Of a stretch of DNA of 64,000 bases, positions 1-64,000 are shown piece by piece. The notes beneath the pieces were generated by a model. That model worked only from the letters and a program-made list of their open reading frames with translations, was not told the DNA's origin and made no database searches. A program made the position numbers and the translations under genes. The stretch is from Desulfovibrio sp. Huiquan2017 (GTDB lineage: Bacteria > Desulfobacterota > Desulfovibrionia > Desulfovibrionales > Desulfovibrionaceae). How positions within the stretch are numbered: the first letter of the stretch is position 1; every line of letters begins with the position of its first letter. The stretch is taken from NCBI RefSeq assembly GCF_017351175.1, contig NZ_JAFMPN010000002.1, positions 186,001 to 250,000 on the forward strand, given 5' to 3'.

Positions 1-525
1 ACCGAAGATCCCGGCCGTCAGCAGGCCCATGCGGGTCAGGAAGTCCTGGGTGAGCATGTGCGGCTTGGTCCAGCGGAGCAGTCGGCGGCACAGGAGGTAC
101 ATGAGCATGGAGAAGAGCGCGGCCAGGATCGGGCAGAAGACCCAGGTGGACAGAATCCGGGTCAGCGCGCCGTAGTCGATGAGCGAGCCCGAGAAGAGGT
201 TCCAGCCCACGATGGACCCAACGATGGTCTGGGAGGTGGACGCCGGATAGCTCGCCTTGGTCATCAGGAACATGGTCACGGCCGAGGCCAGGGCGACCAT
301 GAAGGCCCCGGGCATGGCGTTGATGGAGCCCAGCTTGCCCAGGGTCTCGGAGGCGCCGCTTCCGCTGATCACCGAGCCGAGGATGACGAAGACGCTGCAC
401 CAGATGGCGGCGGTGCGGAAGCGGATCATCCGGGTGCCCACGGCCGTGCCGAAGACGTTGGACATGTTGTTGGCGCCCAGGGACCAGCCCAGGAAAATGC
501 CGCTGGAGAAGAAAATGGAGGTCAT
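1..525 (-). CDS. PiT-family inorganic phosphate permease, N-terminal part
   Basis: The gene runs off the left edge; the first 175 codons are present. It starts at ATG 525 and translates to a hydrophobic protein opening with a short helix followed by GANNMSNVFG, the PiT signature (usually GANDxxN), then TAVGTRMI and a conserved STSQTIVGSIVG segment. PiT permeases import phosphate (as metal-phosphate) with protons or sodium across the inner membrane. It lies 14 bases downstream of the DUF47 gene, the usual pairing, so the two form one operon. The Asn in place of the usual Asp in GANN is visible and could alter ion coupling; the second signature copy lies outside the window. Confidence 0.9.
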   Translation of the reverse strand, partial: MTSIFFSSGIFLGWSLGANNMSNVFGTAVGTRMIRFRTAAIWCSVFVILGSVISGSGASETLGKLGSINAMPGAFMVALASAVTMFLMTKASYPASTSQTIVGSIVGWNLFSGSLIDYGALTRILSTWVFCPILAALFSMLMYLLCRRLLRWTKPHMLTQDFLTRMGLLTAGIFG

Positions 526-539
526 TTCCGGCCTTTCTC

Positions 540-1190
540 CTACAGCGAGCGCTTGATGACGTAGATGGCCAGCTTGTCGGCGACGTCCTCGGCCTTGTCC
601 GCGATCTTGTCCAGGCTGCCCGTGTAGTCGCGCAACTGCATCTTGTGGCTCAGGCGCAGGGTGTCGTCGCGGAAGATGTCCCGCTGCAGGCGCGAGACGA
701 TCTTGTCGCACTCGGTTTCCCAGAAGGAGACCTTGTGCATGTGGTTGGTGATCGTGGACAGGTCCTTGAAGAAGGCCCGGGCCGAGAGGACGATGGCTTC
801 GGCGGTCTTGATGACGTTGTCGCTCAATTCGAGGATGCCCGCGTGAAAGCGTTCGGGGATCTCGGGGGATTCGATCTCGATGCGCCACAGCGCGCCCTTG
901 AACCCGCCCAGCAGGTAATCCAGGCTCTCCAGCAGCTCCAGCACGTCGCCGCGCGATTCGGGAATGAGGGTCTTGGAGTACAGGGCCGTCTCGATGGTCC
1001 GGCGCAGTTCGTCGCCCCGGTGTTCCTTGCGGGTGATGTCGATCAGTTTGGCCTCGAAGCCTTCGGCGTCGCCCGTCAGATAGGACTCGGTGCCGGACTT
1101 GAAGATCAGCCCGGATTCACTGATTTGATTCAGAAATTCGTCTATTTGTCTTTGGATTTTGATGCTGGAGCGCAGAATGTTGATTCCCAT
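540..1190 (-). CDS. DUF47/PhoU-like phosphate transport accessory protein
   Basis: A 216-residue, mostly helical protein beginning MGINILRSSIK. It has the PhoU-like helical repeats of the DUF47 family (TIGR00153-type), including segments such as ISESGLIFKSG near the start and DKIADKAEDVADKL near the end. DUF47 proteins sit next to PiT permeases and are thought to regulate phosphate uptake. An open frame extends further upstream, but that part is compositionally odd and overlaps the terminator of the next gene, so ATG 1190 was chosen. Spacing to the permease start is 14 bases. Confidence 0.85.
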   Translation of the reverse strand: MGINILRSSIKIQRQIDEFLNQISESGLIFKSGTESYLTGDAEGFEAKLIDITRKEHRGDELRRTIETALYSKTLIPESRGDVLELLESLDYLLGGFKGALWRIEIESPEIPERFHAGILELSDNVIKTAEAIVLSARAFFKDLSTITNHMHKVSFWETECDKIVSRLQRDIFRDDTLRLSHKMQLRDYTGSLDKIADKAEDVADKLAIYVIKRSL

Positions 1191-1305
1191 GATGCAAATC
1201 CCGGAGGTTGGAAGGTTTGAGACAACGGTCGATCGCCCCCGGGCGGATCGACCGGGAAGAAAGTTCACGGCTCCGGAGGCGGAGTCGCGATATGACAAGG
1301 AGGTC

Positions 1306-1339
1306 CGGCGCGGAGGCGGGGTGGACCCTCCGCGCCGGG
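1306..1339 (-). terminator. Strong hairpin downstream of the anion symporter
   Basis: A perfect 12-bp stem (CCGGCGCGGAGG / CCTCCGCGCCGG) with a 10-base loop starts 10 bases past the symporter stop codon on the minus strand. No good U-run follows, so it may act as an intrinsic or Rho-assisted terminator, or as a 3' stabiliser. Confidence 0.55.
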
Positions 1340-1348
1340 AAGGGGGCA

Positions 1349-2926
1349 CTACCAGAGTTTGCTGTCGAATCCCATGAGGGGCATGACGTACTGCACCCAG
1401 GGGACCAAACACAGCATGACGACGGTTTGCATCACGACGCCGTATTTGAATGACTCGAAACTGGAGTAGTGGTTGGCGAGGTAACAGATGGTTGCCGGTT
1501 TGCTGTTGAAGTAGAGGACATAGACCTGGTTGATCAGGAAGGCCATGGGCAGCGCGAAGCCGAGCACGTCCCACCCGAAGTTCTGGGCGACGCCGATGAT
1601 GATCGGGAAGAAGATCATGGTCCGCGCGGTCTTGCTTTGGTTCAGGATGGACGAGTAGTTGAACAGCGTGGCGAGGACCATGAAGATCAGGAGCTTGTTG
1701 GGGTCGCCGTTGAGGCCCATGGAGTCAAACAGGTTGTTGATGCCGATGCCGACGATGTTCGTGGCCTTGATGCCGCCGCCCAGGACGTAGGCACCGAAGC
1801 TGAACATGAGCAGGTGCCAGGGGATGTCGGTGTTGTTCCAGTCGATGACGCCGATCTTGGGAAGGCGGGAGAAGGACGGCAGCAGGCAGATGCCCGCGCC
1901 GGTCAGGGCCACCGCCGTGGCGCTCAGTCCGTGCAGCTTGTCCGTGGCCCAGAAACCGAGGACCAGGAGAAAGATCACGGCGGCCTTGATTTCATTCAGG
2001 GTCACGGGACCCATCTTTTCCAGTTCGCTGCGAAGCCGGTCCAGGCCGCCTTCGATAGAGGGATAGTTCTCTTGGCCCCGGATCGGAAAGACGAACCTCA
2101 CGCCGATCAGCCAGCCCAGAATGAGCACGATGAAGGCCAAGGGGGCCAGAGCCACGAACCAGTCCATGTAGAAGATTTGGGCGCCCGCGCCCGCCAGCAT
2201 GCTGGCGGCCACCAGGTTGGCGGCGGAACCGGTCATGTAGGCGCTGCACGACACGTTGATGCCGAGCAGGTTCTGGAGCACGAGGTTGCGGGCGAAGTTG
2301 TTGCGCGAATCGCCTCCCGTTGCGCCGTAGATGGCGCTGATGACCATGAAGATGGGCATCAGCAGGGCCGCCTTGGCTGCGGTGGCGTTGATGAACGCGC
2401 CGAGTATCAGGTTGAGGATCAGGAAGGTCCAGAAGACGGGCGTCGCGCGATGGCCCGCCTTGATGATGAATTTCAGGGCCAGCCGTTTGGCCAGGCCGGT
2501 GGCCACCAGCATGCTGGCGAGGATGAAGCTCGCGATGTTGAGGATCATGACCGGATGGCCGAAGAAGGCGTAAGCCGCCTTTTCCTTGAGGATACCGGAG
2601 AAGACCACGGCGAGGATCAGGAATATGGAGGTCAGGTAGTTGGGGATGGCTTCCGAGATCCAGAGGATGAGGGATGCGCCGAAGATGCCGAGCATGGTGT
2701 AGCAGTGCGCGGCCGGGACCTTGGTCTGTGTTGCGAAGGATTGTACTTCGAAGAATTGGAAATGGAACAGGCAGAAGAAAAGCACGGCCAGCGGAACGCC
2801 GACCATCTTGATTTTTTCCATCAAAGGCCCGGCGGGAAGCGTGGGCAGCTTCTCCAGCGTGTAGTTACGCATGTCCAGGGGATCAAAAGAGACACTGTCG
2901 GAAACTGTTTTTGGGGCAGCGGTCAT
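1349..2926 (-). CDS. DASS/SLC13-family anion:sodium symporter
   Basis: A 525-residue membrane protein with about a dozen hydrophobic segments after a 35-residue cytoplasmic leader. It carries the family-typical segments LILWISEAIPNYLTS near residue 90 and SAANLVAASML near residue 235, the latter being an SNT-like region. The family imports di- and tricarboxylates or sulfate using sodium; for this organism fumarate, succinate, citrate or sulfate are all plausible and the sequence does not decide. The start ATG 2926 is preceded by GGAAGGAG with good spacing. It is bracketed by a terminator hairpin downstream and a hairpin upstream, so it is probably its own transcription unit or weakly linked to the CYTH genes. 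Confidence 0.85.
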   Translation of the reverse strand: MTAAPKTVSDSVSFDPLDMRNYTLEKLPTLPAGPLMEKIKMVGVPLAVLFFCLFHFQFFEVQSFATQTKVPAAHCYTMLGIFGASLILWISEAIPNYLTSIFLILAVVFSGILKEKAAYAFFGHPVMILNIASFILASMLVATGLAKRLALKFIIKAGHRATPVFWTFLILNLILGAFINATAAKAALLMPIFMVISAIYGATGGDSRNNFARNLVLQNLLGINVSCSAYMTGSAANLVAASMLAGAGAQIFYMDWFVALAPLAFIVLILGWLIGVRFVFPIRGQENYPSIEGGLDRLRSELEKMGPVTLNEIKAAVIFLLVLGFWATDKLHGLSATAVALTGAGICLLPSFSRLPKIGVIDWNNTDIPWHLLMFSFGAYVLGGGIKATNIVGIGINNLFDSMGLNGDPNKLLIFMVLATLFNYSSILNQSKTARTMIFFPIIIGVAQNFGWDVLGFALPMAFLINQVYVLYFNSKPATICYLANHYSSFESFKYGVVMQTVVMLCLVPWVQYVMPLMGFDSKLW

Positions 2927-2950
2927 GTCATTCTCCTTCCATCATCGGCA

Positions 2951-2974
2951 CCCGGGGCCCTCACCGGCCCCGGG
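2951..2974. terminator. GC-rich hairpin between CYTH-like gene and symporter
   Basis: A perfect 9-bp stem CCCGGGGCC / GGCCCCGGG with a 6-base loop lies in the 87-base gap. No U-run follows on the minus strand, so it may attenuate rather than stop transcription into the symporter. Confidence 0.4.
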
Positions 2975-3013
2975 GGGTCTCTTTCGCACGGTGCTCGGGG
3001 CACCAGCAGATAT

Positions 3014-3649
3014 TTACACCATTCCGATGACGCTCTTTGCGGCTTTGAGGTAGTTTCTGTTCTCGAAGGAACCGATTTCCAGTGCTTCAATGGCCTTGGT
3101 CATGCCTGCGTAATCTTCGCTTTCGCAGCAGGCGGTCTCCAGGACGGCGCCGTTGAACTCGATGATGCCATATTCGCAAATGATCTTGTCCACGGAGAAG
3201 CCGAAGCGCTTCTTGAACACGGACACTGCGGCCAGGCCGGGATGGGCGTTCACGATGGCGATGAAGTCGTCGAGGGTGTACTCATCCTTGGTCAGATCCA
3301 CCTTGGCCTTCATGTTTTCAAGGATGGTGGCCACTTCGGCCCTGCCCACCGGGAACTGGAACTTGCCGCGCGGCTGGAAAATCTCGTAGCCGTTCTCTGT
3401 CTCGCCCACCTTGGTCTTGATGTCGAGCAGGCCGTCGCGGACCTTGACGTTGGCCTCGTTGGTGTAGGCGGACAGGAAGTAGGTTTCGCGGCTTTCGCGG
3501 ACCTTGAAGAGCTTGGCCTGCGCCTTCCACATGGATTTCTTCACGATGTCGAGGATGCCCTGGCCGAAAACGCGGAATTCCGCGCGGGGGACGATTTTCG
3601 AGGCTTCTTCGGCCGAAGTGGCCGTGTTGGCGGTGTATACGTCTGTCAT
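3014..3649 (-). CDS. CYTH-like conserved hypothetical protein
   Basis: A 211-residue soluble protein without signal peptide. I do not recognise an exact family, but it has features of the CYTH fold: an early AEFRVFG segment in place of the canonical ExExK strand, basic strands such as VKVRDGLLDIKTK near residue 70, and a late acidic strand IIEFNGAVLETACCESED resembling the metal-binding strand of CYTH proteins. The neighbour 23 bases upstream is a clear CYTH protein in the same orientation, supporting a duplicated and diverged pair. The canonical EXEXK catalytic pattern is not intact, so enzymatic activity is uncertain. ATG 3649 is preceded by a weak GGAG-like site. Confidence 0.6.
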   Translation of the reverse strand: MTDVYTANTATSAEEASKIVPRAEFRVFGQGILDIVKKSMWKAQAKLFKVRESRETYFLSAYTNEANVKVRDGLLDIKTKVGETENGYEIFQPRGKFQFPVGRAEVATILENMKAKVDLTKDEYTLDDFIAIVNAHPGLAAVSVFKKRFGFSVDKIICEYGIIEFNGAVLETACCESEDYAGMTKAIEALEIGSFENRNYLKAAKSVIGMV

Positions 3650-3672
3650 ACTTTTCTCCGGATGCTCAGTGG

Positions 3673-4137
3673 TTACCAGGTGGTGTACGGGTTGGCGACC
3701 AGGTTGGAGTTGTAGTAGCGGGGGTCGCCGGTGACTTCCTCGCCGACCCAGGAGGGTTTTTCAAAGGCCTGGTCTTCGCTCTTGAGTTCGATCTCGGCGA
3801 CTACGAGGCCCTTGTTGACGCCGAAGAACTCGTCCACTTCCCAAATGAATCCGCCGAACTCGATCTTGTAGCGGGCCTTTTCGATGATCGGCTGCTCGGC
3901 CAGGTTGTCGAGCATCTCGGTGCAGTCGCTGTGCGGAATCTCGTATTCGTATTCCACGCGGGTCGCGCCGGTGGTGATGCCCTTGATGGTCAGAAAGCCC
4001 TTGTCGTCGATGGTCCGGACGCGGACGGTACGCTCCTTGGCGCTGTTCAGGTACCCCTGACGGTAGTGGGTGCCCTTGGCCAACTCGCGCCAGTCGTCGC
4101 CGACCAGCAGGAACTTGCGTTCGATTTCTTTAGCCAT
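3673..4137 (-). CDS. CYTH-domain protein, probable inorganic triphosphatase-like
   Basis: A 154-residue protein starting MAKEIERKFLL, containing the defining ExExK motif (EIERK) followed by basic strands (VRVRTIDDKGFLTIKG) and acidic strands (VDEFFG, AEIELKSED) that build the CYTH tunnel. Small bacterial CYTH proteins bind divalent metal and triphosphates, and many hydrolyse tripolyphosphate. The open frame runs 18 codons further upstream, but ATG 4137 is preceded by GGAG at good spacing and gives the normal CYTH N-terminus. It is transcribed divergently from the LysR gene and followed at 23 bases by the CYTH-like gene. A link to phosphate metabolism is suggested by the nearby PiT/DUF47 genes, but that is inference. 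Confidence 0.85.
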   Translation of the reverse strand: MAKEIERKFLLVGDDWRELAKGTHYRQGYLNSAKERTVRVRTIDDKGFLTIKGITTGATRVEYEYEIPHSDCTEMLDNLAEQPIIEKARYKIEFGGFIWEVDEFFGVNKGLVVAEIELKSEDQAFEKPSWVGEEVTGDPRYYNSNLVANPYTTW

Positions 4138-4256
4138 TGGATTCTCCGATAAAAGTTTTGAGACAATGTTTGGTTGTTCAACAATGGACATTTATTACCG
4201 CGTCATTTATGATAAAAACAAATAATATCTAAGCATAATTGGTATGACGTGAAGTT
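4138..4256. promoter_or_regulatory. Divergent LysR/CYTH control region with palindrome
   Basis: This 119-base AT-rich gap separates divergent genes, the usual site for LysR autoregulation and target control. It holds the palindrome TTGTTCAACAA at 4174-4184, which fits the T-N11-A LysR box style. That the adjacent regulator binds here is inference. Confidence 0.4.
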
Positions 4257-5186
4257 ATGAATGAGACATCGCTGAAAGTATTCATGGCCGTGTGCGAGAC
4301 CGGCAGTTTCACCAAGGCGGCCGGGGAATTGTTCATCACTCAACCAGCGGTCAGCCGTCATGTGCAGGCCCTGGAACACCGCTACGGGGTGGACCTGTTC
4401 GAGCGTCGGGGGCGGAGCATCGAGCTGACGCCCAACGGGGAGATCCTGCGGGCCAAGGCGCGGGAGCTGTTTGCCCTGCACGCGGAGGTGGAGTCCTTGT
4501 TCGACGACATAGTCGAACTCCGGCGCGGGCGGATCACCATCGCGGCCTCGGCGGCCATCGCCACTTACCTGCTGCCGCCGGCCATCGCGGCTTTCCGCAC
4601 GCAGTTCCCGGGCGTGACTATCGAACAGCTCTCGGGCAACACCCACGTGGTCAAGCAACTCGTCGGCGACGGCGAGGCGGATATCGGTTTCGGCGGGGCC
4701 GCAGGCGTGGAGAGCCGACAGCTTCTCTGGGCCATGGTGCACAAGGAACGGTTGGTCATCGTGACCCGCACCGACAGCGAGATTTGCAAGAAATCGGTGG
4801 TCACCCCGGAGGACATGCGGGGATATCAGTTCGTCTGGCGCGAGAAGGGCACGCAGACCCGGCTCTACGTGCGCGAGCTGTTCAAGAACACGCCGATGCA
4901 GGAGCCGGGCGTGGTGGTCAACCGCGTGGCCACGGCCAAGCGGTTCGCCCAGGTGGAGGGTTGCCTGACGGCCCTGCCCTATTCGGCGGTCAAGCGGGAG
5001 GTGGACGACGGCAGGTTGGCCATCCTGAACGTCAAGGGGTTCGATTTCACCATGGACTTCAATGCGTTCGTCAACGCCAACCGTCGCCTTGGCACGGCCT
5101 GCCAGGCCTTTTTGCAACACCTGCTGAACCGGGCCGACTTCACCAATTCACGTTCCCTCAAGAAGCTTCTCCATCTCACCGGGTAG
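4257..5186 (+). CDS. LysR-family transcriptional regulator
   Basis: A 309-residue protein with an N-terminal winged helix-turn-helix (SLKVFMAVCETGSFTKAAG, then ITQPAVSRHVQALE) and a C-terminal periplasmic-binding-protein-like effector domain (RGRITIAASAAIATYLLPPA onward, about residues 90-295). LysR proteins usually bind between divergent genes and respond to a small ligand; the divergent partner here is the CYTH gene pair. The effector is not deducible. The start ATG 4257 has only a weak ribosome site, but the HTH begins immediately as normal for the family. A head-on neighbour (5430) is separated by a terminator. Confidence 0.9.
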   Translation: MNETSLKVFMAVCETGSFTKAAGELFITQPAVSRHVQALEHRYGVDLFERRGRSIELTPNGEILRAKARELFALHAEVESLFDDIVELRRGRITIAASAAIATYLLPPAIAAFRTQFPGVTIEQLSGNTHVVKQLVGDGEADIGFGGAAGVESRQLLWAMVHKERLVIVTRTDSEICKKSVVTPEDMRGYQFVWREKGTQTRLYVRELFKNTPMQEPGVVVNRVATAKRFAQVEGCLTALPYSAVKREVDDGRLAILNVKGFDFTMDFNAFVNANRRLGTACQAFLQHLLNRADFTNSRSLKKLLHLTG

Positions 5187-5349
5187 GGGCGGCGGACCGC
5201 ACTGGGCGCATGAAAGGGGGATGTCTTTCGTTGACGCCTTTTCGCAAACGAGAAAGGCCGCGCCGGATGCGGTGCGTTTCGAAGGGAGCCCCCCGGGCGG
5301 ATGAATCGCGGCGAAGGCGTCCGATGCTCGCCGCGTGACGGCTTTCGAG

Positions 5350-5386
5350 AAAAAAGGCTCCAGGCCGGGAATTCCCTGCCTGGAGC
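5350..5386 (-). terminator. Rho-independent terminator of the exported CYTH-like gene
   Basis: A perfect 9-bp stem GCTCCAGGC / GCCTGGAGC with a 12-base loop is followed on the minus strand by six U residues (A-run 5350-5355 on the plus strand). It sits 43 bases downstream of the stop of the minus-strand gene at 5430. Confidence 0.85.
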
Positions 5387-5429
5387 GCGAGTTAGAGCCG
5401 ACCCTCTAGTTGGCGGTCTTGCCGCCGGA

Positions 5430-7202
5430 TCATTTCATCAGCGTCGGGGTCCGTCCACGTTTGACGTTGACCTTGAGGAAGGCCGCGTTGGCGTCGCCCA
5501 CGGCATTGACGGCTGCGCCCCGGTTGGCCAGGGCAGCCACGATTTTTTTCAGTTCGGTCCGGTCCGGGCCCGCGAAGGCCACAAGTACCCCGTCCTTCAT
5601 GCCCGCAATGACGGCCGAGCAAGGGCCGGAACCCGGACCGTCGAGCACGACCACCGGAAGCGCCTTGCCGTTCTCCTTCACCAAGGTCTGACGAACCGAA
5701 CCGGCGGCGGCCCGCTTCCCGTAGGTTGCGGCGACCTTTTCGGCGGCGGAGTCCGTTTTGCCCAGCAGGACGTTCACGGTGCCGTCCGCGTTGCGGCATT
5801 GCGGTCCTTCCAGCGCCTTCAGGAAGTCGTCCGAGGCGTGGAACCGTCCGGAGAGGCCGAGGCTTATTTCGGTTTTGGACGCGCCTGGATCGGCCGCCAG
5901 CAGGCCGTTTCGCTTGAGCGTGGCGGACAACCATCGGTCGCGGGCGTCCAGCTTGGCCTTCTTCGCAATGTCGCCGGAAAAGCCGATTTCGGCCAGTACG
6001 GGAACGGTGTCGCCCTTGACGGTCCAGACCTGGAGCTCGACTCCCTTGCCTTTGAACTCGCCTTGGATGATCGAGCCCTTGAATTTACCCATGCTCATGA
6101 CCGGGCTCGCGCCGATATTGGCCAGGCCCTGGGCGCGCAGTCCCCGGGTGAGCGCATAGAAGGCGGGGTCCCGCCGTTCGAGGAGCGCGAACACTTCGGC
6201 GGGCGTTGTGGTAGTCAGGTCGAGGTCGTCCCGGCGCACAGGGGTGTCCACGGAGTAGGAATAGGCCTCCTCGCCGAAGAACGCGTCGATTTCGCCGCCC
6301 GGCTTCCGGCCGAAGAACGTGACCTTGCCCACGTCGGCGCTGCGGGATTTCAGCGTGATCTTGGATTTTTCCGGCTTCTTGAGGTCGAAGCGCACGCGCA
6401 GGACCTGGTTGCGTTTCTTTAGGTAGCGGTCATAGGTGTCGATGTAGAACCCTTCCTTGTATGCGGGCTTGTTCTTCCACTTGATGAAGGGGGTTTTCTC
6501 CATGAACGCCTTGGACAGCTTGCCCGTGCCCGGAATCAGCGCTCCGGCGGGATCGAGCTGGTAGTGATATTCGATGTCGGTCATGTCGCCCTTGGTGGCG
6601 AACTGTTGCCTGGCCCCGTACTGGGGCAGGTACTCCACCTTGACCGCGGAAACGCCGGGGGCCAGGGAAGCGAACAGGGAGGCGGCGTTCTTCAACTGGG
6701 CCTCGGTACGGTCCGCGCGCCCCTTGCTGAAACGGCTGGACTTGTTGTTCATGACCCAGGCGTTCTTTTCGTGAAAGAGCTCACCGGCGATGCGGGCGGG
6801 TTCGCCTCCCACCAGGGCCGCGTGGCCGTACTTCTCGCTGTATCCGTCGCCTTTGACCGAGCCGTCTTCGGGGCGGACGAAACCGTGCCGGTAGGTCTGT
6901 CCCCAGGGCGATTTGGCTTCTTCCCCGAGAATGAAGCGGCCGTCCTTGTCGATGATCCAGATGTAGTCCGTGTCCTCGTCCACGAAGAGGGGAGTCTCGG
7001 GGCTTGCTATCTGCATGTAGGGATTGGTGGCGACCCTGCCCGAGTAATCCGTATCGTAATATTTCAGGTAGCCGGGAGCGGAAAGCGCTCCGAATCGGCT
7101 GTCCAAGTCCGATCCGGCGAATGCCGTCGCGGCGACGGACGCCGCCAGCAGGGCGGCGGCGCAAAACCGGACCGCCGACCGCATGAAGCCAACACTGTGC
7201 AT
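5430..7202 (-). CDS. Large exported protein with CYTH-like segment, unknown function
   Basis: A 590-residue protein with a clear signal peptide (hydrophobic CAAALLAASVAATAFA, cleavage near residue 29), so periplasmic or secreted. I do not recognise the N-terminal region (residues 30-215). Around residues 235-340 a segment with YIDTYDRYLKKRNQVLRVR and SKITLKSRSADV resembles the YYDT/LRxR strands of CYTH and adenylate-cyclase-like proteins. The C-terminal third ends in a smaller alpha/beta region with CSAVIAGMKDGVLVAFAG. The start ATG 7202 is preceded by AGAGG at good spacing. Being the third CYTH-related protein in 4 kb is notable. An exported polyphosphate- or triphosphate-binding role is possible but unproven. 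Confidence 0.6.
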   Translation of the reverse strand: MHSVGFMRSAVRFCAAALLAASVAATAFAGSDLDSRFGALSAPGYLKYYDTDYSGRVATNPYMQIASPETPLFVDEDTDYIWIIDKDGRFILGEEAKSPWGQTYRHGFVRPEDGSVKGDGYSEKYGHAALVGGEPARIAGELFHEKNAWVMNNKSSRFSKGRADRTEAQLKNAASLFASLAPGVSAVKVEYLPQYGARQQFATKGDMTDIEYHYQLDPAGALIPGTGKLSKAFMEKTPFIKWKNKPAYKEGFYIDTYDRYLKKRNQVLRVRFDLKKPEKSKITLKSRSADVGKVTFFGRKPGGEIDAFFGEEAYSYSVDTPVRRDDLDLTTTTPAEVFALLERRDPAFYALTRGLRAQGLANIGASPVMSMGKFKGSIIQGEFKGKGVELQVWTVKGDTVPVLAEIGFSGDIAKKAKLDARDRWLSATLKRNGLLAADPGASKTEISLGLSGRFHASDDFLKALEGPQCRNADGTVNVLLGKTDSAAEKVAATYGKRAAAGSVRQTLVKENGKALPVVVLDGPGSGPCSAVIAGMKDGVLVAFAGPDRTELKKIVAALANRGAAVNAVGDANAAFLKVNVKRGRTPTLMK

Positions 7203-7252
7203 AACACGACCTCTTTGGTGAAAGGGTGAATGGGGACCTAGGGCCTGAATCG

Positions 7253-7438
7253 CTATCGAGCCGTCCTGAACCGGTATACTCCCGAGGGAGCGTCCACGAC
7301 GTGGTCATTGCCGCTGATCAGGAGGAACGTGCCGTCGTCCATGAACGCCATCCCTTCCACCTCGGAGGGCATGGCATGCGTGGTGCGGTCCCTGGAAGAC
7401 GAAACTGCCGCCCGGGCGGTTCTTGCGACGTACTGCAA
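7253..7438 (-). pseudogene. C-terminal remnant resembling phytase-like/esterase-like beta-propeller
   Basis: The minus-strand frame ends with EVEGMAFMDDGTFLLISGND and GVYRFR, typical of the last blades of the 'esterase-like activity of phytase' or strictosidine-synthase-like propellers. Only about 40 residues look protein-like; upstream codons do not, and no full domain exists. It is probably the 3' scrap of a lost gene. The rest of the 7203-7718 gap shows nothing else I can support. Confidence 0.45.
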
Positions 7439-7718
7439 GGCGCCGCTCTTTTGCTATACAAGGCCAAGCAATGACACCCTATCGGCATGGAAGGAAGGTG
7501 GTCCAATACCGTCTCGACATGTATCGCATGCGGGAAAGACATGAATAACGGCGTTTCTTGGCCAGAAAACGGGAATATTCGGGGCGTGCGGATTGCGATC
7601 CGCGCTATCCCCGTTGTTCCGCGTCGTTGGTGGAAAAGGCGGGAGGATGACTACAGTTTCAATTCGCTGTTTGTGACCGTGTGAAATGCCGTGCTGCCAA
7701 TGGGCAACCGCCCGAGGG

Positions 7719-8783
7719 TCAGGATGCGTCGTTCAGCATGTGGAGTTTGCGGGCGCAGACGGGGCAGAGCCCGTTCTCGTCCAGGGCGGCCGTTTTGGCT
7801 CGGCACCGTTTGCAGGTCCCGGTATCGCCCCGGAACAGCACCCGGGGAGAGGCCGCAAGGGATTCGAGGCTTGCCGGAGAGAGGGAGAGAACGCTCGGCA
7901 GGCAGACCTTGACGCAGGCTCCGCAGGCGACGCAGAGGGCGGGGGTGAACGTCAGCGTCCGCACGCTGTCTCCGGTCAGCGTTAGCGCCCCGGTCGCGCA
8001 GGCTTTGGCGCAGGCCCCGCAGGCCGTGCAGTTGCCGTTGCTTCGCATGGTCCCTGCAGCCATCCCGCCGGGGAGGGGCCCCCGGGCGTCCAGCGTTCGC
8101 AAGAGCCCGGCCAGCGATGCCCGTTTGCCTGTGCCGGGGGTCGGGGCCTTGGCGGCGGATTCGGTCCGGCCGCCACGCAGCAAGCCCAGGAAATTTCTTC
8201 GAGAGAGCGACACGTCGCCTTCCCGCCGTGGGGGCGCGTCGCTTTTTAACGTCGTCTTCACGGCGAAGGGCTGTGCCGGGGCGTCCTTCGACCGGGCCAG
8301 GACGGCTTCGGCCTGGGCCAGGGTGGCCGTGAAGGTGTTGTTCCCGTCGCCGTTTTGGCAGGCGGAGCAATCCCCGGTGAGAAACGTGACGGTTCGCCTG
8401 TGGAGAAGCCAAAGGGCGAGCAGGGTCTCAAGCCCGAGGCAGGAAAGGCAGCCCTGGACCCGGTGCTCGCGCTGTTCGGTCGGCCCGGCTTGGGGGCAGC
8501 GCAGGACCTGAGCGGCGTGGCCCGTGCCTTTCGGGATATCCCGGAGCAGGACGGCCGCGGCCGGATGGGCCAGCGCCTCCGTGGGGCATACGGAGGCGCA
8601 GGCTCCGCAGCGTCTGCACGCATCGGCCTTGATGGCCGGTTCGCCGTGCAGACTGAGCGCCTCCGTCGGGCACGCCGCCAGACATCGTCCGCACCGGACG
8701 CCGAGGCGCTCCGGGCAGCGCGAGGGGGTGATGACTGGCGTATCGAGTATGGCGGCGTCCCGATGGAAGCTAGGCTTGCCCAG
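7719..8783 (-). CDS. Polyferredoxin associated with the dms operon; no standard start codon
   Basis: The reading frame is continuous and clearly coding from about 8783 to 7719. In order it encodes a 4Fe-4S pair (RCGRCLAACPTEAL, CRRCGACASVCPTEAL), a Cys-rich middle (GCLSCLGLETL, GDCSACQNG), a twin-arginine-like SRRNFLGLL in the middle of the chain, a second ferredoxin pair (CTACGACAKAC, CVACGACVKVC) and a C-terminal zinc-ribbon-like CKRC...CPVC. It probably relays electrons for the DmsABC reductase or its maturation. There is no ATG, GTG or TTG in frame upstream of a GTG at 8261, which would cut the protein in half. CTG 8783 was taken as the most likely start; ATA 8750 is an alternative. It overlaps the end of the torD-like gene. 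Confidence 0.65.
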   Translation of the reverse strand: MGKPSFHRDAAILDTPVITPSRCPERLGVRCGRCLAACPTEALSLHGEPAIKADACRRCGACASVCPTEALAHPAAAVLLRDIPKGTGHAAQVLRCPQAGPTEQREHRVQGCLSCLGLETLLALWLLHRRTVTFLTGDCSACQNGDGNNTFTATLAQAEAVLARSKDAPAQPFAVKTTLKSDAPPRREGDVSLSRRNFLGLLRGGRTESAAKAPTPGTGKRASLAGLLRTLDARGPLPGGMAAGTMRSNGNCTACGACAKACATGALTLTGDSVRTLTFTPALCVACGACVKVCLPSVLSLSPASLESLAASPRVLFRGDTGTCKRCRAKTAALDENGLCPVCARKLHMLNDAS

Positions 8784-9417
8784 GTTGCAGGAGGTCGGCA
8801 GCCTGGGCCAGGGTGTCGGCGCAAAGGATGGAAACGGCCTTGTAGAAGGACGCGTTCTCGTGGTTGGCGACCACCTCCAGGAACCGGGTGGCCCAGCGCG
8901 AGAGGTGGGCGTTCACGAATCTGCCGGCCATGGCGAAGTGCTTGGCCGCGGCTTCCGTGTCGTCTTGCTCGGCGGCTTCGGCCAAACAGCCCATGACACC
9001 GCCGAGGAAGGATACTTCAAGGCCGAAGTGGTCGTCGGGCTCATGGTCGGGGTTGGGCGAGGCGAGGCCGTATTCGGCGTAGGCGTCGCGCACGTCGAAC
9101 ATGGGCCCGTCGAAGAGGAGCCGGTCCTTGGTGGTCCAGACGGATTCCCAAAGGGGAATGGCGTTGTCCGGGCCGATGAAGAGGGCGGCATATTCCGCCA
9201 GCAGCGCGGTCTGGGCCGCTTCGTCGTGGGTCGCGACGCCCTCCTTCAGGAAAAGCAGCGCCTCGGCCGAGTCCTCGTTCGACGGTTCGAGCGGCCATTC
9301 CTCAAAGACCTTGTTTTCGCGGACCAGTTCGATGAAACGGGCGTCCGGCGGTTCGATGAAGAGCCGGGCGAGGAAATTCAGTGTAAGGGCGCAAGCGCCG
9401 ATGTTTGCTGCGTTCAT
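8770..9417 (-). CDS. TorD/DmsD-family Tat-enzyme maturation chaperone
   Basis: A 215-residue, all-helical cytoplasmic protein with the TorD-family hallmark region YAALFIGPDNAIPLWESVW (residues about 75-93) and a later EPDDHFGLEVSFL segment. These chaperones bind the Tat signal of molybdoenzymes such as DmsA and hold them until the cofactor is inserted. It lies in the dms operon, separated from dmsC by a 46-base gap that contains a hairpin. The ribosome site before ATG 9417 is poor, so translation may be weak or coupled. Confidence 0.85.
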   Translation of the reverse strand: MNAANIGACALTLNFLARLFIEPPDARFIELVRENKVFEEWPLEPSNEDSAEALLFLKEGVATHDEAAQTALLAEYAALFIGPDNAIPLWESVWTTKDRLLFDGPMFDVRDAYAEYGLASPNPDHEPDDHFGLEVSFLGGVMGCLAEAAEQDDTEAAAKHFAMAGRFVNAHLSRWATRFLEVVANHENASFYKAVSILCADTLAQAADLLQPGQA

Positions 9418-9429
9418 GGTGTCCGTGGC

Positions 9430-9453
9430 GGCCCGGAGGCGAACCTCCGGGCC
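9430..9453 (-). promoter_or_regulatory. Intercistronic hairpin with UUCG loop between dmsC and torD
   Basis: A perfect 10-bp stem GGCCCGGAGG / CCTCCGGGCC closes a TTCG tetraloop when read on the minus strand, an exceptionally stable RNA form. It begins 11 bases after the dmsC stop. No U-run follows in the operon direction, so it more likely protects the dmsABC message 3' end or attenuates than fully terminates. Confidence 0.5.
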
Positions 9454-9463
9454 TTGTTTTCGT

Positions 9464-10330
9464 TTAGATGCCGATGCGCATGTAGGTCCCGTAGAACATC
9501 AGCCTGTCGATGATCTCCCCGGCCATGATCAGCGCGAGGGCGCACAGGGCGGGGTTCGTGGCCATGCGGAGCTGCTTGGCGCCGATGGCCTTGAGGCCGA
9601 ACCAGGTGAAGATGCCGACGCCCGCGCAGATCATGGCGATGCGGACCACCAGCACGGTCAGCCCTTCGCCCGCCACCATGTCGAGGCCGCTGACTCCGAG
9701 GCTGTCGACACTGCTCAGGGCGACCATGTTCAGGACGATGGCGATGAACTTGAGGGCGAGGCCGACCTGCGCGGAGACGCAGAGCAGCCCGGTTACGGAA
9801 GCGCAGGGCTCGCCGCATTCCTTGCCGCTGTTCTCGATGCTGCCGATCACGCCGCAGACGACCGCTCCGGCCAGGAGCGTGGTCCCGTAGAAACTGAAGG
9901 CGGTGGCCACGGTGTTCCAGACGGGAACGGTTTCCAGCAGGTAGACCTTGGTCATGACGAAGACCGCGAACAGCCCCAGGAGCATGGCGAGCAGGGAAAG
10001 GGGTGCGGCCTTGGCCTCATCGTTGCGCATCCGCACGAAGGCGAGCGCGAGGATGGCGGCGAAGAAGGCGGACACGGACAGGATTTCCCGGCTGAGCCAC
10101 GAGTGCCCGAGGTTCATGATGGTGAACACGCTGTGCAGGGGGGTGCCGAGGTGGGTCAGGGACAGGACCAGGCCGAGGGCGGTCAGGACGCATGCCACCG
10201 GAGTCTGCAGGCGCAACGCGGCGCCTTTTGCGCCGGAGAAGAGCCGGGCGCCTTCCGTTATGACCACGATCCCCACCGCGCTCTGAACGAGGATGGTGAA
10301 CAGGACGAGGCTCCAATCACTGGAAAACAT
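9464..10330 (-). CDS. dmsC: DmsC-family membrane anchor of DMSO-reductase-type complex
   Basis: A 288-residue protein with eight predicted membrane helices and the DmsC pattern: TEGARLFSGAK after helix 1, LSLTHLGTPLHSV in the second and NLGHSWLSREIL before the third. It anchors the catalytic and iron-sulfur subunits and oxidises menaquinol. Its start overlaps the end of dmsB, with the Shine-Dalgarno GAGGAGG inside the dmsB codons, so the two are translationally coupled. Confidence 0.85.
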   Translation of the reverse strand: MFSSDWSLVLFTILVQSAVGIVVITEGARLFSGAKGAALRLQTPVACVLTALGLVLSLTHLGTPLHSVFTIMNLGHSWLSREILSVSAFFAAILALAFVRMRNDEAKAAPLSLLAMLLGLFAVFVMTKVYLLETVPVWNTVATAFSFYGTTLLAGAVVCGVIGSIENSGKECGEPCASVTGLLCVSAQVGLALKFIAIVLNMVALSSVDSLGVSGLDMVAGEGLTVLVVRIAMICAGVGIFTWFGLKAIGAKQLRMATNPALCALALIMAGEIIDRLMFYGTYMRIGI

Positions 10331-10331
10331 G

Positions 10332-10952
10332 CTACACCTCCTCGGGGTTGCTGATTTTGCCCATTCTCGAACCGCCGGGCTTGGCGGTCGGGCCAGGCGT
10401 GACGATGATGTTGGGCTGGGTTATTTTCGGATCGGGCAGGGGCGCGACGATGTTCAGTTTGCCGTACTTGGCGACAAGGTCCTCGTATTCCCCGAAGTCG
10501 AGCGCGCGACAGGGGCAGGCGGCGACGCAGGCGGGCTCCTTGCCCTCCTGGAGGTAGTCGCGGCAGAAGTCGCACTTGGTCATCTTGCCGATCTCCGGAT
10601 TGTACTGGGGAGCGGAATAGGGACAGCCCCATTCGCAGTAGCGGCAGCCGACACATTTGTCGTGATCGACGGAGACGATGCCGTCCTCGCCCTTGTGCAT
10701 GGCCGTGGTGGGACACGAGCGGACGCAGATGGGGTTTTCACAGTGGTTGCAGGAGATGGACAGGTAGTAGCTGAACACGTTTTGCGTGTACGTGCCGTCA
10801 GGGCGTTCCACCCACTCTCCTCCGACGTATTCGGTCACTCTCCGCCACATGACGCCGAGAGGCAGATCGTGCTTGTCGATACAGGCGACCATGCACGTCT
10901 TGCATCCGGTGCAGCGGGAGATATCTATATGAAAAGCTGGACGCTTCAACAT
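10332..10952 (-). CDS. dmsB: DmsB-family iron-sulfur subunit
   Basis: A 206-residue electron-transfer subunit with four ferredoxin-type clusters. Visible motifs are CTGCKTCMVACIDKHD near residue 15, CNHCENPICVRSCPTTAM near 68, CVGCRYCEWGCPYSAPQY near 100 and CDFCRDYLQEGKEPACVAACP near 127. This is the four-cluster DmsB/NrfC/PhsB arrangement that passes electrons from the membrane subunit to the molybdenum subunit. No signal peptide is present, as expected for a partner exported with DmsA. It follows dmsA by 10 bases and has a strong AAGGAG site. Confidence 0.9.
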   Translation of the reverse strand: MLKRPAFHIDISRCTGCKTCMVACIDKHDLPLGVMWRRVTEYVGGEWVERPDGTYTQNVFSYYLSISCNHCENPICVRSCPTTAMHKGEDGIVSVDHDKCVGCRYCEWGCPYSAPQYNPEIGKMTKCDFCRDYLQEGKEPACVAACPCRALDFGEYEDLVAKYGKLNIVAPLPDPKITQPNIIVTPGPTAKPGGSRMGKISNPEEV

Positions 10953-10962
10953 GAACTTCTCC

Positions 10963-13401
10963 TTAAGCCTTCACGACTTCGACGAGGTTGGTGTGCTGGG
11001 GATTGCCTTTGGAGAGCGGGCTGGGACGCTGCGAGGTCAGCATGTTCACGCAGCCGCCGTGGTCCGCCCCGTCGGCACCGGGCGTGAACCAGGCTCCCTG
11101 GGGCAGGCTGAGGACGCCGGGCATGATGCGCATGGTCACCTTCGCCGGGATGAAGACCGTGCCCCGGTCGTTGAACACCTTCACCATTTCGCCATGCTTG
11201 ATGCCGCGTCTTTCCGCATCCAGCGGGTTGATCCAGAGCTCCTGCGGAGCGACCTGCTTCAACCAGTCCACGTTGCCATAGGTGGAGTGCGTGCGCTGCT
11301 TGTAATGGTGGCCGATCAACTGGAGGGGGAAGTCCTTCCGCTTGGGGTCGCCGACGCCTTCCCAGGTGGCCAGGTATTCCGGCAGCGCCGGAATGCGGTC
11401 GCCCTTGGCCAATTTCCAGGTTTGTCCGATGTCCCACAGCTTCTTGCTGAAGAGTTCAATCTTGCCGGAAGGCGTGGGCAGCGGGTTGGCTTCGGGGTCT
11501 TCCCGGAACGCCCGGTAGGGCACGGGGGTCGGACCCTCGATCTTTTCCTTGTACACGCCGACCTTGAAGGCGTCTTCGATCGTGGGGGGCAAGGTCGGAA
11601 GGTTCGCTCGGGAATCTTCGTAGATCTTGCGCAGCCATTGGTCGCGCGTCCGCCCCTCGGTGAAGGCCTGTTCCACGCCCATGCGCTTGGCCACGCCGGC
11701 GCAGATGTCGTACACGGAACGCGATTCGAAGAAGGGCTCGACCGCCTTCTGGGCGAAGATGACGTACTTGAGGTACGCGCTCTTCCCGCCGTTGGCGAAG
11801 TCATCCTCTTCCAGGTTTGCGGTCCCGGGGAGCAGGATGTCGGCGTAGCGGGCGCTGGAGGTCAGGAAGTTGTCGATGACCACGATGGTCTCGCACTTGC
11901 TTTCATCTTCCAGGATGCGCCGGGTGGTGGTGATGTCGGAGTGCTGGTTGATGATGCAGTTGCCCGCGAAGTTCCAGATGAACTTGATGGGTACTTCCAG
12001 CTTGTCGCGGCCGCGCACGCCGTCGGCCAGGGCCGTCATCTCGGGGCCGCGCTCGATGGCGTCGGTCCACATGAAGACGGAAATGGCCGTGGAAACGGGG
12101 TTCTTCAGCGTGGGGAACGCGCTGAACTTTACCGCGCTGTCGCCTTCACGGGCTCCGGTGTTGCCGCCCTGGATGCCCACGTTGCCGGTGAGAACGGCCA
12201 GGGCGCAGATGGCGAGCGAGGTGTGTTCGCCGTTGGCGTGGCGCTGGGAGCCCCATCCCTGGACGATGAAGCACGGCTTGGCTCCGGCGATCTCGCGGGC
12301 CAGCTTGATGATCCGTTCCTTGGGAATGCCGGTGATGGACGCGGCCCATTCGGGCGTCTTGGGCGTGCCGTCGGGGCCGGTGCCCATGATGTATGATTTG
12401 TAGGAATTGCCGGCCGGAACGCCTTCGGGCATGGAGTCCTCGGAGAATCCCACCGTGTACCGCTTGATGAAGTCTTCGTCCGCCAGGCCCTCGCTGATCA
12501 TGACGTAGGCGAGGCCGCTGACCAGGGCGGCGTCCGTGCCGGGATGGATGGGAATCCATTCGTCGGCGGCGGCCGCGGCGGTGTCGGTGTGCCTGGGATC
12601 AATGACGATGACGCGGGTGTTTCCCTTTTTCTTGGCTTCGAGCAGATCGTATACGGTGCCGCCGCCACTCATGCGTGTCCCGGCCGGGTTGTTGCCGAAG
12701 AAGACCGCGAGTTGGGCTTGGGAGACGTCGTTGATGTGGTTGCCATTGACCCAGCCCCCGCCGTACATGTAAGGCAGGGATACGGATATTTGCGACGTGC
12801 TGTAGGTACCGTAGTGATTGAGGTACCCGCCCATACAGTTCATGAGCCGGGCCACCGGACTGGTGGACGGCGGCCAGGACTTGGACAGTACGGCACCCAG
12901 GTTGCCGGTGGCGTAGCTGAGATAGACGGCTTCGTTGCCGTATTCATCAAGGGTCTTCTTCAGCCGCTTGGCGATCTCGTCAAAGGCTTCGTCCCAGGAA
13001 ATGCGCTCGAACTTGCCTTCGCCGCGCTTGCCCACGCGCTTCATGGGGTATTTCAGCCGGTCCGGGGCGTACAGGCGGCGGCGCATGGAGCGGCCGCGCA
13101 GGCAAGCCCGGATCTCATGCAGGCCATAGGTCTCGTCGCCGCCGTTGTCCGTCTCGATGCGGGTGAGTACGCCGTCGGTGACATGGGCGCGCAGCAGGCA
13201 CCGGCTGCCGCAGTTGACGTTGCATGACGTCCAGACGGTCTTTTCGTCCTTGGTGGCCTCGCCGTTTGCTTGTTTCAGTCCGTAGAAGAGCCCTCCGCCG
13301 GATACGGCGGCTATACTGCCCAGCATGGCGCCCCATTTGAGGACGCTCCGTCGCTTGACGCTGCCGAATGCGGGGGCGTCGGTTGTCTTTTCCTTGTTCA
13401 T
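10963..13401 (-). CDS. dmsA: DmsA-type molybdopterin oxidoreductase catalytic subunit
   Basis: An 812-residue molybdopterin enzyme of the DMSO reductase family. It has a twin-arginine leader (RRSVLKWG, residues 17-24), a 4Fe-4S site (C60, C64, C68 and a Cys near 99), and the DmsA-like YGTYSTSQI region, where the serine is the expected molybdenum ligand, followed by FGNNPAGTRMSGGG. It is close to the size of E. coli DmsA. It probably faces the periplasm and reduces an S- or N-oxide with menaquinol electrons delivered by DmsBC; the real substrate is unknown. It is first in the operon dmsABC-torD-polyferredoxin, and the kinase/sigma54 regulator pair lies directly upstream. Confidence 0.88.
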   Translation of the reverse strand: MNKEKTTDAPAFGSVKRRSVLKWGAMLGSIAAVSGGGLFYGLKQANGEATKDEKTVWTSCNVNCGSRCLLRAHVTDGVLTRIETDNGGDETYGLHEIRACLRGRSMRRRLYAPDRLKYPMKRVGKRGEGKFERISWDEAFDEIAKRLKKTLDEYGNEAVYLSYATGNLGAVLSKSWPPSTSPVARLMNCMGGYLNHYGTYSTSQISVSLPYMYGGGWVNGNHINDVSQAQLAVFFGNNPAGTRMSGGGTVYDLLEAKKKGNTRVIVIDPRHTDTAAAAADEWIPIHPGTDAALVSGLAYVMISEGLADEDFIKRYTVGFSEDSMPEGVPAGNSYKSYIMGTGPDGTPKTPEWAASITGIPKERIIKLAREIAGAKPCFIVQGWGSQRHANGEHTSLAICALAVLTGNVGIQGGNTGAREGDSAVKFSAFPTLKNPVSTAISVFMWTDAIERGPEMTALADGVRGRDKLEVPIKFIWNFAGNCIINQHSDITTTRRILEDESKCETIVVIDNFLTSSARYADILLPGTANLEEDDFANGGKSAYLKYVIFAQKAVEPFFESRSVYDICAGVAKRMGVEQAFTEGRTRDQWLRKIYEDSRANLPTLPPTIEDAFKVGVYKEKIEGPTPVPYRAFREDPEANPLPTPSGKIELFSKKLWDIGQTWKLAKGDRIPALPEYLATWEGVGDPKRKDFPLQLIGHHYKQRTHSTYGNVDWLKQVAPQELWINPLDAERRGIKHGEMVKVFNDRGTVFIPAKVTMRIMPGVLSLPQGAWFTPGADGADHGGCVNMLTSQRPSPLSKGNPQHTNLVEVVKA

Positions 13402-13455
13402 TAATACTCCCTGCTTCTTTCAAGAGTAACAACATTCACAAACTGCCGGTTACTT

Positions 13456-13471
13456 AACAACAATCATGCCA
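13456..13471 (-). promoter_or_regulatory. Possible sigma54 promoter of the dms operon
   Basis: On the minus strand the sequence TGGCATGATTGTTGTT keeps the -24 TGGCAT and most of the -12 element, but has GT where GC is normal, so it is imperfect. It lies 55 bases before the dmsA ATG, in the gap between dmsA and a sigma54-dependent regulator gene. The position fits; the mismatch keeps confidence low. The 13402-13594 gap holds nothing else clear. Confidence 0.35.
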
Positions 13472-13594
13472 ATGTCTTTGTCTTGAAGAAACAGATGGTT
13501 GCGGATTCGTTGCATGGGCGTGGCCCGCTTATCCCGCTTGCGTGGGAAGGATTCCGTGCACTTGTTGCGGAATGTCCGGAAAAAGTGGAATGGG

Positions 13595-15031
13595 TCAATC
13601 CTTTTCCAGGCCGTACTTTCGCAGTTGCGCGTACAGGCGGCTTTTGCCCAGCCCGGAGAGCCGGGATGCCTGCTTGATGTTGCCGTCGCACGCTTCGAAG
13701 AGCCGAGTGAAATAGCGCTGCTCCGCCCGGGTCAGCACCTCCTGCCGGAACGACTTGTAGGGCAATATCTCTCCGTCCGCCTGGATTGCGTTGTCGATCT
13801 CCGTTTCATCGGGGGCGTCGGCAAGGCATGCCGAGCCGCCGTCGTTTCTGGACATGGACTCCTTGAGTATGCGGATGCGCAGTTGCTCGGGAAGGTTGTG
13901 GACGTACAGCTCGGGCATCTCGTAGGCGTTGGCCACGGAACTCTCCAGGACGTTGCCCAGTTCCCTGACGTTGCCCGGCCAGTCGTAGGCCGTGAAGACG
14001 TCCACGACCTCGCAGGTGAGCGTCTTGGGCGGCACGCCGTATCCGGCGCAGATGCGCCGGATGACACATTCGGCGAGCTCCTTGATGTCATCCCGCCGGT
14101 CGCGCAGCGGCGGCAGTTCGATGACCATGGCCCCCAGGCGGTACAAGAGGTCCTGTCGAAAGAGGCCGCCGTCAACCATTGTTCCAAGATTGCGGTGGGT
14201 TGCGGCTACCATACGGAAATCGCTTTCTTCCTCGTGATTGGCCCCCACCGGACGGTACCGCCGTTCCTGGAGGACGCGCAGCAGCCTTTTTTGCAGGTCG
14301 AGCGACATCTCGCCGATTTCGTCCAGGAAGAGCGTTCCCTTGTCGGCCTTGAGGACCAGGCCCTGGCTGGGTCTGTCGGCACCGGTGAAGGCCCCCTTGA
14401 CGTGGCCGAAGAGGGTGCTTTCCAACAAGGTGGCCGGAATGGCCGCGCAATCGACCACGATGAAGGGGCCGGAGGACCGGCGGCTGTTGTTGTGCAGCGC
14501 CTTGGCGAAGAGCTCCTTGCCGGTGCCGGTTTCGCCGGTGATCAGGACGCTTGCTTCACTCCGGGCGGCCGAGGCGAGTTTCTCCAGGGCGTTGGTGATG
14601 GCCGGGCTGGTTCCGACGATGCCACACCGGTCGAAGGTGTCGGGCAGCTTGGCGTGCTTGCGTAGCGTGTCCCTGTATTTCAGGACCCGTTGCAGGGGGA
14701 GCAGAATCTTCTTGGGGGACAGGGGTTTTTGCAGGTAATCCCAGGCGCCGTTGCGGATGGCCAGTTCCGCGCCGTCCGGGTCGCCGAGGCCGGTCAGTAT
14801 GATGACCTCGGGCGGAAGTTGCCGTTGCCGCAAGGTCGGAAGAATGCTGAGTCCGTTGGCGTCGGGCAGTCGGATGTCCAGAAAGACGACGTCGAAATCC
14901 CCGCCTTCGGCCTTGGCTACGCCGTCCCGGGCGGTCAGGGCGAAATCGGCTTCATGGCCGATGTTTCTTACGAGTTCCGCCAGGGCTTCGCAGGTCGGTT
15001 GGTCGTCGTCGATGATCAGTACGTTTGCCAT
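13595..15031 (-). CDS. Sigma54-dependent response regulator (NtrC type) of the dms region
   Basis: A 478-residue regulator with a receiver domain (IIDDDQ, phospho-Asp in VVFLDIRLPD, Lys in LQKPLS), an AAA+ sigma54 activator domain (Walker A GETGTGKE, GAFTGA loop intact, Walker B TLFLDEIGE) and a C-terminal Fis-type HTH (SGLGKSRLYAQLRKYG). It lies 12 bases downstream of the hybrid kinase gene and directly upstream of dmsA, all on the same strand. The natural reading is that it activates the dms operon from a sigma54 promoter when its kinase senses a periplasmic ligand. Confidence 0.9.
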   Translation of the reverse strand: MANVLIIDDDQPTCEALAELVRNIGHEADFALTARDGVAKAEGGDFDVVFLDIRLPDANGLSILPTLRQRQLPPEVIILTGLGDPDGAELAIRNGAWDYLQKPLSPKKILLPLQRVLKYRDTLRKHAKLPDTFDRCGIVGTSPAITNALEKLASAARSEASVLITGETGTGKELFAKALHNNSRRSSGPFIVVDCAAIPATLLESTLFGHVKGAFTGADRPSQGLVLKADKGTLFLDEIGEMSLDLQKRLLRVLQERRYRPVGANHEEESDFRMVAATHRNLGTMVDGGLFRQDLLYRLGAMVIELPPLRDRRDDIKELAECVIRRICAGYGVPPKTLTCEVVDVFTAYDWPGNVRELGNVLESSVANAYEMPELYVHNLPEQLRIRILKESMSRNDGGSACLADAPDETEIDNAIQADGEILPYKSFRQEVLTRAEQRYFTRLFEACDGNIKQASRLSGLGKSRLYAQLRKYGLEKD

Positions 15032-15043
15032 GGGTTTCCTCTG

Positions 15044-17619
<2,576 letters not shown>

Positions 17620-18034
17620 GAATAGCTCTCTCAGTTTCTTTTCCCGCTGGATTTACAATAAGCATACCATGTTGGGCGGACAGAAATATTCTTTGTGTAC
17701 GAATGGATATGTCTTTTCAGCATGGAGTGAAGGCATTTGTTTCCACTGAAGTTGGACGATCCTTCCCGAATTCGCCAGTATTTTTTCCGATTTTTTTGGA
17801 ATTGGCGGGTGCCGCCCTGGGGGCCCGGCGATATCCGTGCACGTTCAGGATTGATGTCCCCCGGAGTTCGAGGCCGCAGACCTTGTGTTTGTGACAGCGC
17901 ACGGAGACCGAAAGAGTTCGTTTGCAGGGCGCCCGGACTCATGGTACCTCTGCCCGGCGACAACCTGGGCGACGGGAAGATAACCGTGGCCCGTCCCTGC
18001 GCGACGAACCGTAAATGGAATACAGGCCGGACCG

Positions 18035-18400
18035 GTGACAACCAAGACCCGCAACATCTCGCGATTGATCGTTTTCCTGCTGTTGGCATTGTGGCTGATG
18101 CCGATGGACAGCGGCGGCTTCGTTGACGACAGGCGGGGGTTGGACCATGGCTCCAGCTTTCTTTATTCCTCCCTCGGATGCGCCGGAGCGGAGGCTGGTC
18201 TCGTCGAGACGCCTCAGCGGACGCGCGTCGTGGTTCTCGAACAAAAACATGTTGCCGCCTTGAGTCCCGGCAAATTCTCCATTGAGTTCGTCAGGGCCGC
18301 GGCATTCCTGTCCAAGGAACCCGTCAAAGGTTTCATCCCGCATTTCGCACGCCGGTCGATACCGACCCGAGCACCTCCGTTTGCCATAATCGAATTATAG
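18035..18400 (+). CDS. Possible small exported protein, weak support
   Basis: A GTG-started 121-codon frame with a signal-like N-terminus (SRLIVFLLLALWLMPMDSGG) and an unremarkable remainder ending in FAIIEL. No ribosome site and no recognised family. It is one of two short plus-strand frames in the 1.2-kb gap between the kinase and mop. The segment 17620-18034 shows no gene I can support. Confidence 0.25.
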   Translation: MTTKTRNISRLIVFLLLALWLMPMDSGGFVDDRRGLDHGSSFLYSSLGCAGAEAGLVETPQRTRVVVLEQKHVAALSPGKFSIEFVRAAAFLSKEPVKGFIPHFARRSIPTRAPPFAIIEL

Positions 18401-18478
18401 ATTTGGCTGATGCCACCAAGGCCGTTGTCGTCTTGGGTGGGCTTATTACTCGTTGTAAAACAGAGGTTCTCTTGCCAT

Positions 18479-18643
18479 ATGTCCAATCTTGCATCTTCCC
18501 GTGCGGAAAAGTCGTCTTTGTCGGTGTCTGAAATCGATTGTACCCCCAAGCAGTACTCCTTCAAGGAGCTGTTCATCATAGGATTGAAGTTCGCCCTCTG
18601 CACCGCGATCTTTCTCCTGCCCATTTGGTTCATCGAATCGTAA
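18479..18643 (+). CDS. Small single-span membrane protein, unknown function
   Basis: A 54-residue frame starting MSNLASSRAEK with a polar N-terminal half and one C-terminal membrane helix (IIGLKFALCTAIFLLPIWF) ending ES. AGAGG lies 13 bases upstream of ATG 18479, rather far. The tidy polar-then-hydrophobic organisation suggests a real small protein, but no family was recognised. A longer frame upstream is not convincing. Confidence 0.45.
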   Translation: MSNLASSRAEKSSLSVSEIDCTPKQYSFKELFIIGLKFALCTAIFLLPIWFIES

Positions 18644-18775
18644 GCGATACCAGAACGATCGCCCCTTGGTGGAGATTCCTTCGCCAGGGGCGATGTTTCC
18701 CGCTCCAGGGCCTTTCCGCCGGACGGTGCCGATTGGCAAACGCGGCCGGAAGGGTTGCCGGGCGGGAGAGATAGC

Positions 18776-18804
18776 GGGCGGCCCCGGAATTTCCGGGGCC
18801 GCCC
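18776..18804 (-). terminator. Long palindromic terminator after mop
   Basis: A nearly uninterrupted 14-bp inverted repeat GGGCGGCCCCGGAA / TTCCGGGGCCGCCC with a one-base centre begins 22 bases past the mop stop codon. It is very stable but has no strong U-run, so termination may be partly Rho-assisted. Confidence 0.65.
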
Positions 18805-18826
18805 TTGCTGTTGTGATGGGGGGGGG

Positions 18827-21544
18827 CTACAGGGCCTTGAGGCCCGCCAGCACCTTTTCGGGATAGGCGGGCAATTCGCGGATGCGCACGCCGCAGGCGT
18901 TGTAGATGGCGTTGATGATCGCCGGGTGCGGGCCGCACAGCGGGACCTCGCCCACGCCGGAAGCGCCGAAGGGGCCGTCGGGGCGCGGGGATTCGACGTA
19001 GATGATCTCCATGTCGTCCGGGACGTCCTTGATGTAGGGGATGCCCGCGCCGGCCATGGTGGAGTGCTTCTTGATGTCCTCGTAGTCCTCGGTCAGGGCC
19101 AGGCCGATGCCCTGGGCCAGGCCGCCGTAGATCTGGCCGTCCACCACCAGGTAGTTGTTGACCGTGCCCACGTCGGCCACCATGGTCATCTTTTCCACCG
19201 TGGTCTTGCCGGTGGCCACGTCCACGGCCACCTCGGCCAGGAACACGCCGTACATGTAGCAGCAGAAGGGATTGCCCTGGCCGTTCTCGTCGCAGTCGTT
19301 GGCGGGCGCCGTGAACTTGCCGTTGTAGCGCAGCTCCAGTTTCTCGGCCACCATCTCGTCATAGGTGCGGAAGGAGCCGTCGGGCTTTTTCATGGCCGCC
19401 ACCAACTGGTCGCAGGCGTTCTTGGTGGCCCCGCCGACCATGACCTGGGAGCGGCTGCCCCCGGCCGGGCCCGCGTTGGGCGCCAGGCTGGAATCGCCCA
19501 TGACCAGGCGAATCTGGTTCGGGCCGAGGTTCAGCGGGCGCAAGGCCTCGTGAGCCGTGCCCAGGGTGCCCATGTCCGCGCCCTGGCCGTGGTCGCCCCA
19601 GCAGGAGTAGATGGTCACGGTGCCGTCCGCGTTGAGTTCGGAATCCACCTCGGCGGTGTCCGGGCCGTCCAGGCCGGAGCCGTAGATGCCGAGGGCCACG
19701 CCCACGCCGCGTTTGACCTCGGCGGTGGAGTTGGCGGCGGCCTTCTTCTTGGCCTCTTCGTACTTGGGCCGCGCGATGTCGATCATCTCGGGCAGGGAAT
19801 AGACCTCCGGATCCTGGCCGGTGGGCGTGGTGGAACCCTCCCGGTAGACGTTCCTGTAACGCAGTTCCAGCGGGTCCATGCCCAGCTTTTCGGCCAGTTC
19901 GTCCATCAGCACCTCGGAGGGGAATTCCGCCTCTGGGCCGCCGTAGCCACGGAAGGCCGCACCCCAGCAGTGGTTGGTGCAGACGGTGCGTCCCTCGCCA
20001 CGGATGGCCGGGATGTTGTAGCCCGCTCCGATGAATTGAGCGCCGCGCAGGGTCAGCAGGTCGCCGAATTCGGAATAGGGGCCGTGATCCACGGTCCAGT
20101 CGGATTCCAGGCCGAGCAATTGGCCGTCCTTGGTGGCGGCCATGCGCACGGTGGTGAATTGCGGGGAGCGTTTGCCGGTGTAGGTCTGCTGTTGATACCA
20201 GTTGTAGCGCATGAAGACCGGGTGCCCGGTGGCCAGGGTCGCCGCGCCGACCAGGGCCTCCATGGTGGGCGAGAACTTGTAGCCGAAGGTGCCGCCCGTG
20301 GGGTTCTGCACCAGAGCCATGTTCTCGGGCTCCACGCCCAGGCCGGGGGCGATCATGAACAGATGCAGATGCACGCCGATGGACTTTGAGTGGATGAACA
20401 GCTTGCCGTTCTCATCCGTGTAGGCGAATCCGACGTCCGGCTCGATGGGCATGTGCGGCTGGCGTTGGGTGTAGTAGTCGCCTTCCAGGACCACGTCGGC
20501 CTTGTCGAAAATGGGCGCGGTGTCTTCGCCCTTGGCCACTTTCTGGGTGTAGTAGACGTTGGGCGTGCCGGGGTGGATCTCGATGGCGTCGTCGGACATG
20601 GCCGCTTGGGCGCTCATGTACTCGGGCAGTTGTTCCAGCTCCACCTTGACCTTGGCCACGGCGTCGTGGGCGTGGTCCTCGGTGTCGGCGCAGACGATGG
20701 CGATGGCGTCGCCATATTGGAAGACCTTCTCATCGCACAGGATGGGACGGTCCCAGCCGTCGCCCTTGTTGCTCGGGAAGGTAATCAGGCCGGTGATGCG
20801 GTTTTTGCCCTTGATGTCCTTGTGGGTGACGACCTTGTACACGCCGGGCATCTTCTCGGCTTCGGTCACGTCGATGGATTTGATGTTCGCGTGGGAGACC
20901 TCGGCCTGGACCAGGGCGCAATGCAGGGTGTCGTCGGGCAGCTTGAGCCCGAGGTCCGCACCGAAGTCCCAGGTGCCGGTGACCTTGGCCACGGCCGAGG
21001 GGCGCGGGTACTTGGTGCCCCAGATGCGGCCGTCCTCGGGAAGCTTGAATTCCAGGTCGGAGAAGGGCCGGTCGCCGCGCATGACTTCGGCGGCGGCCAT
21101 CACGGCGTCCACCAGGGGTTTGTAGCCGGTGCACCGGCAGACATTGCGGTACTTCTGGAACCAGTCGCGGACCTCGGCGCGCGTGGGAGCGGGGTTGCTC
21201 TCCAGCAGGGCGTAGGTCGAAACAATAAAGCCGGGCGTGCAGAACCCGCACTGGGCGGCGCCGTGGACCATCCAGGCCATCTGGATGGGGTGCAGCGTCT
21301 GGGGCGTGCCAATGCCTTCCAGGGTGGTGATCACCGCGCCCTCGGGGACGCGGCCCATTTTGCGGGTGCAGGAACGTACCAGTTTGCCGTCGAGAATGAT
21401 GCTGCAGGAGCCGCATTGCCCCTGCCCGCAACCTATCTTGACGCTCGTCAATCCAAGGCTTTTTCGGAGGACGTCCGCCAGCAGGTCGGTGGATCTGGCC
21501 ACCACCATGCGGCTGACGCCGTTTACCATCAGTGTCTTCTTCAT
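18827..21544 (-). CDS. mop: Molybdenum aldehyde oxidoreductase (Mop)
   Basis: A 905-residue enzyme almost identical in length to the Desulfovibrio gigas aldehyde oxidoreductase (907). The N-terminal plant-type ferredoxin domain has CGQGQCGSC, followed by the second [2Fe-2S] domain with CGFCTPG and CRCTGY. The large domain binds molybdopterin cytosine dinucleotide, with GTFGYKFSPT, AFRGYGGPE and the near-terminal GASGVGEVPLCGPHP, which contains the catalytic Glu region. It oxidises aldehydes to acids, plausibly alongside the alcohol dehydrogenases further along. ATG 21544 follows GAGGAGAAG; the longer open frame upstream was not used. It is 43 bases downstream of the molybdopterin-handling gene. 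Confidence 0.95.
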   Translation of the reverse strand: MKKTLMVNGVSRMVVARSTDLLADVLRKSLGLTSVKIGCGQGQCGSCSIILDGKLVRSCTRKMGRVPEGAVITTLEGIGTPQTLHPIQMAWMVHGAAQCGFCTPGFIVSTYALLESNPAPTRAEVRDWFQKYRNVCRCTGYKPLVDAVMAAAEVMRGDRPFSDLEFKLPEDGRIWGTKYPRPSAVAKVTGTWDFGADLGLKLPDDTLHCALVQAEVSHANIKSIDVTEAEKMPGVYKVVTHKDIKGKNRITGLITFPSNKGDGWDRPILCDEKVFQYGDAIAIVCADTEDHAHDAVAKVKVELEQLPEYMSAQAAMSDDAIEIHPGTPNVYYTQKVAKGEDTAPIFDKADVVLEGDYYTQRQPHMPIEPDVGFAYTDENGKLFIHSKSIGVHLHLFMIAPGLGVEPENMALVQNPTGGTFGYKFSPTMEALVGAATLATGHPVFMRYNWYQQQTYTGKRSPQFTTVRMAATKDGQLLGLESDWTVDHGPYSEFGDLLTLRGAQFIGAGYNIPAIRGEGRTVCTNHCWGAAFRGYGGPEAEFPSEVLMDELAEKLGMDPLELRYRNVYREGSTTPTGQDPEVYSLPEMIDIARPKYEEAKKKAAANSTAEVKRGVGVALGIYGSGLDGPDTAEVDSELNADGTVTIYSCWGDHGQGADMGTLGTAHEALRPLNLGPNQIRLVMGDSSLAPNAGPAGGSRSQVMVGGATKNACDQLVAAMKKPDGSFRTYDEMVAEKLELRYNGKFTAPANDCDENGQGNPFCCYMYGVFLAEVAVDVATGKTTVEKMTMVADVGTVNNYLVVDGQIYGGLAQGIGLALTEDYEDIKKHSTMAGAGIPYIKDVPDDMEIIYVESPRPDGPFGASGVGEVPLCGPHPAIINAIYNACGVRIRELPAYPEKVLAGLKAL

Positions 21545-21587
21545 CAGCTTCTCCTCGGTCCGGGGTTGGCGATTGGCGTCCGACCAA

Positions 21588-22610
21588 TCAATCGTGTTTG
21601 CCAAAGGAACAAAGCGGATAGCGGCAGGTGTCGCATCCGGCGCAGAATCCGCCATGCCCCAAGGAAATGATGTCCGAGCGCGTGACCCGTTGTCCGGACA
21701 ACAGCCGGGGCACCACGAGATCGAAGATGGAAGCCCGGTAGTACATGACGCAACCGGGCAGCCCCAGGATGGGGATGTCGTCGAGATAGGCCAGCAGGAA
21801 CATGGCGCCGGGGAAGGTGGGCGACCCGTACGTCACCACATGGGCGCCGGTGGCCCGTATGCCCGCCGGGGTCTGGTCGTCCGGGTCCACGGACATGCCG
21901 CCGGTGACCATGATCATGTCGGCCCCGTCGGCAACAAAGCGCAGGATGGCGTCGCGGGTCGCCTCGACCTCGTCGCCGACAAAGGTCTGGCCCATGGCCT
22001 TCGATCCCAGGAGGCCGAGCTTTTTGTTGAGCACCGGGCCGAACTTGTCCTTGATGCGGCCGTGGAAGATTTCGCTGCCGGTGGTTACGATGCCCACGGA
22101 CTTGGATTGCAGCGGCCGGACCTGGATGACCGGATAATTGGCGGCACAGATGGTCTCCACGCGTTCGATCTTCTTTTCGTCCACGATGAGGGGCACCACG
22201 CGAGTCCCGGCCACGTCGCGCGGGGCGGTGAAGGTTGTGCCGCTGTGCATGGTGGCCAGTACGATCTCTTCGATGGCGTTGATTTCGTAGAGGGCCTCGA
22301 CGTTGATGTCGAGCAGGCCTGGAGCGGCGGTCATGTTCACGCGGCCCTCGCATACGGAAGACAGGGTCAGCCCGGGGCCGGCGGCGGCCTTGGCGATGCG
22401 CAGGGCGGCCTCGTCCTCGTGGATCTTGCCTGGGGGCATGTCCAGTACGTAAATGTGCTCCTTGCCGATCCGCAGCAGGGCGGGGATGTCGCTTTCGGCG
22501 ATCACGTGTCCCTTGCGGAAGGCGGGGCCCTTATATTCGTCCGGGACGATGCGCGTCATGTCGTGACAGAGCACCATGCCCACGGCGTTTTCAACCGGAA
22601 CCACCTTCAT
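21588..22610 (-). CDS. MoeA/MogA-like molybdopterin-binding protein with Cys-rich tail
   Basis: A 340-residue protein with the MoCF-biosynthesis (MogA/MoeA) fold: VTTGSEIFHGRIKDKFGPVL near residue 190 and MVTGGMSVDPDDQTPAGI near 245, both classic molybdopterin-binding loops. A short C-terminal extension has GFCAGCDTCRYPLCSFG, four cysteines that could bind metal or an iron-sulfur cluster, absent from housekeeping MoeA. Directly upstream of mop in the same operon, it probably supplies or inserts the cofactor for that enzyme. ATG 22610 follows AAAGGAG; the frame extends upstream through AT-rich DNA that is not coding. Confidence 0.85.
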   Translation of the reverse strand: MKVVPVENAVGMVLCHDMTRIVPDEYKGPAFRKGHVIAESDIPALLRIGKEHIYVLDMPPGKIHEDEAALRIAKAAAGPGLTLSSVCEGRVNMTAAPGLLDINVEALYEINAIEEIVLATMHSGTTFTAPRDVAGTRVVPLIVDEKKIERVETICAANYPVIQVRPLQSKSVGIVTTGSEIFHGRIKDKFGPVLNKKLGLLGSKAMGQTFVGDEVEATRDAILRFVADGADMIMVTGGMSVDPDDQTPAGIRATGAHVVTYGSPTFPGAMFLLAYLDDIPILGLPGCVMYYRASIFDLVVPRLLSGQRVTRSDIISLGHGGFCAGCDTCRYPLCSFGKHD

Positions 22611-22790
22611 GTCCAAGACTCCTTTAGCTGTATCTTGACTATTGACCTGGCTCAAAAAATAGAATATAAAATTCGATTTAAATTTTTTTAAATTTTCCAA
22701 AAAGAAAAAATACAAACTAACTACCTGTTTTATATGTTTATTTTGTCTATTTGATAAAAATTTCACATGAATTTTGCGTTTGACGCCGTT
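22611..22790 (-). promoter_or_regulatory. AT-rich upstream region of the mop operon
   Basis: This segment is strikingly AT-rich against its surroundings, with runs of A and T between 22660 and 22760, immediately upstream of the molybdopterin gene. It is the natural promoter region; I could not pick a convincing -35/-10 pair. Confidence 0.4.
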
Positions 22791-22817
22791 TCAGACCTGC
22801 GTTAGGCCGGACTTGTG

Positions 22818-22837
22818 GACACCGCGTGAGCGGTGTC
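22818..22837. other. Small perfect hairpin
   Basis: An 8-bp stem GACACCGC / GCGGTGTC with a GTGA loop lies between the divergent mop operon promoter and the small gene at 22981. No U-run follows on either strand, so its role is unclear. Confidence 0.35.
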
Positions 22838-22980
22838 GGCGGGGCCGATGACAGGCAGGCGGGTATGGGTATCGATAGCCGCCTGTCACCGGGCCCACTC
22901 AACAGTTAATGCGCCGTGCCGCAGGCTGGTCGTGTCGGAGCGCCGCCTGGGCCCTGGGCGTGAAAACAATCGGAGCTAAT

Positions 22981-23175
22981 ATGAAGATAGCTATTGAAAT
23001 CAACGTGTTCGGAGAGAATATTTCCAAGGTCGTGGAATACCCGGGTACCCCGGCGAGCCAGGGCGAAGTCATTCAGTGGCTCATGAGCCAGACCGACTAC
23101 AAGTGGGCCGACTATGAGCACGCTCCCCAGGCGGACCGGCTGCTGTACAACTACCGGGAAGGTTCCATCAACTAA
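22981..23175 (+). CDS. Small hypothetical protein (64 aa)
   Basis: A 64-residue soluble acidic protein starting MKIAIEINVFGENISKVVEY, preceded by CGGAG at good spacing. No family was recognised. The stop codon TAA overlaps the stop codon of the converging Rep-like gene by two bases, so both ends are tight. Possible roles include a small regulator or antitoxin-like partner, but nothing in the sequence shows this. Confidence 0.6.
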   Translation: MKIAIEINVFGENISKVVEYPGTPASQGEVIQWLMSQTDYKWADYEHAPQADRLLYNYREGSIN

Positions 23176-24002
23176 ACTCCGCATCGACCCTCCCCGTCCG
23201 CTCGGGTATTGCGGCTGATCTCGAGCCCCCCTTCGCCCAGGCGCAGTCGGTAACGTCTTACCGACAAGCTCAGGCGATCCAGGGACTCCGCCACCCGGAT
23301 CGGGACGGCATTGGCATTGCCCGAGAGGGCGGGGAGCCCCGCAAAGGGGATGCAGATATGGTCGCTGTAGTGCATCACGCCGTGCAGCCAGCGATCCATG
23401 GATTCCTTCGGCAGCCGGAAGCGCTCCTGGACAAACCCCTGGAGGTTGTCCACGCATTGCAGCGAACGGAGTATCTCCGGGTTCAGTTCAATGAGGCAGT
23501 ATCCGGCCTTGTCGTCGAACAAGGCCTTCTGAATGGGTTGCAGGTAGCAGGTGAACCTCCCGTCGCGGATTTTGATGCGGCCTGATTCCAGCCTGCGCAG
23601 TGATTCGGTCACTCGGCGTTTGTCAACAACTCCCGCCCTTTTGAGCACTTCCCTTGTCAGATCCCTAAGGTCCATCTTGCGGGCGCAGGGAGCTGAGGAT
23701 TTTTGCGCGGGGAACCGTGCTGCGCAGGCCAGAAAAACGTCCTGGTCGAACTGGTCGAGCCGCACGCCGGTGTAGCGAAGGGTGCGGTGTGTGCAGGTCG
23801 ACTGGATGGGATAGTCGCGCACATGCGTCCGGCGCCGTACGTACTGCCCCTGGAACAATTCGGAAGCGAAAAACAACTCCGGCGGCAAACTGAGAAATGC
23901 GCACTCCTTCTGCGTGAGGACGTCGGCTCCGCTGCCGTTTCCGGAGCCCGGGGTCCAGTCCCGTCCCATCCATCCATCCACCAGTGTGTCGTCGTCGTAC
24001 AT
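23172..24002 (-). CDS. TrfA-like plasmid replication initiator homologue
   Basis: A 276-residue protein with features of TrfA-type replication initiators: RTLRYTGVRLDQFDQDVFL around residue 75, a winged-helix-like RRVTESLRRLESGRIKIRDG around 130 and FDDKAGYCLIELNPEIL around 165. Such proteins open and bind plasmid origins at iterons. No partition genes or iterons are visible nearby, so here it is a chromosomal orphan between the mop and flox operons, either domesticated as a DNA-binding regulator or left from an integrated replicon. It converges on the 64-residue gene, and the two stops overlap. The N-terminus is low in recognisable motifs. Confidence 0.6.
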   Translation of the reverse strand: MYDDDTLVDGWMGRDWTPGSGNGSGADVLTQKECAFLSLPPELFFASELFQGQYVRRRTHVRDYPIQSTCTHRTLRYTGVRLDQFDQDVFLACAARFPAQKSSAPCARKMDLRDLTREVLKRAGVVDKRRVTESLRRLESGRIKIRDGRFTCYLQPIQKALFDDKAGYCLIELNPEILRSLQCVDNLQGFVQERFRLPKESMDRWLHGVMHYSDHICIPFAGLPALSGNANAVPIRVAESLDRLSLSVRRYRLRLGEGGLEISRNTRADGEGRCGV

Positions 24003-24065
24003 CCGTGCATCTCCTCTATCGCTTGACAGGCTGAGCCGTTTCGGGCCCGGACGCGCGCCGGAGGT

Positions 24066-24099
24066 GTGGCCCGGGGCGGTTGCCGCCGCCCCGGACCAC
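24066..24099 (-). terminator. Terminator after floxA
   Basis: A hairpin with a 9-bp core CCGGGGCGG / CCGCCCCGG, extended by an outer GTGG/CCAC pairing, begins 20 bases beyond the floxA stop on the minus strand. It closes the long adh-hdr-flox operon. Confidence 0.6.
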
Positions 24100-24118
24100 G
24101 GAGGCTAAGGCGAGGCGT

Positions 24119-24961
24119 CTATAACTCGTTGGGCAGTTGCCGAAGCTGCGCATAGGTAAAGACCGGGCCGTCCTTGCAGACATATTTGGTGCCGATGTTG
24201 CATCGGCCACAGATGCCCACCCCGCACTTCATCCGCTTCTCCAGAGTCGTGACGATCTGTTCGTCATTGAATCCCAGCGAATGTAAGGCCTCGATGGTAA
24301 ACTTGATCATGATCGGCGGCCCGCAGGTCACGGCGAAGGCGTTCTCCGCCGAGGGAGCCATCTCCTTGAGCACGTTGGGGATCAGTCCCACATGGTGCTT
24401 CCAGTCCGGCGTGCCGTTGTCCACGGTCAGTTCGGTGGTCATGTCCTCGCGTTCGAGCCACTCGGGCAGCTCGTAGCTGAAGGCCATGTCCGAAGGGCTG
24501 CGGGCGCCATAGAGCAGCGAGATCTTGCCGTAGTCCTCGCGATTGTCGAGCATGTAGAGGAGCAGCGTCCGCAACGGGGCCATGCCGATGCCGCCGCCGA
24601 CGAAGACGATGTCCTTGCCCTTCATGTCCTCATAGGGAAAACAGTTGCCCAGGGGGGCGCGCACGCCGACCTGGTCGCCGGGGCGCAGCTTGTGCAGCTT
24701 CTCGGTGATCTCGCCCACGCGCATGACGCTGAATTGGAGGTAGTCCATGCGGGTGGGCGAGGAGTTGATGACGAAAGTGGATTCGCCCACGCCGAATACG
24801 GACAATTGCCCCACCTGTCCCGGCTCGAAGCGGAACCTTCGCATGGCGTCGGGATTGTTGAGGGTGATGCGGAACGTCTTGATGTTGGACGTCTCCTGAA
24901 TCACCTCCTGTATGGTGGCCATATCGGGAAGATACAGATTGGTCGCGTCGGTACTAGTCAT
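24119..24961 (-). CDS. floxA: FloxA, FAD/NAD(P)-binding electron-transfer subunit
   Basis: A 280-residue protein of the ferredoxin-NADP reductase/HyhG type. It has an FAD-binding barrel (FRFEPGQVGQLSVFG), an NAD-binding domain (DIVFVGGGIGMAPLRTLL, about residue 118) and a C-terminal [2Fe-2S] motif MKCGVGICGRCNIGTKYVC. In the Hdr-Flox complex it oxidises NADH and hands electrons towards HdrABC. It is the last gene of the operon and overlaps floxB by 8 bases. Confidence 0.9.
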   Translation of the reverse strand: MTSTDATNLYLPDMATIQEVIQETSNIKTFRITLNNPDAMRRFRFEPGQVGQLSVFGVGESTFVINSSPTRMDYLQFSVMRVGEITEKLHKLRPGDQVGVRAPLGNCFPYEDMKGKDIVFVGGGIGMAPLRTLLLYMLDNREDYGKISLLYGARSPSDMAFSYELPEWLEREDMTTELTVDNGTPDWKHHVGLIPNVLKEMAPSAENAFAVTCGPPIMIKFTIEALHSLGFNDEQIVTTLEKRMKCGVGICGRCNIGTKYVCKDGPVFTYAQLRQLPNEL

Positions 24962-26024
24962 TGACGTGCTCCTCTTTGGCCAAGGCGCGGTCCCGCGCCT
25001 GGTCGACGATGGCCCGGACGTCCATGGACACGGGGCAATGCACGATGCATCGTCCGCACCCTACGCAGGCAAGATTGCCGTCGTGCAGTTCGGGGTAATA
25101 GCTGAACTTGTGGCCGATCCGGTTGCGCATGCGCTGGGCCTTTCCGTCGCGGGGATTGTGGCCGCTGCCTTCCAGGGTGAACTGGAAGGACATGCAGTTG
25201 TCCCAGGTCCGTATCCGGACGCCGTCATCGCCCTTGATCTCATCGGTCATGTTGAAGCAGTAGCAGGTCGGGCAGAGGTAACTGCACGCTCCGCAGCTCA
25301 GACATTTGGACGTTATTCCCTCCCAGAATCCCTTGTCGTCGAAGAGTTCGAGCACTTTGCTCTGGATTCCGACGAGGGGCGCTTCATCGGGCATGGCGTC
25401 GCTCACGGCCTCGCGGACCTTGCGGGCCTCCTCCGTTCTGTCTTCGGCCTCCACCAAGGGCTGTTCCAGCAGGAACGCATCGCCCCGTTCGGTCACGGCT
25501 TCGACCACGAAGCCTCCCTTCACGGGCGTGAACAGGATGTCCGCGCCATCCGTCTCGCCCGGGCCGCCGCCCACGCGGTTGCAGAAGCAGGTGTCCGCGG
25601 GATCGGTGCAGGCCAGCACCGCCACCAGGGTCTTGTCCCGGCGGGAACAGTAGTAGATGTCGCGGCGGGTTCCGGCGTCATAGACGCGGTCGAACACGGT
25701 GAACCCTTTTGCGTCGCAGGGCCTGGCGCCGAAGAGGAACGTCTCCTGGTCGGGCAGGGTCTCCCGCAATTCGAGCTCGGTCCTGGACGGCACCCCCTCG
25801 CTCTTGGAGTAGTGAAACTCGAACAGGGTCTCGCAACGGGGGAGCAGGGCCGCCTTGGCCGAGGCGTCGGCCAGTCCTTTCAGATCCAGGCGGCTGTCCG
25901 CGTCCAGGGGCGCGAAGAGGGTTTGTCCGCCCACCTGCACCGGGGCCAGTACCTGCCGCGTTTCGGTCAGGGACAGGAGCCAGGGCAAAAGCTTGTCGTT
26001 GGCGATATATCGTGCGGTGAGCAT
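24954..26024 (-). CDS. floxB: FloxB, 4Fe-4S electron-transfer subunit
   Basis: A 356-residue protein with an N-terminal hydrogenase-beta-like domain (FLFGARPCDAKGFTVFD near residue 96, Cys pair in DPADTCFCNRVGGG) and two C-terminal clusters, CLSCGACSYLCPTCYC and CVGCGRCIVHCPVSMD. It links FloxA to the other Flox subunits. ATG 26024 shares one base with the floxC stop (TAATG), giving coupling; an earlier in-frame GTG at 26030 is less likely because AGGGAG is then too close. Confidence 0.88.
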   Translation of the reverse strand: MLTARYIANDKLLPWLLSLTETRQVLAPVQVGGQTLFAPLDADSRLDLKGLADASAKAALLPRCETLFEFHYSKSEGVPSRTELELRETLPDQETFLFGARPCDAKGFTVFDRVYDAGTRRDIYYCSRRDKTLVAVLACTDPADTCFCNRVGGGPGETDGADILFTPVKGGFVVEAVTERGDAFLLEQPLVEAEDRTEEARKVREAVSDAMPDEAPLVGIQSKVLELFDDKGFWEGITSKCLSCGACSYLCPTCYCFNMTDEIKGDDGVRIRTWDNCMSFQFTLEGSGHNPRDGKAQRMRNRIGHKFSYYPELHDGNLACVGCGRCIVHCPVSMDVRAIVDQARDRALAKEEHVND

Positions 26025-26986
26025 TACCACTCCCTTTCCTTGATGTTTTTCTCCTCTTCACGGAATTCGAACAGCGGCGGGGCCTGGTCCGGGTCGGTTC
26101 CGGCCCGGTAGTCGAAGAGATCCTGGATGCTGCGGTTGAGGGCCTGCTTCAGGGTCATGATGGGCAGCCCCATGGGGCAGGCCCGCTCGCATTCGCCACA
26201 CTCGGTGCAGCGCCCGGCCGTGTGCAGGGCGTGGATGGCCTGGAACATGAGCTTTTCCCTGGGGTGGTCGGTCTGGTCCACCCAATGGGGTTCGCGGCTC
26301 TGGGCCGCGCAGTGGTCCTGGCAGACGCACAGGGGACATGCGGATCGGCAGGCATAGCAGCGGATGCACCGGGTCATCTGGTCTTCCCAGAAGTGGAGGC
26401 GCTCTTCCATGCTCATGGCCTCCAGCTCCTCCAGGGTCGAGGCGGGCCGTTCCCCCACCTGGGGCGGCAGGCCGTGCTCGCCGATGAAGTGATCGCAGAC
26501 CTCGGCGTCGGCCCCGGTGCAGGTGAAGCATTTTTGCTGCAATGTCTCGCCCAGGGGCAGGGTCTTGGCTTCCCCGGCCACGGTGAACCGGGCCGTCGCG
26601 CCGTCTATGGCGACGTCCTCGACCCCACGGGACGAGCCGAGGGCCTTGCGTGTCGTCCGGGCGTCCACGGCCCCGGTGCAATGGAGGCCGAAGATGGTCA
26701 CGTCTTCGCGGTCGATGAGCTTTTCCTGCAACAATTCGACGATGGACCGGGCGTCGCACCCTTTGGCCACGACGCCGACCTTTTTCCCGCGCAGACCAGT
26801 CAGATATCCGGCCAGGTTCTGGGAACAGCGGGGGTCCCATGCAATGCGTTCGATGTCCGCTTCGTCGGTGATGAACAGCGGTGTATGGCTCAACGGGTCG
26901 GGCCCAGCCGTCCAGGCAATGACCATGTCCAGGTCGGGCAGCGCCTCTTTGATCGCCGATTTCAAATCATCAATGGATGATGCCAT
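26024..26986 (-). CDS. floxC: FloxC, iron-sulfur subunit
   Basis: A 320-residue protein with an N-terminal domain carrying VGVVAKGCDARSIVELLQE and a Cys-rich KCFTCTGADAEVC, then two clusters, CIRCYACRSACPLCVCQDHC and CTECGECERACPMGLP. It matches the third Flox subunit, intermediate in electron flow between the flavin subunit and FloxD/HdrA. It follows floxD by 12 bases with an excellent AAGGAGG site and ends in the TAATG overlap with floxB. Confidence 0.88.
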   Translation of the reverse strand: MASSIDDLKSAIKEALPDLDMVIAWTAGPDPLSHTPLFITDEADIERIAWDPRCSQNLAGYLTGLRGKKVGVVAKGCDARSIVELLQEKLIDREDVTIFGLHCTGAVDARTTRKALGSSRGVEDVAIDGATARFTVAGEAKTLPLGETLQQKCFTCTGADAEVCDHFIGEHGLPPQVGERPASTLEELEAMSMEERLHFWEDQMTRCIRCYACRSACPLCVCQDHCAAQSREPHWVDQTDHPREKLMFQAIHALHTAGRCTECGECERACPMGLPIMTLKQALNRSIQDLFDYRAGTDPDQAPPLFEFREEEKNIKEREW

Positions 26987-26998
26987 TGCGGGCCTCCT

Positions 26999-27472
26999 TT
27001 AAAGGACCTGGTTTTGGTCCATGTGACACAGGCACATGTCCAGGCTGGTTCCGGACTTGAAACCGGGCATGGGGCCCAGCGCGTGCACCTGTTCGGTGAA
27101 GCTGGTGACCACCGACCGCCAACGCTGACCCTCGGAGGCCGAGACCCAGGTGTATTCGAAGCGGCCGGGATCGACGCCGAGGACGGGCAGCAGGGCCTTG
27201 AGGACTTCAAGCCGCCTGCGGGCGTAGAAGTTGCCTTCGGAGTAATGGCAGTCACGGGGATGGCAGCCCGAGACGAGCACGCCGTCGGCACCGTTCATGA
27301 ACGCGCGGACGATGAACAGCGGGTTGATGCGGCCCGTGCAGGGCAATCGGACGATGCGCAGGTCCGTGGGTTGGGCGAACCGGCCCACGCCCGCGGTATC
27401 GGCGCCCGCGTAGGAGCACCAGTTGCAAAGGAATCCGATGATCCGCAGTTCCTTTCCTTCGTTTACAGACAT
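26999..27472 (-). CDS. floxD: FloxD, MvhD-like delta subunit
   Basis: A 157-residue protein of the MvhD/FrhD delta family with IIGFLCNWCSYAGADTAG at the start, RLPCTGRINP, VSGCHPRDCHYSEGN, and Cys near the C-terminus (MCLCHMDQ). MvhD-type subunits bind a [2Fe-2S] cluster and dock the electron donor onto HdrA. ATG 27472 lies inside the last codons of hdrA (10-base overlap) with GAGGTG as ribosome site; the longer open frame is a shadow of hdrA. Confidence 0.9.
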   Translation of the reverse strand: MSVNEGKELRIIGFLCNWCSYAGADTAGVGRFAQPTDLRIVRLPCTGRINPLFIVRAFMNGADGVLVSGCHPRDCHYSEGNFYARRRLEVLKALLPVLGVDPGRFEYTWVSASEGQRWRSVVTSFTEQVHALGPMPGFKSGTSLDMCLCHMDQNQVL

Positions 27473-29418
27473 AAGGTGTTCACCTCGGCGAGTATCTGGT
27501 TGTCGGTGAAGTGGCGCAACTGGATGGCCCCCTGCGGGCAGGCGGCCGTGCAGACGCCGCAGCCCTGGCACACGGTCTCGATGACCGAGGCCTTGGGCAT
27601 GCCCCGGAAATCGACCATTTCGATGGCCCCGAAGGGGCAGACCGATTCGCACTTGCCGCAGCCGATGCAGCGCACCAGCTTGACGTTGGAGACCTGGGGA
27701 TCGCTGGCCAGCTTGTCCTTGGAGAACAGGACCAGCACCTTGGCCGCGGCTGCGTCGCCCTGGGCCACGGAGGAAGGAATGTCCTTGGGCCCTTGGCAGG
27801 ACCCCGCGAGGTAGATGCCTGCGGTGTTGGTCTCGACGGGCTTGAGCTTGGGATGGCCTTCCATGAAGAATCCGTAGGGGTCGTAGGAGATGCGGAGTTT
27901 CTCCGCCAGTTCGTTCGAGCCTTTGGCGGCCTCGGCTCCCACGGCGAGAACGACGAGGTCGGCCTCGACTTCCACCTGCTGGCCCAGGAGCGTGTCCGCG
28001 CCCTTGACCAGATAGCGGCCGTTTTTCGGCTGGATGGCGGAAACCCTGCCTCGGATGTACCGGGCGCCATATTCCTCCATGGCACGCCGGGTAAACTCGT
28101 CGTAGTTCTTACCGGGCGAACGGATGTCCATGTAGAAGACGTAGGACTGGGAGTCGGGCATGTGGTCCTTGGTCAGGATGGTCTGCTTGGCCGTGTACAT
28201 GCAGCAGAAACCGGAACAGTAGGGACGGCCGATGGACTTGTCGCGGGACCCCACGCACTGGATGAAGACGATGTCCTTGGGCTCGGCGCCGTCCGAGGGC
28301 CGCTTTATGTGCCCTTCGGTGGGACCGGAGGCCGAGAGCAGGCGTTCGTACTGCATGGACGTGATCACGTCCGGGTACCGGCCGCCGCCGTATTGGCCGT
28401 ACTTGGTGAAGTCGAACAGATCGTAGCCCGTGGCCGCGATGATCGCCCCCACCCGCTCGGTGATCAGTTCATCCTGTTGGTCGAAACGGATCGCTTCGGT
28501 GGGACAGACCTTGGCGCAGACACCGCACTTGCCCTTGGTCAGCTTGATGCAGGCGTCCGCATTGATGCTCGCCTTCTTGGGGATGGCCTGGGGGAAGGGG
28601 ATGTTGATGGCCGTGGTATTGCCGATGAATTCGTTGAAACGGTCCGGGGTCTTCTTGCTCGGACACTTGGTGGTGCATTCGCCGCAACCTGTGCAGGCGT
28701 CCCAGTCCACGTAGGCGGCCTTGCGGCGCACGGTGACGTCGAAGTTACCCACGAACCCTTTCACGGAGTCCACCTCGGACAGGGTGTACAGGGTGATGTT
28801 GGGATGCTGGGCCACATCCACCATCTTGGGGCCGAGGATGCAGCTTGAACAGTCCACGGTGGGGAACGTCTTGTCGAGCTTGGACATCTTGCCGCCGATG
28901 CTCGGCTCGCGCTCCACCAGAATCACTTCGAGTCCGCCGTCGGCGCAGTCCAGGGCGGCCTGGATGCCCGCCACACCGCCGCCGATGACCATGACCCGCT
29001 TGTTGATTTCGAACTCGCCCGCTTCGAGGTAGTCGTTGCGGCGCAGTTTCTCGACGGCCATGTGGACCAGTTCGGAGGCCTTGCGGGTGTTGGCCTCCAT
29101 GTCCTTGCCGACCCAGGAGACGTGCTCCCGGATGTTGGCCATCTCGAACATGTATTTGTTCAGGCCCGCCCGTTCCAGGGTGCGCCGGAAGGTCGCTTCG
29201 TGCATGCGCGGGGTGCAGGAGGCCACCACCACGCCGTCCAGGTCATAGGTCTTGATGGCGTCCACGATGCCCGCCTGGCCGGGTTCGGAGCAGGCGTACA
29301 TGGTGTCCGTGGCGAAGACCACTTCGCGGAAACTCAGGGCGGCCTTGGCCACGGCCTCGGTATCCACGGTCCCGGCAATGTTGCTGCCGCAGTGGCAGAC
29401 GAAGACTCCGATATTCAT
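27463..29418 (-). CDS. hdrA: HdrA, flavin-bifurcating heterodisulfide-reductase-like subunit
   Basis: A 651-residue protein starting MNIGVFVCHCGSNIAG. The FAD domain has VMVIGGGVAGIQAALD near residue 147; conserved FPTVDCSSCILGPKM follows. Ferredoxin-type clusters are CTGCGECTTKCPSKK near 237, CGVCAKVCPTEAI near 287, and a C-terminal pair CIGCGKCESVCP and CQGCGVCTAACPQGAI. HdrA carries the flavin thought to bifurcate electrons between ferredoxin and a low-molecular-weight disulfide. Its start shares one base with the hdrB stop (TAATG). Confidence 0.93.
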   Translation of the reverse strand: MNIGVFVCHCGSNIAGTVDTEAVAKAALSFREVVFATDTMYACSEPGQAGIVDAIKTYDLDGVVVASCTPRMHEATFRRTLERAGLNKYMFEMANIREHVSWVGKDMEANTRKASELVHMAVEKLRRNDYLEAGEFEINKRVMVIGGGVAGIQAALDCADGGLEVILVEREPSIGGKMSKLDKTFPTVDCSSCILGPKMVDVAQHPNITLYTLSEVDSVKGFVGNFDVTVRRKAAYVDWDACTGCGECTTKCPSKKTPDRFNEFIGNTTAINIPFPQAIPKKASINADACIKLTKGKCGVCAKVCPTEAIRFDQQDELITERVGAIIAATGYDLFDFTKYGQYGGGRYPDVITSMQYERLLSASGPTEGHIKRPSDGAEPKDIVFIQCVGSRDKSIGRPYCSGFCCMYTAKQTILTKDHMPDSQSYVFYMDIRSPGKNYDEFTRRAMEEYGARYIRGRVSAIQPKNGRYLVKGADTLLGQQVEVEADLVVLAVGAEAAKGSNELAEKLRISYDPYGFFMEGHPKLKPVETNTAGIYLAGSCQGPKDIPSSVAQGDAAAAKVLVLFSKDKLASDPQVSNVKLVRCIGCGKCESVCPFGAIEMVDFRGMPKASVIETVCQGCGVCTAACPQGAIQLRHFTDNQILAEVNTLCL

Positions 29419-30320
29419 TAGGCCCCCTCTCCGGTGTGCCCGGCCAGCGCGGCGAGCAGGGGGCGCGGACTGACGCAGAGTTTGTCCAGCATGGTGCTCG
29501 TCTCGCCCTGCCCGGCGGCAAGGCCGGCAAGTTGCGAATAATAGAAAACGGGCATGTTGTGCCCGCTGTGATTGGCTTTGTTGATCTGCGACTGGCGCAT
29601 GTCCAGATTCATCTGGCACAGGGGGCAGGCCGTGACGATGGCGTCGGCTCCGGCCTCTTCGGCCGCATCCAGGATCCGCCCGGAAAGTTTGGCGATCACG
29701 TCCTTGCGGGTAGTCCCCAGCGAGGCGCCGCAACAGTCGGTTTTCAGGGGGAAGGGCAGTACCTCGGCTCCCAGTTCCGTCAGCAGATTATCCAGGGCCA
29801 TGGGATTTTCCGGGTCGTCGAACTGCATGATCCGCGGCGGGCGGACCATGATGCAACCGTAGTAGGGAACCACCTTGAGGCCTGCGAGCGGGGCTTTGAC
29901 CAGTTGGGCCAGGGCCTGGAGGCCGAGGTCCTCGACCACCACCTGGAGCACGGACTTGATGGGCAGGTCGGCGCGCAGGGGCCGCCCCACCACCAACTCC
30001 ACCTTGCGGTGGAATTCGGGGTCCGCCAGGCGATACTGGGTGGTCTTGAGATTCTTCAGGCAACTGGGGCACGGCGTGATGATGCCGTCGAGTTCCCGTG
30101 CCTCGGCCATGTCGTCGGCAATGCCCAGGTTGCGGCCCACCAGGCAGGCGGACAACAGATGATCGACGGCGTGGGCCGGGGTGGACCCGCAGCAATTCCA
30201 ATCGGGAATGTCCACCAACTCGATGCCGAGGTTCCGGCACAGGGCTCGGGTGGAGATGTCGTACTCGAGCGAGGTGCCGAGTCCCGAGCATCCCGGGTAA
30301 TATGCGTAACACAGACTCAT
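29418..30320 (-). CDS. hdrB: HdrB, heterodisulfide-reductase-like catalytic subunit
   Basis: A 300-residue protein with two CCG-type motifs, WNCCGSTPAHAVDH near residue 43 and DCCGASLGTT near 196, each part of the CX(n)CCGX(n)CXXC pattern that holds the non-cubane 4Fe-4S clusters of HdrB. In sulfate reducers the partner disulfide is likely that of DsrC, which is inference from the family. Tight TAATG overlaps on both sides show translational coupling. Confidence 0.92.
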   Translation of the reverse strand: MSLCYAYYPGCSGLGTSLEYDISTRALCRNLGIELVDIPDWNCCGSTPAHAVDHLLSACLVGRNLGIADDMAEARELDGIITPCPSCLKNLKTTQYRLADPEFHRKVELVVGRPLRADLPIKSVLQVVVEDLGLQALAQLVKAPLAGLKVVPYYGCIMVRPPRIMQFDDPENPMALDNLLTELGAEVLPFPLKTDCCGASLGTTRKDVIAKLSGRILDAAEEAGADAIVTACPLCQMNLDMRQSQINKANHSGHNMPVFYYSQLAGLAAGQGETSTMLDKLCVSPRPLLAALAGHTGEGA

Positions 30321-30868
30321 TACTTTTGCTCCCGGTAGCGGTCGAAGATCCCTCGAATTTCAGCTAATTTCTTGATGTCGTGGGCCTTCAGGCCCAGCTT
30401 GCCCTTGCGTAGGGCCATGGGCGCCAGGTCCACGTCGGTGAACATCCGGCCCGTCTTGCCCACATAGTTGGCCATGAGGCCGAGTTCGAAGACGCGGCCA
30501 TGTTTCTCCACGGACTCCAGGAAGGCCTTCCAGAAGGCGCCGACGGCCTTTTCGCTGACGATGTTTTCCCGGCGCGCCATATGGCGCAGCACATCCATGA
30601 CCCTGGCCACATCGATGTCGTTGGGACAGCGGGTGGTGCAGGTCTCGCAGGAGGCGCACAGCCAGATGGCGTGGGAGGACAGGGCTTCCTGCTTCCTCCC
30701 GGTCTGGACCAGGCGCATGATCTGGTTGACGGGATAATCGTATGCGAAGGAAACCGGGCAGCCGGCGGTGCAGTTGCCGCATTGGTAGCACAGGGCGAGG
30801 TTCTGTTCGCTCTCCCGCTGCACTTCGGCGATGAACTCGGTATCAAAGGCTTTTGGGCTGGATGACAT
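30320..30868 (-). CDS. hdrC: HdrC, heterodisulfide-reductase-like iron-sulfur subunit
   Basis: A 182-residue helical ferredoxin-type protein with CYQCGNCTAGCPVSF near residue 24 and CASCETCTTRCPNDID near 64, the two HdrC clusters. It bridges HdrA and HdrB. ATG 30868 is preceded by CGGAG; the longer frame reaching the adh gene is not coding. The 113 bases between adh and hdrC contain two hairpins. Confidence 0.92.
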   Translation of the reverse strand: MSSSPKAFDTEFIAEVQRESEQNLALCYQCGNCTAGCPVSFAYDYPVNQIMRLVQTGRKQEALSSHAIWLCASCETCTTRCPNDIDVARVMDVLRHMARRENIVSEKAVGAFWKAFLESVEKHGRVFELGLMANYVGKTGRMFTDVDLAPMALRKGKLGLKAHDIKKLAEIRGIFDRYREQK

Positions 30869-30896
30869 GGATTTGAAACTCCGATTTGTATGAAAC

Positions 30897-30965
30897 GGGA
30901 CGGTGCCCGGGCACTGTCCGAAAACGAAATATCTCCCGATAGGGGCGGAGCCGAAGCCCCGCCCC
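30897..30965 (-). promoter_or_regulatory. Two hairpins between adh and hdrC (attenuator candidate)
   Basis: The gap contains a near-palindrome around GGTGCCCGGGCACTGTCC (30902-30919) and a second hairpin GGGGCGG / CCGCCCC (30942-30965). Placed just after the adh stop, they could stop part of the transcripts and let adh be made in excess over hdr-flox, but no U-run is present. Confidence 0.45.
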
Positions 30966-30981
30966 CATTGGAAGGAAGGAC

Positions 30982-32163
30982 CTACATAGCTGCTTCGTAG
31001 ATGGCCATGACATCCATGTCTTTGGGGCAGCGGGGGTTGGTCAGGCCGCAGGCGTCCTTCTGGGCGTTTTCGGTCATGATCTTGATGTCCTTGATCTTGA
31101 CGTCCTTGCCGTAGCGCTTGCCGAGCTCGACCAGGCCGGCGGGAATGCCGACGTCGGTGGAAAGCTGCTTGATGGCTTCGAGGCACAGTTCGGCCGCGTT
31201 GCGCTTGCTCATGCCTTCGATGTTCTGGTCCATCATCTCGGCCATCTCGGCGAAACGCTCGACCCGGGCGATGAGGTTGAACTTTTCCACGTGGGGCAGC
31301 AGGATCGCGTTGCATTCGCCGTGCGGCAGGTCATAGAAGCCGCCGAGCTGGTGGGCCATGGCGTGAACGTGACCGAGGCTGGCGTTGTTGAAGGCCATGC
31401 CGGCCAGGTACTGGGCGTAGCACATGCCTTCGCGGGCTTCGATGTCGGAGCCGTTGGCAACGGCGCGGCGCAGGTATTTGAAGACGAGGCGGATGGCCTT
31501 TTCGGCGCAGGCGTCGGTCATCGGAGTGGCGATGGTGGAAACATAGGCCTCCACGGCGTGGGTCAGGGCGTCCATGCCGGTGGCGGCGGTCAGCGCCGGG
31601 GGCATGCCCATCATCAGCAGCGGGTCGTCCAGGGCGATGCCCGGGGTGACGCGCCAGTCGACGATGGCCATTTTGACCTTGCGGGAGGTGTCGGTGATGA
31701 TGCAGAAGCGGGTCATTTCGGATGCGGTACCGGCCGTGGTGTTCACCGCGATATACGGGGGCATGGGATTAGAGGACTTGTCCACGCCTTCATAGTCATG
31801 AATCTTGCCGCCGTTGGCCACGACCAGGCCGATGCCCTTGCCGCAGTCGTGCGAGCTGCCGCCGCCCAGGGTGATCAGGGAGTCGCACTTGTTGTCCTTG
31901 TAGACCTTCACGCCGTCGGCCACATTCTTGTCGGTGGGGTTGGGGACCGTCTCGTCATAGACCACGCAATTCATCTTCTGGCTCTTGAGCAGATCGACGA
32001 TCTGCTGGGTGATGCCGCAGGCAGTGATGCCTTTGTCCGTCACGAGCAGGGGTTTTTTGCTGCCCAGGGCCTTGATCTTGGCCGGAATCTCCTTGTGGGC
32101 GCCGATGCCGATGAGGGTCACGCTGGGAATGAAAAAACCATTAACTTGTTCGGTAACTGCCAT
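30982..32163 (-). CDS. adh: Iron-containing alcohol dehydrogenase, first gene of the hdr-flox operon
   Basis: A 393-residue group III (iron-dependent) NAD alcohol dehydrogenase: GGGSSHDCGKGIG nucleotide-binding motif near residue 99, TTAGTASEMTRFC near 145 and metal ligands in DALTHAVEAYVS and GHVHAMAHQLGGFYDLPHG. It oxidises ethanol or related primary alcohols to aldehyde and feeds NADH to Flox. The arrangement adh-hdrCBA-floxDCBA is the one known from Desulfovibrio. AAGGA precedes ATG 32163, and a sigma54 promoter lies about 80 bases upstream. Confidence 0.93.
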   Translation of the reverse strand: MAVTEQVNGFFIPSVTLIGIGAHKEIPAKIKALGSKKPLLVTDKGITACGITQQIVDLLKSQKMNCVVYDETVPNPTDKNVADGVKVYKDNKCDSLITLGGGSSHDCGKGIGLVVANGGKIHDYEGVDKSSNPMPPYIAVNTTAGTASEMTRFCIITDTSRKVKMAIVDWRVTPGIALDDPLLMMGMPPALTAATGMDALTHAVEAYVSTIATPMTDACAEKAIRLVFKYLRRAVANGSDIEAREGMCYAQYLAGMAFNNASLGHVHAMAHQLGGFYDLPHGECNAILLPHVEKFNLIARVERFAEMAEMMDQNIEGMSKRNAAELCLEAIKQLSTDVGIPAGLVELGKRYGKDVKIKDIKIMTENAQKDACGLTNPRCPKDMDVMAIYEAAM

Positions 32164-32241
32164 AATGTTCCATCCTTGTGGTTAAGGGTGACTGAGCTCG
32201 GGGACAAGTGCCTGCCACATCGTCGTGACGTCTTTTCCATG

Positions 32242-32257
32242 AGCAAGGAACGGGCCA
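32242..32257 (-). promoter_or_regulatory. Sigma54 promoter of the adh-hdr-flox operon
   Basis: The minus strand reads TGGCCCGTTCCTTGCT, matching TGGCACRNNNNTTGCW at all but one position with the required GG-N10-GC spacing. It would give a 5' leader of about 70 bases. The upstream DNA holds an inverted GTCAC...GTGAC pair at 32438-32460 that could be an activator site. A sigma54 activator gene is next door (32528-33871). Confidence 0.75.
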
Positions 32258-32466
32258 TTTGGCTTATTCCAGATATCATGGCGTGTTGCGATGGTTCCAC
32301 CCTGGAGGACTCTGTACCCCTTCTCCCCTCATCTTTGGGCCAGTATGACCCCAGGTCTTCCTGTTTGAGTACTAAATTTAGTTATTTTAATCTGTTACGT
32401 TGTGTGTTGTTTTGATACACAGAAATAGAGCGAATGGGTCACAATTTCAAGGCGGGTGACAATGGA

Positions 32467-32491
32467 AAAACCCGTCGGAATAACGGGTTTT
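32467..32491 (-). terminator. Terminator between the sigma54 regulator and adh
   Basis: A 9-bp stem AAAACCCGT / ACGGGTTTT with a 7-base loop, with A/T flanks giving a U-run on either strand. It lies 36 bases past the regulator stop and isolates the adh promoter from upstream transcription. Confidence 0.8.
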
Positions 32492-32527
32492 CTGGTTGAG
32501 GCGATGTCTACGCTGAAATGGGAGGGA

Positions 32528-33871
32528 TTAGCTCAGTCCGAATTTCTCGATTTTCCGGTATAGGGTCTTTCTGCCTATGCCCAGGGCCTTGGCCGCCTGG
32601 AGCCGGTTGCCGTCGTAGAACTGGAGGGCGCGCTGGATGTGCTCGCGCTCCAACTCCTCCAGGGAGAAGACGGTGCCGTCACTCTGGTCCGCCACACGCT
32701 CCACCAACTCCCGGGGCAGGGCCTGGTTGGTGATCACGCCTCCCTCCGCCAGGATGATGCTCCGTTCGAGCACATTGCGCAACTCGCGGATGTTGCCGGG
32801 CCATTCGTACTGCGTCAGGCACTGCACGGCCTTGTCGGTGATGGTCAGCCGTTCGCGGCGCATGGCGATGCTCATGCGGCCGAGGAAATGTTCGACCAGC
32901 AGCGGGATGTCCTCCTTGCGCTGGCAGAGCGGGGGGACGGGGATGTTGAAGACGTTGATGCGGTGGTACAGGGCCTCGTTGAACCGCCCGGCCTCGACCT
33001 CTTCGGCGAGGTTCCGGCTGGTGGCGAACAGGAATCGGATGTCCACGTGCCGTTCGTTCTTTTCGCCCATGCGGCGGTACATCTTGGCTTCCAGCACCCT
33101 GAGGAGCCCGCCCTGGACTTCCAGGGGCAGTTCGCCGATCTCGTCCAGGAAGAGGGTGCCGGTGTCGGCGTAGGTCATCAGGCCGTCCCGGTTGTCCGTG
33201 GCCCCGGTGAAGGAGCCCCGCGTATGGCCGAACAGCTCGCTGCGCATGAGTTCCTTTTGCAGCGTGGCGCAGTTCTTGACGATGAAGGGCCGCTCGCTGC
33301 GTTCGCTCTGCTCCTGGATGCTGTGGGCGACCACGTCCTTGCCCACGCCGCTTTCGCCGGTGATCAGCACGGCCACGTCCGTGGGGGCGACCTTGCCTAT
33401 AAGGTATTTGATCTGTTTGATGGGCGCGGAGTTCCCCACCAGCTTGGTGGAGGTCACGGCCTGATCGGAATGCCGGAAGCTGCGGTTCTCGCGCTGGAGG
33501 CAGACCCGCTGGTAGGCCCGTTCGATGACCAGCTCCACCCGATCGAGATGAAACGGCTTGGTCAGGTAGTCGTAGGCCCCGATACGCATGGCCTCGACCG
33601 CGTTGTCGATGTTGCCGTGCCCGGTGATCAGCACCACCTCGATATCGGGGTAGGCCGTCTTGAACTGCACGAGCATGTCCAGGCCGTCGCCGTCCGGCAG
33701 GCGTATGTCCGAAACCACGACGTCATAATGGCCTTTGGAGAATTTCTCCAGCCCGAGAGTGGCCGAGGAAGCCGTGTCCACGATGCGCTCCTCGGTGCTC
33801 AATTCGTGCTGGAGCAGCCTGAGTATGGATTCCTCGTCGTCTATGACCAGGACCTTGTAGGCGTTAGCCAT
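32528..33871 (-). CDS. Sigma54-dependent response regulator beside the adh operon
   Basis: A 447-residue NtrC-type regulator: receiver domain (VIDDEE, phospho-Asp in VVVSDIRLPDGDG, TKPF), AAA+ domain (Walker A GESGVGKD, Walker B TLFLDEIGE, WPGNIRELRN) and C-terminal Fis-type HTH (LGIGRKTLYRKIEKFG). The sigma54-contacting loop reads GSFTGA, not GAFTGA, a conservative but uncommon substitution. The gene overlaps the kinase by 8 bases and follows the second alcohol dehydrogenase in one operon. Activation of the adjacent adh-hdr-flox promoter is the simplest reading. Confidence 0.9.
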   Translation of the reverse strand: MANAYKVLVIDDEESILRLLQHELSTEERIVDTASSATLGLEKFSKGHYDVVVSDIRLPDGDGLDMLVQFKTAYPDIEVVLITGHGNIDNAVEAMRIGAYDYLTKPFHLDRVELVIERAYQRVCLQRENRSFRHSDQAVTSTKLVGNSAPIKQIKYLIGKVAPTDVAVLITGESGVGKDVVAHSIQEQSERSERPFIVKNCATLQKELMRSELFGHTRGSFTGATDNRDGLMTYADTGTLFLDEIGELPLEVQGGLLRVLEAKMYRRMGEKNERHVDIRFLFATSRNLAEEVEAGRFNEALYHRINVFNIPVPPLCQRKEDIPLLVEHFLGRMSIAMRRERLTITDKAVQCLTQYEWPGNIRELRNVLERSIILAEGGVITNQALPRELVERVADQSDGTVFSLEELEREHIQRALQFYDGNRLQAAKALGIGRKTLYRKIEKFGLS

Positions 33872-35072
33872 GCCGTCCTCGTTTCCCGATGGGCAGGGTG
33901 ACCGAGAAGCACGTTCCGGTACCTTCCTCGCTGTTGAATGATATCTCGCCGCCGTGGTCCTGGACGATGTGGTAGCAGGTGGACAGCCCGATGCCGATGC
34001 CCTTGCCCACGGGCTTGGTGGTAAAGAACGGTTCGAACGGCTTGTCCTTGTCCTTGTCCGGGATGCCGCAACCGGTGTCGCTCACCGACATGCGCACCCC
34101 GCCCTCGTGCAGGGAGGTGGATACGCACAGTTCCCCTTCTTCTCCTATGGCGTCCACCGCGTTGGTCAGGAGGTTCAGGACGACCTGCTTCAGTTGGGCC
34201 TCATCACCGTAGATCATGGGCAGAACTTCGGCCAGGGACATGGACACCTTGAGCTTGGGGTGCCTCCTGAAATGGTGCTGCAGAATGCGGATGGTGTCCT
34301 TGACCACGCGGTTGACGCTGACCTGGGTGAAATCGGCCATCATGGGCCGGCTGAAGGTCAAGAGGGTCTGGACGATCTTCTGGCAGCGCGAGCACTCCTT
34401 GAGGATGGTGTCGGTATACTCCTTGAAATCCTCATAGAGGGTGTCGTCCACGACGTTTTCCAGCCGGGGAAGTCGGCGCTTGAGCCCTTCGGCAAAGCCC
34501 GCCACCGCGGTCAGGGGATTGTTGACCTCATGGGCCACGCCCGCCGCCAGCACGCCGATGGTGGCCATCTTTTCAGCCTGGTAGAACTTGGCCTGGTATT
34601 CCTTTTCCATGGTCACGTCCCGCTTGAAGATCAGCACCCTGTGCTGGGGCAGGTGAGGGTTCTTCAGGGGCGCCGCGACCATCTGGAATTGCCTGTTGCG
34701 CCCGCCGATGCGGAAGATGGCGGTTTCCCGACAGACGGCATCGGTGCTGAGGGACCGGAACGCCGGACATTCGTTGCACGGGTAGTCGGTGTTTCGGAAC
34801 ACTTCGTAGCAGTAGCGCCCGATAGGGTTGATGCCCGGAAAGAGTTCCAGGAAGACGTGATTCACCGAGATGATTTCGAGATTCTCCGACAGGACCATCA
34901 TGACGTCGGTGATGCCTTCGAGGATGGCCGCGATTTCGAGGCGCTGGTCCTCGGATTCCCGATGGCTGGCCGTCAGTTTCTCGATGCTCTGGCGCAGTTC
35001 CTGAAAAAAGTTGAGCTTGCTGTGCTCAATGCCCATGAGGTCTTCGAGCGTTGTGTTTGAAGTACTCACCAT
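33864..35072 (-). CDS. PAS-domain sensor histidine kinase
   Basis: A 402-residue cytoplasmic kinase with no membrane span. Residues about 55-175 form a PAS domain containing YPCNECPAFR, a Cys pair that could sense redox or bind a metal; then a HisKA box GVAHEVNNPLTAV and an ATPase domain (DTGCGIPDKDKDK, GKGIGIGLS). ATG 35072 overlaps the stop of the alcohol dehydrogenase (ATGGTGA) and has CGAGG upstream; another ATG at 35084 is possible. Its partner regulator follows with an 8-base overlap. Confidence 0.88.
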   Translation of the reverse strand: MVSTSNTTLEDLMGIEHSKLNFFQELRQSIEKLTASHRESEDQRLEIAAILEGITDVMMVLSENLEIISVNHVFLELFPGINPIGRYCYEVFRNTDYPCNECPAFRSLSTDAVCRETAIFRIGGRNRQFQMVAAPLKNPHLPQHRVLIFKRDVTMEKEYQAKFYQAEKMATIGVLAAGVAHEVNNPLTAVAGFAEGLKRRLPRLENVVDDTLYEDFKEYTDTILKECSRCQKIVQTLLTFSRPMMADFTQVSVNRVVKDTIRILQHHFRRHPKLKVSMSLAEVLPMIYGDEAQLKQVVLNLLTNAVDAIGEEGELCVSTSLHEGGVRMSVSDTGCGIPDKDKDKPFEPFFTTKPVGKGIGIGLSTCYHIVQDHGGEISFNSEEGTGTCFSVTLPIGKRGRHG

Positions 35073-36208
35073 GCAGCCTCGCATATGCTCATCAGGTCCT
35101 TGCAGGTCGCTTCGCGGGGGTTGGTCAAAGTGCAGGCGTCGGGCAGCGCCTTCTTGCAGAGCAACTCCAGCTCGCTGTCGTCGGGCAGGATGTCGTTCAA
35201 CCTGCATGTCGCGCCCAGATCCAGGAACAACTGTTCAAGGTATTCGATGCCCTTCATGGCCTGCACCTCTTCTGACCGGCATTGCACCCCGGTTATCTGG
35301 AAGCCCACGCGGGCCAGCTTTTTCGGCCTGGACGCGAGGTTGAAGCGCATGACCGAGGGCAGGAGCACGGGGTGAACCATGCCGTGCAGTACGTCGAATC
35401 GTCCGCCGATGGAGTGGGCCAGGGAGTGGGCGATGCCCAGGCCCGCGTTGCTGAAGGCCATGCCCGCCGCCGTGCTGGCGATGCTCAGGTTCTTGAGCGC
35501 CTCCGGGGATTTTGAATCCACCGCCTCCCGGACGTTCTCCATGAACAGTTGGATGGCCTGCATGGACTGCGGTTCGCTGAAGGGCGACGCCATCCTGGAG
35601 ACATAGGATTCCACGGCGTGGGCCAGGGCGTCCACGGCCGAGGCGGCGATCAGCTCCCGGCTCTTGGTCGCCAGGATCATGGGGTCGATGATGGAAAGAT
35701 TGGGCACCAGCGAACGGCTGATGATGGACATCTTCACCTGTCGTTCGACGTCGGTGATGATGCAGAACTGGGAGACGTCCGAGCCGCTGCCCGCGGTGGA
35801 GGGGATGAAGATCATGGGGGGAAGCGGGCGCATGATCTTGTTGGCGCCCTCGTAATCCCTGATCCGCCCGCCGTTGCCCACGATGGTGGAGATCCCCTTG
35901 GCTGCGTCGATGGGGCTGCCCCCGCCGATGCCGACGATGACGTCGGCGCCGTTCTCGATGTACAACTCCGCGCCCTTGTGTACCTGCACGTCGCGGGGGT
36001 TGGAACTGACTTCATTGAAGTAGACGCATTCGATGGCGTCCTTGCGGAGCAGGTCCATGACCACCTCCACCCAGCCCGCCTTTTCGACCCCGGGATCGCT
36101 GACCAGCAGGACGCGCTTGGCCCCCAGGCGACGGGCGCAGGGCGCAAGGTATTTTATGCTGCCGTTGCCGAAAATGACTTCCGGGATGGCGAATTTGGTG
36201 ATGAGCAT
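35066..36208 (-). CDS. Second iron-containing alcohol dehydrogenase
   Basis: A 380-residue group III dehydrogenase with GIGGGSPIDAAKGIST near residue 95, PSTAGSGSDVSQFC near 140 and ligands in DALAHAVESYVS and GIAHSLAHSIGGRFDVLHG. It is clearly related to, but not a close copy of, the first enzyme at 30982. Its co-transcription with a kinase and a sigma54 regulator suggests that its substrate or product is the signal. ATG 36208 with CGGAG six bases upstream gives the family N-terminus; a longer frame is possible but less likely. It is divergent from the IclR gene. Confidence 0.9.
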   Translation of the reverse strand: MLITKFAIPEVIFGNGSIKYLAPCARRLGAKRVLLVSDPGVEKAGWVEVVMDLLRKDAIECVYFNEVSSNPRDVQVHKGAELYIENGADVIVGIGGGSPIDAAKGISTIVGNGGRIRDYEGANKIMRPLPPMIFIPSTAGSGSDVSQFCIITDVERQVKMSIISRSLVPNLSIIDPMILATKSRELIAASAVDALAHAVESYVSRMASPFSEPQSMQAIQLFMENVREAVDSKSPEALKNLSIASTAAGMAFSNAGLGIAHSLAHSIGGRFDVLHGMVHPVLLPSVMRFNLASRPKKLARVGFQITGVQCRSEEVQAMKGIEYLEQLFLDLGATCRLNDILPDDSELELLCKKALPDACTLTNPREATCKDLMSICEAAW

Positions 36209-36437
36209 GGCGTCTCCGCACGTAATTAGATGGACCTCAGCGTACCCAGTTTCCCCGAACTTAGGCAAGTCCTTTGCCGAGGTTCTCATTTTTGCACCGG
36301 GGCGTTGGCCCGTGCCGCCTGTCCGTGCGCGGCAAGACCTCCGTCAGCCGGTCCGGTCGTTTTTGCGAGGCAATTCTCGCTGACGCCGGTTGACATATCT
36401 TTTCGCCCGGAGTATTCGTTTTTGAAGTCGAAACGCC

Positions 36438-36454
36438 GTCCGACAATGTCGCAC
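36438..36454. promoter_or_regulatory. IclR operator candidate 1
   Basis: GTCCGACAATGTCGCAC is a near-palindrome matching the pattern GTGCGA-N5-TCGCAC found twice more downstream. It sits just before the chosen iclR start, consistent with autoregulation, and argues that the in-frame ATG at 36446 inside it is not the start. Confidence 0.55.
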
Positions 36455-36466
36455 GCAAAGGTAGCC

Positions 36467-37222
36467 ATGTCCGAAGGAAGAATTATCCAGTCCGTAGCCC
36501 GGGCGCTGAATATCTTGGAACTGTTTGAAAGTTCCACCGATCTCAGCGTGACGGAAATCGCTAATCGGCTCGATTTGAGCAAAAGCACGGCCTTCGGTCT
36601 GATCAACACCCTCGCGCACAAAGGCTACTTGGAGCAGAACCCCCGTGATTCCCGATATTCGTTGGGTCTCAAGCTGCTCCGGCTGGGGGGGGCGGTCCAG
36701 CGGCACAATATCATCGTCAAGCGGGCCAAGCCCTTTATGGAAAAACTCGTCCAGGAGTTCGCGGAAACGGTTCATCTGACCGTCGAACGTAACGGCATGG
36801 TGGTCTACATCGAGAAGATCCGGGGCGAAAAGGCCATCTTCATGCAGTCGGCCGTCGGCGCGGAAAATCCGATGTATTGTACCGGCGTCGGGAAATGCCT
36901 GCTTGCCTATATGCCTGCGGCGAAGCTGGAGCGGCTGCTCCAGAAGATGCAGCCGCTGGAACGGCGCGGGCCGAACACCATTATGGACATCGAGGAGCTG
37001 CGCCAGGAGTTGCAGGTCATTCGCGAACGCGGCATCAGTATCGACGATGAGGAGCATGTCCCCGGCCTGATGTGCATCGCCGCCCCGATCCGGAATCACG
37101 ATGGAGAGGTCATCGCGGCCATCAGTATTTCCGGGGCCAAGGCGGGCATTTCGTCGAAGCTGGTCGGTCGGATATCGGAAAAGGTGGCGTGGACCGCGCA
37201 GCAGATCAGTGCGGCCATGTAA
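36467..37222 (+). CDS. IclR-family transcriptional regulator
   Basis: A 251-residue regulator: N-terminal winged HTH (IIQSVARALNILELFE, LSVTEIANRLDLSKSTAFGLI) and the IclR effector domain (VHLTVERNGMVVYIEKI, AVGAENPMYCTGVGKCLLA, ISISGAKAGIS). IclR proteins usually control sugar-acid or aromatic-acid catabolism, and the next operon degrades sugar acids. Start ATG 36467 was chosen because AAAGG precedes it and the protein then begins MSEGRIIQSV, normal for the family; ATG 36446 and frames further up are alternatives. Palindromes before and after the gene look like its operators. Confidence 0.9.
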   Translation: MSEGRIIQSVARALNILELFESSTDLSVTEIANRLDLSKSTAFGLINTLAHKGYLEQNPRDSRYSLGLKLLRLGGAVQRHNIIVKRAKPFMEKLVQEFAETVHLTVERNGMVVYIEKIRGEKAIFMQSAVGAENPMYCTGVGKCLLAYMPAAKLERLLQKMQPLERRGPNTIMDIEELRQELQVIRERGISIDDEEHVPGLMCIAAPIRNHDGEVIAAISISGAKAGISSKLVGRISEKVAWTAQQISAAM

Positions 37223-37249
37223 TTTTTTTTCACATACGATGCGAACACT

Positions 37250-37266
37250 GTGCTACATTGTCGCAC
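37250..37266. promoter_or_regulatory. IclR operator candidate 2
   Basis: GTGCTACATTGTCGCAC, one mismatch from a perfect GTGCGA-N5-TCGCAC palindrome, 28 bases after the iclR stop codon. Confidence 0.5.
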
Positions 37267-37434
37267 GACAGAAGTGTGACTCAGGGGCAATCCTGTAGGA
37301 AAACCCTGTGTTGAGCACACGGAATTGACGGAAAACAGCATGTTGAAATGTGCCCACGCCGGTCTGCGAAGGTGGTGGGCAGTGCCCCGGGAGTAGGGCG
37401 GACTGTGCGCAAAGTCCTCCACTGACGGTGCCGT

Positions 37435-37453
37435 GTTCGCTTTTTGTGCGAAC
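37435..37453. promoter_or_regulatory. IclR operator-like palindrome 4
   Basis: GTTCGC-N7-GCGAAC contains the half-site GTGCGA and a related arm with longer spacing. It is weaker than the other copies but lies between them. Confidence 0.35.
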
Positions 37454-37640
37454 GATGTCCGGTAATGTCGGACAAATGGTGAGCCCGTTTATTGAGTGAG
37501 CGGGAGGGCTGGTCGGGATTGTGAAGACGCAACCTGTGCCTCGGCGGGCCCTGTCATGCTGATGGTTGATGGAGCCCCAGGCCGGTTGCGGAGCGGGAGG
37601 TGTGCTTGGGGGAATATTTTTCACCTCTGGTGTGAATGTC

Positions 37641-37657
37641 GTGCGATATAGTCGCAC
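37641..37657. promoter_or_regulatory. IclR operator candidate 3 (perfect palindrome)
   Basis: GTGCGATATAGTCGCAC is a perfect 6-5-6 inverted repeat about 590 bases upstream of the permease gene. Together with sites 1 and 2 it defines the consensus GTGCGA-N5-TCGCAC. Confidence 0.6.
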
Positions 37658-38247
37658 AAGGCGGTTGCGGTTCAGTGAAAATAGGCAGCTCCATGGCGAA
37701 ACGTCCGAGCGAGGGCATGGGCGGCTGCCGAACACTTCGTGAGGGGATAATCGTTAAATGACGGAGGGTAATGTCTAGTGGTGTTTTTCCCGCCGCTGCC
37801 CGGCTGTTCGACAGCCAAGGCGCGCGGGACGAACAAGGCGCGTCAGACTGCTTGCCAATCCGGCGGCAAACTGCTTTGACGGGGCTCCCGCCCTCGGGGG
37901 CATGTCATAATTCCCAATCCCACGCCGGAGGGAAATTCCCGTCCACCGTTGTCGCGGCGGTGGAAGAAAACCGGCCCGGTCGGCAGGACAATGCGCGTCA
38001 TCGTCCGCCAAATCTGGAAACGAGGCGACGGTCCGAAGGACCGAAAAAATGGCGACTTTTTGTTGCCGTATTCATCACCGCTGAAGGGGCGGGTCCGATA
38101 GACCGCATCGAGTGTCTCAGGGGTGTTGAAAATTATCATGATGGAATGCAATGAAATGAAAATCGTCGGGACAGGGAAGGCAGGACGGATGCACAGGCGA
38201 CGCATCGGCACCTTTGAGTGTTCCCGACATAAATAAATGAGAATATT

Positions 38248-39663
38248 ATGACACCAGTACTGTTTTTGATCATTCTTGCGATTGCTATCATCTTCTTGAT
38301 GTTGCTGATTATGAAAGTCAAAATGCATCCTGTGCTCGCCCTCTTCCTGACGAGCATCGGACTCAGCCTGGCGTTTGGCAACACTCTCATCGATTCCGTT
38401 AACCTGATCAACACCGGATTCGGTGGAACCCTCAAGGGCATCGGCGTCACGATCATCCTCGGTTCGATTTTGGCCATGGGTATCCAGGACACCGGCGCGG
38501 CCACTTCGATCTGCAACTTTTTCACGCGCCTGTTCCGCGGACGGGCTCTCGAACTGGCTCCGGCGCTCACGGCGTACATCGTTTCCATCCCGGTGTTCGG
38601 CGACATCACCATGGTCCTGACCGCGCCGATCGCTTCCATCCTGTCCCGGCGCAAGAAGATTTCCATGTCCTCCATGTCCTCGTTCATCGGCATGGGCCTC
38701 GGGCTTACGCACGGCCTGGTGCCGCCCACCCCCGGCATCCTGGCCATCGCGCTGATGTACGGCGCGGATCTCGGCCTGACCATCTTCTGGGGGATCATCA
38801 TTTCGTTCGTGGCCTTCATCGGAACCTGGCTGTTGCTGCGCAAGTGGGCCGCCAAGGAATGGATCGAGCCTCGGGAGGATTTCGTGGAAGGCATCGAGCC
38901 CGCCAAGTCCGATTCGATTGATGACATCATCATTCACGAGAAGGGGCTGCCCAATGCGTTCATGTCCCTGCTGCCCGTTCTGATTCCCGTGGTGCTCATC
39001 ACTTTCGCCTCCTTCGCCAAAGTCTATATGAAGGACGGCGGCGCGACCCTGACTTTCTTCACCTCCGTGGGCGACAGGGTTATGGCCCTGCTGCTGGGCG
39101 TCGTGTTCACCGTCGTGCTCGGCTACCTCAAGGCCGACAAGGTCAAGGCCCACCATCTTCGCAACTCCGGCAATGACGGCGCGAGCCTGAGCCAGATCCT
39201 TCTCGGCACCTGGGTCGGACGCGGCCTCGTGGTCGCGCTGCTGCCCTTGCTGATCACCGCCATGGGCGGCGCCATGGGCGGCATCCTGAAAAGCGTTCCC
39301 GTGGTCAAGGACCTGGGCGTCATGGTCGCGGACACCAATCTGCTGCCCATCATGATTCCCTTCCTGACCGCCTCCATCCTGATGACGGCCATCGGTTCCA
39401 TGACCACCGCGGGCCTGACCGCCGCCGCCATCGTCCTGCCCATGCTGGACTCCCTGGGGATCTCCCCGGTGGCCGCCACGCTGTCCATCGGTTGCGGCAC
39501 CATGATCTTCAGCCACCTGAGCGACAGCGGCTTCTGGATCATGACCCAGTTCTTCAACCTGAACACGACCCAGGGCCTGAAGTACCTGACCCTTCCGCGC
39601 GCCGTCAGCGGCGTGATCGGATTCATTACGCTGTCGATCCTCGTTTCGATGGGGCTGATCTAG
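38248..39663 (+). CDS. GntP-family gluconate/sugar-acid permease
   Basis: A 471-residue membrane protein with about 12-14 hydrophobic helices. GntP features include LALFLTSIGLSLAFG near residue 32, FGGTLKGIGVTIILGSILA near 58 and GTMIFSHLSDSGFWIMTQFF near 425. It imports gluconate-like sugar acids with protons. It leads an operon whose next genes are a KDG-type aldolase and a sugar-acid dehydratase, so the substrate is probably an aldonic acid. The ribosome site is weak (ATGAGAATATT), perhaps limiting expression. Confidence 0.9.
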   Translation: MTPVLFLIILAIAIIFLMLLIMKVKMHPVLALFLTSIGLSLAFGNTLIDSVNLINTGFGGTLKGIGVTIILGSILAMGIQDTGAATSICNFFTRLFRGRALELAPALTAYIVSIPVFGDITMVLTAPIASILSRRKKISMSSMSSFIGMGLGLTHGLVPPTPGILAIALMYGADLGLTIFWGIIISFVAFIGTWLLLRKWAAKEWIEPREDFVEGIEPAKSDSIDDIIIHEKGLPNAFMSLLPVLIPVVLITFASFAKVYMKDGGATLTFFTSVGDRVMALLLGVVFTVVLGYLKADKVKAHHLRNSGNDGASLSQILLGTWVGRGLVVALLPLLITAMGGAMGGILKSVPVVKDLGVMVADTNLLPIMIPFLTASILMTAIGSMTTAGLTAAAIVLPMLDSLGISPVAATLSIGCGTMIFSHLSDSGFWIMTQFFNLNTTQGLKYLTLPRAVSGVIGFITLSILVSMGLI

Positions 39664-39748
39664 CCGCGTATTCGTCCGGACTTCGGAGACGACTTTTAAG
39701 CAGGCCGGAATTCCGGCCAAGATGTGACAATACAATAAGGAGTTACCA

Positions 39749-40651
39749 ATGTCTTTTGACGCATTCAAGGGAGTCATCCCGCCCGTTTCGACCATCATGA
39801 ACGACAAGGGCGAATTCGACGCCGACGGGATGGGAATATTCATAGACAGGTTGGTCGAAAGCGACGTGAATGCGCTGCTGTTTTTGGGCAGCGCGGGAGA
39901 ATTCTCCCAGATGACGAACGCCACGCGCAAACAGGTCGCGGAATTCTGCGTGAAGCGCGTGGCCGGGCGCAAGCCGGTCATCATCGGCACCGGCGCCTGC
40001 GGCACGGCGGAGGTCATCGAGCTGAGCGAGCATGCGGCCCACATCGGGGCCGACGCCGTGATCGTGGTGAATCCGTACTATGCGTCCATGAGTGAAGAGC
40101 GGCTCTACCGCCACTACCGGACCATCGCGGAGAGCGTCTCGATTCCGGTGCTGATGTACAACTTCCCGGCCTTGACCGGCCAGGATCTGTCGCCCGCGCT
40201 GGTGACGCGCATCGCCAAGGACTGCCCGAACGTGATCGGCATCAAGGACACCGTGGACTGCATCAGCCACATCCGGGACCTGATCTTTCAGGCCAAGGGC
40301 GCCCGTCCGGACTTCAAGGTCATCTGCGGATACGACGAGTATCTGTTCACGACGCTGGCCCTGGGCGGCGACGGCGGCATCGTCGGCACCTCGAACTTTG
40401 CCCCCGAGATTACTTGCGGCATCTACAAGGCCTTTCAGGAGAAGGACATGGCGGCAATCGCCGAACTGCTTCCGCGCCTGAGCATACTGTCCCAGCTCTA
40501 TTCGTTGGATACGCCGTTTTCCTGGCTGCTGAAAGAAGCCGTCCGCGCGACCGGTTCGGATATCCCCACTGGCGTGGCCGCCCCGGCCAGCGAACCCGAC
40601 GAAGACGTCAAGAAGCGTTTCCGGGAAATCCTCAAGCAGGCGGGCTTCTAG
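39749..40651 (+). CDS. DHDPS/NAL-family class I aldolase (2-keto-3-deoxy sugar acid type)
   Basis: A 300-residue (beta/alpha)8 protein of the DapA/NanA superfamily. GSAGEFSQM is the oxo-acid-binding loop (residues 49-57), the conserved tyrosine is in VLMYNFPAL near 137 and the Schiff-base lysine in VIGIKDTVD near 165. The neighbouring permease and dehydratase suggest it cleaves a 2-keto-3-deoxy-aldonate to pyruvate plus an aldehyde, like YagE/YjhH, and not lysine biosynthesis. A strong AAGGAG precedes ATG 39749. It starts 85 bases after the permease. Confidence 0.88.
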   Translation: MSFDAFKGVIPPVSTIMNDKGEFDADGMGIFIDRLVESDVNALLFLGSAGEFSQMTNATRKQVAEFCVKRVAGRKPVIIGTGACGTAEVIELSEHAAHIGADAVIVVNPYYASMSEERLYRHYRTIAESVSIPVLMYNFPALTGQDLSPALVTRIAKDCPNVIGIKDTVDCISHIRDLIFQAKGARPDFKVICGYDEYLFTTLALGGDGGIVGTSNFAPEITCGIYKAFQEKDMAAIAELLPRLSILSQLYSLDTPFSWLLKEAVRATGSDIPTGVAAPASEPDEDVKKRFREILKQAGF

Positions 40652-40709
40652 AGAAGCGTCCACGAAGGGCGCGATTCGAATCGCAACACTGTGAAAAGGA
40701 GATATTACC

Positions 40710-42431
40710 TTGCAAAAACAAAGATGTGAACGCGTACGCGATCTCTGGTCCCAGGTCGACGCCCTCATGATGGGCATGAACTGGACGCGGGAAGACGTTG
40801 AAAAACCGCAGATCCTGGTTGACGATGTCCAGGGCGACAGCCATCCCGGCAGCTACCATCTCGACGTACTGAGTGAAGAGGCGTCCATCGGCGTCTACGA
40901 GGCGGGCGGACGTCCGGCCAAGTTCCACGTCACCGACATCTGCGACGGCTGGGCTCAGGGGCATGAAGGCATGAACTTCATTCTCTGCTCGCGCGGCATC
41001 ATCGCCGACATGGTGGAGATCCACGCCTCCGTCATTCCGTGGGACGGCATGCTGCTGCTCTCCGGATGCGACAAATCCACTCCCGCCCACCTGATGGCGG
41101 CTGCCCGCATGGACATCCCCACCATCCATATCCCCGCCGGGGCCATGCGTTCCGGTCCGGGCAACTCCACCTCCGGCCTGGCCGGTCCGCTGTCCGCCCG
41201 CAAGAAAAAGGGCCATGTGGACCTCGCGGAGATGCGCGACTACAAGCTCACGGGTTGCCCCTCCTGCGGCGCCTGCCAGTTCATGGGCACGGCCAGCACC
41301 ATGCAGTGCATGTCCGAGGCCCTGGGCATGGCCCTGCCCGGCACCGCGCTCATGCCCGCGACCATGGCCGAAATCCGGCGCATGGCCCGGGCGGCGGGAA
41401 AGCATATCCTGTACCTGGCGGAGAAGGGCATCACGGCCCGCAAGATCATGACCAAGGCGAACTTCACCAACGCCATGAAGGTTCATGCGGCCATCGGAGG
41501 CAGCACCAACGCCTACATCCATATGCCCGCCATCGCCCATGAACTCGGGCTCGAACTCCATCCCAGGGAGTTCGACGCCATCGGGCAGGAGATTAAATAC
41601 ATCACCAACATCCAGCCCAGCGGCAAGTACACGGCCGAGCTGTTCTGGTTCGCGGGCGGCATCCCCATGGTGCAGCACATGCTTCGTGACCAGCTCGACC
41701 TGGACGTCCTGACTGTGACCGGACACTCCCTGGGCGATTCGCTGGCCATGCTGGAGCAGGACGGCTTCTTCAACCGTTGCCTCGGCCACCTGAAGAGCTA
41801 CGGCATTCCGCGCGAGGACGTCATCCGTACCACCGAGCAGTCGGACAAGTGCGGTTCCATCGCCGTGCTGGAAGGCAATCTGGCTCCCCAGGGGGCGGTG
41901 GTGAAGTATGCGGCCGTGAAGCCTGACATGCACCGGCATATCGGCCCCGCTGCCGTCTTCGACAGCGAGGACGATGCCCAGTCCGCGATCATCGCGGGCA
42001 AAATCCGTCCCGGTTCCGTCGTGGTCATCCGCTATGAAGGCCCCAAGGGTAGCGGCATGCCGGAGATGTTCATGACCACCGACGCCATCGTCTACGACGA
42101 GACCCTCAACGGCACGGTCGCGATCGTGACGGACGGCCGTTTCTCCGGCGCGACCAGCGGTCCCTGCATCGGCCACGTTTCCCCCGAGGCGGTCGATGGC
42201 GGTCCCATCGCCCTGCTGGAAAACGACGATCTGATCGAGATCAACATCCCCGAGCGCGCCCTGCGCGTGGTCGGCGTGAAGGGCGAGGAGAAGACCTCCG
42301 AGGAAGTGGAGGCGGTCCTGGCCGAACGCCGGAAGAATTGGACCCTGCCGGAACGCCCGGAAAAGCGCGGCGTGCTCAAGCGGTATTCCGACAGCGCCGT
42401 TTCCGCCATGGAAGGAGCTTACATGCGCTAG
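40710..42431 (+). CDS. IlvD/Edd-family sugar-acid dehydratase, TTG start
   Basis: A 573-residue iron-sulfur dehydratase of the IlvD/Edd family, closest in feel to YjhG/YagF (D-xylonate dehydratase type). Cluster-binding cysteines are in HVTDICDGWAQGHEG, LLLSGCDKSTPAHL and TGCPSCGACQFMGTA; the C-terminal VTDGRFSGATSGPCIGHVSPEA is the family signature. It dehydrates an aldonate to the 2-keto-3-deoxy acid that the aldolase then cleaves. The start is TTG 40710, preceded by AAGGAG at eight bases; no better ATG exists. Confidence 0.88.
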   Translation: MQKQRCERVRDLWSQVDALMMGMNWTREDVEKPQILVDDVQGDSHPGSYHLDVLSEEASIGVYEAGGRPAKFHVTDICDGWAQGHEGMNFILCSRGIIADMVEIHASVIPWDGMLLLSGCDKSTPAHLMAAARMDIPTIHIPAGAMRSGPGNSTSGLAGPLSARKKKGHVDLAEMRDYKLTGCPSCGACQFMGTASTMQCMSEALGMALPGTALMPATMAEIRRMARAAGKHILYLAEKGITARKIMTKANFTNAMKVHAAIGGSTNAYIHMPAIAHELGLELHPREFDAIGQEIKYITNIQPSGKYTAELFWFAGGIPMVQHMLRDQLDLDVLTVTGHSLGDSLAMLEQDGFFNRCLGHLKSYGIPREDVIRTTEQSDKCGSIAVLEGNLAPQGAVVKYAAVKPDMHRHIGPAAVFDSEDDAQSAIIAGKIRPGSVVVIRYEGPKGSGMPEMFMTTDAIVYDETLNGTVAIVTDGRFSGATSGPCIGHVSPEAVDGGPIALLENDDLIEINIPERALRVVGVKGEEKTSEEVEAVLAERRKNWTLPERPEKRGVLKRYSDSAVSAMEGAYMR

Positions 42432-42575
42432 GCTTCCCGCGCTGGGAAGTCCGTGGCACCGCGAAAATACCACAACCTCCACCCCCGCAAGGCGTCTGCC
42501 GACGGCCCGGGCCCCCATCTGCGGGCTTCGGCAGGTGCCCGTGGGGGGGCAGCTGATGGCTTCGCGAAACATTCT

Positions 42576-42608
42576 GGCCCCGCAAGAGCAGTACGCCCTT
42601 GCGGGGCC
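42576..42608 (+). terminator. Terminator-like hairpin after the dehydratase
   Basis: A perfect 11-bp stem GGCCCCGCAAG / CTTGCGGGGCC with an 11-base loop, followed by GGGATTTCTTTGG. It lies 145 bases past the dehydratase stop, in the 315-base gap before the carrier gene, and may reduce read-through. The rest of the gap shows no gene. Confidence 0.6.
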
Positions 42609-42746
42609 GGGATTTCTTTGGCAGATGTGGCCTGGCGCGCGCTGTCGGTCACCGGCTGGGCGGTTCGGCAAAGGGCTCCCCGCAGCGGCCGTCGGCCATG
42701 ACGGTCGGTCCGTCTTTTTCGTCACTTCGACACGTCAGGATTGAAA

Positions 42747-43643
42747 GTGGAAAACTTCATCGTCATCAGTGTGTTCGTCTGCATCGGGGGGCTGCTCAGG
42801 CGGCTTCCGGTCTTCCCGGCCCAGACCGCCCAGGCGCTCAATCTCTTCGCGCTCTACGTGGCGCTGCCCGCCGTCATCCTTCTCAAGGCTCCCCATATCC
42901 GGTTCTCGCAGGAAATGCTGCTCCCGGCGGTCGTTCCCTGGGCCATGCTGCTCTTTTCCGCCGCATTGGTCCTGTGGGGCGGGAAGGTCTTCCGCTGGTC
43001 TCGGGAAGTGGTGGGCGTGTTGCTGCTGGTCGTACCCATAGGGAATACTTCCTTCATGGGCGTCCCCATGGTGACGGCGTTCTTCGGAGAGCAGGGGCTT
43101 CCCGCGCTGATAATATACGATCAGGTGGGGACGACACTCATCTTTGCCGTTTACGGTTCCGTGATCCTCGCCGTCTATGGAAGCAACATGCGGATACGGC
43201 CGGGCAAGATCGCCGGAAGAGCCCTCTTGTTTCCCCCGACCATGGCGCTCATCCTCGGCCTGTGCATCCGCTCCTGGCCCTATCCTGAACCGGTGCTCGA
43301 TTTCCTGAAAACACTTTCCGCCATGCTCACACCGCTGGTCATGACGGCAATAGGATTCCAGCTCAAGATCCGTCTCAGCCCGACCACACTTCGCCCATTG
43401 GGATTCGGACTGATCCTCAAGTTGGTTGCGGCGCCCTTGATCGCCCTGGCTGGCTGCCGTCTGCTCGGTTTCGACACCCTGGCCGCGAACGTCTCCATAT
43501 TCGAGGCCGGGATGCCCCCCATGGTGGTTGCGGGCACCATGGCCATGGCCGCCGGATTGGCCCCGGAGTTGGCCGCCGCCACCATCAGCCTGGGCATGGT
43601 CTTGTCCTTCCTCTCGCTACCGTTGTTGTATTGGGTGCTCTAA
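42747..43643 (+). CDS. AEC-family (auxin efflux carrier type) transporter
   Basis: A 298-residue membrane protein with about ten helices and the AEC pattern: LNLFALYVALPAVILLK near residue 31, PIGNTSFMGVPMV near 96, and a mirrored second half ending PPMVVAGTMAMAAGLAPELAA. AEC carriers export or import small organic acids. The start is GTG 42747, six bases after CAGGA; the frame also allows TTG 42741 but the spacing is then too short. It may handle an acid product of the upstream pathway, separated from it by a terminator-like hairpin. Confidence 0.8.
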   Translation: MENFIVISVFVCIGGLLRRLPVFPAQTAQALNLFALYVALPAVILLKAPHIRFSQEMLLPAVVPWAMLLFSAALVLWGGKVFRWSREVVGVLLLVVPIGNTSFMGVPMVTAFFGEQGLPALIIYDQVGTTLIFAVYGSVILAVYGSNMRIRPGKIAGRALLFPPTMALILGLCIRSWPYPEPVLDFLKTLSAMLTPLVMTAIGFQLKIRLSPTTLRPLGFGLILKLVAAPLIALAGCRLLGFDTLAANVSIFEAGMPPMVVAGTMAMAAGLAPELAAATISLGMVLSFLSLPLLYWVL

Positions 43644-43858
43644 GCCACGTTCAGCGACGCGAGGCGGGCCCCTGGAGGCGGTCTGTTGGCCGTTTCGAGC
43701 CCGATAATTTGACTTTTCGACGGGAGCGGCCTAGTTGGTCAACGAGTTTGTGCATGATATGCGGACCCATCGTAAAGAGCGGGATCTTCCATTATCTTGA
43801 AACACATCGTTCAGTGGCCCGGAAATACGAAGCCACCTGTCCCGCAGGCTGTCCCTGA

Positions 43859-44297
43859 ATGGAACGACCAATACATCTTTCAAAAAAACTTTACGTGTGG
43901 GCTGGGTACGTCGTTGTCCTGCTCTGCCTGTATTTCACGGGGTTGCGATTGGTGCGGCACTGGGCGGAGCTCGAATCGCTGCTGGCGGATCCCCAAACGC
44001 TCGGTGATCACCATCGTCCGCATCTTCGCAACGTACAAGCCCTTCAGGTTTTTCATGTCCGCAGCCGCGCTGTTCACTGCTCTCGGACTGATTCTGGGCT
44101 TTCGTTTCCTGTATTTCATGGCCATCGGCGAGGGAACCGGCCACATCCAGTCCGTGGTTTTATCCGGTGCCCTGTTGGGAATGGGTGTCCAGGTGGGGCT
44201 CATAGCCTTCGTGGCCGACTTGATAAGCGTCAATCGCAAACTCCTCGAACAGATCCGGCTTCAGCTCAAGGAAAAGAAAACAGGCAAGGACGACTGA
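43859..44297 (+). pseudogene. Deletion fusion: flippase-like N-terminus joined to glycosyltransferase C-terminus
   Basis: Two unrelated remnants abut out of frame. From ATG 43859 the frame reads a membrane start (KKLYVWAGYVVVLLCLYFTG, then RHWAEL) resembling the first helix of AglD/lysylphosphatidylglycerol-synthase-type flippases. From about 43992, one frame over, it reads VITIVRIFATYKPFRFF, GFRFLYFMAIGEGTGHIQ and DLISVNRKLLEQI, which is the C-terminal membrane module of family 2 dolichol-phosphate-type glycosyltransferases; the catalytic domain is missing. The junction near 43985-43997 looks like an internal deletion. Confidence 0.6.
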
Positions 44298-44496
44298 GGG
44301 GATTGACGCGCGGCCTTGCCGCCTTCGGGGCCGCCAGTGAGCGCATCGGCGGCGGGTATGCCCGGAGCAACGGCGGCGGCGACGGCCAAGCGGTTCCCCT
44401 TTGCGGCGGGGTCCGATATCCGATGCCGGAAGACGGTCAATGCCGCACAAAACCGACGAATCAACGCGGACACCCAAACCCCGCCGGGGAAGACGA

Positions 44497-46245
44497 ATGC
44501 TCGAACAGTGTATAGGCCATGGAAAGTCGGCGTATAGACGCGGGGCGGAGGCGCTGGACAAATGGGATTCATTTGTGGCCGCCCACCGCCGCCGTTCGTT
44601 GTGGATCATGGTTGTGCTTGTCGTGGCCGTCTCTCTTCTGATCCGATATGCGACGGCCCAACGCATTGACATGGGGGGAGACGCCTTTTTCAAATGGGGG
44701 CTTATCCGGGAGGCCATAGCGCACGGGCCCCTTCCCGTCGCCCATATCCACCATGGCTTGCGGTGGGCCCTGAACTTCCCGGTATATTTCATTCAATTGG
44801 CGTTTGGGGACTCCGTGGGCAACTATTACATTTGGCCCATGCTGTCCTCCACGGTGACTGCCGTTTTCTCCTTTTTGCTTATCGAGCGAATAGCCAATTG
44901 GCGGTGGGGGGCCCTGGCCGCGATGTTCGTCATGACGTCAGGCCGCGCCGCCAAGAATGGCAGCCAGTTCCTCCCCCTTGGGCCATGTACCATGTACATG
45001 CTCGGCGCATTGTTCTTTTTGGTTCTCTACCTGCAAACCGGAAAAAAGAGGGCGGTGGTCGCCAGCGCCATCCTGCTGTTCTTCAGTTACGGCGCGAAAA
45101 TAACGGCGATATATTACTTCCCCGCATTTTTGCTGGTCCTTCTGCTGTGCCCGGTGTCGCCTTCGCAAACAATGCGTCGGCGTTTTCCCTCCATGCTCAT
45201 TTTCGTCGCGGTTCTCGGGCTCCTGTTTGCGGCGGAGACCGGCCTGATCTACAAGACAACAGGAGAACCCGGAAGAATCACCGCGTTGAACACCGGAGCG
45301 CATGGGACAAGCAAAGACGAGGCGGCCTCCCTTTTTTCCCATGGCATCAACAAAGCTCGAAAATATTTCGCCAGCAATCCCTATGCGTTGCCACCATACC
45401 CCGACAACATCGAGTGGAGAAGCTTCTCCGTTACCCCATTTCAGTATGCACTCAGCATTTTTGTTTACCTGAAAGCGTACCGGGGATTCATTGTTTGCCT
45501 GTTCATGTACATTGCCGCGATACTCGCGGGGATCATTGTGTACCGGCGCAGGAAAGAGCTATACCCCTTGGCTGTTCCGTATCTTTTTGGTTTCTTGGGG
45601 CACGCCTACGCCATACGGTCGATCGACCCGTTCATCAGGCCGGAGCGTATTCTGAGCAGATACCTGACACTCGTAACCGTACTGAGCATGTTGGTTCTTC
45701 TCGGTTTTGTTTATAAAAAGTATGTAAGCGGAAATACGAAAGCGAAGAAGCGGATCACCATTTTCATTACACTGCTTCTCCTGGCGCAATCCGCAGACCA
45801 TTTTATCAAGCATGCCCGCATACCAAACGGTATACAACATGCGTTGAACAATCAGCGGGTTGTTGAACAAGCCCGGCAGGAGCATCGCGCCATAGCGGTC
45901 TCCGCCGCCTCCTACAAATTCCCCTGGGGATATGCCTGTTTCTTCGGGAAATTGGATGCGGAAGACGCTTCCGCTCACGGGTCTTCGGGTTTCCCAATCA
46001 TCGGGCACCATCGGAAATTGGAAAGCCTGTGGGGGAAGCTGAATCCCGATACCATTACCTCCCCACAATACATCGCGATGAATTGGGCTTTCGACAAGAC
46101 GGAGAAGAAGCTCGCCAGATTCTATGAGATCAATTCCTTCGGCTACGAAGACCGCGCACTGGAAAACTACCTTGTTTTTGTCGAATATAACGGCAATACG
46201 CCACAGGAAGCCCTGAACAATTACGTTGAGCTCGAAGTGCGGTAA
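44497..46245 (+). CDS. ArnT/GT39-like membrane glycosyltransferase
   Basis: A 582-residue polytopic protein. The first periplasmic loop after helix 1 has DMGGDAFFKWGLIREAIAHG, an acidic loop like the catalytic site of ArnT/PMT-type transferases that take sugar from a polyprenyl phosphate. About ten helices follow, then a soluble C-terminal segment (residues 460-582). ATG 44497 preceded by GGGGAAG was chosen over earlier in-frame ATGs. Next to a decayed glycosyltransferase/flippase pair, it may be an orphaned part of a surface-glycan locus. Confidence 0.65.
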   Translation: MLEQCIGHGKSAYRRGAEALDKWDSFVAAHRRRSLWIMVVLVVAVSLLIRYATAQRIDMGGDAFFKWGLIREAIAHGPLPVAHIHHGLRWALNFPVYFIQLAFGDSVGNYYIWPMLSSTVTAVFSFLLIERIANWRWGALAAMFVMTSGRAAKNGSQFLPLGPCTMYMLGALFFLVLYLQTGKKRAVVASAILLFFSYGAKITAIYYFPAFLLVLLLCPVSPSQTMRRRFPSMLIFVAVLGLLFAAETGLIYKTTGEPGRITALNTGAHGTSKDEAASLFSHGINKARKYFASNPYALPPYPDNIEWRSFSVTPFQYALSIFVYLKAYRGFIVCLFMYIAAILAGIIVYRRRKELYPLAVPYLFGFLGHAYAIRSIDPFIRPERILSRYLTLVTVLSMLVLLGFVYKKYVSGNTKAKKRITIFITLLLLAQSADHFIKHARIPNGIQHALNNQRVVEQARQEHRAIAVSAASYKFPWGYACFFGKLDAEDASAHGSSGFPIIGHHRKLESLWGKLNPDTITSPQYIAMNWAFDKTEKKLARFYEINSFGYEDRALENYLVFVEYNGNTPQEALNNYVELEVR

Positions 46246-46744
46246 CTCTGCGTGGTCCGGGGCATCCTTCAACGGCACGGGACGGTACTTCGCGTCGTCT
46301 TTGGCGGCGGCTCCGACAACGCCGGGTGGGATACTGGAAGGCCCGCTCTACTAGCCCTCTAAATACAGAAGTGGCCTCTGTGAGGCCCCTTTCCCGCCTG
46401 TTCCTGAAATCGAAGCGTTTTGAAAAATCCGGGAAACCCGTCTGGACGTTGTGACGAACTGATTTATGGTCAGTGCGTCAATGCCCTGCGAAACTGGCAC
46501 CGAACTGCAATCCATTGCAAACCTGGCAAGACAGATAGCGCCGGGAAACGCCTACAGCCGCCATGTTTTCGGGGGCTGTTTGCGTGTCGCCGGACTTGCA
46601 CAAAACCGGGACGAAAAAGCCTGAAGGCGGGAACGGAGGAGTGATTTACGAGTGGCGGATGGGAGTGGTGGCGAGCAGAGGGAGTTGTCTGGTTGTCGTT
46701 GATTCTATATCGTTTGCTTCAGACCGAATAACCGGGAGAAGCCG
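46246..46744. other. Gap of about 500 bases before the pentapeptide-repeat gene
   Basis: No gene is supported here. It contains one small hairpin, GGCCTC / GAGGCC at 46373-46387 followed by CCTTTCCC, which could be a weak terminator for the glycosyltransferase. Confidence 0.4.
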
Positions 46745-48076
46745 ATGACCTGCTGCAAGTGTGAAGAGCACAAATGGGATGACCCGCAAGAGGTGGTTTA
46801 CACGGACCCCGCGAATGGTAAGGAGTATTGTTTATTTCATGCTCCAGCTGACTGCAAGGGGATTTCTGTCGATGCGTTTAATGAGAAGGCGTTAGAGCGC
46901 ATAAAGGCAGCGTCCGTTTCCGGAGGAGTTGACGTTCTCTGCAATTTGAGCGGTACAATTTTCCCTGGGGATTTCAATGCCAAGGGGCATGATTTTCCCG
47001 CAATAAATTTATTCAGAGCCGTGTTCACTCAGGGCGCACATTTTGGTGGTGCCCGTTTTGGCGGGATGGCCATCTTCTCCGACGTTCACTTCGGTGGGAA
47101 AGTGAACTTCAACAAAGCTCGTTTCAAGACGGGGGCAGTCTTTAGCGGGTGCCGGTTTAAGGGATACCCGAATTTCTACAGGGCCAACTTTGCCGGGGAG
47201 ACATCTTTCAGCAAGGCCATCTTCGATGAAGATACGTGTTTTGACATGGCCGGTTTCGAGGAGGCTGTAGACTTCACTTCAGCGCATTTTCTGGGCGGAG
47301 CCAAGTTCTCCGGGGTCAGCTTCGGGGCGGAAGCCCTCTTCAAGGGGGTCTCTTTCGCGTGCGGCACGAAATTTACCACCGTGCAGGTCAAGGGAGTGAT
47401 TGTTTTCGATGCAATCCAAGCAGCGGAAGGCGCTGTCCTCGAATTTGTTGATTGCATCGTTTCCCCCTCGGTTCTTGTCTTTCAGAATTGCGATCTCACT
47501 TGTTGTGATTTCAGCCTGCAGCGCGACCTTACCAATATTCACTTCGTCAACTCCTCTTGGGAGAATAAATGCCGAATCAAACCAAATGGGGAAGATCAGA
47601 AGGGTAAGCTTCAGCTCACCCGCGATTTTTATCAGCGGATGAAGGCCAAGTACAAGGGCGAGAACAACGAATACGAAGCCTCCAAGTGGCATGTGGCGGA
47701 AAAGGAAGCGCAGTTGAAGTTGTTTCGCTGGAATGGCGAATCGAAATTCCTTTGGATCATGCTCTGGCTGTATAAGTTTGTTAGTGGATTCGGCGAAAAT
47801 GCGGCGCGGGCTTTCTGGGTGTTGATTGGGCTCGCTGTGCTTCCATTACTGGCCCTGACCTGCATGGGGGTTGTCCATCATTCCCCGTGGTGGGATTTTG
47901 ATATGGCGGGCATACATCAGATCATCAAGGACTGGCTCAAGTTCATCCCGCTGGCCCGGACCATTGGCGAGGACGAACCGGGCGGACTGCATGTGCTTAT
48001 GATCTTCTGGCAGCTCCTTATCACTCTCCAAGCGGCCCTGTTCGCGTTTGCATTGCGGAACCGATTCCGGCGCTAA
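46745..48076 (+). CDS. Pentapeptide-repeat protein with C-terminal membrane helices
   Basis: A 443-residue protein. The N-terminus is Cys/His-rich (MTCCKCEEHKW, then CLFHAPADC), like a small zinc site. Residues about 68-260 form a run of degenerate pentapeptide repeats with regularly spaced Phe/Ala (ARFGGMAIFSDVHFGG and similar), which fold into a square beta-helix. A helical linker and two membrane spans follow (WVLIGLAVLPLLALTCMGVV; MIFWQLLITLQAALFAFAL). The function is unknown; some relatives are found in accessory and defence loci. Codon use is more AT-rich than the metabolic operons, and an ISL3 remnant lies just downstream, suggesting transfer. Confidence 0.8.
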   Translation: MTCCKCEEHKWDDPQEVVYTDPANGKEYCLFHAPADCKGISVDAFNEKALERIKAASVSGGVDVLCNLSGTIFPGDFNAKGHDFPAINLFRAVFTQGAHFGGARFGGMAIFSDVHFGGKVNFNKARFKTGAVFSGCRFKGYPNFYRANFAGETSFSKAIFDEDTCFDMAGFEEAVDFTSAHFLGGAKFSGVSFGAEALFKGVSFACGTKFTTVQVKGVIVFDAIQAAEGAVLEFVDCIVSPSVLVFQNCDLTCCDFSLQRDLTNIHFVNSSWENKCRIKPNGEDQKGKLQLTRDFYQRMKAKYKGENNEYEASKWHVAEKEAQLKLFRWNGESKFLWIMLWLYKFVSGFGENAARAFWVLIGLAVLPLLALTCMGVVHHSPWWDFDMAGIHQIIKDWLKFIPLARTIGEDEPGGLHVLMIFWQLLITLQAALFAFALRNRFRR

Positions 48077-48137
48077 CCTCACTCCGTATAATCTCAAAAG
48101 CTCCCGCCAGCCTGTCGCTGCCGGGGGCGTTTGGGGT

Positions 48138-48275
48138 TCATCCGGCTAAAGCAGACTTCGCTTCATGGATGCCCATGATTTTGAGCTTGAGGAATTCGGT
48201 ATCCCGGTGGCCGCAGGCCTGCCGTTTCAGCGTCTTTATCTTGTTGTTGGTTCCTTCGATTGGGCCTGAGGCACC
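48138..48275 (-). mobile_element. ISL3-family transposase C-terminal remnant
   Basis: The minus strand encodes GPIEGTNNKIKTLKRQACG then EFLKLKIMGIHEAKSAL and a stop, the C-terminal signature of ISL3 transposases. A stop codon lies immediately upstream of the preserved part, and no terminal repeats were found, so only the last 45 or so codons survive. Confidence 0.75.
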
Positions 48276-48408
48276 CTATGAAAGGGATGGATTCCTTTTC
48301 CGGTATTTCCCGAAAGCTTCTCGTTTTTTCGGGCCGATGATCAGTGCTTTAATATTCTTTTCTTCCGAAAAACATCCATGAAAGAAGGTATGGCAGGGGA
48401 GAGAGGGA

Positions 48409-48440
48409 GCGATCACCCCGTTTCGGATCAGGGTGATCGC
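48409..48440 (-). terminator. Hairpin after the PAS-like gene
   Basis: A perfect 10-bp stem GCGATCACCC / GGGTGATCGC with a 12-base loop lies 22 bases past the stop of the minus-strand PAS-like gene. The following sequence is pyrimidine-rich, not a pure U-run. Confidence 0.6.
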
Positions 48441-48461
48441 TTTCATGGCCTTAACTATTCA

Positions 48462-48821
48462 CTACTCGGCCAACAGTTCCGGCTTGACAAATTCAGTGAT
48501 GTCGTTGCCGAAATGAACGAACACTTTTTCCACGCCTTTGACCGGAATCCAGTAGCCGTCCACGTATCTGCCCTGCTTGGTAAAGGCTCCTTTGCGCGTG
48601 GCCTGGCCGGTTTGGAGCATCTTGTTGCCCAGACAACCGGGACAAATGCGATCGTTCGGGTAGAGGCTAAAGCATTTGATGCCCGCGTTGATACCCAACT
48701 CTTCCGCCCGCTGGTTCACAGCCAGAACGTCGCGGCAGGCGTGGACGAGCATCACGGGTTCGGGGTACAGCCCCCACATGGTGTCGAAGGCTTCAAGGAT
48801 GGATTGATCTACTGATTCCAT
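48462..48821 (-). CDS. Small PAS-like protein with Cys pair
   Basis: A 119-residue cytoplasmic protein that looks like a stand-alone PAS domain (MWGLYPEPVMLVHACRDVLAVN... and a C-terminal VEKVFVHFGNDITEF). It contains DRICPGCLGNKM, a CPGC pair that could bind a metal or act as redox switch, similar in placement to Cys in sensor PAS domains. No kinase or output domain is attached. Its own terminator and a separate start suggest a monocistronic gene. Confidence 0.65.
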   Translation of the reverse strand: MESVDQSILEAFDTMWGLYPEPVMLVHACRDVLAVNQRAEELGINAGIKCFSLYPNDRICPGCLGNKMLQTGQATRKGAFTKQGRYVDGYWIPVKGVEKVFVHFGNDITEFVKPELLAE

Positions 48822-48909
48822 TTTTTTCTCCTTTTGATCTTGTTGAATTTACTACAATTTATATTGATAAAATTTGCGGAGTACCGAACAGGCAAGCGCA
48901 AGTATTTTC

Positions 48910-49347
48910 TCAGGTTGTCGCCAGATAGAGCTCCATGGCAAAGGACAGTACGACTGCATGAAAACCATAGACAGCCATATAGGAAGGAATTTTACCGCGC
49001 AGCCCCATGGTTATCCTGAAGGACAAAACGAGCAGATAGAAAAGCCAAATGACGGCTGGAAAGAGTATCCGCGGCGAAGTCAGATCAACCATTCCATATT
49101 TGGCACCCTGAAGAGCCATGCCCATGAGAAGCCCCAGGCCCATAGCGACAAAACCGAGGGTCAGGGAGATAAAAAGACCACGGTCCAGATCGTGGAGACT
49201 CCAGCGAAATCCCTTACCCAATCTGTACGCCTTGGTCTTAATCGCTCTTTCTCTCTTCAGATAGACAAAGGCGATCACGCAGGTGATTCCGAAAAGCAAA
49301 TAGCCCAGAGAGCAAATGATAATATGAAGAATCAAACGTGCTGACAT
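48910..49347 (-). CDS. HemX/CcsA-like membrane protein
   Basis: A 145-residue protein with about four membrane helices. It resembles the HemX/YpjD/CcsA cytochrome-c-assembly family: LGYLLFGITCVIAFVYLKRE in helix 1, SLHDLDRGLFISLTLGFVA in helix 2 and a late LSFRITMGLRGKIPSYMAVYG. It is much shorter than a full CcsA and lacks the WWD heme-handling motif, so it is a truncated or accessory member. A role in cytochrome maturation is only suggested by the family. Confidence 0.55.
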   Translation of the reverse strand: MSARLILHIIICSLGYLLFGITCVIAFVYLKRERAIKTKAYRLGKGFRWSLHDLDRGLFISLTLGFVAMGLGLLMGMALQGAKYGMVDLTSPRILFPAVIWLFYLLVLSFRITMGLRGKIPSYMAVYGFHAVVLSFAMELYLATT

Positions 49348-49505
49348 TGCTGGTTTTCCCCTGTTGGTCGGCCACGACGGCCAGCACCCCTTTCACTGCA
49401 CCGAAATTATTGCCTTCGTTTCCGACTACGGTTTTTTCGCAACCACAGTTTATGCGCGATTCTGCCTAAAATTCCGGTCGGAAAAGCCGTACCAACAAAA
49501 AAACA

Positions 49506-49715
49506 TTACTTACTCCAGACGCCGCGAAGATGCCCCACAGCGGGAGGATTTTCTCCATGGGCGTGCACCGTCTTCACGTATTTTTTCCAGCCGGGACAAA
49601 CTGCGGTATGCCAAATCCAGAGGCGGCCGAGGAGCGACGAAGGCGACTGCTCCGCGTTCTTTCTGAATTTGCAGGTGTCGCAAGACATTTGGGGTCTGCT
49701 GTTTTCTTTTTGCAT
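49506..49715 (-). CDS. Small Cys/Trp-rich conserved-looking protein
   Basis: A 69-residue protein starting MQKENSRPQMSCDTCKFRKN and containing SLLGRLWIWHTAVCPGWKKY. The pattern CxxCxxR...SxLGRLWxWHxxxCPGWK is one I recall in small uncharacterised proteins of sulfate reducers; it probably binds a metal or cluster. A strong AAGGAGATCGTG precedes ATG 49715, which strongly supports translation. A longer frame upstream is not coding. Confidence 0.65.
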   Translation of the reverse strand: MQKENSRPQMSCDTCKFRKNAEQSPSSLLGRLWIWHTAVCPGWKKYVKTVHAHGENPPAVGHLRGVWSK

Positions 49716-49931
49716 CACGATCTCCTTATCAGTGGCTGCCGCATTCCTGAGCAGCGTTGACACCATACTACGCAAGTCAAACCGAAATTCCTCTCTGAGT
49801 TGCAACGAGATGTAACAAGTTGTTTCCGGCACCTGGATACAATTGGATACAATTCGTTTCAGGTGAGAAAGGCCTTTGACCATTGTCTGCGGTACTCAGA
49901 AGCATACTTCGCACCCAATAAGGAGAACCAC

Positions 49932-50390
49932 ATGAAAAAGATGCTGATTATCGGTGTATTGACCGGGGTTGCCATGCTTGGTGCCTGCACCAAATTCGCA
50001 GCGATGAAGGGCCCCTTCGATGGCAATAAAGTCAACACTGCTTTTGTTGAGTATGTTGTTGATAAAGTCGAAGACAGGCTTGATTTGACTGAAGAACAGC
50101 GTGATCAGTTCAAAGCAATGGTGGAGAGAATGGCCGCCAGGGCGCTTGAACAACGTCCCGAGGTCGATGCGTTGCGCGCAAAAATGGCTGAGGAAATCCG
50201 CAAGCCCCGACTCGACATGGATACGCTGGAAACTTTAATGAAAGAGCGCATGCAGTTCTTCCGCATCATTATGGAAGAAGAGAAGGATGCCTTTGTCGCT
50301 TTTCATGCAAACCTGACGGATGAACAAAAAGGCGCTTTGGCCCAACTGATTCTTGATCATGGCAAGAATGGCTGGCACGGCGCCCACTAA
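49932..50390 (+). CDS. Spy/CpxP-like periplasmic lipoprotein
   Basis: A 152-residue protein with a lipoprotein signal (LTGVAMLGAC, lipobox LGAC, residues 10-19) and a helical mature part with two LTxxQ motifs (LTEEQRDQF, LTDEQKGAL), the Spy/CpxP family signature. Such proteins bind unfolded envelope proteins or damp a Cpx-type sensor. The response regulator and kinase that follow immediately are of CpxR/CpxA type, making a classic stress module. AAGGAG precedes ATG 49932. Confidence 0.8.
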   Translation: MKKMLIIGVLTGVAMLGACTKFAAMKGPFDGNKVNTAFVEYVVDKVEDRLDLTEEQRDQFKAMVERMAARALEQRPEVDALRAKMAEEIRKPRLDMDTLETLMKERMQFFRIIMEEEKDAFVAFHANLTDEQKGALAQLILDHGKNGWHGAH

Positions 50391-50454
50391 CCGGCTATTG
50401 TGCGAGTTGCCTCGGCTTACGGGGCAACTCATTTTCACATCATGCGAGGATGTA

Positions 50455-51150
50455 ATGGCAAATACCATTTTAGTCATCGAAGACGACGCCGATCTCCAGC
50501 AACTCCTGAAAGAGTATCTTGCCGGGTTCGGTTATACAGTCCATTCCGAAGGAACGCCCGAAGCGGGGTTGGATACCTTCAAATCCCTTTCTCCGGACCT
50601 GGTCATTCTGGATGTCATGCTCCCCGGAATAAACGGCTTCGAGGTCTGTCGCCGTATTCGCCAGGACTCGCAGATTCCGATCATCATGCTTACCGCTCGC
50701 GGTGACGTCATGGATCGGGTGGCCGGGCTTGAAATCGGTGCCGATGACTACTTGCCCAAGCCGTTTGAACCTCGTGAACTCGTCGCCCGTATCCAATCCA
50801 TCCTGCGTCGCAGCCAGCATAACATGACGTCCGGAAAAGGAGAGTTCGGCTCACTTCGTATTGACTACGATGGCCGTGCCGCATTGCTCAACGGGGAAGA
50901 CATTGGCCTGACCACCAATGAATTCAACGCGCTTGCCGTTTTGGCTCGCAACTCCGGAAAGACATTCAGCAGGGACGATCTTATGCAAGAGCTGCGAGGC
51001 CTGGACAGTGAATCTTTCAACCGCTCCATAGATATCACCATGAGCCGCATCCGCCAGAAGCTCGGCGACGACCCCAAGCATCCCAGATACATCAAGACAA
51101 TCTGGGGAACCGGCTATGTCTTTATCGGGCAAGGAAGTGAAGATGGCTAG
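50455..51150 (+). CDS. OmpR/CpxR-type response regulator
   Basis: A 231-residue two-domain regulator: receiver (VIEDDADL, phospho-Asp in LVILDVMLPGING, LPKPFEP) and a winged-helix OmpR-type DNA-binding domain (LTTNEFNALAVLARNSG, SIDITMSRIRQKLGDD). ATG 50455 preceded by GAGG was chosen over a longer frame that overlaps the spy-like gene. It lies 64 bases after that gene and overlaps the kinase by 8 bases. Confidence 0.93.
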   Translation: MANTILVIEDDADLQQLLKEYLAGFGYTVHSEGTPEAGLDTFKSLSPDLVILDVMLPGINGFEVCRRIRQDSQIPIIMLTARGDVMDRVAGLEIGADDYLPKPFEPRELVARIQSILRRSQHNMTSGKGEFGSLRIDYDGRAALLNGEDIGLTTNEFNALAVLARNSGKTFSRDDLMQELRGLDSESFNRSIDITMSRIRQKLGDDPKHPRYIKTIWGTGYVFIGQGSEDG

Positions 51151-52447
51151 AGTTTGTCGAAGAATCAGGCAATCCCTGTTCACTAAATTGGCCTTGGTGC
51201 TCGTCATGGGGGTTGTGGCCATCAATGCCGTCACCATCCATCTCTACACCACCCAGAAACGTGAATATGACACCACGTTAAATCTGAGTTTACTGCAGTA
51301 TGCCCGTCACCTTGCCGACCAAGTCGGCTCCCCGCCAGACAGGAGTAGGGCGGAGGCTCTGGCTCGCCAACGGCCCATGCGCATCACCTATACGGGGAAA
51401 GCTTCATGGGTGGTTGGTGAAACGGAAGAGACGTTTCCAGAAAGATTCCTTGTGCCACGCTTCTCTCAAGAGGGGATTGAAATACTCAATCTTCATGAGA
51501 ATTACAGACTGCGCGTTCCGCTTGCCTCTGGTGGGCTTTTGATTTTTGACCTGTTTTCCACAGAAGCTGAACGGTCTGCGTTGCGTCAATTCGGGGTTTA
51601 TTTCCTCGTTGCCTCTTGCCTGATCATGCTGGCCATCTACCTTGTCCTGCGGCTCCTCCTTCGGCCCATCGAATGGTTGACCGAGGGGGCCGAGTCTGTT
51701 CGGGATGGCAAGCTTGACACACGTGTGCAGACGAGAGGTTCCGGCCAACTCAGAGAGCTCTGTGAAACCTTTAACCAAATGGCGATTCGGCTGGAAACCC
51801 TTGTGACAGGGCAACGGGACCTGGTGCTTGGAGTCAGCCATGAGTTGCGAACTCCGCTGACCCGCCTCAAGCTACGATTTGAAATGCTGGACACCGAGGT
51901 CGACACCACGGCTATCAAGCAGGATGTGCGGCAAATGGAAACCATGATCACCTCGCTGCTGGAAACTGCGAAAATGCACCACGGAGCCGATGGTATCCGG
52001 GCACAGTCAACGGATATGGCTCAACTTGTTGCCCGCGTTGCGAACGGGTATCAAGCCCAGCCTCCCGGCATTGTGCTGGACATCCCTCAAGAGCCAGTCA
52101 TGGCAATGGTCGACCCACAAAAAATGACTATTGCCTTGAACACGTTGCTGGACAACGCAATCAAGTATTCCGCCCCGGACGGTCCGTCTGTCGAGGTCTC
52201 GCTGCGAGTGAGAGGCGATGAGGTCAGCATTAGCATCACAGACCACGGCATAGGCATCCCGGAAGAATCGATCAGTCACCTTTTTGATCCTTTCTACAGA
52301 GTGGATGAATCGCGAACCCGCGACACTGGGGGATATGGCCTGGGCCTTTATCTTTGCCAGACAATCATAAAAGCGCATAGGGCGCATATTGAAGTGGAGA
52401 GTACCTTAGGCGTGGGAACGACGTTTCGGGTAATTTTTCAGTCGTGA
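51143..52447 (+). CDS. CpxA-type sensor histidine kinase
   Basis: A 434-residue membrane kinase: N-terminal helix (LALVLVMGVVAINAVTIHLY), a periplasmic sensor of about 115 residues, a second helix (GVYFLVASCLIMLAIYLVL), a HAMP linker, a HisKA box GVSHELRTPLTRL and an ATPase domain (DHGIGIPEESI, GGYGLGLYLCQ). It starts inside the end of the regulator gene (ATGGCTAG). With the Spy-like lipoprotein it probably senses envelope damage. Confidence 0.92.
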   Translation: MARVCRRIRQSLFTKLALVLVMGVVAINAVTIHLYTTQKREYDTTLNLSLLQYARHLADQVGSPPDRSRAEALARQRPMRITYTGKASWVVGETEETFPERFLVPRFSQEGIEILNLHENYRLRVPLASGGLLIFDLFSTEAERSALRQFGVYFLVASCLIMLAIYLVLRLLLRPIEWLTEGAESVRDGKLDTRVQTRGSGQLRELCETFNQMAIRLETLVTGQRDLVLGVSHELRTPLTRLKLRFEMLDTEVDTTAIKQDVRQMETMITSLLETAKMHHGADGIRAQSTDMAQLVARVANGYQAQPPGIVLDIPQEPVMAMVDPQKMTIALNTLLDNAIKYSAPDGPSVEVSLRVRGDEVSISITDHGIGIPEESISHLFDPFYRVDESRTRDTGGYGLGLYLCQTIIKAHRAHIEVESTLGVGTTFRVIFQS

Positions 52448-52535
52448 TTCATTTACTTGAGATTTTTCTGATGGGAATGCCGTGCGGCGGCTTGTCGAAT
52501 GGGGGGACTTTACATCGCAAACGTCCCAAAAACAA

Positions 52536-52575
52536 AGAGTCGGCAAAGTCCTCGAAAAGAAGCTTTGTCGACTCT
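52536..52575 (-). terminator. Intrinsic terminator, minus strand
   Basis: A 13-bp stem with one G-U pair (AGAGTCGGCAAAG / CTTTGTCGACTCT) and a 14-base loop is followed on the minus strand by TTTGTTTTTGGG. It lies 27 bases past the stop of the small gene at 52603 and also faces the converging kinase gene. Confidence 0.75.
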
Positions 52576-52602
52576 TATAGTACGACGCAATCAAACAGCT
52601 AA

Positions 52603-52836
52603 TCAGGCCGATGCTCGCTTGAGACCCGCAGTGGCCTCTCCGAACCAATGCCCGTGGTCCAAAGCCACACGAGCGACATCCTCAATGTGTCGATCAAGTT
52701 CTTTAGTATTCAAACCCAGTCCACGGCAGTTCAACATCATAACATAGGTGGCTTTCTGAACAATTGGTCCAAACCATGTGATGTTTGCCCGAACATACTC
52801 GGACAGGCCTGCGATATTACCTTCAGAATAGGCCAT
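52603..52836 (-). CDS. Small hypothetical protein with its own terminator
   Basis: A 77-residue frame starting MAYSEGNIAGLSEYVRANIT and ending KRASA; helical, soluble and not recognised. The ribosome site is poor. Support comes from its position: a good intrinsic terminator follows it, and the DNA upstream (52853-52895) contains a TACTT...AAGTA element similar to the one at 54433. It may be the surviving end of a larger gene. Confidence 0.45.
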   Translation of the reverse strand: MAYSEGNIAGLSEYVRANITWFGPIVQKATYVMMLNCRGLGLNTKELDRHIEDVARVALDHGHWFGEATAGLKRASA

Positions 52837-52904
52837 TCATTAAAATAAGTGTCTACAAAAGCTTAATACATACTTTTCGGTAAACTTAGAGCAAGTACAG
52901 AAGC

Positions 52905-54095
52905 TTAGATGAATTGTTTTAATATTTGATCCACAACGTGGTCCCAGTTTTCCAAAGATACACCGAGTTCACGACATCGTTGTTTTGCGTAGCTCCGTTT
53001 TTGGGGATCGTTCAGGTCCGAGAAACGGGAAAAGCAATGAGTGCGACGGCCAATGGAGAAGAGCATCTGTTCCTCTGGCGGCAGGTCGAGAAAGGTCCTT
53101 ACGGGTTTAGTCATGGCTTCTCTGTTTTCAGTGATTTTCCCATCAACTTCCTGGAAGAGATTAAGGACATGATCGCTGCGTACGGTGGCGTCGATTTCAG
53201 CCAATGAATCCAGCATGAGCAGGAGTTCTTGCGCTGTCTCAACTTCGCCCATCTTGTCGAATTTGCCAGCCTCATATTGTGCCGCGAGGGGGGCGCTGTC
53301 CGGCAGGCCCAGGGTGCGCAGTCTGATGAAGTCCGGATTTATCTGGTTCAAGGCGTCTGCTGTCTCAAGAGCGTTCTCCCGTGACAGGGAGCGACCACCC
53401 AGCCCTAGCATCCAGTATTCGGATAATTCCATGCCGGCACGTTTGACCTTTTGCCCTGCCGCGATCTGAGTGGCTTTGTCCACACCCTTCTTGACCGCCT
53501 TGAGGACTTTGTCCGATCCGGATTCCATGCCGATGTGGACGCGATTGAGGCCTGCTTCACGAATCCGTATCATGTCTTCGTCGCTGACCTTTGCCACGGA
53601 TTTGGAACGGGCATAGGTCGTGATGCGATCCACATCCGGGAAGCATTCACGGATGTGTTTCAGAATCAGAACAAGATCATCCGGTTTGAGAATGAAGCTG
53701 TTGCCGTCCTGCATGAAGATGGAGCGCATGCCGTTTTTGATGAAATTGTAGGCAGCGTATATCGCTTGGCGGTCAAAGCCGGGATCATTCTCTAACGCAT
53801 TAAAATGGCTAAAAAGTATGCGCCCATGGAGCTTCTCAAGGTCTAAAAGCTTTTCCACGTTTTGATGCACCAGATCGATATCACGCAGGATATGGTCCAC
53901 CGGGCGCAAGGAGAATTTCTGGCCCTTGTATAGCCCGCAGAAAGTGCATTGGTTCCAAGGACAATTACGGGTGATACGCAGAAGCAAGCTTTCGGCTTCG
54001 CTTGGTGGTCGGATCGGCCCCTGTTCAAAGCCTTTATACTCGTTGTCATCCGTCTTAGACGGACATTGATCAGTATATATGTTCAAGAGTTCCAT
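52905..54095 (-). CDS. Radical-SAM protein, unknown product
   Basis: A 396-residue radical-SAM enzyme. The cluster motif reads CPWNQCTFC (C-x4-C-x2-C, one residue longer than standard) near residue 49, followed by the SAM barrel with MESGSDKVLKAVKKG and YWMLGLGGRSLSREN. The C-terminal 100 residues are not recognised. The family has Elp3/HemN-like barrels but the substrate is unclear. ATG 54095 with AAGGAG is the start; an N-terminal open extension is not coding. The 190 bases upstream are empty up to an old-yellow-enzyme remnant. Confidence 0.8.
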   Translation of the reverse strand: MELLNIYTDQCPSKTDDNEYKGFEQGPIRPPSEAESLLLRITRNCPWNQCTFCGLYKGQKFSLRPVDHILRDIDLVHQNVEKLLDLEKLHGRILFSHFNALENDPGFDRQAIYAAYNFIKNGMRSIFMQDGNSFILKPDDLVLILKHIRECFPDVDRITTYARSKSVAKVSDEDMIRIREAGLNRVHIGMESGSDKVLKAVKKGVDKATQIAAGQKVKRAGMELSEYWMLGLGGRSLSRENALETADALNQINPDFIRLRTLGLPDSAPLAAQYEAGKFDKMGEVETAQELLLMLDSLAEIDATVRSDHVLNLFQEVDGKITENREAMTKPVRTFLDLPPEEQMLFSIGRRTHCFSRFSDLNDPQKRSYAKQRCRELGVSLENWDHVVDQILKQFI

Positions 54096-54284
54096 GGAGA
54101 TTCTCCTTAGGGTAAGGAACAATGTTGTGTTGGGCGGAAAGCTGCTCGTTATGGAACCTGTTTGGTAACTCGTCCTCCTTGTCCACGAGCTACGCCCGAC
54201 GTCGGTATGAAAGCGCTGAACCGGCTTCATGGCATAGGCCATACCGGTAACGATCAGGGAAGAGCCGTCCTTTGCGATTTCCTC

Positions 54285-54407
54285 TTAGACGTTCAGCAGC
54301 GCCTGAGTCTGGCTGCCGTTATCGTCATATATTTTCATGGACGTTGAAGCGCGGACGATACGGTTCTTGAGCTTCATATTGCCAATGGTCACTGGCTCAA
54401 AAATAAT
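54285..54407 (-). pseudogene. N-terminal remnant of an old-yellow-enzyme gene
   Basis: The minus-strand frame reads IIFEPVTIGNMKLKNRIVR and ASTSMKIYDDNG, the typical N-terminus of the OYE/NADH:flavin oxidoreductase family, then stops at 54285 after about 40 codons. AAAGGAAG lies before it but no standard start codon is present. It is a truncated copy related to the larger gene at 54623-55715. Confidence 0.6.
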
Positions 54408-54432
54408 CTCTGCTTCCTTTAGGTCAAGTACA

Positions 54433-54463
54433 TACTTTTTAGTTAGGTACTTACCAAAAAGTA
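54433..54463. promoter_or_regulatory. Inverted repeat upstream of the OYE remnant
   Basis: TACTTTTT and AAAAAGTA form a perfect 8-bp inverted repeat around a 15-base centre (AGTTAGGTACTTACC). This resembles operators of HxlR-type redox/electrophile regulators that commonly control old-yellow-enzyme genes; no such regulator is in the window. A related element lies at 52853-52895. Confidence 0.45.
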
Positions 54464-54622
54464 ACTATGCCCACCTAAGGGGGATAAATAATGAAAGTTG
54501 AAACAACGTGTGCGCAGAAGCGGGACGGGAGAGAAATTTTAATTGTTTTTTTGAAGTGTCACAGCAGGTGATATGCGGAACGACCTACTGATTGTGAGTC
54601 AGTATGTTCTGTAATTGGGCTG

Positions 54623-55715
54623 TTATGCTCGGGAGAAAACAGTGCAGTAGTTCCCCTTATCCGTCCGGCATTTCGAGCAGTGAAGGCATTTGGCAGGTGC
54701 TCGGTCGCCATCTTTCCAACGCTTGAAAAGGTTGGGTTCAGCAAGCAGCGGTCTGGACAGGCCGTACAGTTCAATATTCGTTTCATTGAGCATGGTTTCG
54801 ATATGGGCCGGGTCGGAGAGCCCCCCCTACGGTGATGACGGGGATGTCGACGTCCTGGCTGATGATGTTGCCGAACTCGGCGAAGTAGCCCTGCTTCTTG
54901 AGCTCGTGGCCATCGAATATGCGCCCGGCCATTGATTTGGCTTTTCCGTAGATGTTGCCGGATATTTCCAGCCCGTCAACGCCCAGTCTTTCCAGTGCCT
55001 TGGCGATGGCCCGTGTTTCGTCGAAGGTCTGGCCGCCCTCGAAGAATTCGCTGGCCGTCAGTTTGACGAGGATGGGGAAGTCGTCTCCCGCCTGTTCGCG
55101 CATTGCTTCATATATCTCGATGAGGAAACGCATGCGGTTTTCCAGGCAACCGCCGTATTCGTCGTCGCGCTGGTTGTAGTATGGGCTGAGGAATTGGTTG
55201 ATGAGATAGGTGTGGGCAGCGTGGATTTCCACGCCGTCGAAACCGGCTGTTTTCGCTCTTTTGCCCGCAGCCGCAAACGCCTTGACGATGTAATTGATAT
55301 CCGCCTTGGTCATGGGGGTGCCGCGTGTGCCGGAGCTTTTTTCGGGAACATCGCTCGGGGCGAAGATCGTCCTGTCGCCGACATTGTAGCTGGTCTTGGT
55401 TCCACCATAGGCGATTTGCAAAATTATTTTGGAATCATGCTTGTGGACCCTGTCTGTCAGGAGTGCGTATTCGCCGATAAACGCATCATCGTATATCCCC
55501 ATCATGCCGGGGTTGGGTTGCTCTTCTTCGACAATGTTGGCGTATCCGGTGATGATCATGCCGACTTCGTTTTTGGCCAACTCCTCATAGATGGTATATA
55601 GGCGATCTGTCATGTGGCCGTCGTCAGTGGTCATGTTTTCCCATGTCGCGCTGCGGACCAGACGGTTTTTCAACGACATCGGGCCGATATTGCATGTGTC
55701 GAAAAGTGTTTTCAT
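54623..55715 (-). pseudogene. Old-yellow-enzyme-family oxidoreductase with one-base frameshift
   Basis: Starts MKTLFDTCNIGPMSLKNRLVRS and reads as an OYE/2-enoate-reductase barrel: HAAHTYLINQFLSPYYNQR near residue 167 and GVDGLEISGNI near 245. At a C7 run (54821-54827) the frame breaks. With one base fewer, the sequence continues as VGGLSDPAHIETML, LYGLSRPLLAEPNLFKRW and CLHCSKCRTDKGNYC to a stop at 54623. Either the assembly has an extra base or the gene is broken. It follows the cytochrome operon after a double hairpin. Confidence 0.8.
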
Positions 55716-55750
55716 TGCGGTACCGTGTGATGTGATTTGAGAGGAAAGCC

Positions 55751-55814
55751 GGGGCCGGACAGTATTGTCCGGCCCCTTGGGGCTTTCTGAGGTGACGGGT
55801 AGGAGGTACCCGTC
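55751..55814 (-). terminator. Tandem hairpins after the cytochrome gene
   Basis: Two hairpins lie in the 138-base gap: GGGGCCGGACA / TGTCCGGCCCC (11 bp, GTAT loop, 55751-55776) and GACGGGTA / TACCCGTC (8 bp, 55794-55814). They probably end the flavocytochrome operon before the OYE gene. Confidence 0.6.
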
Positions 55815-55853
55815 TAGTAGGGAGTGGCTATGGTTTCACTGTGTGATGACTGT

Positions 55854-57548
55854 TTATTTTTCTTTGTCGTTTTTCATCTTGCCCGTGATCATGCTGCGGA
55901 CCAGCGCAAAGACGCTTTCGCCCGTGGTGCAGAGGTACAGGTGGACCACAAGGAAGACGACCATCAGGAAGGCCGAAGCCGTGTGGGCCAGCGAGACAAA
56001 GCGTTCGCCTTCCATGCCCATGATCTTAGCCGGGATCAGGTCCGGGATAAACAGGTAGACACCTGATACCACCAGGGCCGGGAACAGGATGAACAGGACG
56101 CCGACATACGAAGCCTGCTGCAGCGGATTCAAACGCTTCCTGGGATCATGGCCTGCCGGGTTTTCCTCGCCTTTGTAGATGCCGAACATGTAGTAGCGCA
56201 GCTGTTTGAAGGTGGCCGAGATGAAATCGGCACGCGGCAGGTACTGCATGATCTGGCCGGACAGGATGAGGTAGAGCACGTACAGCATCCACATGCCAGC
56301 CAGCCCGATGGCGAGCGTGGCGTGGGTGGACTGTGCCGCCTTGAAACTCATGCCCGCACCGAAGTGCATGGAGAATCCGGAGACGATCAGGACGAGGAAC
56401 AAGGCCGCGTTGATCCAGTGCCAGACTCTGACGAGCAACGGGAACATGGTCACCACGGTGCCGCCATGGGCAATGGCCTTGGTGCCGGACATCCGCAATA
56501 CGGAATGGACGACGATGACCAGCAGGATTACGGCCAGCAACTGCATGAACCGGGCATTCAGCACCGGAGTCTGAGTGATGCCGGTGACGTACTTGCTGTC
56601 GAGCAGGCTCGCGTTCATGAACCCGAGCACGGAGTCGGCTTGGTCAGTGCTGGCAACGATCAGCTGGGCGTTCTCCTCGACGAGTTTTTTGTCATCGAAC
56701 AGCCCCTTGTTGACCATGGAGAATGCCTTTTGCTCATTGCGGTATTTATTCAGCTTGGTGAGCATGGCGGACGACTTGGAGTGGCAGTACTCGCAATCGA
56801 CCATTGCGCCATTGGCCTGCATGTCCTTGACCTGCATGATAACATGGACGTCGGTTCCCTTGTTTGCGGCATGGCAGTCCACACAGCGCACAGCGGCAAA
56901 GTGCTTTTCCTTATGCGGCAGGAACCAGTGGGCCATGTTCTGATCAAGCAGCTTCTTGTCGGTCAGGGCCTCATAGCCGCGCAGGTCGTTGTGGCACTGG
57001 AAGCAGCGTTCATTGGCTTGTGCTATGGAGCCGGGAATGTCCTCGGTTCGCTCCGGAAGGCGGAACGAGTGGGCATTGTGGCAGGACGAACACGGGAACG
57101 GCTTGCCTTTTTCAACAATGGCTTTGGTATGGTAGCTGCGCTTGGTCTGCTCGGCGATGTCCTTGAAGTAGTCTTTGTGACAGGTCATGCAGTCCACGGG
57201 CTGCTTGTCTTTGAACTTGTGGGGTGCGCTGGCAAAGGCCTCAGGGCCTGCGCCTTCGTGGCAGCTCTGGCAGCTCTGACCACTGTGGACCGAGTTGCGA
57301 TAGTCGACCGGGTCGACGTAGAGTTGCAGAGTGCGACCTCTGTCCGTTTTCCATTGAGAGTTGATTTCACGTTTGCCGTGGCAGGTGAAACACGTCTCGT
57401 TTTGTTTGAGAGCCTGGTGACGCATGCGGTCGGCCTGGGAGTAAAATTGCTCCTCATGGCTGGCCGTGTCGTCTGCCGCCATGGCCCCTGCCGCCGTCAG
57501 CAAGGCGATCAGTATGACCAGGCATGCAATGGCCTGTTTGATAAACAT
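55854..57548 (-). CDS. Heptaheme cytochrome c fused to cytochrome b561-type membrane domain
   Basis: A 564-residue protein with a signal peptide (VILIALLTAAGAMAAD) and seven CxxCH heme sites between residues about 54 and 260 (CFTCH, CQSCH, CMTCH, CSSCH, CFQCH, CVDCH, CEYCH). The C-terminal third has membrane helices with the cytochrome b561/FdnI-like pattern (VRVWHWINAALFLVLIVSGF, HTASAFLMVVFLVVHLYL) carrying histidine ligands. It should oxidise menaquinol in the membrane and pass electrons through its own hemes to the periplasmic cytochrome encoded by the next gene upstream. It follows that gene by 21 bases. Confidence 0.88.
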   Translation of the reverse strand: MFIKQAIACLVILIALLTAAGAMAADDTASHEEQFYSQADRMRHQALKQNETCFTCHGKREINSQWKTDRGRTLQLYVDPVDYRNSVHSGQSCQSCHEGAGPEAFASAPHKFKDKQPVDCMTCHKDYFKDIAEQTKRSYHTKAIVEKGKPFPCSSCHNAHSFRLPERTEDIPGSIAQANERCFQCHNDLRGYEALTDKKLLDQNMAHWFLPHKEKHFAAVRCVDCHAANKGTDVHVIMQVKDMQANGAMVDCEYCHSKSSAMLTKLNKYRNEQKAFSMVNKGLFDDKKLVEENAQLIVASTDQADSVLGFMNASLLDSKYVTGITQTPVLNARFMQLLAVILLVIVVHSVLRMSGTKAIAHGGTVVTMFPLLVRVWHWINAALFLVLIVSGFSMHFGAGMSFKAAQSTHATLAIGLAGMWMLYVLYLILSGQIMQYLPRADFISATFKQLRYYMFGIYKGEENPAGHDPRKRLNPLQQASYVGVLFILFPALVVSGVYLFIPDLIPAKIMGMEGERFVSLAHTASAFLMVVFLVVHLYLCTTGESVFALVRSMITGKMKNDKEK

Positions 57549-57569
57549 ACGGTTTTCCTCCTGATCTCT

Positions 57570-58043
57570 TTAGGGAACCTGGTAATCGAAGTGGTGGCAG
57601 TTTTTGCAGTAGAATTCGGATTTGCCATGTTCCTTGTGGCAGGCGTCACAGGGGAGTTCCGTCCCCCAGTGGGGAGAGTTGTGGGGGTTGGGGTCGAGTT
57701 TGACGGTGCGCTTGGCAGCGTCTTCGGGAGTGCCGTGGCAGTTGGCGCAGTTGCGGGTGTCGGGAGGAGCGGTCGGCTCTTTGACTGCGTGGCACAGTTC
57801 ACAGTTGGTGCCGTTCTGGTGAATCTTCTTGTGGAAGCTTTTCACCGGCACTTTGCCGAACACCTTGTTGTCGATTATGTCAATGGTGATTTGGCGGACC
57901 TTGTGTTGTTCCAGAGTTGTTTCGGCAACAGACGGTTTTTCTTCAACTTCTTGCTGCGCGCGGAGAACGCTCGGTGCAAGGAAGATTCCAATGACAAACA
58001 GCGTAAGAATCGCCCCGGAGGCGACGGAAGCCTTCGTTTTCAT
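57570..58043 (-). CDS. Tetraheme cytochrome c (flavocytochrome type)
   Basis: A 157-residue exported protein with signal peptide (SGAILTLFVIGIFLAPSVLRA) and four heme sites CELCH, CANCH, CDACH and CKNCHH. The arrangement, with HNSPHWGTELPCDACHKEH before the third, resembles the tetraheme domain of Shewanella-type flavocytochrome c fumarate reductase, here encoded separately from the flavin subunit. It should relay electrons from the heptaheme/b561 protein to the flavoprotein. It lies 30 bases after the flavoprotein gene. Confidence 0.88.
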   Translation of the reverse strand: MKTKASVASGAILTLFVIGIFLAPSVLRAQQEVEEKPSVAETTLEQHKVRQITIDIIDNKVFGKVPVKSFHKKIHQNGTNCELCHAVKEPTAPPDTRNCANCHGTPEDAAKRTVKLDPNPHNSPHWGTELPCDACHKEHGKSEFYCKNCHHFDYQVP

Positions 58044-58073
58044 AGTAAAACCCTTCGGTATTTATGGTGCGAT

Positions 58074-59648
58074 TTAGACCGGTTCGTTGTCGGCGATGTT
58101 CTTGCCGGCAGTGCGACCCATGACAAGGCAGTCGGTGATGGCGCAGCTGCCGAGGCGGCTTGCTCCATGGGGACCGCCGGTAACTTCACCCGCAGCATAC
58201 AACCCGTCGATGGGCTTGAATGTCTGGGAGTGGAGGACATGGGCGTTGACATCGATCTGAACGCCGCCCATGCAGTGATGAACCTTGGGCCATCCGCGCA
58301 CGCCGTAGAAGGGCGCTTTGATAATGGGCGTGGCCGTGCTGAGCGGTTTACCGAATTCGGGATCGTTCTTGTCTGCGACGTACTTGTTGTAGTCGGTGAT
58401 GGTCTTTTGGAGGCTTTCGGCCGGGACTTTGTAGAAGTTTGCCAGCGCCTCAACCGTCTCGAAACTGTTGACGACCTTGTACTTGAGGCAGCGGTCCAGC
58501 GTGGGGCAGGCCTCTGCGCCCTTGCTGTCGACGAGGATGATCGGATAGTCCGGGTTGCCGTTTCCATCGACCTTTTTCAGCATGGCATCGGCGCGGGTTT
58601 TACGGTCAGCCAGTTCGTTGACGAAACGCTTGCCGGTAGAGCGGTCGACCATGACGCCGTAGCGGAAACCGGACTGAATGTTGAACATGGAAGCAACGCC
58701 GAAGCCCTGCTCGTCCGGGGATGCCCACGGGCCGAGCTGGATCAGGGATATTTGGACCGGGATGGCGCCCGCGCGGAATGCGGCGCGCATAGCTTCACCG
58801 GTTGCACCCAGTTGGTTGGTGGAGTCGATCTTGCCTGCGAGACGGGGGTCCTGAGATGCGCGGAATTTGGCATCCTGGCTGAAGCCGCCGGTGGCGAGAA
58901 CTACGCCTCGGCGTGCGTGGAAGTTACAGATCTGTCCGCTTTCCTCATCCGGGAAGCGGTAGCCGTCGCGGGCGCGGATGCCCACAATGCGGTGATCGTC
59001 GTTGACGATGAATTCGAGCATTTTGCAACCGGTGCGCAGGACAACGCCTTCGGCGCGCGCAGTTTTCACGAGCGGGCGGACAATGCCGGAACCGGATGCG
59101 TTATGGGTGAGGTAGGTGCGGGCTACGGAGTGGCCGCCGAGCCAGGAGAGCTTGGGCTTGAAGACCGCACCGCACTGGATAACGAAATTATATGCGTCGA
59201 TGGAGCCTTCGGCGATGGCTTTGGTGATCTCGACATGGTTGATGCCGCGCCCGGCTTTCAGCATATCGTTCACCATGAAGTCGATGCTGTCCGTGACGCC
59301 TTCCTTTTTCTGGAGCTCACTGCCTGCGACGGCAAAGAGGCCGCCGTTGATGCAGGAGTTGCCGCCCAGAACGCGCATCTTTTCAACAACCATGACGTCG
59401 AGGCCCTTGCGGCGGGCTTCAATGGCTGCGGACAGGGCGGCAAAGCCGCTGCCGATGACCAGGACGTCGAATTCGGCATCCCATTTGGTGGTGGGCAGTT
59501 CCGAGCGGACTGCGGGCGCTTTTTCACTGGCAAGGCTACCGCCCGCGCCAAAGAGGACAGCCCCCGCCGCCATGGCACCGCCGTTTAAAAGCAGCTTGCG
59601 GCGGGACATCGCTGCCGCCTTGAGTTTTTCATCCCTTGAATTGGACAT
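58074..59648 (-). CDS. Tat-exported FAD flavoprotein of the fumarate-reductase/flavocytochrome c family
   Basis: A 524-residue protein with a twin-arginine signal (SRRKLLLNGGAMAAGAVLFG). The FAD motif is VIGSGFAALSAAIEARRKG, with VVLATGGFSQ and the C-terminal DGLYAAGEVTGGPHGASRLG. A catalytic-region WPKVHHCMGG matches the HHTMGG histidine region of fumarate reductases. It reduces an unsaturated acid or similar acceptor in the periplasm; the substrate is not deducible. ATG 59648 gives the best spacing from AAAGGAG; an ATG six bases upstream (59654) is also possible. Confidence 0.88.
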   Translation of the reverse strand: MSNSRDEKLKAAAMSRRKLLLNGGAMAAGAVLFGAGGSLASEKAPAVRSELPTTKWDAEFDVLVIGSGFAALSAAIEARRKGLDVMVVEKMRVLGGNSCINGGLFAVAGSELQKKEGVTDSIDFMVNDMLKAGRGINHVEITKAIAEGSIDAYNFVIQCGAVFKPKLSWLGGHSVARTYLTHNASGSGIVRPLVKTARAEGVVLRTGCKMLEFIVNDDHRIVGIRARDGYRFPDEESGQICNFHARRGVVLATGGFSQDAKFRASQDPRLAGKIDSTNQLGATGEAMRAAFRAGAIPVQISLIQLGPWASPDEQGFGVASMFNIQSGFRYGVMVDRSTGKRFVNELADRKTRADAMLKKVDGNGNPDYPIILVDSKGAEACPTLDRCLKYKVVNSFETVEALANFYKVPAESLQKTITDYNKYVADKNDPEFGKPLSTATPIIKAPFYGVRGWPKVHHCMGGVQIDVNAHVLHSQTFKPIDGLYAAGEVTGGPHGASRLGSCAITDCLVMGRTAGKNIADNEPV

Positions 59649-59714
59649 ACACATAATCTCCTTTAAAATGACAGACGATTCCTCTTGATGCCGCCGCGTC
59701 GCCCCCACGGCGCG

Positions 59715-60056
59715 TTAGATGGCGACATCCCCAGCAGGACCGCTTGCCAGCTCCCGAAGGTCTTCATAGTCAGCCGCCCCGAGGAAGCGTTGTTGTTCAA
59801 CTCCGGAAAAGAAGAGGAGGAAGGTGGGACTTCCATCCAGCTTCATCTCTTTTTCGAAGTACGAACTGTACGCGGGGTTCAACACCGCGCACGTAACGCG
59901 TTTTCCGGCAGTCTGTGCGAGATCCGAAAGGACTTGCATCTGACCGCCTGAGATCAGGTCGTTTGACAAGTAGCCGATAACCAGCAGCCCGGGAGTTTCT
60001 TCCACGAGGGCATGATACTGGTCGGGATTCAGCATTTTACACTTACGAAGAGGCAT
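59715..60056 (-). CDS. Thioredoxin-fold protein without CxxC
   Basis: A 113-residue protein with thioredoxin-like strands (GLLVIGYLSNDLISGGQ, VTCAVLNPAYSSYFEKEMK, GSPTFLLFFSG with the cis-proline). Where thioredoxin has WCGPC, this one has LISGGQ, so the redox pair is missing. It is the first gene of the flavocytochrome operon and may be a chaperone or maturation factor for the Tat-exported flavoprotein, by analogy to HyaE-type proteins. ATG 60056 is preceded by AGGAG; with the predicted promoter, the mRNA leader would be only about 13 bases. Confidence 0.7.
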   Translation of the reverse strand: MPLRKCKMLNPDQYHALVEETPGLLVIGYLSNDLISGGQMQVLSDLAQTAGKRVTCAVLNPAYSSYFEKEMKLDGSPTFLLFFSGVEQQRFLGAADYEDLRELASGPAGDVAI

Positions 60057-60080
60057 GGTTTACGCTCCTAGCCCCGTAAA

Positions 60081-60095
60081 GCAGGTAGTGTGCCA
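60081..60095 (-). promoter_or_regulatory. Sigma54 promoter of the flavocytochrome operon
   Basis: The minus strand reads TGGCACACTACCTGC: a perfect -24 TGGCAC and GG-N10-GC spacing, with CTGC in place of TTGC at -12. It lies 25 bases before the first gene, and a sigma54 activator gene ends 132 bases upstream, with repeated sites between. Confidence 0.7.
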
Positions 60096-60153
60096 ATATT
60101 AAAGAATATCATATCTATCCAAAATATTTAGTTTTATTGCGAATATGTAAAAT

Positions 60154-60221
60154 GTGTAACGTCTGTGAAATGTGTAGCAATGTTTACAGTGTTACACAAT
60201 GTGTAATGTGCCTTGTTACAC
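60154..60221. promoter_or_regulatory. Cluster of GTGTAAC/GTTACAC elements (activator sites)
   Basis: Within 68 bases there are GTGTAAC (60154), GTGTAGC (60172), the palindrome GTGTTACAC (60189), GTGTAAT (60201) and GTTACAC (60215). They lie 60-140 bases upstream of the sigma54 promoter, the classic position for enhancer-type activator binding. Confidence 0.65.
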
Positions 60222-60226
60222 TTTGT

Positions 60227-62026
60227 TCAAGATATCCCGGCCCGTTTCATCCAGCGGTACAAAGTCGGGCGGCTGATGCCGAGTATGCGTGCCGCTTTGG
60301 CTTTTTTCCCGCTGGCTTGTTCCAAAACCCCTCGAACAACGTCCGCATCAAATGTGTGTGACTTGGAGGGAGTGGCGGGATGTGCTGGGGAGGATTGTGT
60401 TTTTTGGGGTGTTTCAGAAAGCTGCTGGCAAAGGCTTGAGAAGTTGTCCTTGAAGGTTCGTGGCAGATGTACGGGGGTCAGCATTGCCTCCCGGCAAAGG
60501 ATGGTCGCGTATTCTATGCAATGCCTGAGTTCGCGGACATTGCCTGGCCAATCGTAGCGAACAAGGATGTCCATGAGCTCCGGGGAAATGGACTTGATGG
60601 AGCGGGCAAGCTCGTTGTTGAACATTGTGACAAAATGCTCAACAAGGAGCGGGATGTCCTCTTTGCGTTCCCTGAGAGGGGGAAGTTCGATCTGGAAAAC
60701 GTTGAGTCTGTAATACAGGTCCTTTCTGAATGAACCGTCCTGAATTTTCTGCAAGAGGTCCGCGTTGGTCGCTGTGATTACGCGGACATCCGCTGTCCTT
60801 GAGCGGGAACTGCCGACCCGTTCGTATTTCTTGTATTCCAGAAAGCGGAGAAGCTTGAGCTGGATAGAAAGCGGTAGATCTCCCACTTCGTCTAGAAACA
60901 GGGTGCCTCCTTCGGCTGCTGCCACGCGCCCCTCGGAAGCCTGAGTCGCACCGGTAAATGCACCCTTTATATGACCGAACAGTTCGCTTTCCAAAAGTGA
61001 TTCGGACAGGGCGGCGCAGTTGACTTTGACAATGCGCTTGTCTGCCCGGTTGCCGTTGTAGTGCAGGGCGTCGGCAACCAACTCCTTGCCGGTCCCGGAT
61101 TCGCCGGTGATCAGCACCGTGGTCTCAAGGTCGGAGAGGCTTTGCACCAAGCTGGCGATATGTTGTAAGGCCTCGCTTTTGCCCATCATGTTGTTGAGCA
61201 ACTTCCGATCTTGCAACTGTTGCTCCAGCACGGCGAGGCGGGTCATGTCTTTGATGATCAAAACCGTGCCGCCAAAGCTGTAGTCACCGGTCCGCAGGGG
61301 AGCCGCATTCAACTCCAACCTGCACTCCCTCCCGTCCGGATTGCGGGTGGTAATCTGGAAAAGTGAGGTGATCCTCCCGATCTCCAACGTCTGCTTGATC
61401 ACATTCTCATAGGGGCGCGACGCTTCGCCAAAGCACTCTTTAAGAGTTTTTCCTTTGTAATCCATGAGAATGCCACCATACAGGGCCAGAAACGCCTCGT
61501 TGGCGGACAGTATGCGCATATCGTCATCAAGCGTGGCAATGGCATCCGGGATGCTGTTGAACGAATACTCCATGTTCAAGCGCAGTCGATGCATCTCGTT
61601 GGTATTGCGCTGCATTTCCTGCTGGATGCCGTAATATGCGACGGCCCCGGCCAAGCGCTGCATGAACAACTGGACCAACGGTTCTGCTTCGGGAGTTTGT
61701 GCGCCGATGATTCCGCATTTCAGGTGGCAGTTCGCATCGGTGTGTTCGCAAATGAAATCGATTTCAGCCGATGTGGGTAAATCTTCGAAGGAAAACTCCG
61801 AGAGAAAGAAATCCGGTTTGGGATCGGATGAATTGAATATCGCAAGGACAGGAAAGGTTTCCTGTTCCAGTTCGATCATCAGGGAAACCTGCGAAGCCTG
61901 CGTCAATTCCAGAAGCGTCTCAAGCGCGGTGCTGACTATCCTGTGCAGGTCCTTACCTTGAATGGTATCCAGTCGCAGAAAGAGGCTTGCGAGACTGATG
62001 CCGTGAATATCAATAGGTTCACTCAT
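60227..62026 (-). CDS. PAS-containing sigma54-dependent activator of the flavocytochrome operon
   Basis: A 599-residue activator without receiver domain. Residues 1-145 form a GAF-like sensor with ANCHLKCGIIG, residues about 155-270 a PAS domain, then the AAA+ domain (Walker A GESGTGKE, GAFTGA loop, Walker B TLFLDEVGD) and a C-terminal Fis-type HTH (GKKAKAARILGISRPTLYRWM). The gene sits directly upstream of the flavocytochrome operon on the same strand and is flanked on both sides by GTGTAA-type repeats, suggesting that it binds them to activate the operon and regulate itself. The small molecule it senses is probably the substrate. Confidence 0.92.
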   Translation of the reverse strand: MSEPIDIHGISLASLFLRLDTIQGKDLHRIVSTALETLLELTQASQVSLMIELEQETFPVLAIFNSSDPKPDFFLSEFSFEDLPTSAEIDFICEHTDANCHLKCGIIGAQTPEAEPLVQLFMQRLAGAVAYYGIQQEMQRNTNEMHRLRLNMEYSFNSIPDAIATLDDDMRILSANEAFLALYGGILMDYKGKTLKECFGEASRPYENVIKQTLEIGRITSLFQITTRNPDGRECRLELNAAPLRTGDYSFGGTVLIIKDMTRLAVLEQQLQDRKLLNNMMGKSEALQHIASLVQSLSDLETTVLITGESGTGKELVADALHYNGNRADKRIVKVNCAALSESLLESELFGHIKGAFTGATQASEGRVAAAEGGTLFLDEVGDLPLSIQLKLLRFLEYKKYERVGSSRSRTADVRVITATNADLLQKIQDGSFRKDLYYRLNVFQIELPPLRERKEDIPLLVEHFVTMFNNELARSIKSISPELMDILVRYDWPGNVRELRHCIEYATILCREAMLTPVHLPRTFKDNFSSLCQQLSETPQKTQSSPAHPATPSKSHTFDADVVRGVLEQASGKKAKAARILGISRPTLYRWMKRAGIS

Positions 62027-62033
62027 TGCTTTT

Positions 62034-62067
62034 ATGTAAAGTGTAACGTGTAAAGTGTAAAGTTACA
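62034..62067. repeat. Four tandem 7-bp repeats upstream of the activator gene
   Basis: ATGTAAA, GTGTAAC, GTGTAAA, GTGTAAA occur head to tail at 62034-62061 and are followed by GTTACA. The heptamers match the elements upstream of the flavocytochrome operon. Overlapping the regulator's own promoter region, they suggest autoregulation. Confidence 0.65.
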
Positions 62068-62396
62068 GGTGGTAGCTCAAATGGGGGGCGGACAACAGGG
62101 ATTGGTCAAGAGAATGAGAAGTGGGGTCACTTTGTTGAACCACTGAACGGCGCTTCGAGGCGTTTATCAAAAGCCGGCCGAGGGCATGGGTAAAGAAGCA
62201 TGGTTGAGCTTGTACTGCTCGACTAAATTGGGATAACTCGCGAATTTTGTTGTTGGTTATGTTGCTTTTGAGAATCTGGATGCGGAAATCTGGTGACACC
62301 ATCTTTTCACCCCTAAGTCTTTGGGCAATATACATCCCAGCCACCCCAGGGCATCCCCCTGCACTCAAATGTATACCAGCCTGTATACCAAGGCAC

Positions 62397-62429
62397 AAAA
62401 AAAGCACCTACGAATTGTCATAAGTGCTT
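62397..62429 (-). terminator. tRNA-type intrinsic terminator
   Basis: AAGCAC / GTGCTT stem followed on the minus strand by a U-run (A-run 62397-62403). It lies nine bases past the CCA end of the tRNA fragment and is probably the original terminator of that tRNA gene. Confidence 0.7.
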
Positions 62430-62437
62430 GATTTAGT

Positions 62438-62484
62438 TGGAGAAAGGAATCGGAATTGAACCGACGACCTACTGATTACGAATC
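62438..62484 (-). tRNA. 3' fragment of tRNA-Thr(CGU), probable attachment site
   Basis: On the minus strand 47 bases match the 3' part of a tRNA: anticodon loop TTCGTAA (anticodon CGT), anticodon 3' stem, variable loop AGGTC, a T-arm with GTCGG-TTCAATT-CCGAT, the acceptor 3' strand and encoded CCA. The 5' part (D-arm, first acceptor strand) is absent: upstream bases do not pair. This is how a tRNA-targeted integrative element leaves its far end. No functional tRNA is made. Confidence 0.75.
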
Positions 62485-62587
62485 GCTTTTTGCTGTTTAT
62501 GATTCCAGGAGCTTGTGTCTGTATCTCTTTTTAAATCAGACAGTTGATTGCTCGTGATGAAATCTGATTAATCAAGAAAGTTCAGAT

Positions 62588-63004
62588 TTAGTGGAGCAAA
62601 ATTGGAGCAAAAAAAGATGCATTTTCTGTTGGTGATTGTCGGTTTTGATGGATTGCAATTGGCGTGATGAAGTGGGATGCAGCACGATAAATACGGTAGG
62701 TTGTGTGAAGCTCTCTTAGGGCGTGCGGTCTGTCCTCGTAAACAACCAAGGCGCGAGCGATTAAATCGCACATGGGTTGCTCGTTCCCGGATACTCCCTC
62801 AATGCACGCATCCAACCAGCCGTCTTTAAGCTTCTCTGTGTCCACCTAGTATCCGGCATTGTGAGCCAACGGCGAGAGATAATAGCGAGCCGTCCGCTCG
62901 TTTCCTTCCCTGAAAGGGTGGGCCGTGCTGAGCCAACATGTAGGCTACTCGCTCAACGAAAACGTTCGGTGGAGATACTTTGAGGTAGTGTTCTTTGACC
63001 AGTC
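62588..63004 (-). pseudogene. Decayed Fic (fido) domain gene
   Basis: The minus strand carries HPFREGNERTARYYLSPLAH, the Fic active-site motif (usually HPFxxGNGR, here with Glu for the second Gly), preceded in another frame by SPPNVFVERVAYMLAQHG. A TAG at 62846-62848 interrupts it; the frame then continues VDTEKLKDGWLDACIEGV and NEQPMCDLIARAL. Both the frameshift and the stop mark it as dead. It was probably an AMPylating toxin or effector carried by the integrated element. Confidence 0.7.
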
Positions 63005-63443
63005 CTTTCGCAACGGCAGGTCAATTCGGCAATAATTCAACTGAGTGACGCAAGATTGGCGCCAATTGGTGCAGGCCAGCCGAGGTTGAAATCGGTACTC
63101 CCGAATTATGTTTAGTCGGTGTGTGCTGGCGGCTACTTCGCGCCTTTGTATCGAGTTTGATGATACATATAGCTAGTTGTTCACTTCTCCTCTATATATG
63201 AACACTTTTCTTGACATTAGTAATGATTCATACAAATTTGCAACATCTGCTGATCTTCCAAGGGGTGGAACTTCAGCCGCAAAATTATAGCCAAATCCGT
63301 CGTGAGGCGGAGACGGAAAGCCACGGGTCTCAAGAAGACAGCCGGGTTGCCGCATGGGAGCTGCGTCACAGTTCTCGATCTCCCTTTTATTGATAGTTTT
63401 GGAGTAGCCAGCTTGCCTTGGGGCAAGTCGCGAGGGTGTTTTT
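63005..63443. other. Gap between the Fic remnant and the secretion gene
   Basis: About 440 bases without a supported gene. The section 63120-63220 is AT-rich and could hold the promoter of the two-partner secretion gene. Confidence 0.4.
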
Positions 63444-64000
63444 GTGTCCATCAAGCAGGGGATGCTTTCCTTTTGTATTGGGGAAGCGTGGCGGGGGGCT
63501 GTCCGTCCTCGGCGGTTGTTTTTGGTCTGCATTCTGGCCCTGGCCATGCTTGCCAGGCCCGGCATCGGCATGGGGGCACCCATCGACGACGCCATCCGGC
63601 AACAACAGCAAATCCAGCAGCAGGAGGAGCAGCGGCGTCTCGAGTTGGAGCGAAGGCACCGCGAAGAGCTTGAAAAGGCCCCCTCGGGCCAGGAGTTGCA
63701 GCCACAGAAGCCCACCGAAAAGCCAGAATCGGAAAGCTGCTTCGAGGTCAGGACCATCGAGTTTTCCGGCATGACGTTGCTCGGACTTCGGGAAGTAGCG
63801 CCGGTCAAGGCCAAATATCAGGGGCGCTGCCTGACCATCACGGACATCAACAATCTGGTCCGTGACGTGACCAATCTGTATATCCAAAAGGGCTATGTCA
63901 CGACCCGCGTGGCCGTCCCCCAACAGGATCTTTCCAGTGGCATTTTGCGGCTTCAAGTTGTCGAGGGGAAAGTCGAGAAAATCGAACTCAAGGAAGGGGA
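63444..64000 (+). CDS. Two-partner secretion outer-membrane transporter (TpsB/FhaC/ShlB type), partial
   Basis: The gene runs off the right edge; 185 codons are visible. It has a long signal region (LFLVCILALAMLARPGIGMG), a Gln/Glu-rich coiled segment (QQQQIQQQEEQRRLELERR) as in ShlB/FhaC helix H1, and a POTRA domain (VRTIEFSGMTLL, CLTITDINNLVRDVTNLYI, GYVTTRVAVPQQDLSSGIL, VVEGKVEKIEL). Such proteins export large adhesins or contact-dependent toxins, usually encoded next door. GTG 63444 with GAGGG was chosen as start; ATG 63462 is an alternative. Confidence 0.85.
   Translation, partial: MSIKQGMLSFCIGEAWRGAVRPRRLFLVCILALAMLARPGIGMGAPIDDAIRQQQQIQQQEEQRRLELERRHREELEKAPSGQELQPQKPTEKPESESCFEVRTIEFSGMTLLGLREVAPVKAKYQGRCLTITDINNLVRDVTNLYIQKGYVTTRVAVPQQDLSSGILRLQVVEGKVEKIELKEG

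Follow-up and report, generated by a model that had tools for sequence, protein, structure and literature searches.

The locus considered here lies in a 64,000-nucleotide stretch of the Desulfovibrio sp. Huiquan2017 genome (hereafter the window), and raises the question of what its gene products reduce, with which electron donor and under whose control. It consists of six genes, ACT, TRX, FLAV, CYT4, B561 and OYE, all on the minus strand (Table 1), at the place where an earlier sequence-only reading had described a self-contained periplasmic reductase module of sigma54 type, its flavocytochrome split. That description is supported, and the gene order is conserved in relatives. The gene anatomy of the module is real and its parts are of known kinds; in addition, the genome encodes sigma54 and TatC. 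On the grounds of gene content and order, a conserved promoter box, conserved catalytic residues and the left junction, the module probably (at a probability of roughly 0.7) encodes a respiratory quinol:2-enoate reductase akin to Mrd/Mcc and FccA, which is under sigma54 control and was acquired by horizontal transfer, its flavoprotein belonging to an uncharacterised branch and its donor resembling CbcL.

Table 1. Features of the module and its flanks, in window coordinates
Feature	Position	Strand	Description
Left direct-repeat copy ACGACCTACTGATT	54580..54593		14 bp, tRNA anticodon-arm-like
OYE-family ORF (PF00724)	54783..55715	-	310 aa, with a frame break near residue 300
Intergenic hairpins	55716..55853	-	between B561 and OYE, probable operon end
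B561	55854..57548	-	564 aa; signal peptide and haem c domain with 7 CxxCH, followed by a membrane b561 domain
CYT4	57570..58043	-	157 aa; tetrahaem cytochrome, hydrophobic N-terminus, 4 CxxCH, PF14537
FLAV	58074..59648	-	524 aa; Tat-type leader, FAD-binding_2 reductase
TRX	59715..60056	-	113 aa; thioredoxin-fold, without CxxC, cis-Pro loop kept, no hydrophobic leader
Sigma54 -24/-12 box TGGCACACTACCTGC	60081..60095	-	begins 39 nt ahead of the TRX ORF
GTGTAA/TTACAC repeats	60154..60221		possible activator binding sites
ACT	60227..62026	-	599 aa; sigma54 activator, PAS + AAA+ (GAFTGA) + Fis-type HTH
Three further GTGTAA repeats	62041..62060		just upstream of ACT
Copy of tRNA-Thr(CGT) 3' half and flank	62392..62484	-	holds right direct-repeat copy, 62464-62477

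The flavoprotein and its active site

The predicted export of the flavoprotein by the Tat system agrees with its Tat-type leader MSNSRDEKLKAAAMSRRKLLL. FLAV matches the flavocytochrome c model TIGR01813 (480.3 bits, above the cut-off of 285.45). The closest solved structures are those of urocanate reductase (phmmer E-value of 2.4e-65) and Ifc3/FccA (2.9e-65 and 9.4e-65). The active site was compared, as the earlier reading had advised, with those of fumarate, urocanate and methacrylate-type reductases, with the outcome that the catalytic Arg/His/Arg set is kept, H365 is lost, and FLAV falls in a separate clade. The equivalents of R402 and R544 and the first HH-motif His (Arg402/His/Arg544 in FccA numbering) are present in FLAV and in 56/56 aligned rows. 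The positions of H365, T377 and E378 hold G, N, and I or L, respectively, in all 13 close rows, FLAV included. Of the residues that bind the second carboxylate in FccA, FLAV has thus lost H365, which is Gly by both methods, and apparently also T377 and E378, for which the alignment is uncertain and the equivalents depend on the method (M/F with phmmer versus N/I with MAFFT).

In the tree, the FLAV clade has starred support and is set apart from the FccA/UrdA and the Mrd-like rows; it takes in Bacillota, gut Eggerthellaceae and one archaeal metagenome-assembled genome (MAG). Seven partial rows were left out of the alignment, and L066 and L079 also out of the tree. The reaction and substrate proposed below rest on residues shared with FccA, because no biochemically studied member of the FLAV clade was found.

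The proposed electron chain

Both cytochromes were also correctly recognised from the sequence. CYT4 is a separate tetrahaem protein with four CxxCH motifs and a PF14537 domain, and B561 is a fusion of seven CxxCH motifs to a PF01292 b561 domain. We propose that B561 is a quinol:cytochrome donor, with a quinol site assumed from the b561 family. Neither the fusion nor the split layout is peculiar to this module. Fusions of the 7-haem/b561 type occur in at least five other genomes of the 395 searched, and CbcL (nine haems c plus b) is a published fused donor (PMC9129911), such that the fused donor was rejected as a unique trait. Split flavoproteins and cytochromes are represented by Mrd/Mcc and, in Wolinella, by FccA and a haem subunit (Tables 1 and 2 of PMC4427408), as well as by 147 gene clusters in 108 genomes (PMC8238504). 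The assertion that the combination could not be named holds in part: a characterised reductase orthologous to FLAV was found neither among solved structures, nor in the tree, nor in the open-licence literature, but the fused donor and the split layout are both known elsewhere.

The remaining gene, OYE, had been placed after the reductase genes. It is present there, but its frame is broken, with a continuation in another frame that ends at 54623, where the sequence-only reading began the module; in three relatives the protein is 363 aa. The 138-nt gap between B561 and OYE folds into strong hairpins (MFE of -51.4, z of -7.24, with 0/200 shuffles as stable), although a scan for a stem followed by a T run did not list them. 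OYE was found in three relatives, and there it lies on the opposite side of the activator. On these three counts OYE was rejected as a sure member of the operon.

The activator, its promoter and the thioredoxin-fold protein

The ACT product has the AAA+ domain with GAFTGA and the HTH of a sigma54 activator, and a -24/-12 box lies nearby. Of the GAF/PAS architecture previously assigned to it, PAS stands, next to AAA+ and the Fis-type HTH, but GAF was not detected: residues 1-160 gave no Pfam match at E<=10, and a weak GAF_3 match (E-value of 0.012) appeared solely in a relative from L089.

The promoter anticipated ahead of the operon, TGGCAC-N5-CTGC at 60095-60081, is the sole match in the 64 kb, a number that is not significant in itself, as 33/100 shuffles have at least one. 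Its position is more telling: the box is set about 40 nt ahead of the first ORF, and at an equal distance from the TRX start in five relatives (L082-L086). The scripted search gave no strict box for L087 and L088, but in L087 TGGAATACTCCTTGC is seen by eye. TGG-N9-TGC boxes precede the paralogous reductases of L091-L093. Among 22 activator-TRX loci a strict box is present in four, none of them in the window's genus, against 0.06 expected; six other such loci and the copy elsewhere in the same genome, when read, had loose matches or none. The repeats said to flank the activator are likewise present as GTGTAA/TTACAC, of which there are 12 in the 64 kb. Three lie just upstream of ACT, and four in the 170-nt gap between ACT and TRX, where the mean in Markov shuffles is 0.51 and only 1/2000 reaches four.

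That the operon is headed by a thioredoxin-fold protein lacking CxxC is confirmed by a profile of 18 TRX relatives, which matches solved thioredoxins at E-values of 3.6e-8 and weaker; its top row, TXNDC5 at 1.1e-11, spans just 37 residues. TRX alone scores 18.9 bits against Pfam, under the cut-off of 23.5, and its structure model (pLDDT of 49.5, pTM of 0.41, from 2 sequences) is too poor for searching. CxxC is found in 0/18 aligned rows, and in one of the 22 matches of L041-L063 (L061), where by eye it is away from the active-site position. The neighbours of TRX were viewed in L041-L063 and in the module relatives, out of 45 genomes with a match. At 22 of the 23 other loci, each of about 3.3 kb, the activator-TRX pair has no reductase beside it, and the genomes of four of these (G238, G240, G241 and G246) gave no FLAV match at E<=1e-15. 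Conversely, the reductase occurs without the pair in Vibrionaceae and in a Myxococcota MAG. The activator and TRX are a separate cassette, and TRX probably goes with the activator rather than with the reductase chain.

Conservation and possible mobility

The core order FLAV-CYT4-B561, for which a search in other genomes had been suggested, is contiguous in 10/10 testable close relatives from the window's family, the Vibrionaceae and one Myxococcota MAG (L065, L067-L069, L082 and L084-L088; L066 and L064/L083 stop at contig edges). Photobacterium proteolyticum and Vibrio hannami are among the carriers. ACT and TRX lie upstream in 7/7 relatives of the window's family, but neither is present at the five loci from Vibrionaceae and Myxococcota; thus, control by such an activator is not universal. 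The flanks of the relatives gave no clue to the substrate. Vibrio and Photobacterium operons are followed by a gene that by eye resembles pyruvate formate-lyase, and other flanks differ. A search of viral contigs gave three pattern matches and no relative, and plasmids gave six records, one at 44% beside a c3-type cytochrome and five at 32-33%.

The module is apparently transferable, and may have moved as a unit. Homology of the left flank to the congener G002 ends at 54580, exactly where the 14-bp repeat begins, and G002 holds other genes beyond this point. On the right, the tRNA-derived copy is 82.8% identical over 93 nt to the intact tRNA-Thr(CGT) locus (G000:C12). G002 does not share the border past the repeat, and a 155-nt match on this side could stem from a further copy of the repeat unit instead of the same locus. 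The candidate att sites amount to the 14-bp left copy and the truncated tRNA copy, and no integrase was noticed on reading the ORF list of 54580-62484.

Proposed mechanism and alternatives

In the proposed mechanism, the sigma54 activator would bind the GTGTAA repeats and fire the -24/-12 promoter, from which TRX, FLAV, CYT4 and B561 would be transcribed. Electrons from a membrane quinol, which we infer to be menaquinol, would enter the b561 domain, pass to the seven periplasmic haems of B561, and from there by way of the separate CYT4 to the FAD of exported FLAV. FLAV would reduce the C=C bond of an alpha,beta-unsaturated carboxylate, with the hydride donated by FAD and the proton by the Arg equivalent to FccA R402, whereas TRX would be a redox-dead partner of the activator, outside the electron chain. 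Because residues for the second carboxylate are lost, the candidate substrate is a monocarboxylic 2-enoate of the acrylate, crotonate or aryl-acrylate type, rather than fumarate or urocanate, with acrylate-type acids as the leading guess.

An ordinary reductase of fumarate or urocanate whose genes had been rearranged would account for the best solved structures and the retained Arg/His/Arg, but is very improbable given that the FccA H365 position is Gly in 13/13 close rows, and Tyr in UrdA (MAFFT alignment), and that the clades are apart in the tree with starred support, though UrdA is a long branch. The module might instead run in the oxidative direction, as a periplasmic dehydrogenase that supplies electrons to the quinone or cytochrome pool, since FAD-binding_2 includes 3-ketosteroid and tricarballylate dehydrogenases and b561 donors could be reversible. 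However, 56/56 aligned rows retain the Arg that serves fumarate reductases as proton donor, and the characterised relatives with separate cytochromes that are described in PMC4427408 are reductases, leaving this direction of flow with very little likelihood. A further alternative, a methacrylate/acrylate reductase strictly of the Mrd/Mcc type, shares the layout of a Tat flavoprotein and a separate periplasmic multihaem cytochrome; moreover, Mrd also reduces acrylate and not fumarate, and is without two fumarate-binding residues (PMC4427408). The comparison is by proxy: L105 resembles the Desulfatibacillum entry (RRSVIK, 511 aa, 109-aa 4-haem gene; PMC4427408) in its Tat motif RRSVIK, its length of 510 aa counted from the first Met, and the 146-aa 4-haem ORF that follows it. 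This proxy is about 37-40% identical to FLAV, lies in another starred clade and has Tyr at the H365 position, which makes strict membership quite unlikely.

For TRX, the alternative is a Tat or cofactor chaperone for FLAV, presumably HyaE-like, in line with its place as first gene of the operon, its thioredoxin fold without CxxC and its lack of a hydrophobic leader. The many activator-TRX pairs without FLAV, the four genomes lacking a FLAV match, and the five Vibrionaceae and Myxococcota FLAV loci without TRX make this role unlikely. A bolder version of the preferred reading, in which TRX senses or gates the activator signal within an uncharacterised two-gene regulatory cassette of the window's bacterial family, joined at a tRNA-derived cassette-exchange site to a mobile 2-enoate module of an unexplored flavocytochrome c branch, is offered tentatively, with the odds against it.

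The activator-thioredoxin pair offers a putative regulatory partnership that is directly testable. As no characterised member of the FLAV clade was found, establishing the substrate here would help to annotate many genes. The operon also proposes a menaquinone-to-cytochrome carrier, left open for Mrd/Mcc, in the 7-haem/b561 protein, which adjoins the reductase and cytochrome in three phyla.

Comparison with known systems

FLAV shares the FAD-binding_2 fold and the catalytic Arg/His/Arg with FccA/Ifc3 and UrdA, and the PF14537 haem domain of CYT4 is also found in FccA (PMC8238504). Unlike these enzymes, the module is split rather than fused, and H365, and apparently T377/E378, are lost. The Cgr1/Cgr2 digoxin reductase operon similarly pairs a PF00890 Tat flavoprotein with a PF14537 cytochrome, but Cgr1 is described as a membrane-anchored NapC/NirT-like cytochrome and Cgr2 as requiring a [4Fe-4S] cluster (PMC5953540); CYT4 matches the Cgr1 model weakly, its 26.9 bits falling far short of the cut-off of 340.

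The resemblance to Mrd/Mcc of Geobacter sulfurreducens AM-1 extends to a Tat flavoprotein that has lost fumarate-binding residues, a separate Sec-exported multihaem cytochrome within one operon, and horizontal transfer (PMC4427408). FLAV does not cluster with the Mrd-like proxy L104/L105, which stands in here for Mrd and its relatives at 62-65%, being in a different clade at 37% identity to the proxy, and the module brings a fused 7-haem/b561 donor, an activator and TRX of its own. What links menaquinone to Mcc in AM-1 was called unknown in 2015 (PMC4427408). In domain layout (7 CxxCH and PF01292), B561 conforms to the CbcL-type fused donor. Like B561, CbcL of Geobacter combines periplasmic multihaem c and membrane b-type domains in one protein; it has nine haems c rather than seven, and serves extracellular electron transfer, but it passes electrons to a periplasmic cytochrome (PMC9129911), as is proposed here for B561.

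Gene layout and the end of the operon

The separate tetraheme cytochrome (CYT4) and heptaheme/b561 fusion (B561, the proposed donor) described in the sequence-only reading are borne out by their domains, and the genes from TRX to B561 are closely spaced, with gaps of 66 nt (TRX-FLAV), 30 nt (FLAV-CYT4) and 21 nt (CYT4-B561). Strong hairpins form in the 138-nt B561-OYE gap (z -7.24), which makes an operon end ahead of OYE the most likely reading, despite the absence of this gap from the terminator scan listing. An OYE gene had been placed after the reductase genes, and one does lie 3' of B561, but in addition to the hairpins its frame is broken at about residue 300, with the rest in another frame, to 54623; the protein has 363 aa in the three relatives where the gene was found. 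The activator had been read as a GAF/PAS protein, of which the PAS part stands, whereas no GAF domain was detected in ACT.

Genes of the module and flanking features in the window
Feature	Coordinates	Strand	Domains or remarks
ACT (sigma54 activator)	62026-60227	minus	PAS, AAA+, HTH
TRX (thioredoxin-fold protein)	60056-59715	minus	thioredoxin-like
FLAV (Tat flavoprotein)	59648-58074	minus	TIGR01813, 480.3 bits vs cut-off 285.45
CYT4	58043-57570	minus	tetrahaem cytochrome, PF14537
B561	57548-55854	minus	7 CxxCH + PF01292
OYE	55715-54783	minus	sixth gene in order
14-bp repeat, left copy	54580		ACGACCTACTGATT
14-bp repeat, right copy	62464		ACGACCTACTGATT
Copy of tRNA-Thr(CGT) 3' half	62392-62484		contains right repeat copy

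Conservation and distribution of the module

One scan of genome contigs with FLAV as the query recovered 18 relatives. Besides the window, 12 loci encode FLAV at 72% identity or more, namely those of G304, G298 (L064, counted once), G306, G303, G237, G244, G101, Vibrio hannami, three Photobacterium and one Myxococcota MAG. The gene order recurs as the earlier reading had anticipated, with CYT4 then B561 directly after FLAV in 10/10 of these loci with enough contig. In the window's family, all seven loci have ACT and TRX upstream of FLAV, against none of the other five, one of which (L066) has just 3.2 kb of upstream sequence. A pyruvate formate-lyase-like gene follows the Vibrio/Photobacterium reductase operon (L065 12998-15298, L067 12868-15165), and on a Tropicibacter oceani plasmid (L138 8902-11154) a 44% flavoprotein relative precedes a cytochrome c3 family gene.

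The module is patchily distributed, since the congeners all lack a close orthologue of TRX; among 348 genomes of the order, 45 match the TRX query at E<=1e-4. With B561 as the query, 28 of 60 relatives (the 60 including 35 congeners) match at E<=0.001, and only in congeners G013, G014 and G021 (32-34%) does the match span the haem part too, the others matching in the b561 part alone. All three have a paralogous set of FLAV, CYT4 and B561 (FLAV 45-48%), accompanied by a divergent activator; TRX was not found beside the set. Within the window's own genome FLAV has no close second copy, the next match being at E 2.1e-10.

The fused 7-haem/b561 donor is itself a reusable part. A search of 395 genomes of the phylum with the B561 alignment, with at most three candidates scored per genome, matched 10 genomes at E<=1e-40, the whole-length match being in the window only. 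Five of the other nine (L129, L132-L135) have ORFs with seven CxxCH motifs and a b561 match, adjoined in three cases by a 4-haem ORF; a simple motif check flagged no flavoprotein in the ~3.8 kb fetched for each, and none of the five genomes is among the 16 with FLAV at E<=1e-50.

Promoter and the activator-thioredoxin pair

The TGGCAC-N5-CTGC promoter motif proposed before the operon is present: there is a single copy of the box TGGCACACTACCTGC in 64 kb, beginning 39 nt upstream of the TRX ORF, and TGGCACGCGAMCTGC takes the equivalent position in loci L082-L086. A scripted search reported no box for L087 or L088; TGGAATACTCCTTGC was read by eye in L087. The 170-nt gap before TRX holds four GTGTAA/TTACAC repeats against a mean of 0.51 (>=4 in 1/2000 Markov shuffles), and the 250 nt before TRX hold three to seven in 7/7 relatives, as raw counts, the shuffles covering the gap in the window. 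Both sigma54 and TatC are encoded by the own genome.

TRX is probably a companion of the activator. An ACT homologue is found in all 23 further TRX-paralogue loci (L041-L063, ~3.3 kb each), on the same strand in 22/22 scored pairs (L062, with TRX below the cut-off, being left out), and FLAV in just one, L041, which is part of the G101 module. TRX matches occur in 31/35 congeners, 18 of them represented among these loci, and FLAV has no match at E<=1e-15 in G238, G240, G241 and G246. The description of an operon headed by a thioredoxin-fold protein lacking CxxC holds as to position and motif (18 aligned rows: CxxC 0/18, cis-proline loop 18/18), but TRX pairs with ACT mostly without FLAV. Strict sigma54 boxes were found before TRX in 4/22 paralogue loci against 0.06 expected, none of the four in the window's genus. 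Pairs of this kind apart from any reductase were seen in the own genome (G000:C3:18734-22093, L127) and in L041-L063 except L041; the L127 activator has 957 aa and, by eye, a receiver-like domain at its start. No published account of such a pair was found in open-licence literature, and a term search found 'thioredoxin' missing from the main text of the D. vulgaris sigma54 regulome paper (PMC4641369).

Junctions of the module and a possible insertion site

The 14-bp repeat copies lie 7,884 bp apart, and 0/100 shuffles gave any match at <=1 mismatch. The truncated tRNA-Thr(CGT) copy shares 82.8% identity across 93 nt with the intact locus on another contig (G000:C12:25614-25689), which is adjoined, by eye, by a tyrosine integrase-like ORF. 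The truncated copy beside the module and the integrase-like ORF at the intact gene suggest that the tRNA-Thr site is a reused insertion site. Within the fetched stretches, no tRNA-Thr gene was found at 13 other loci (10 module, 3 paralogous); a tRNA-Ser gene (L088 12535-12629) lies just upstream of the G101-module activator.

The left junction is sharp, because the 92-94% match of the left flank to congener G002 ends at window base 54580, with other genes beyond. The radical-SAM neighbour is 95% identical in G002 and is found at E<=1e-60 in 3/36 genomes, own genome included. G002 has no B561 match and TRX only as a paralogue. The G002 segment closes with a 155-nt, 88% match to window 62329-62483; the right junction is less sure, as the sequence past it is not common to G002. 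From the same left junction, G002 carries what looks by eye like a sugar-acid catabolism gene set (L123 11665-18436), parts of which are 68-75% identical to window 36432-42236. To the right of the module, two ORFs (598 and 2306 aa; window 63444-64000 on to G000:C2:258176) resemble by eye a two-partner secretion pair, and a Fic-like motif, HPFREGNERTAR, was seen on the minus strand at ~62880-62940, where no ORF >=90 aa is listed.

Flavoprotein residues, proposed electron path and comparison with known systems

The comparison with fumarate, urocanate and methacrylate reductases that had been proposed was made with an alignment and a tree. In the FLAV alignment (56 rows, seven partial rows dropped; FccA numbering), all 56 rows keep Arg402 and Arg544 together with the leading His of the HH pair, whose second His is kept in 47/56. 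At H365/T377/E378, all 13 close rows, window included, have Gly, Asn and Ile/Leu; the residues at T377 and E378 are uncertain, because the phmmer alignment gives Met and Phe there, and the loss of His365 is common to both alignments. In a 54-row tree, the FLAV of the window falls into a subclade of 12 rows (100/100) nested in a clade of 41 rows (100/99), separate from FccA, Ifc3, UrdA and rows resembling relatives of the methacrylate reductase Mrd. A characterised member of the FLAV clade may be described in work by Little et al. on gut flavin reductases.

Family knowledge and conserved co-occurrence point to a chain in which electrons would pass from quinol into the b561 domain of B561, through its seven haems to the four haems of CYT4, and on to the FAD of FLAV for reduction of an alkene. 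The best guess for the putative substrate is a monocarboxylic 2-enoate, with acrylate-type acids ranked first because of the published activity of Mrd and the occurrence of the module in Vibrio and Photobacterium.

L105 served as a proxy for Mrd, since its Tat motif RRSVIK, its 510 aa and the 4-haem ORF that follows resemble the Desulfatibacillum entry of PMC4427408, a likeness short of proof. That entry has 511 aa and a cytochrome gene of 109 aa, whereas the L105 cytochrome ORF is longer (146 aa), and L105 has Tyr where Mrd itself has Trp (PMC4427408). The layout of B561 is comparable to that of CbcL, the fused Geobacter donor (PMC9129911).
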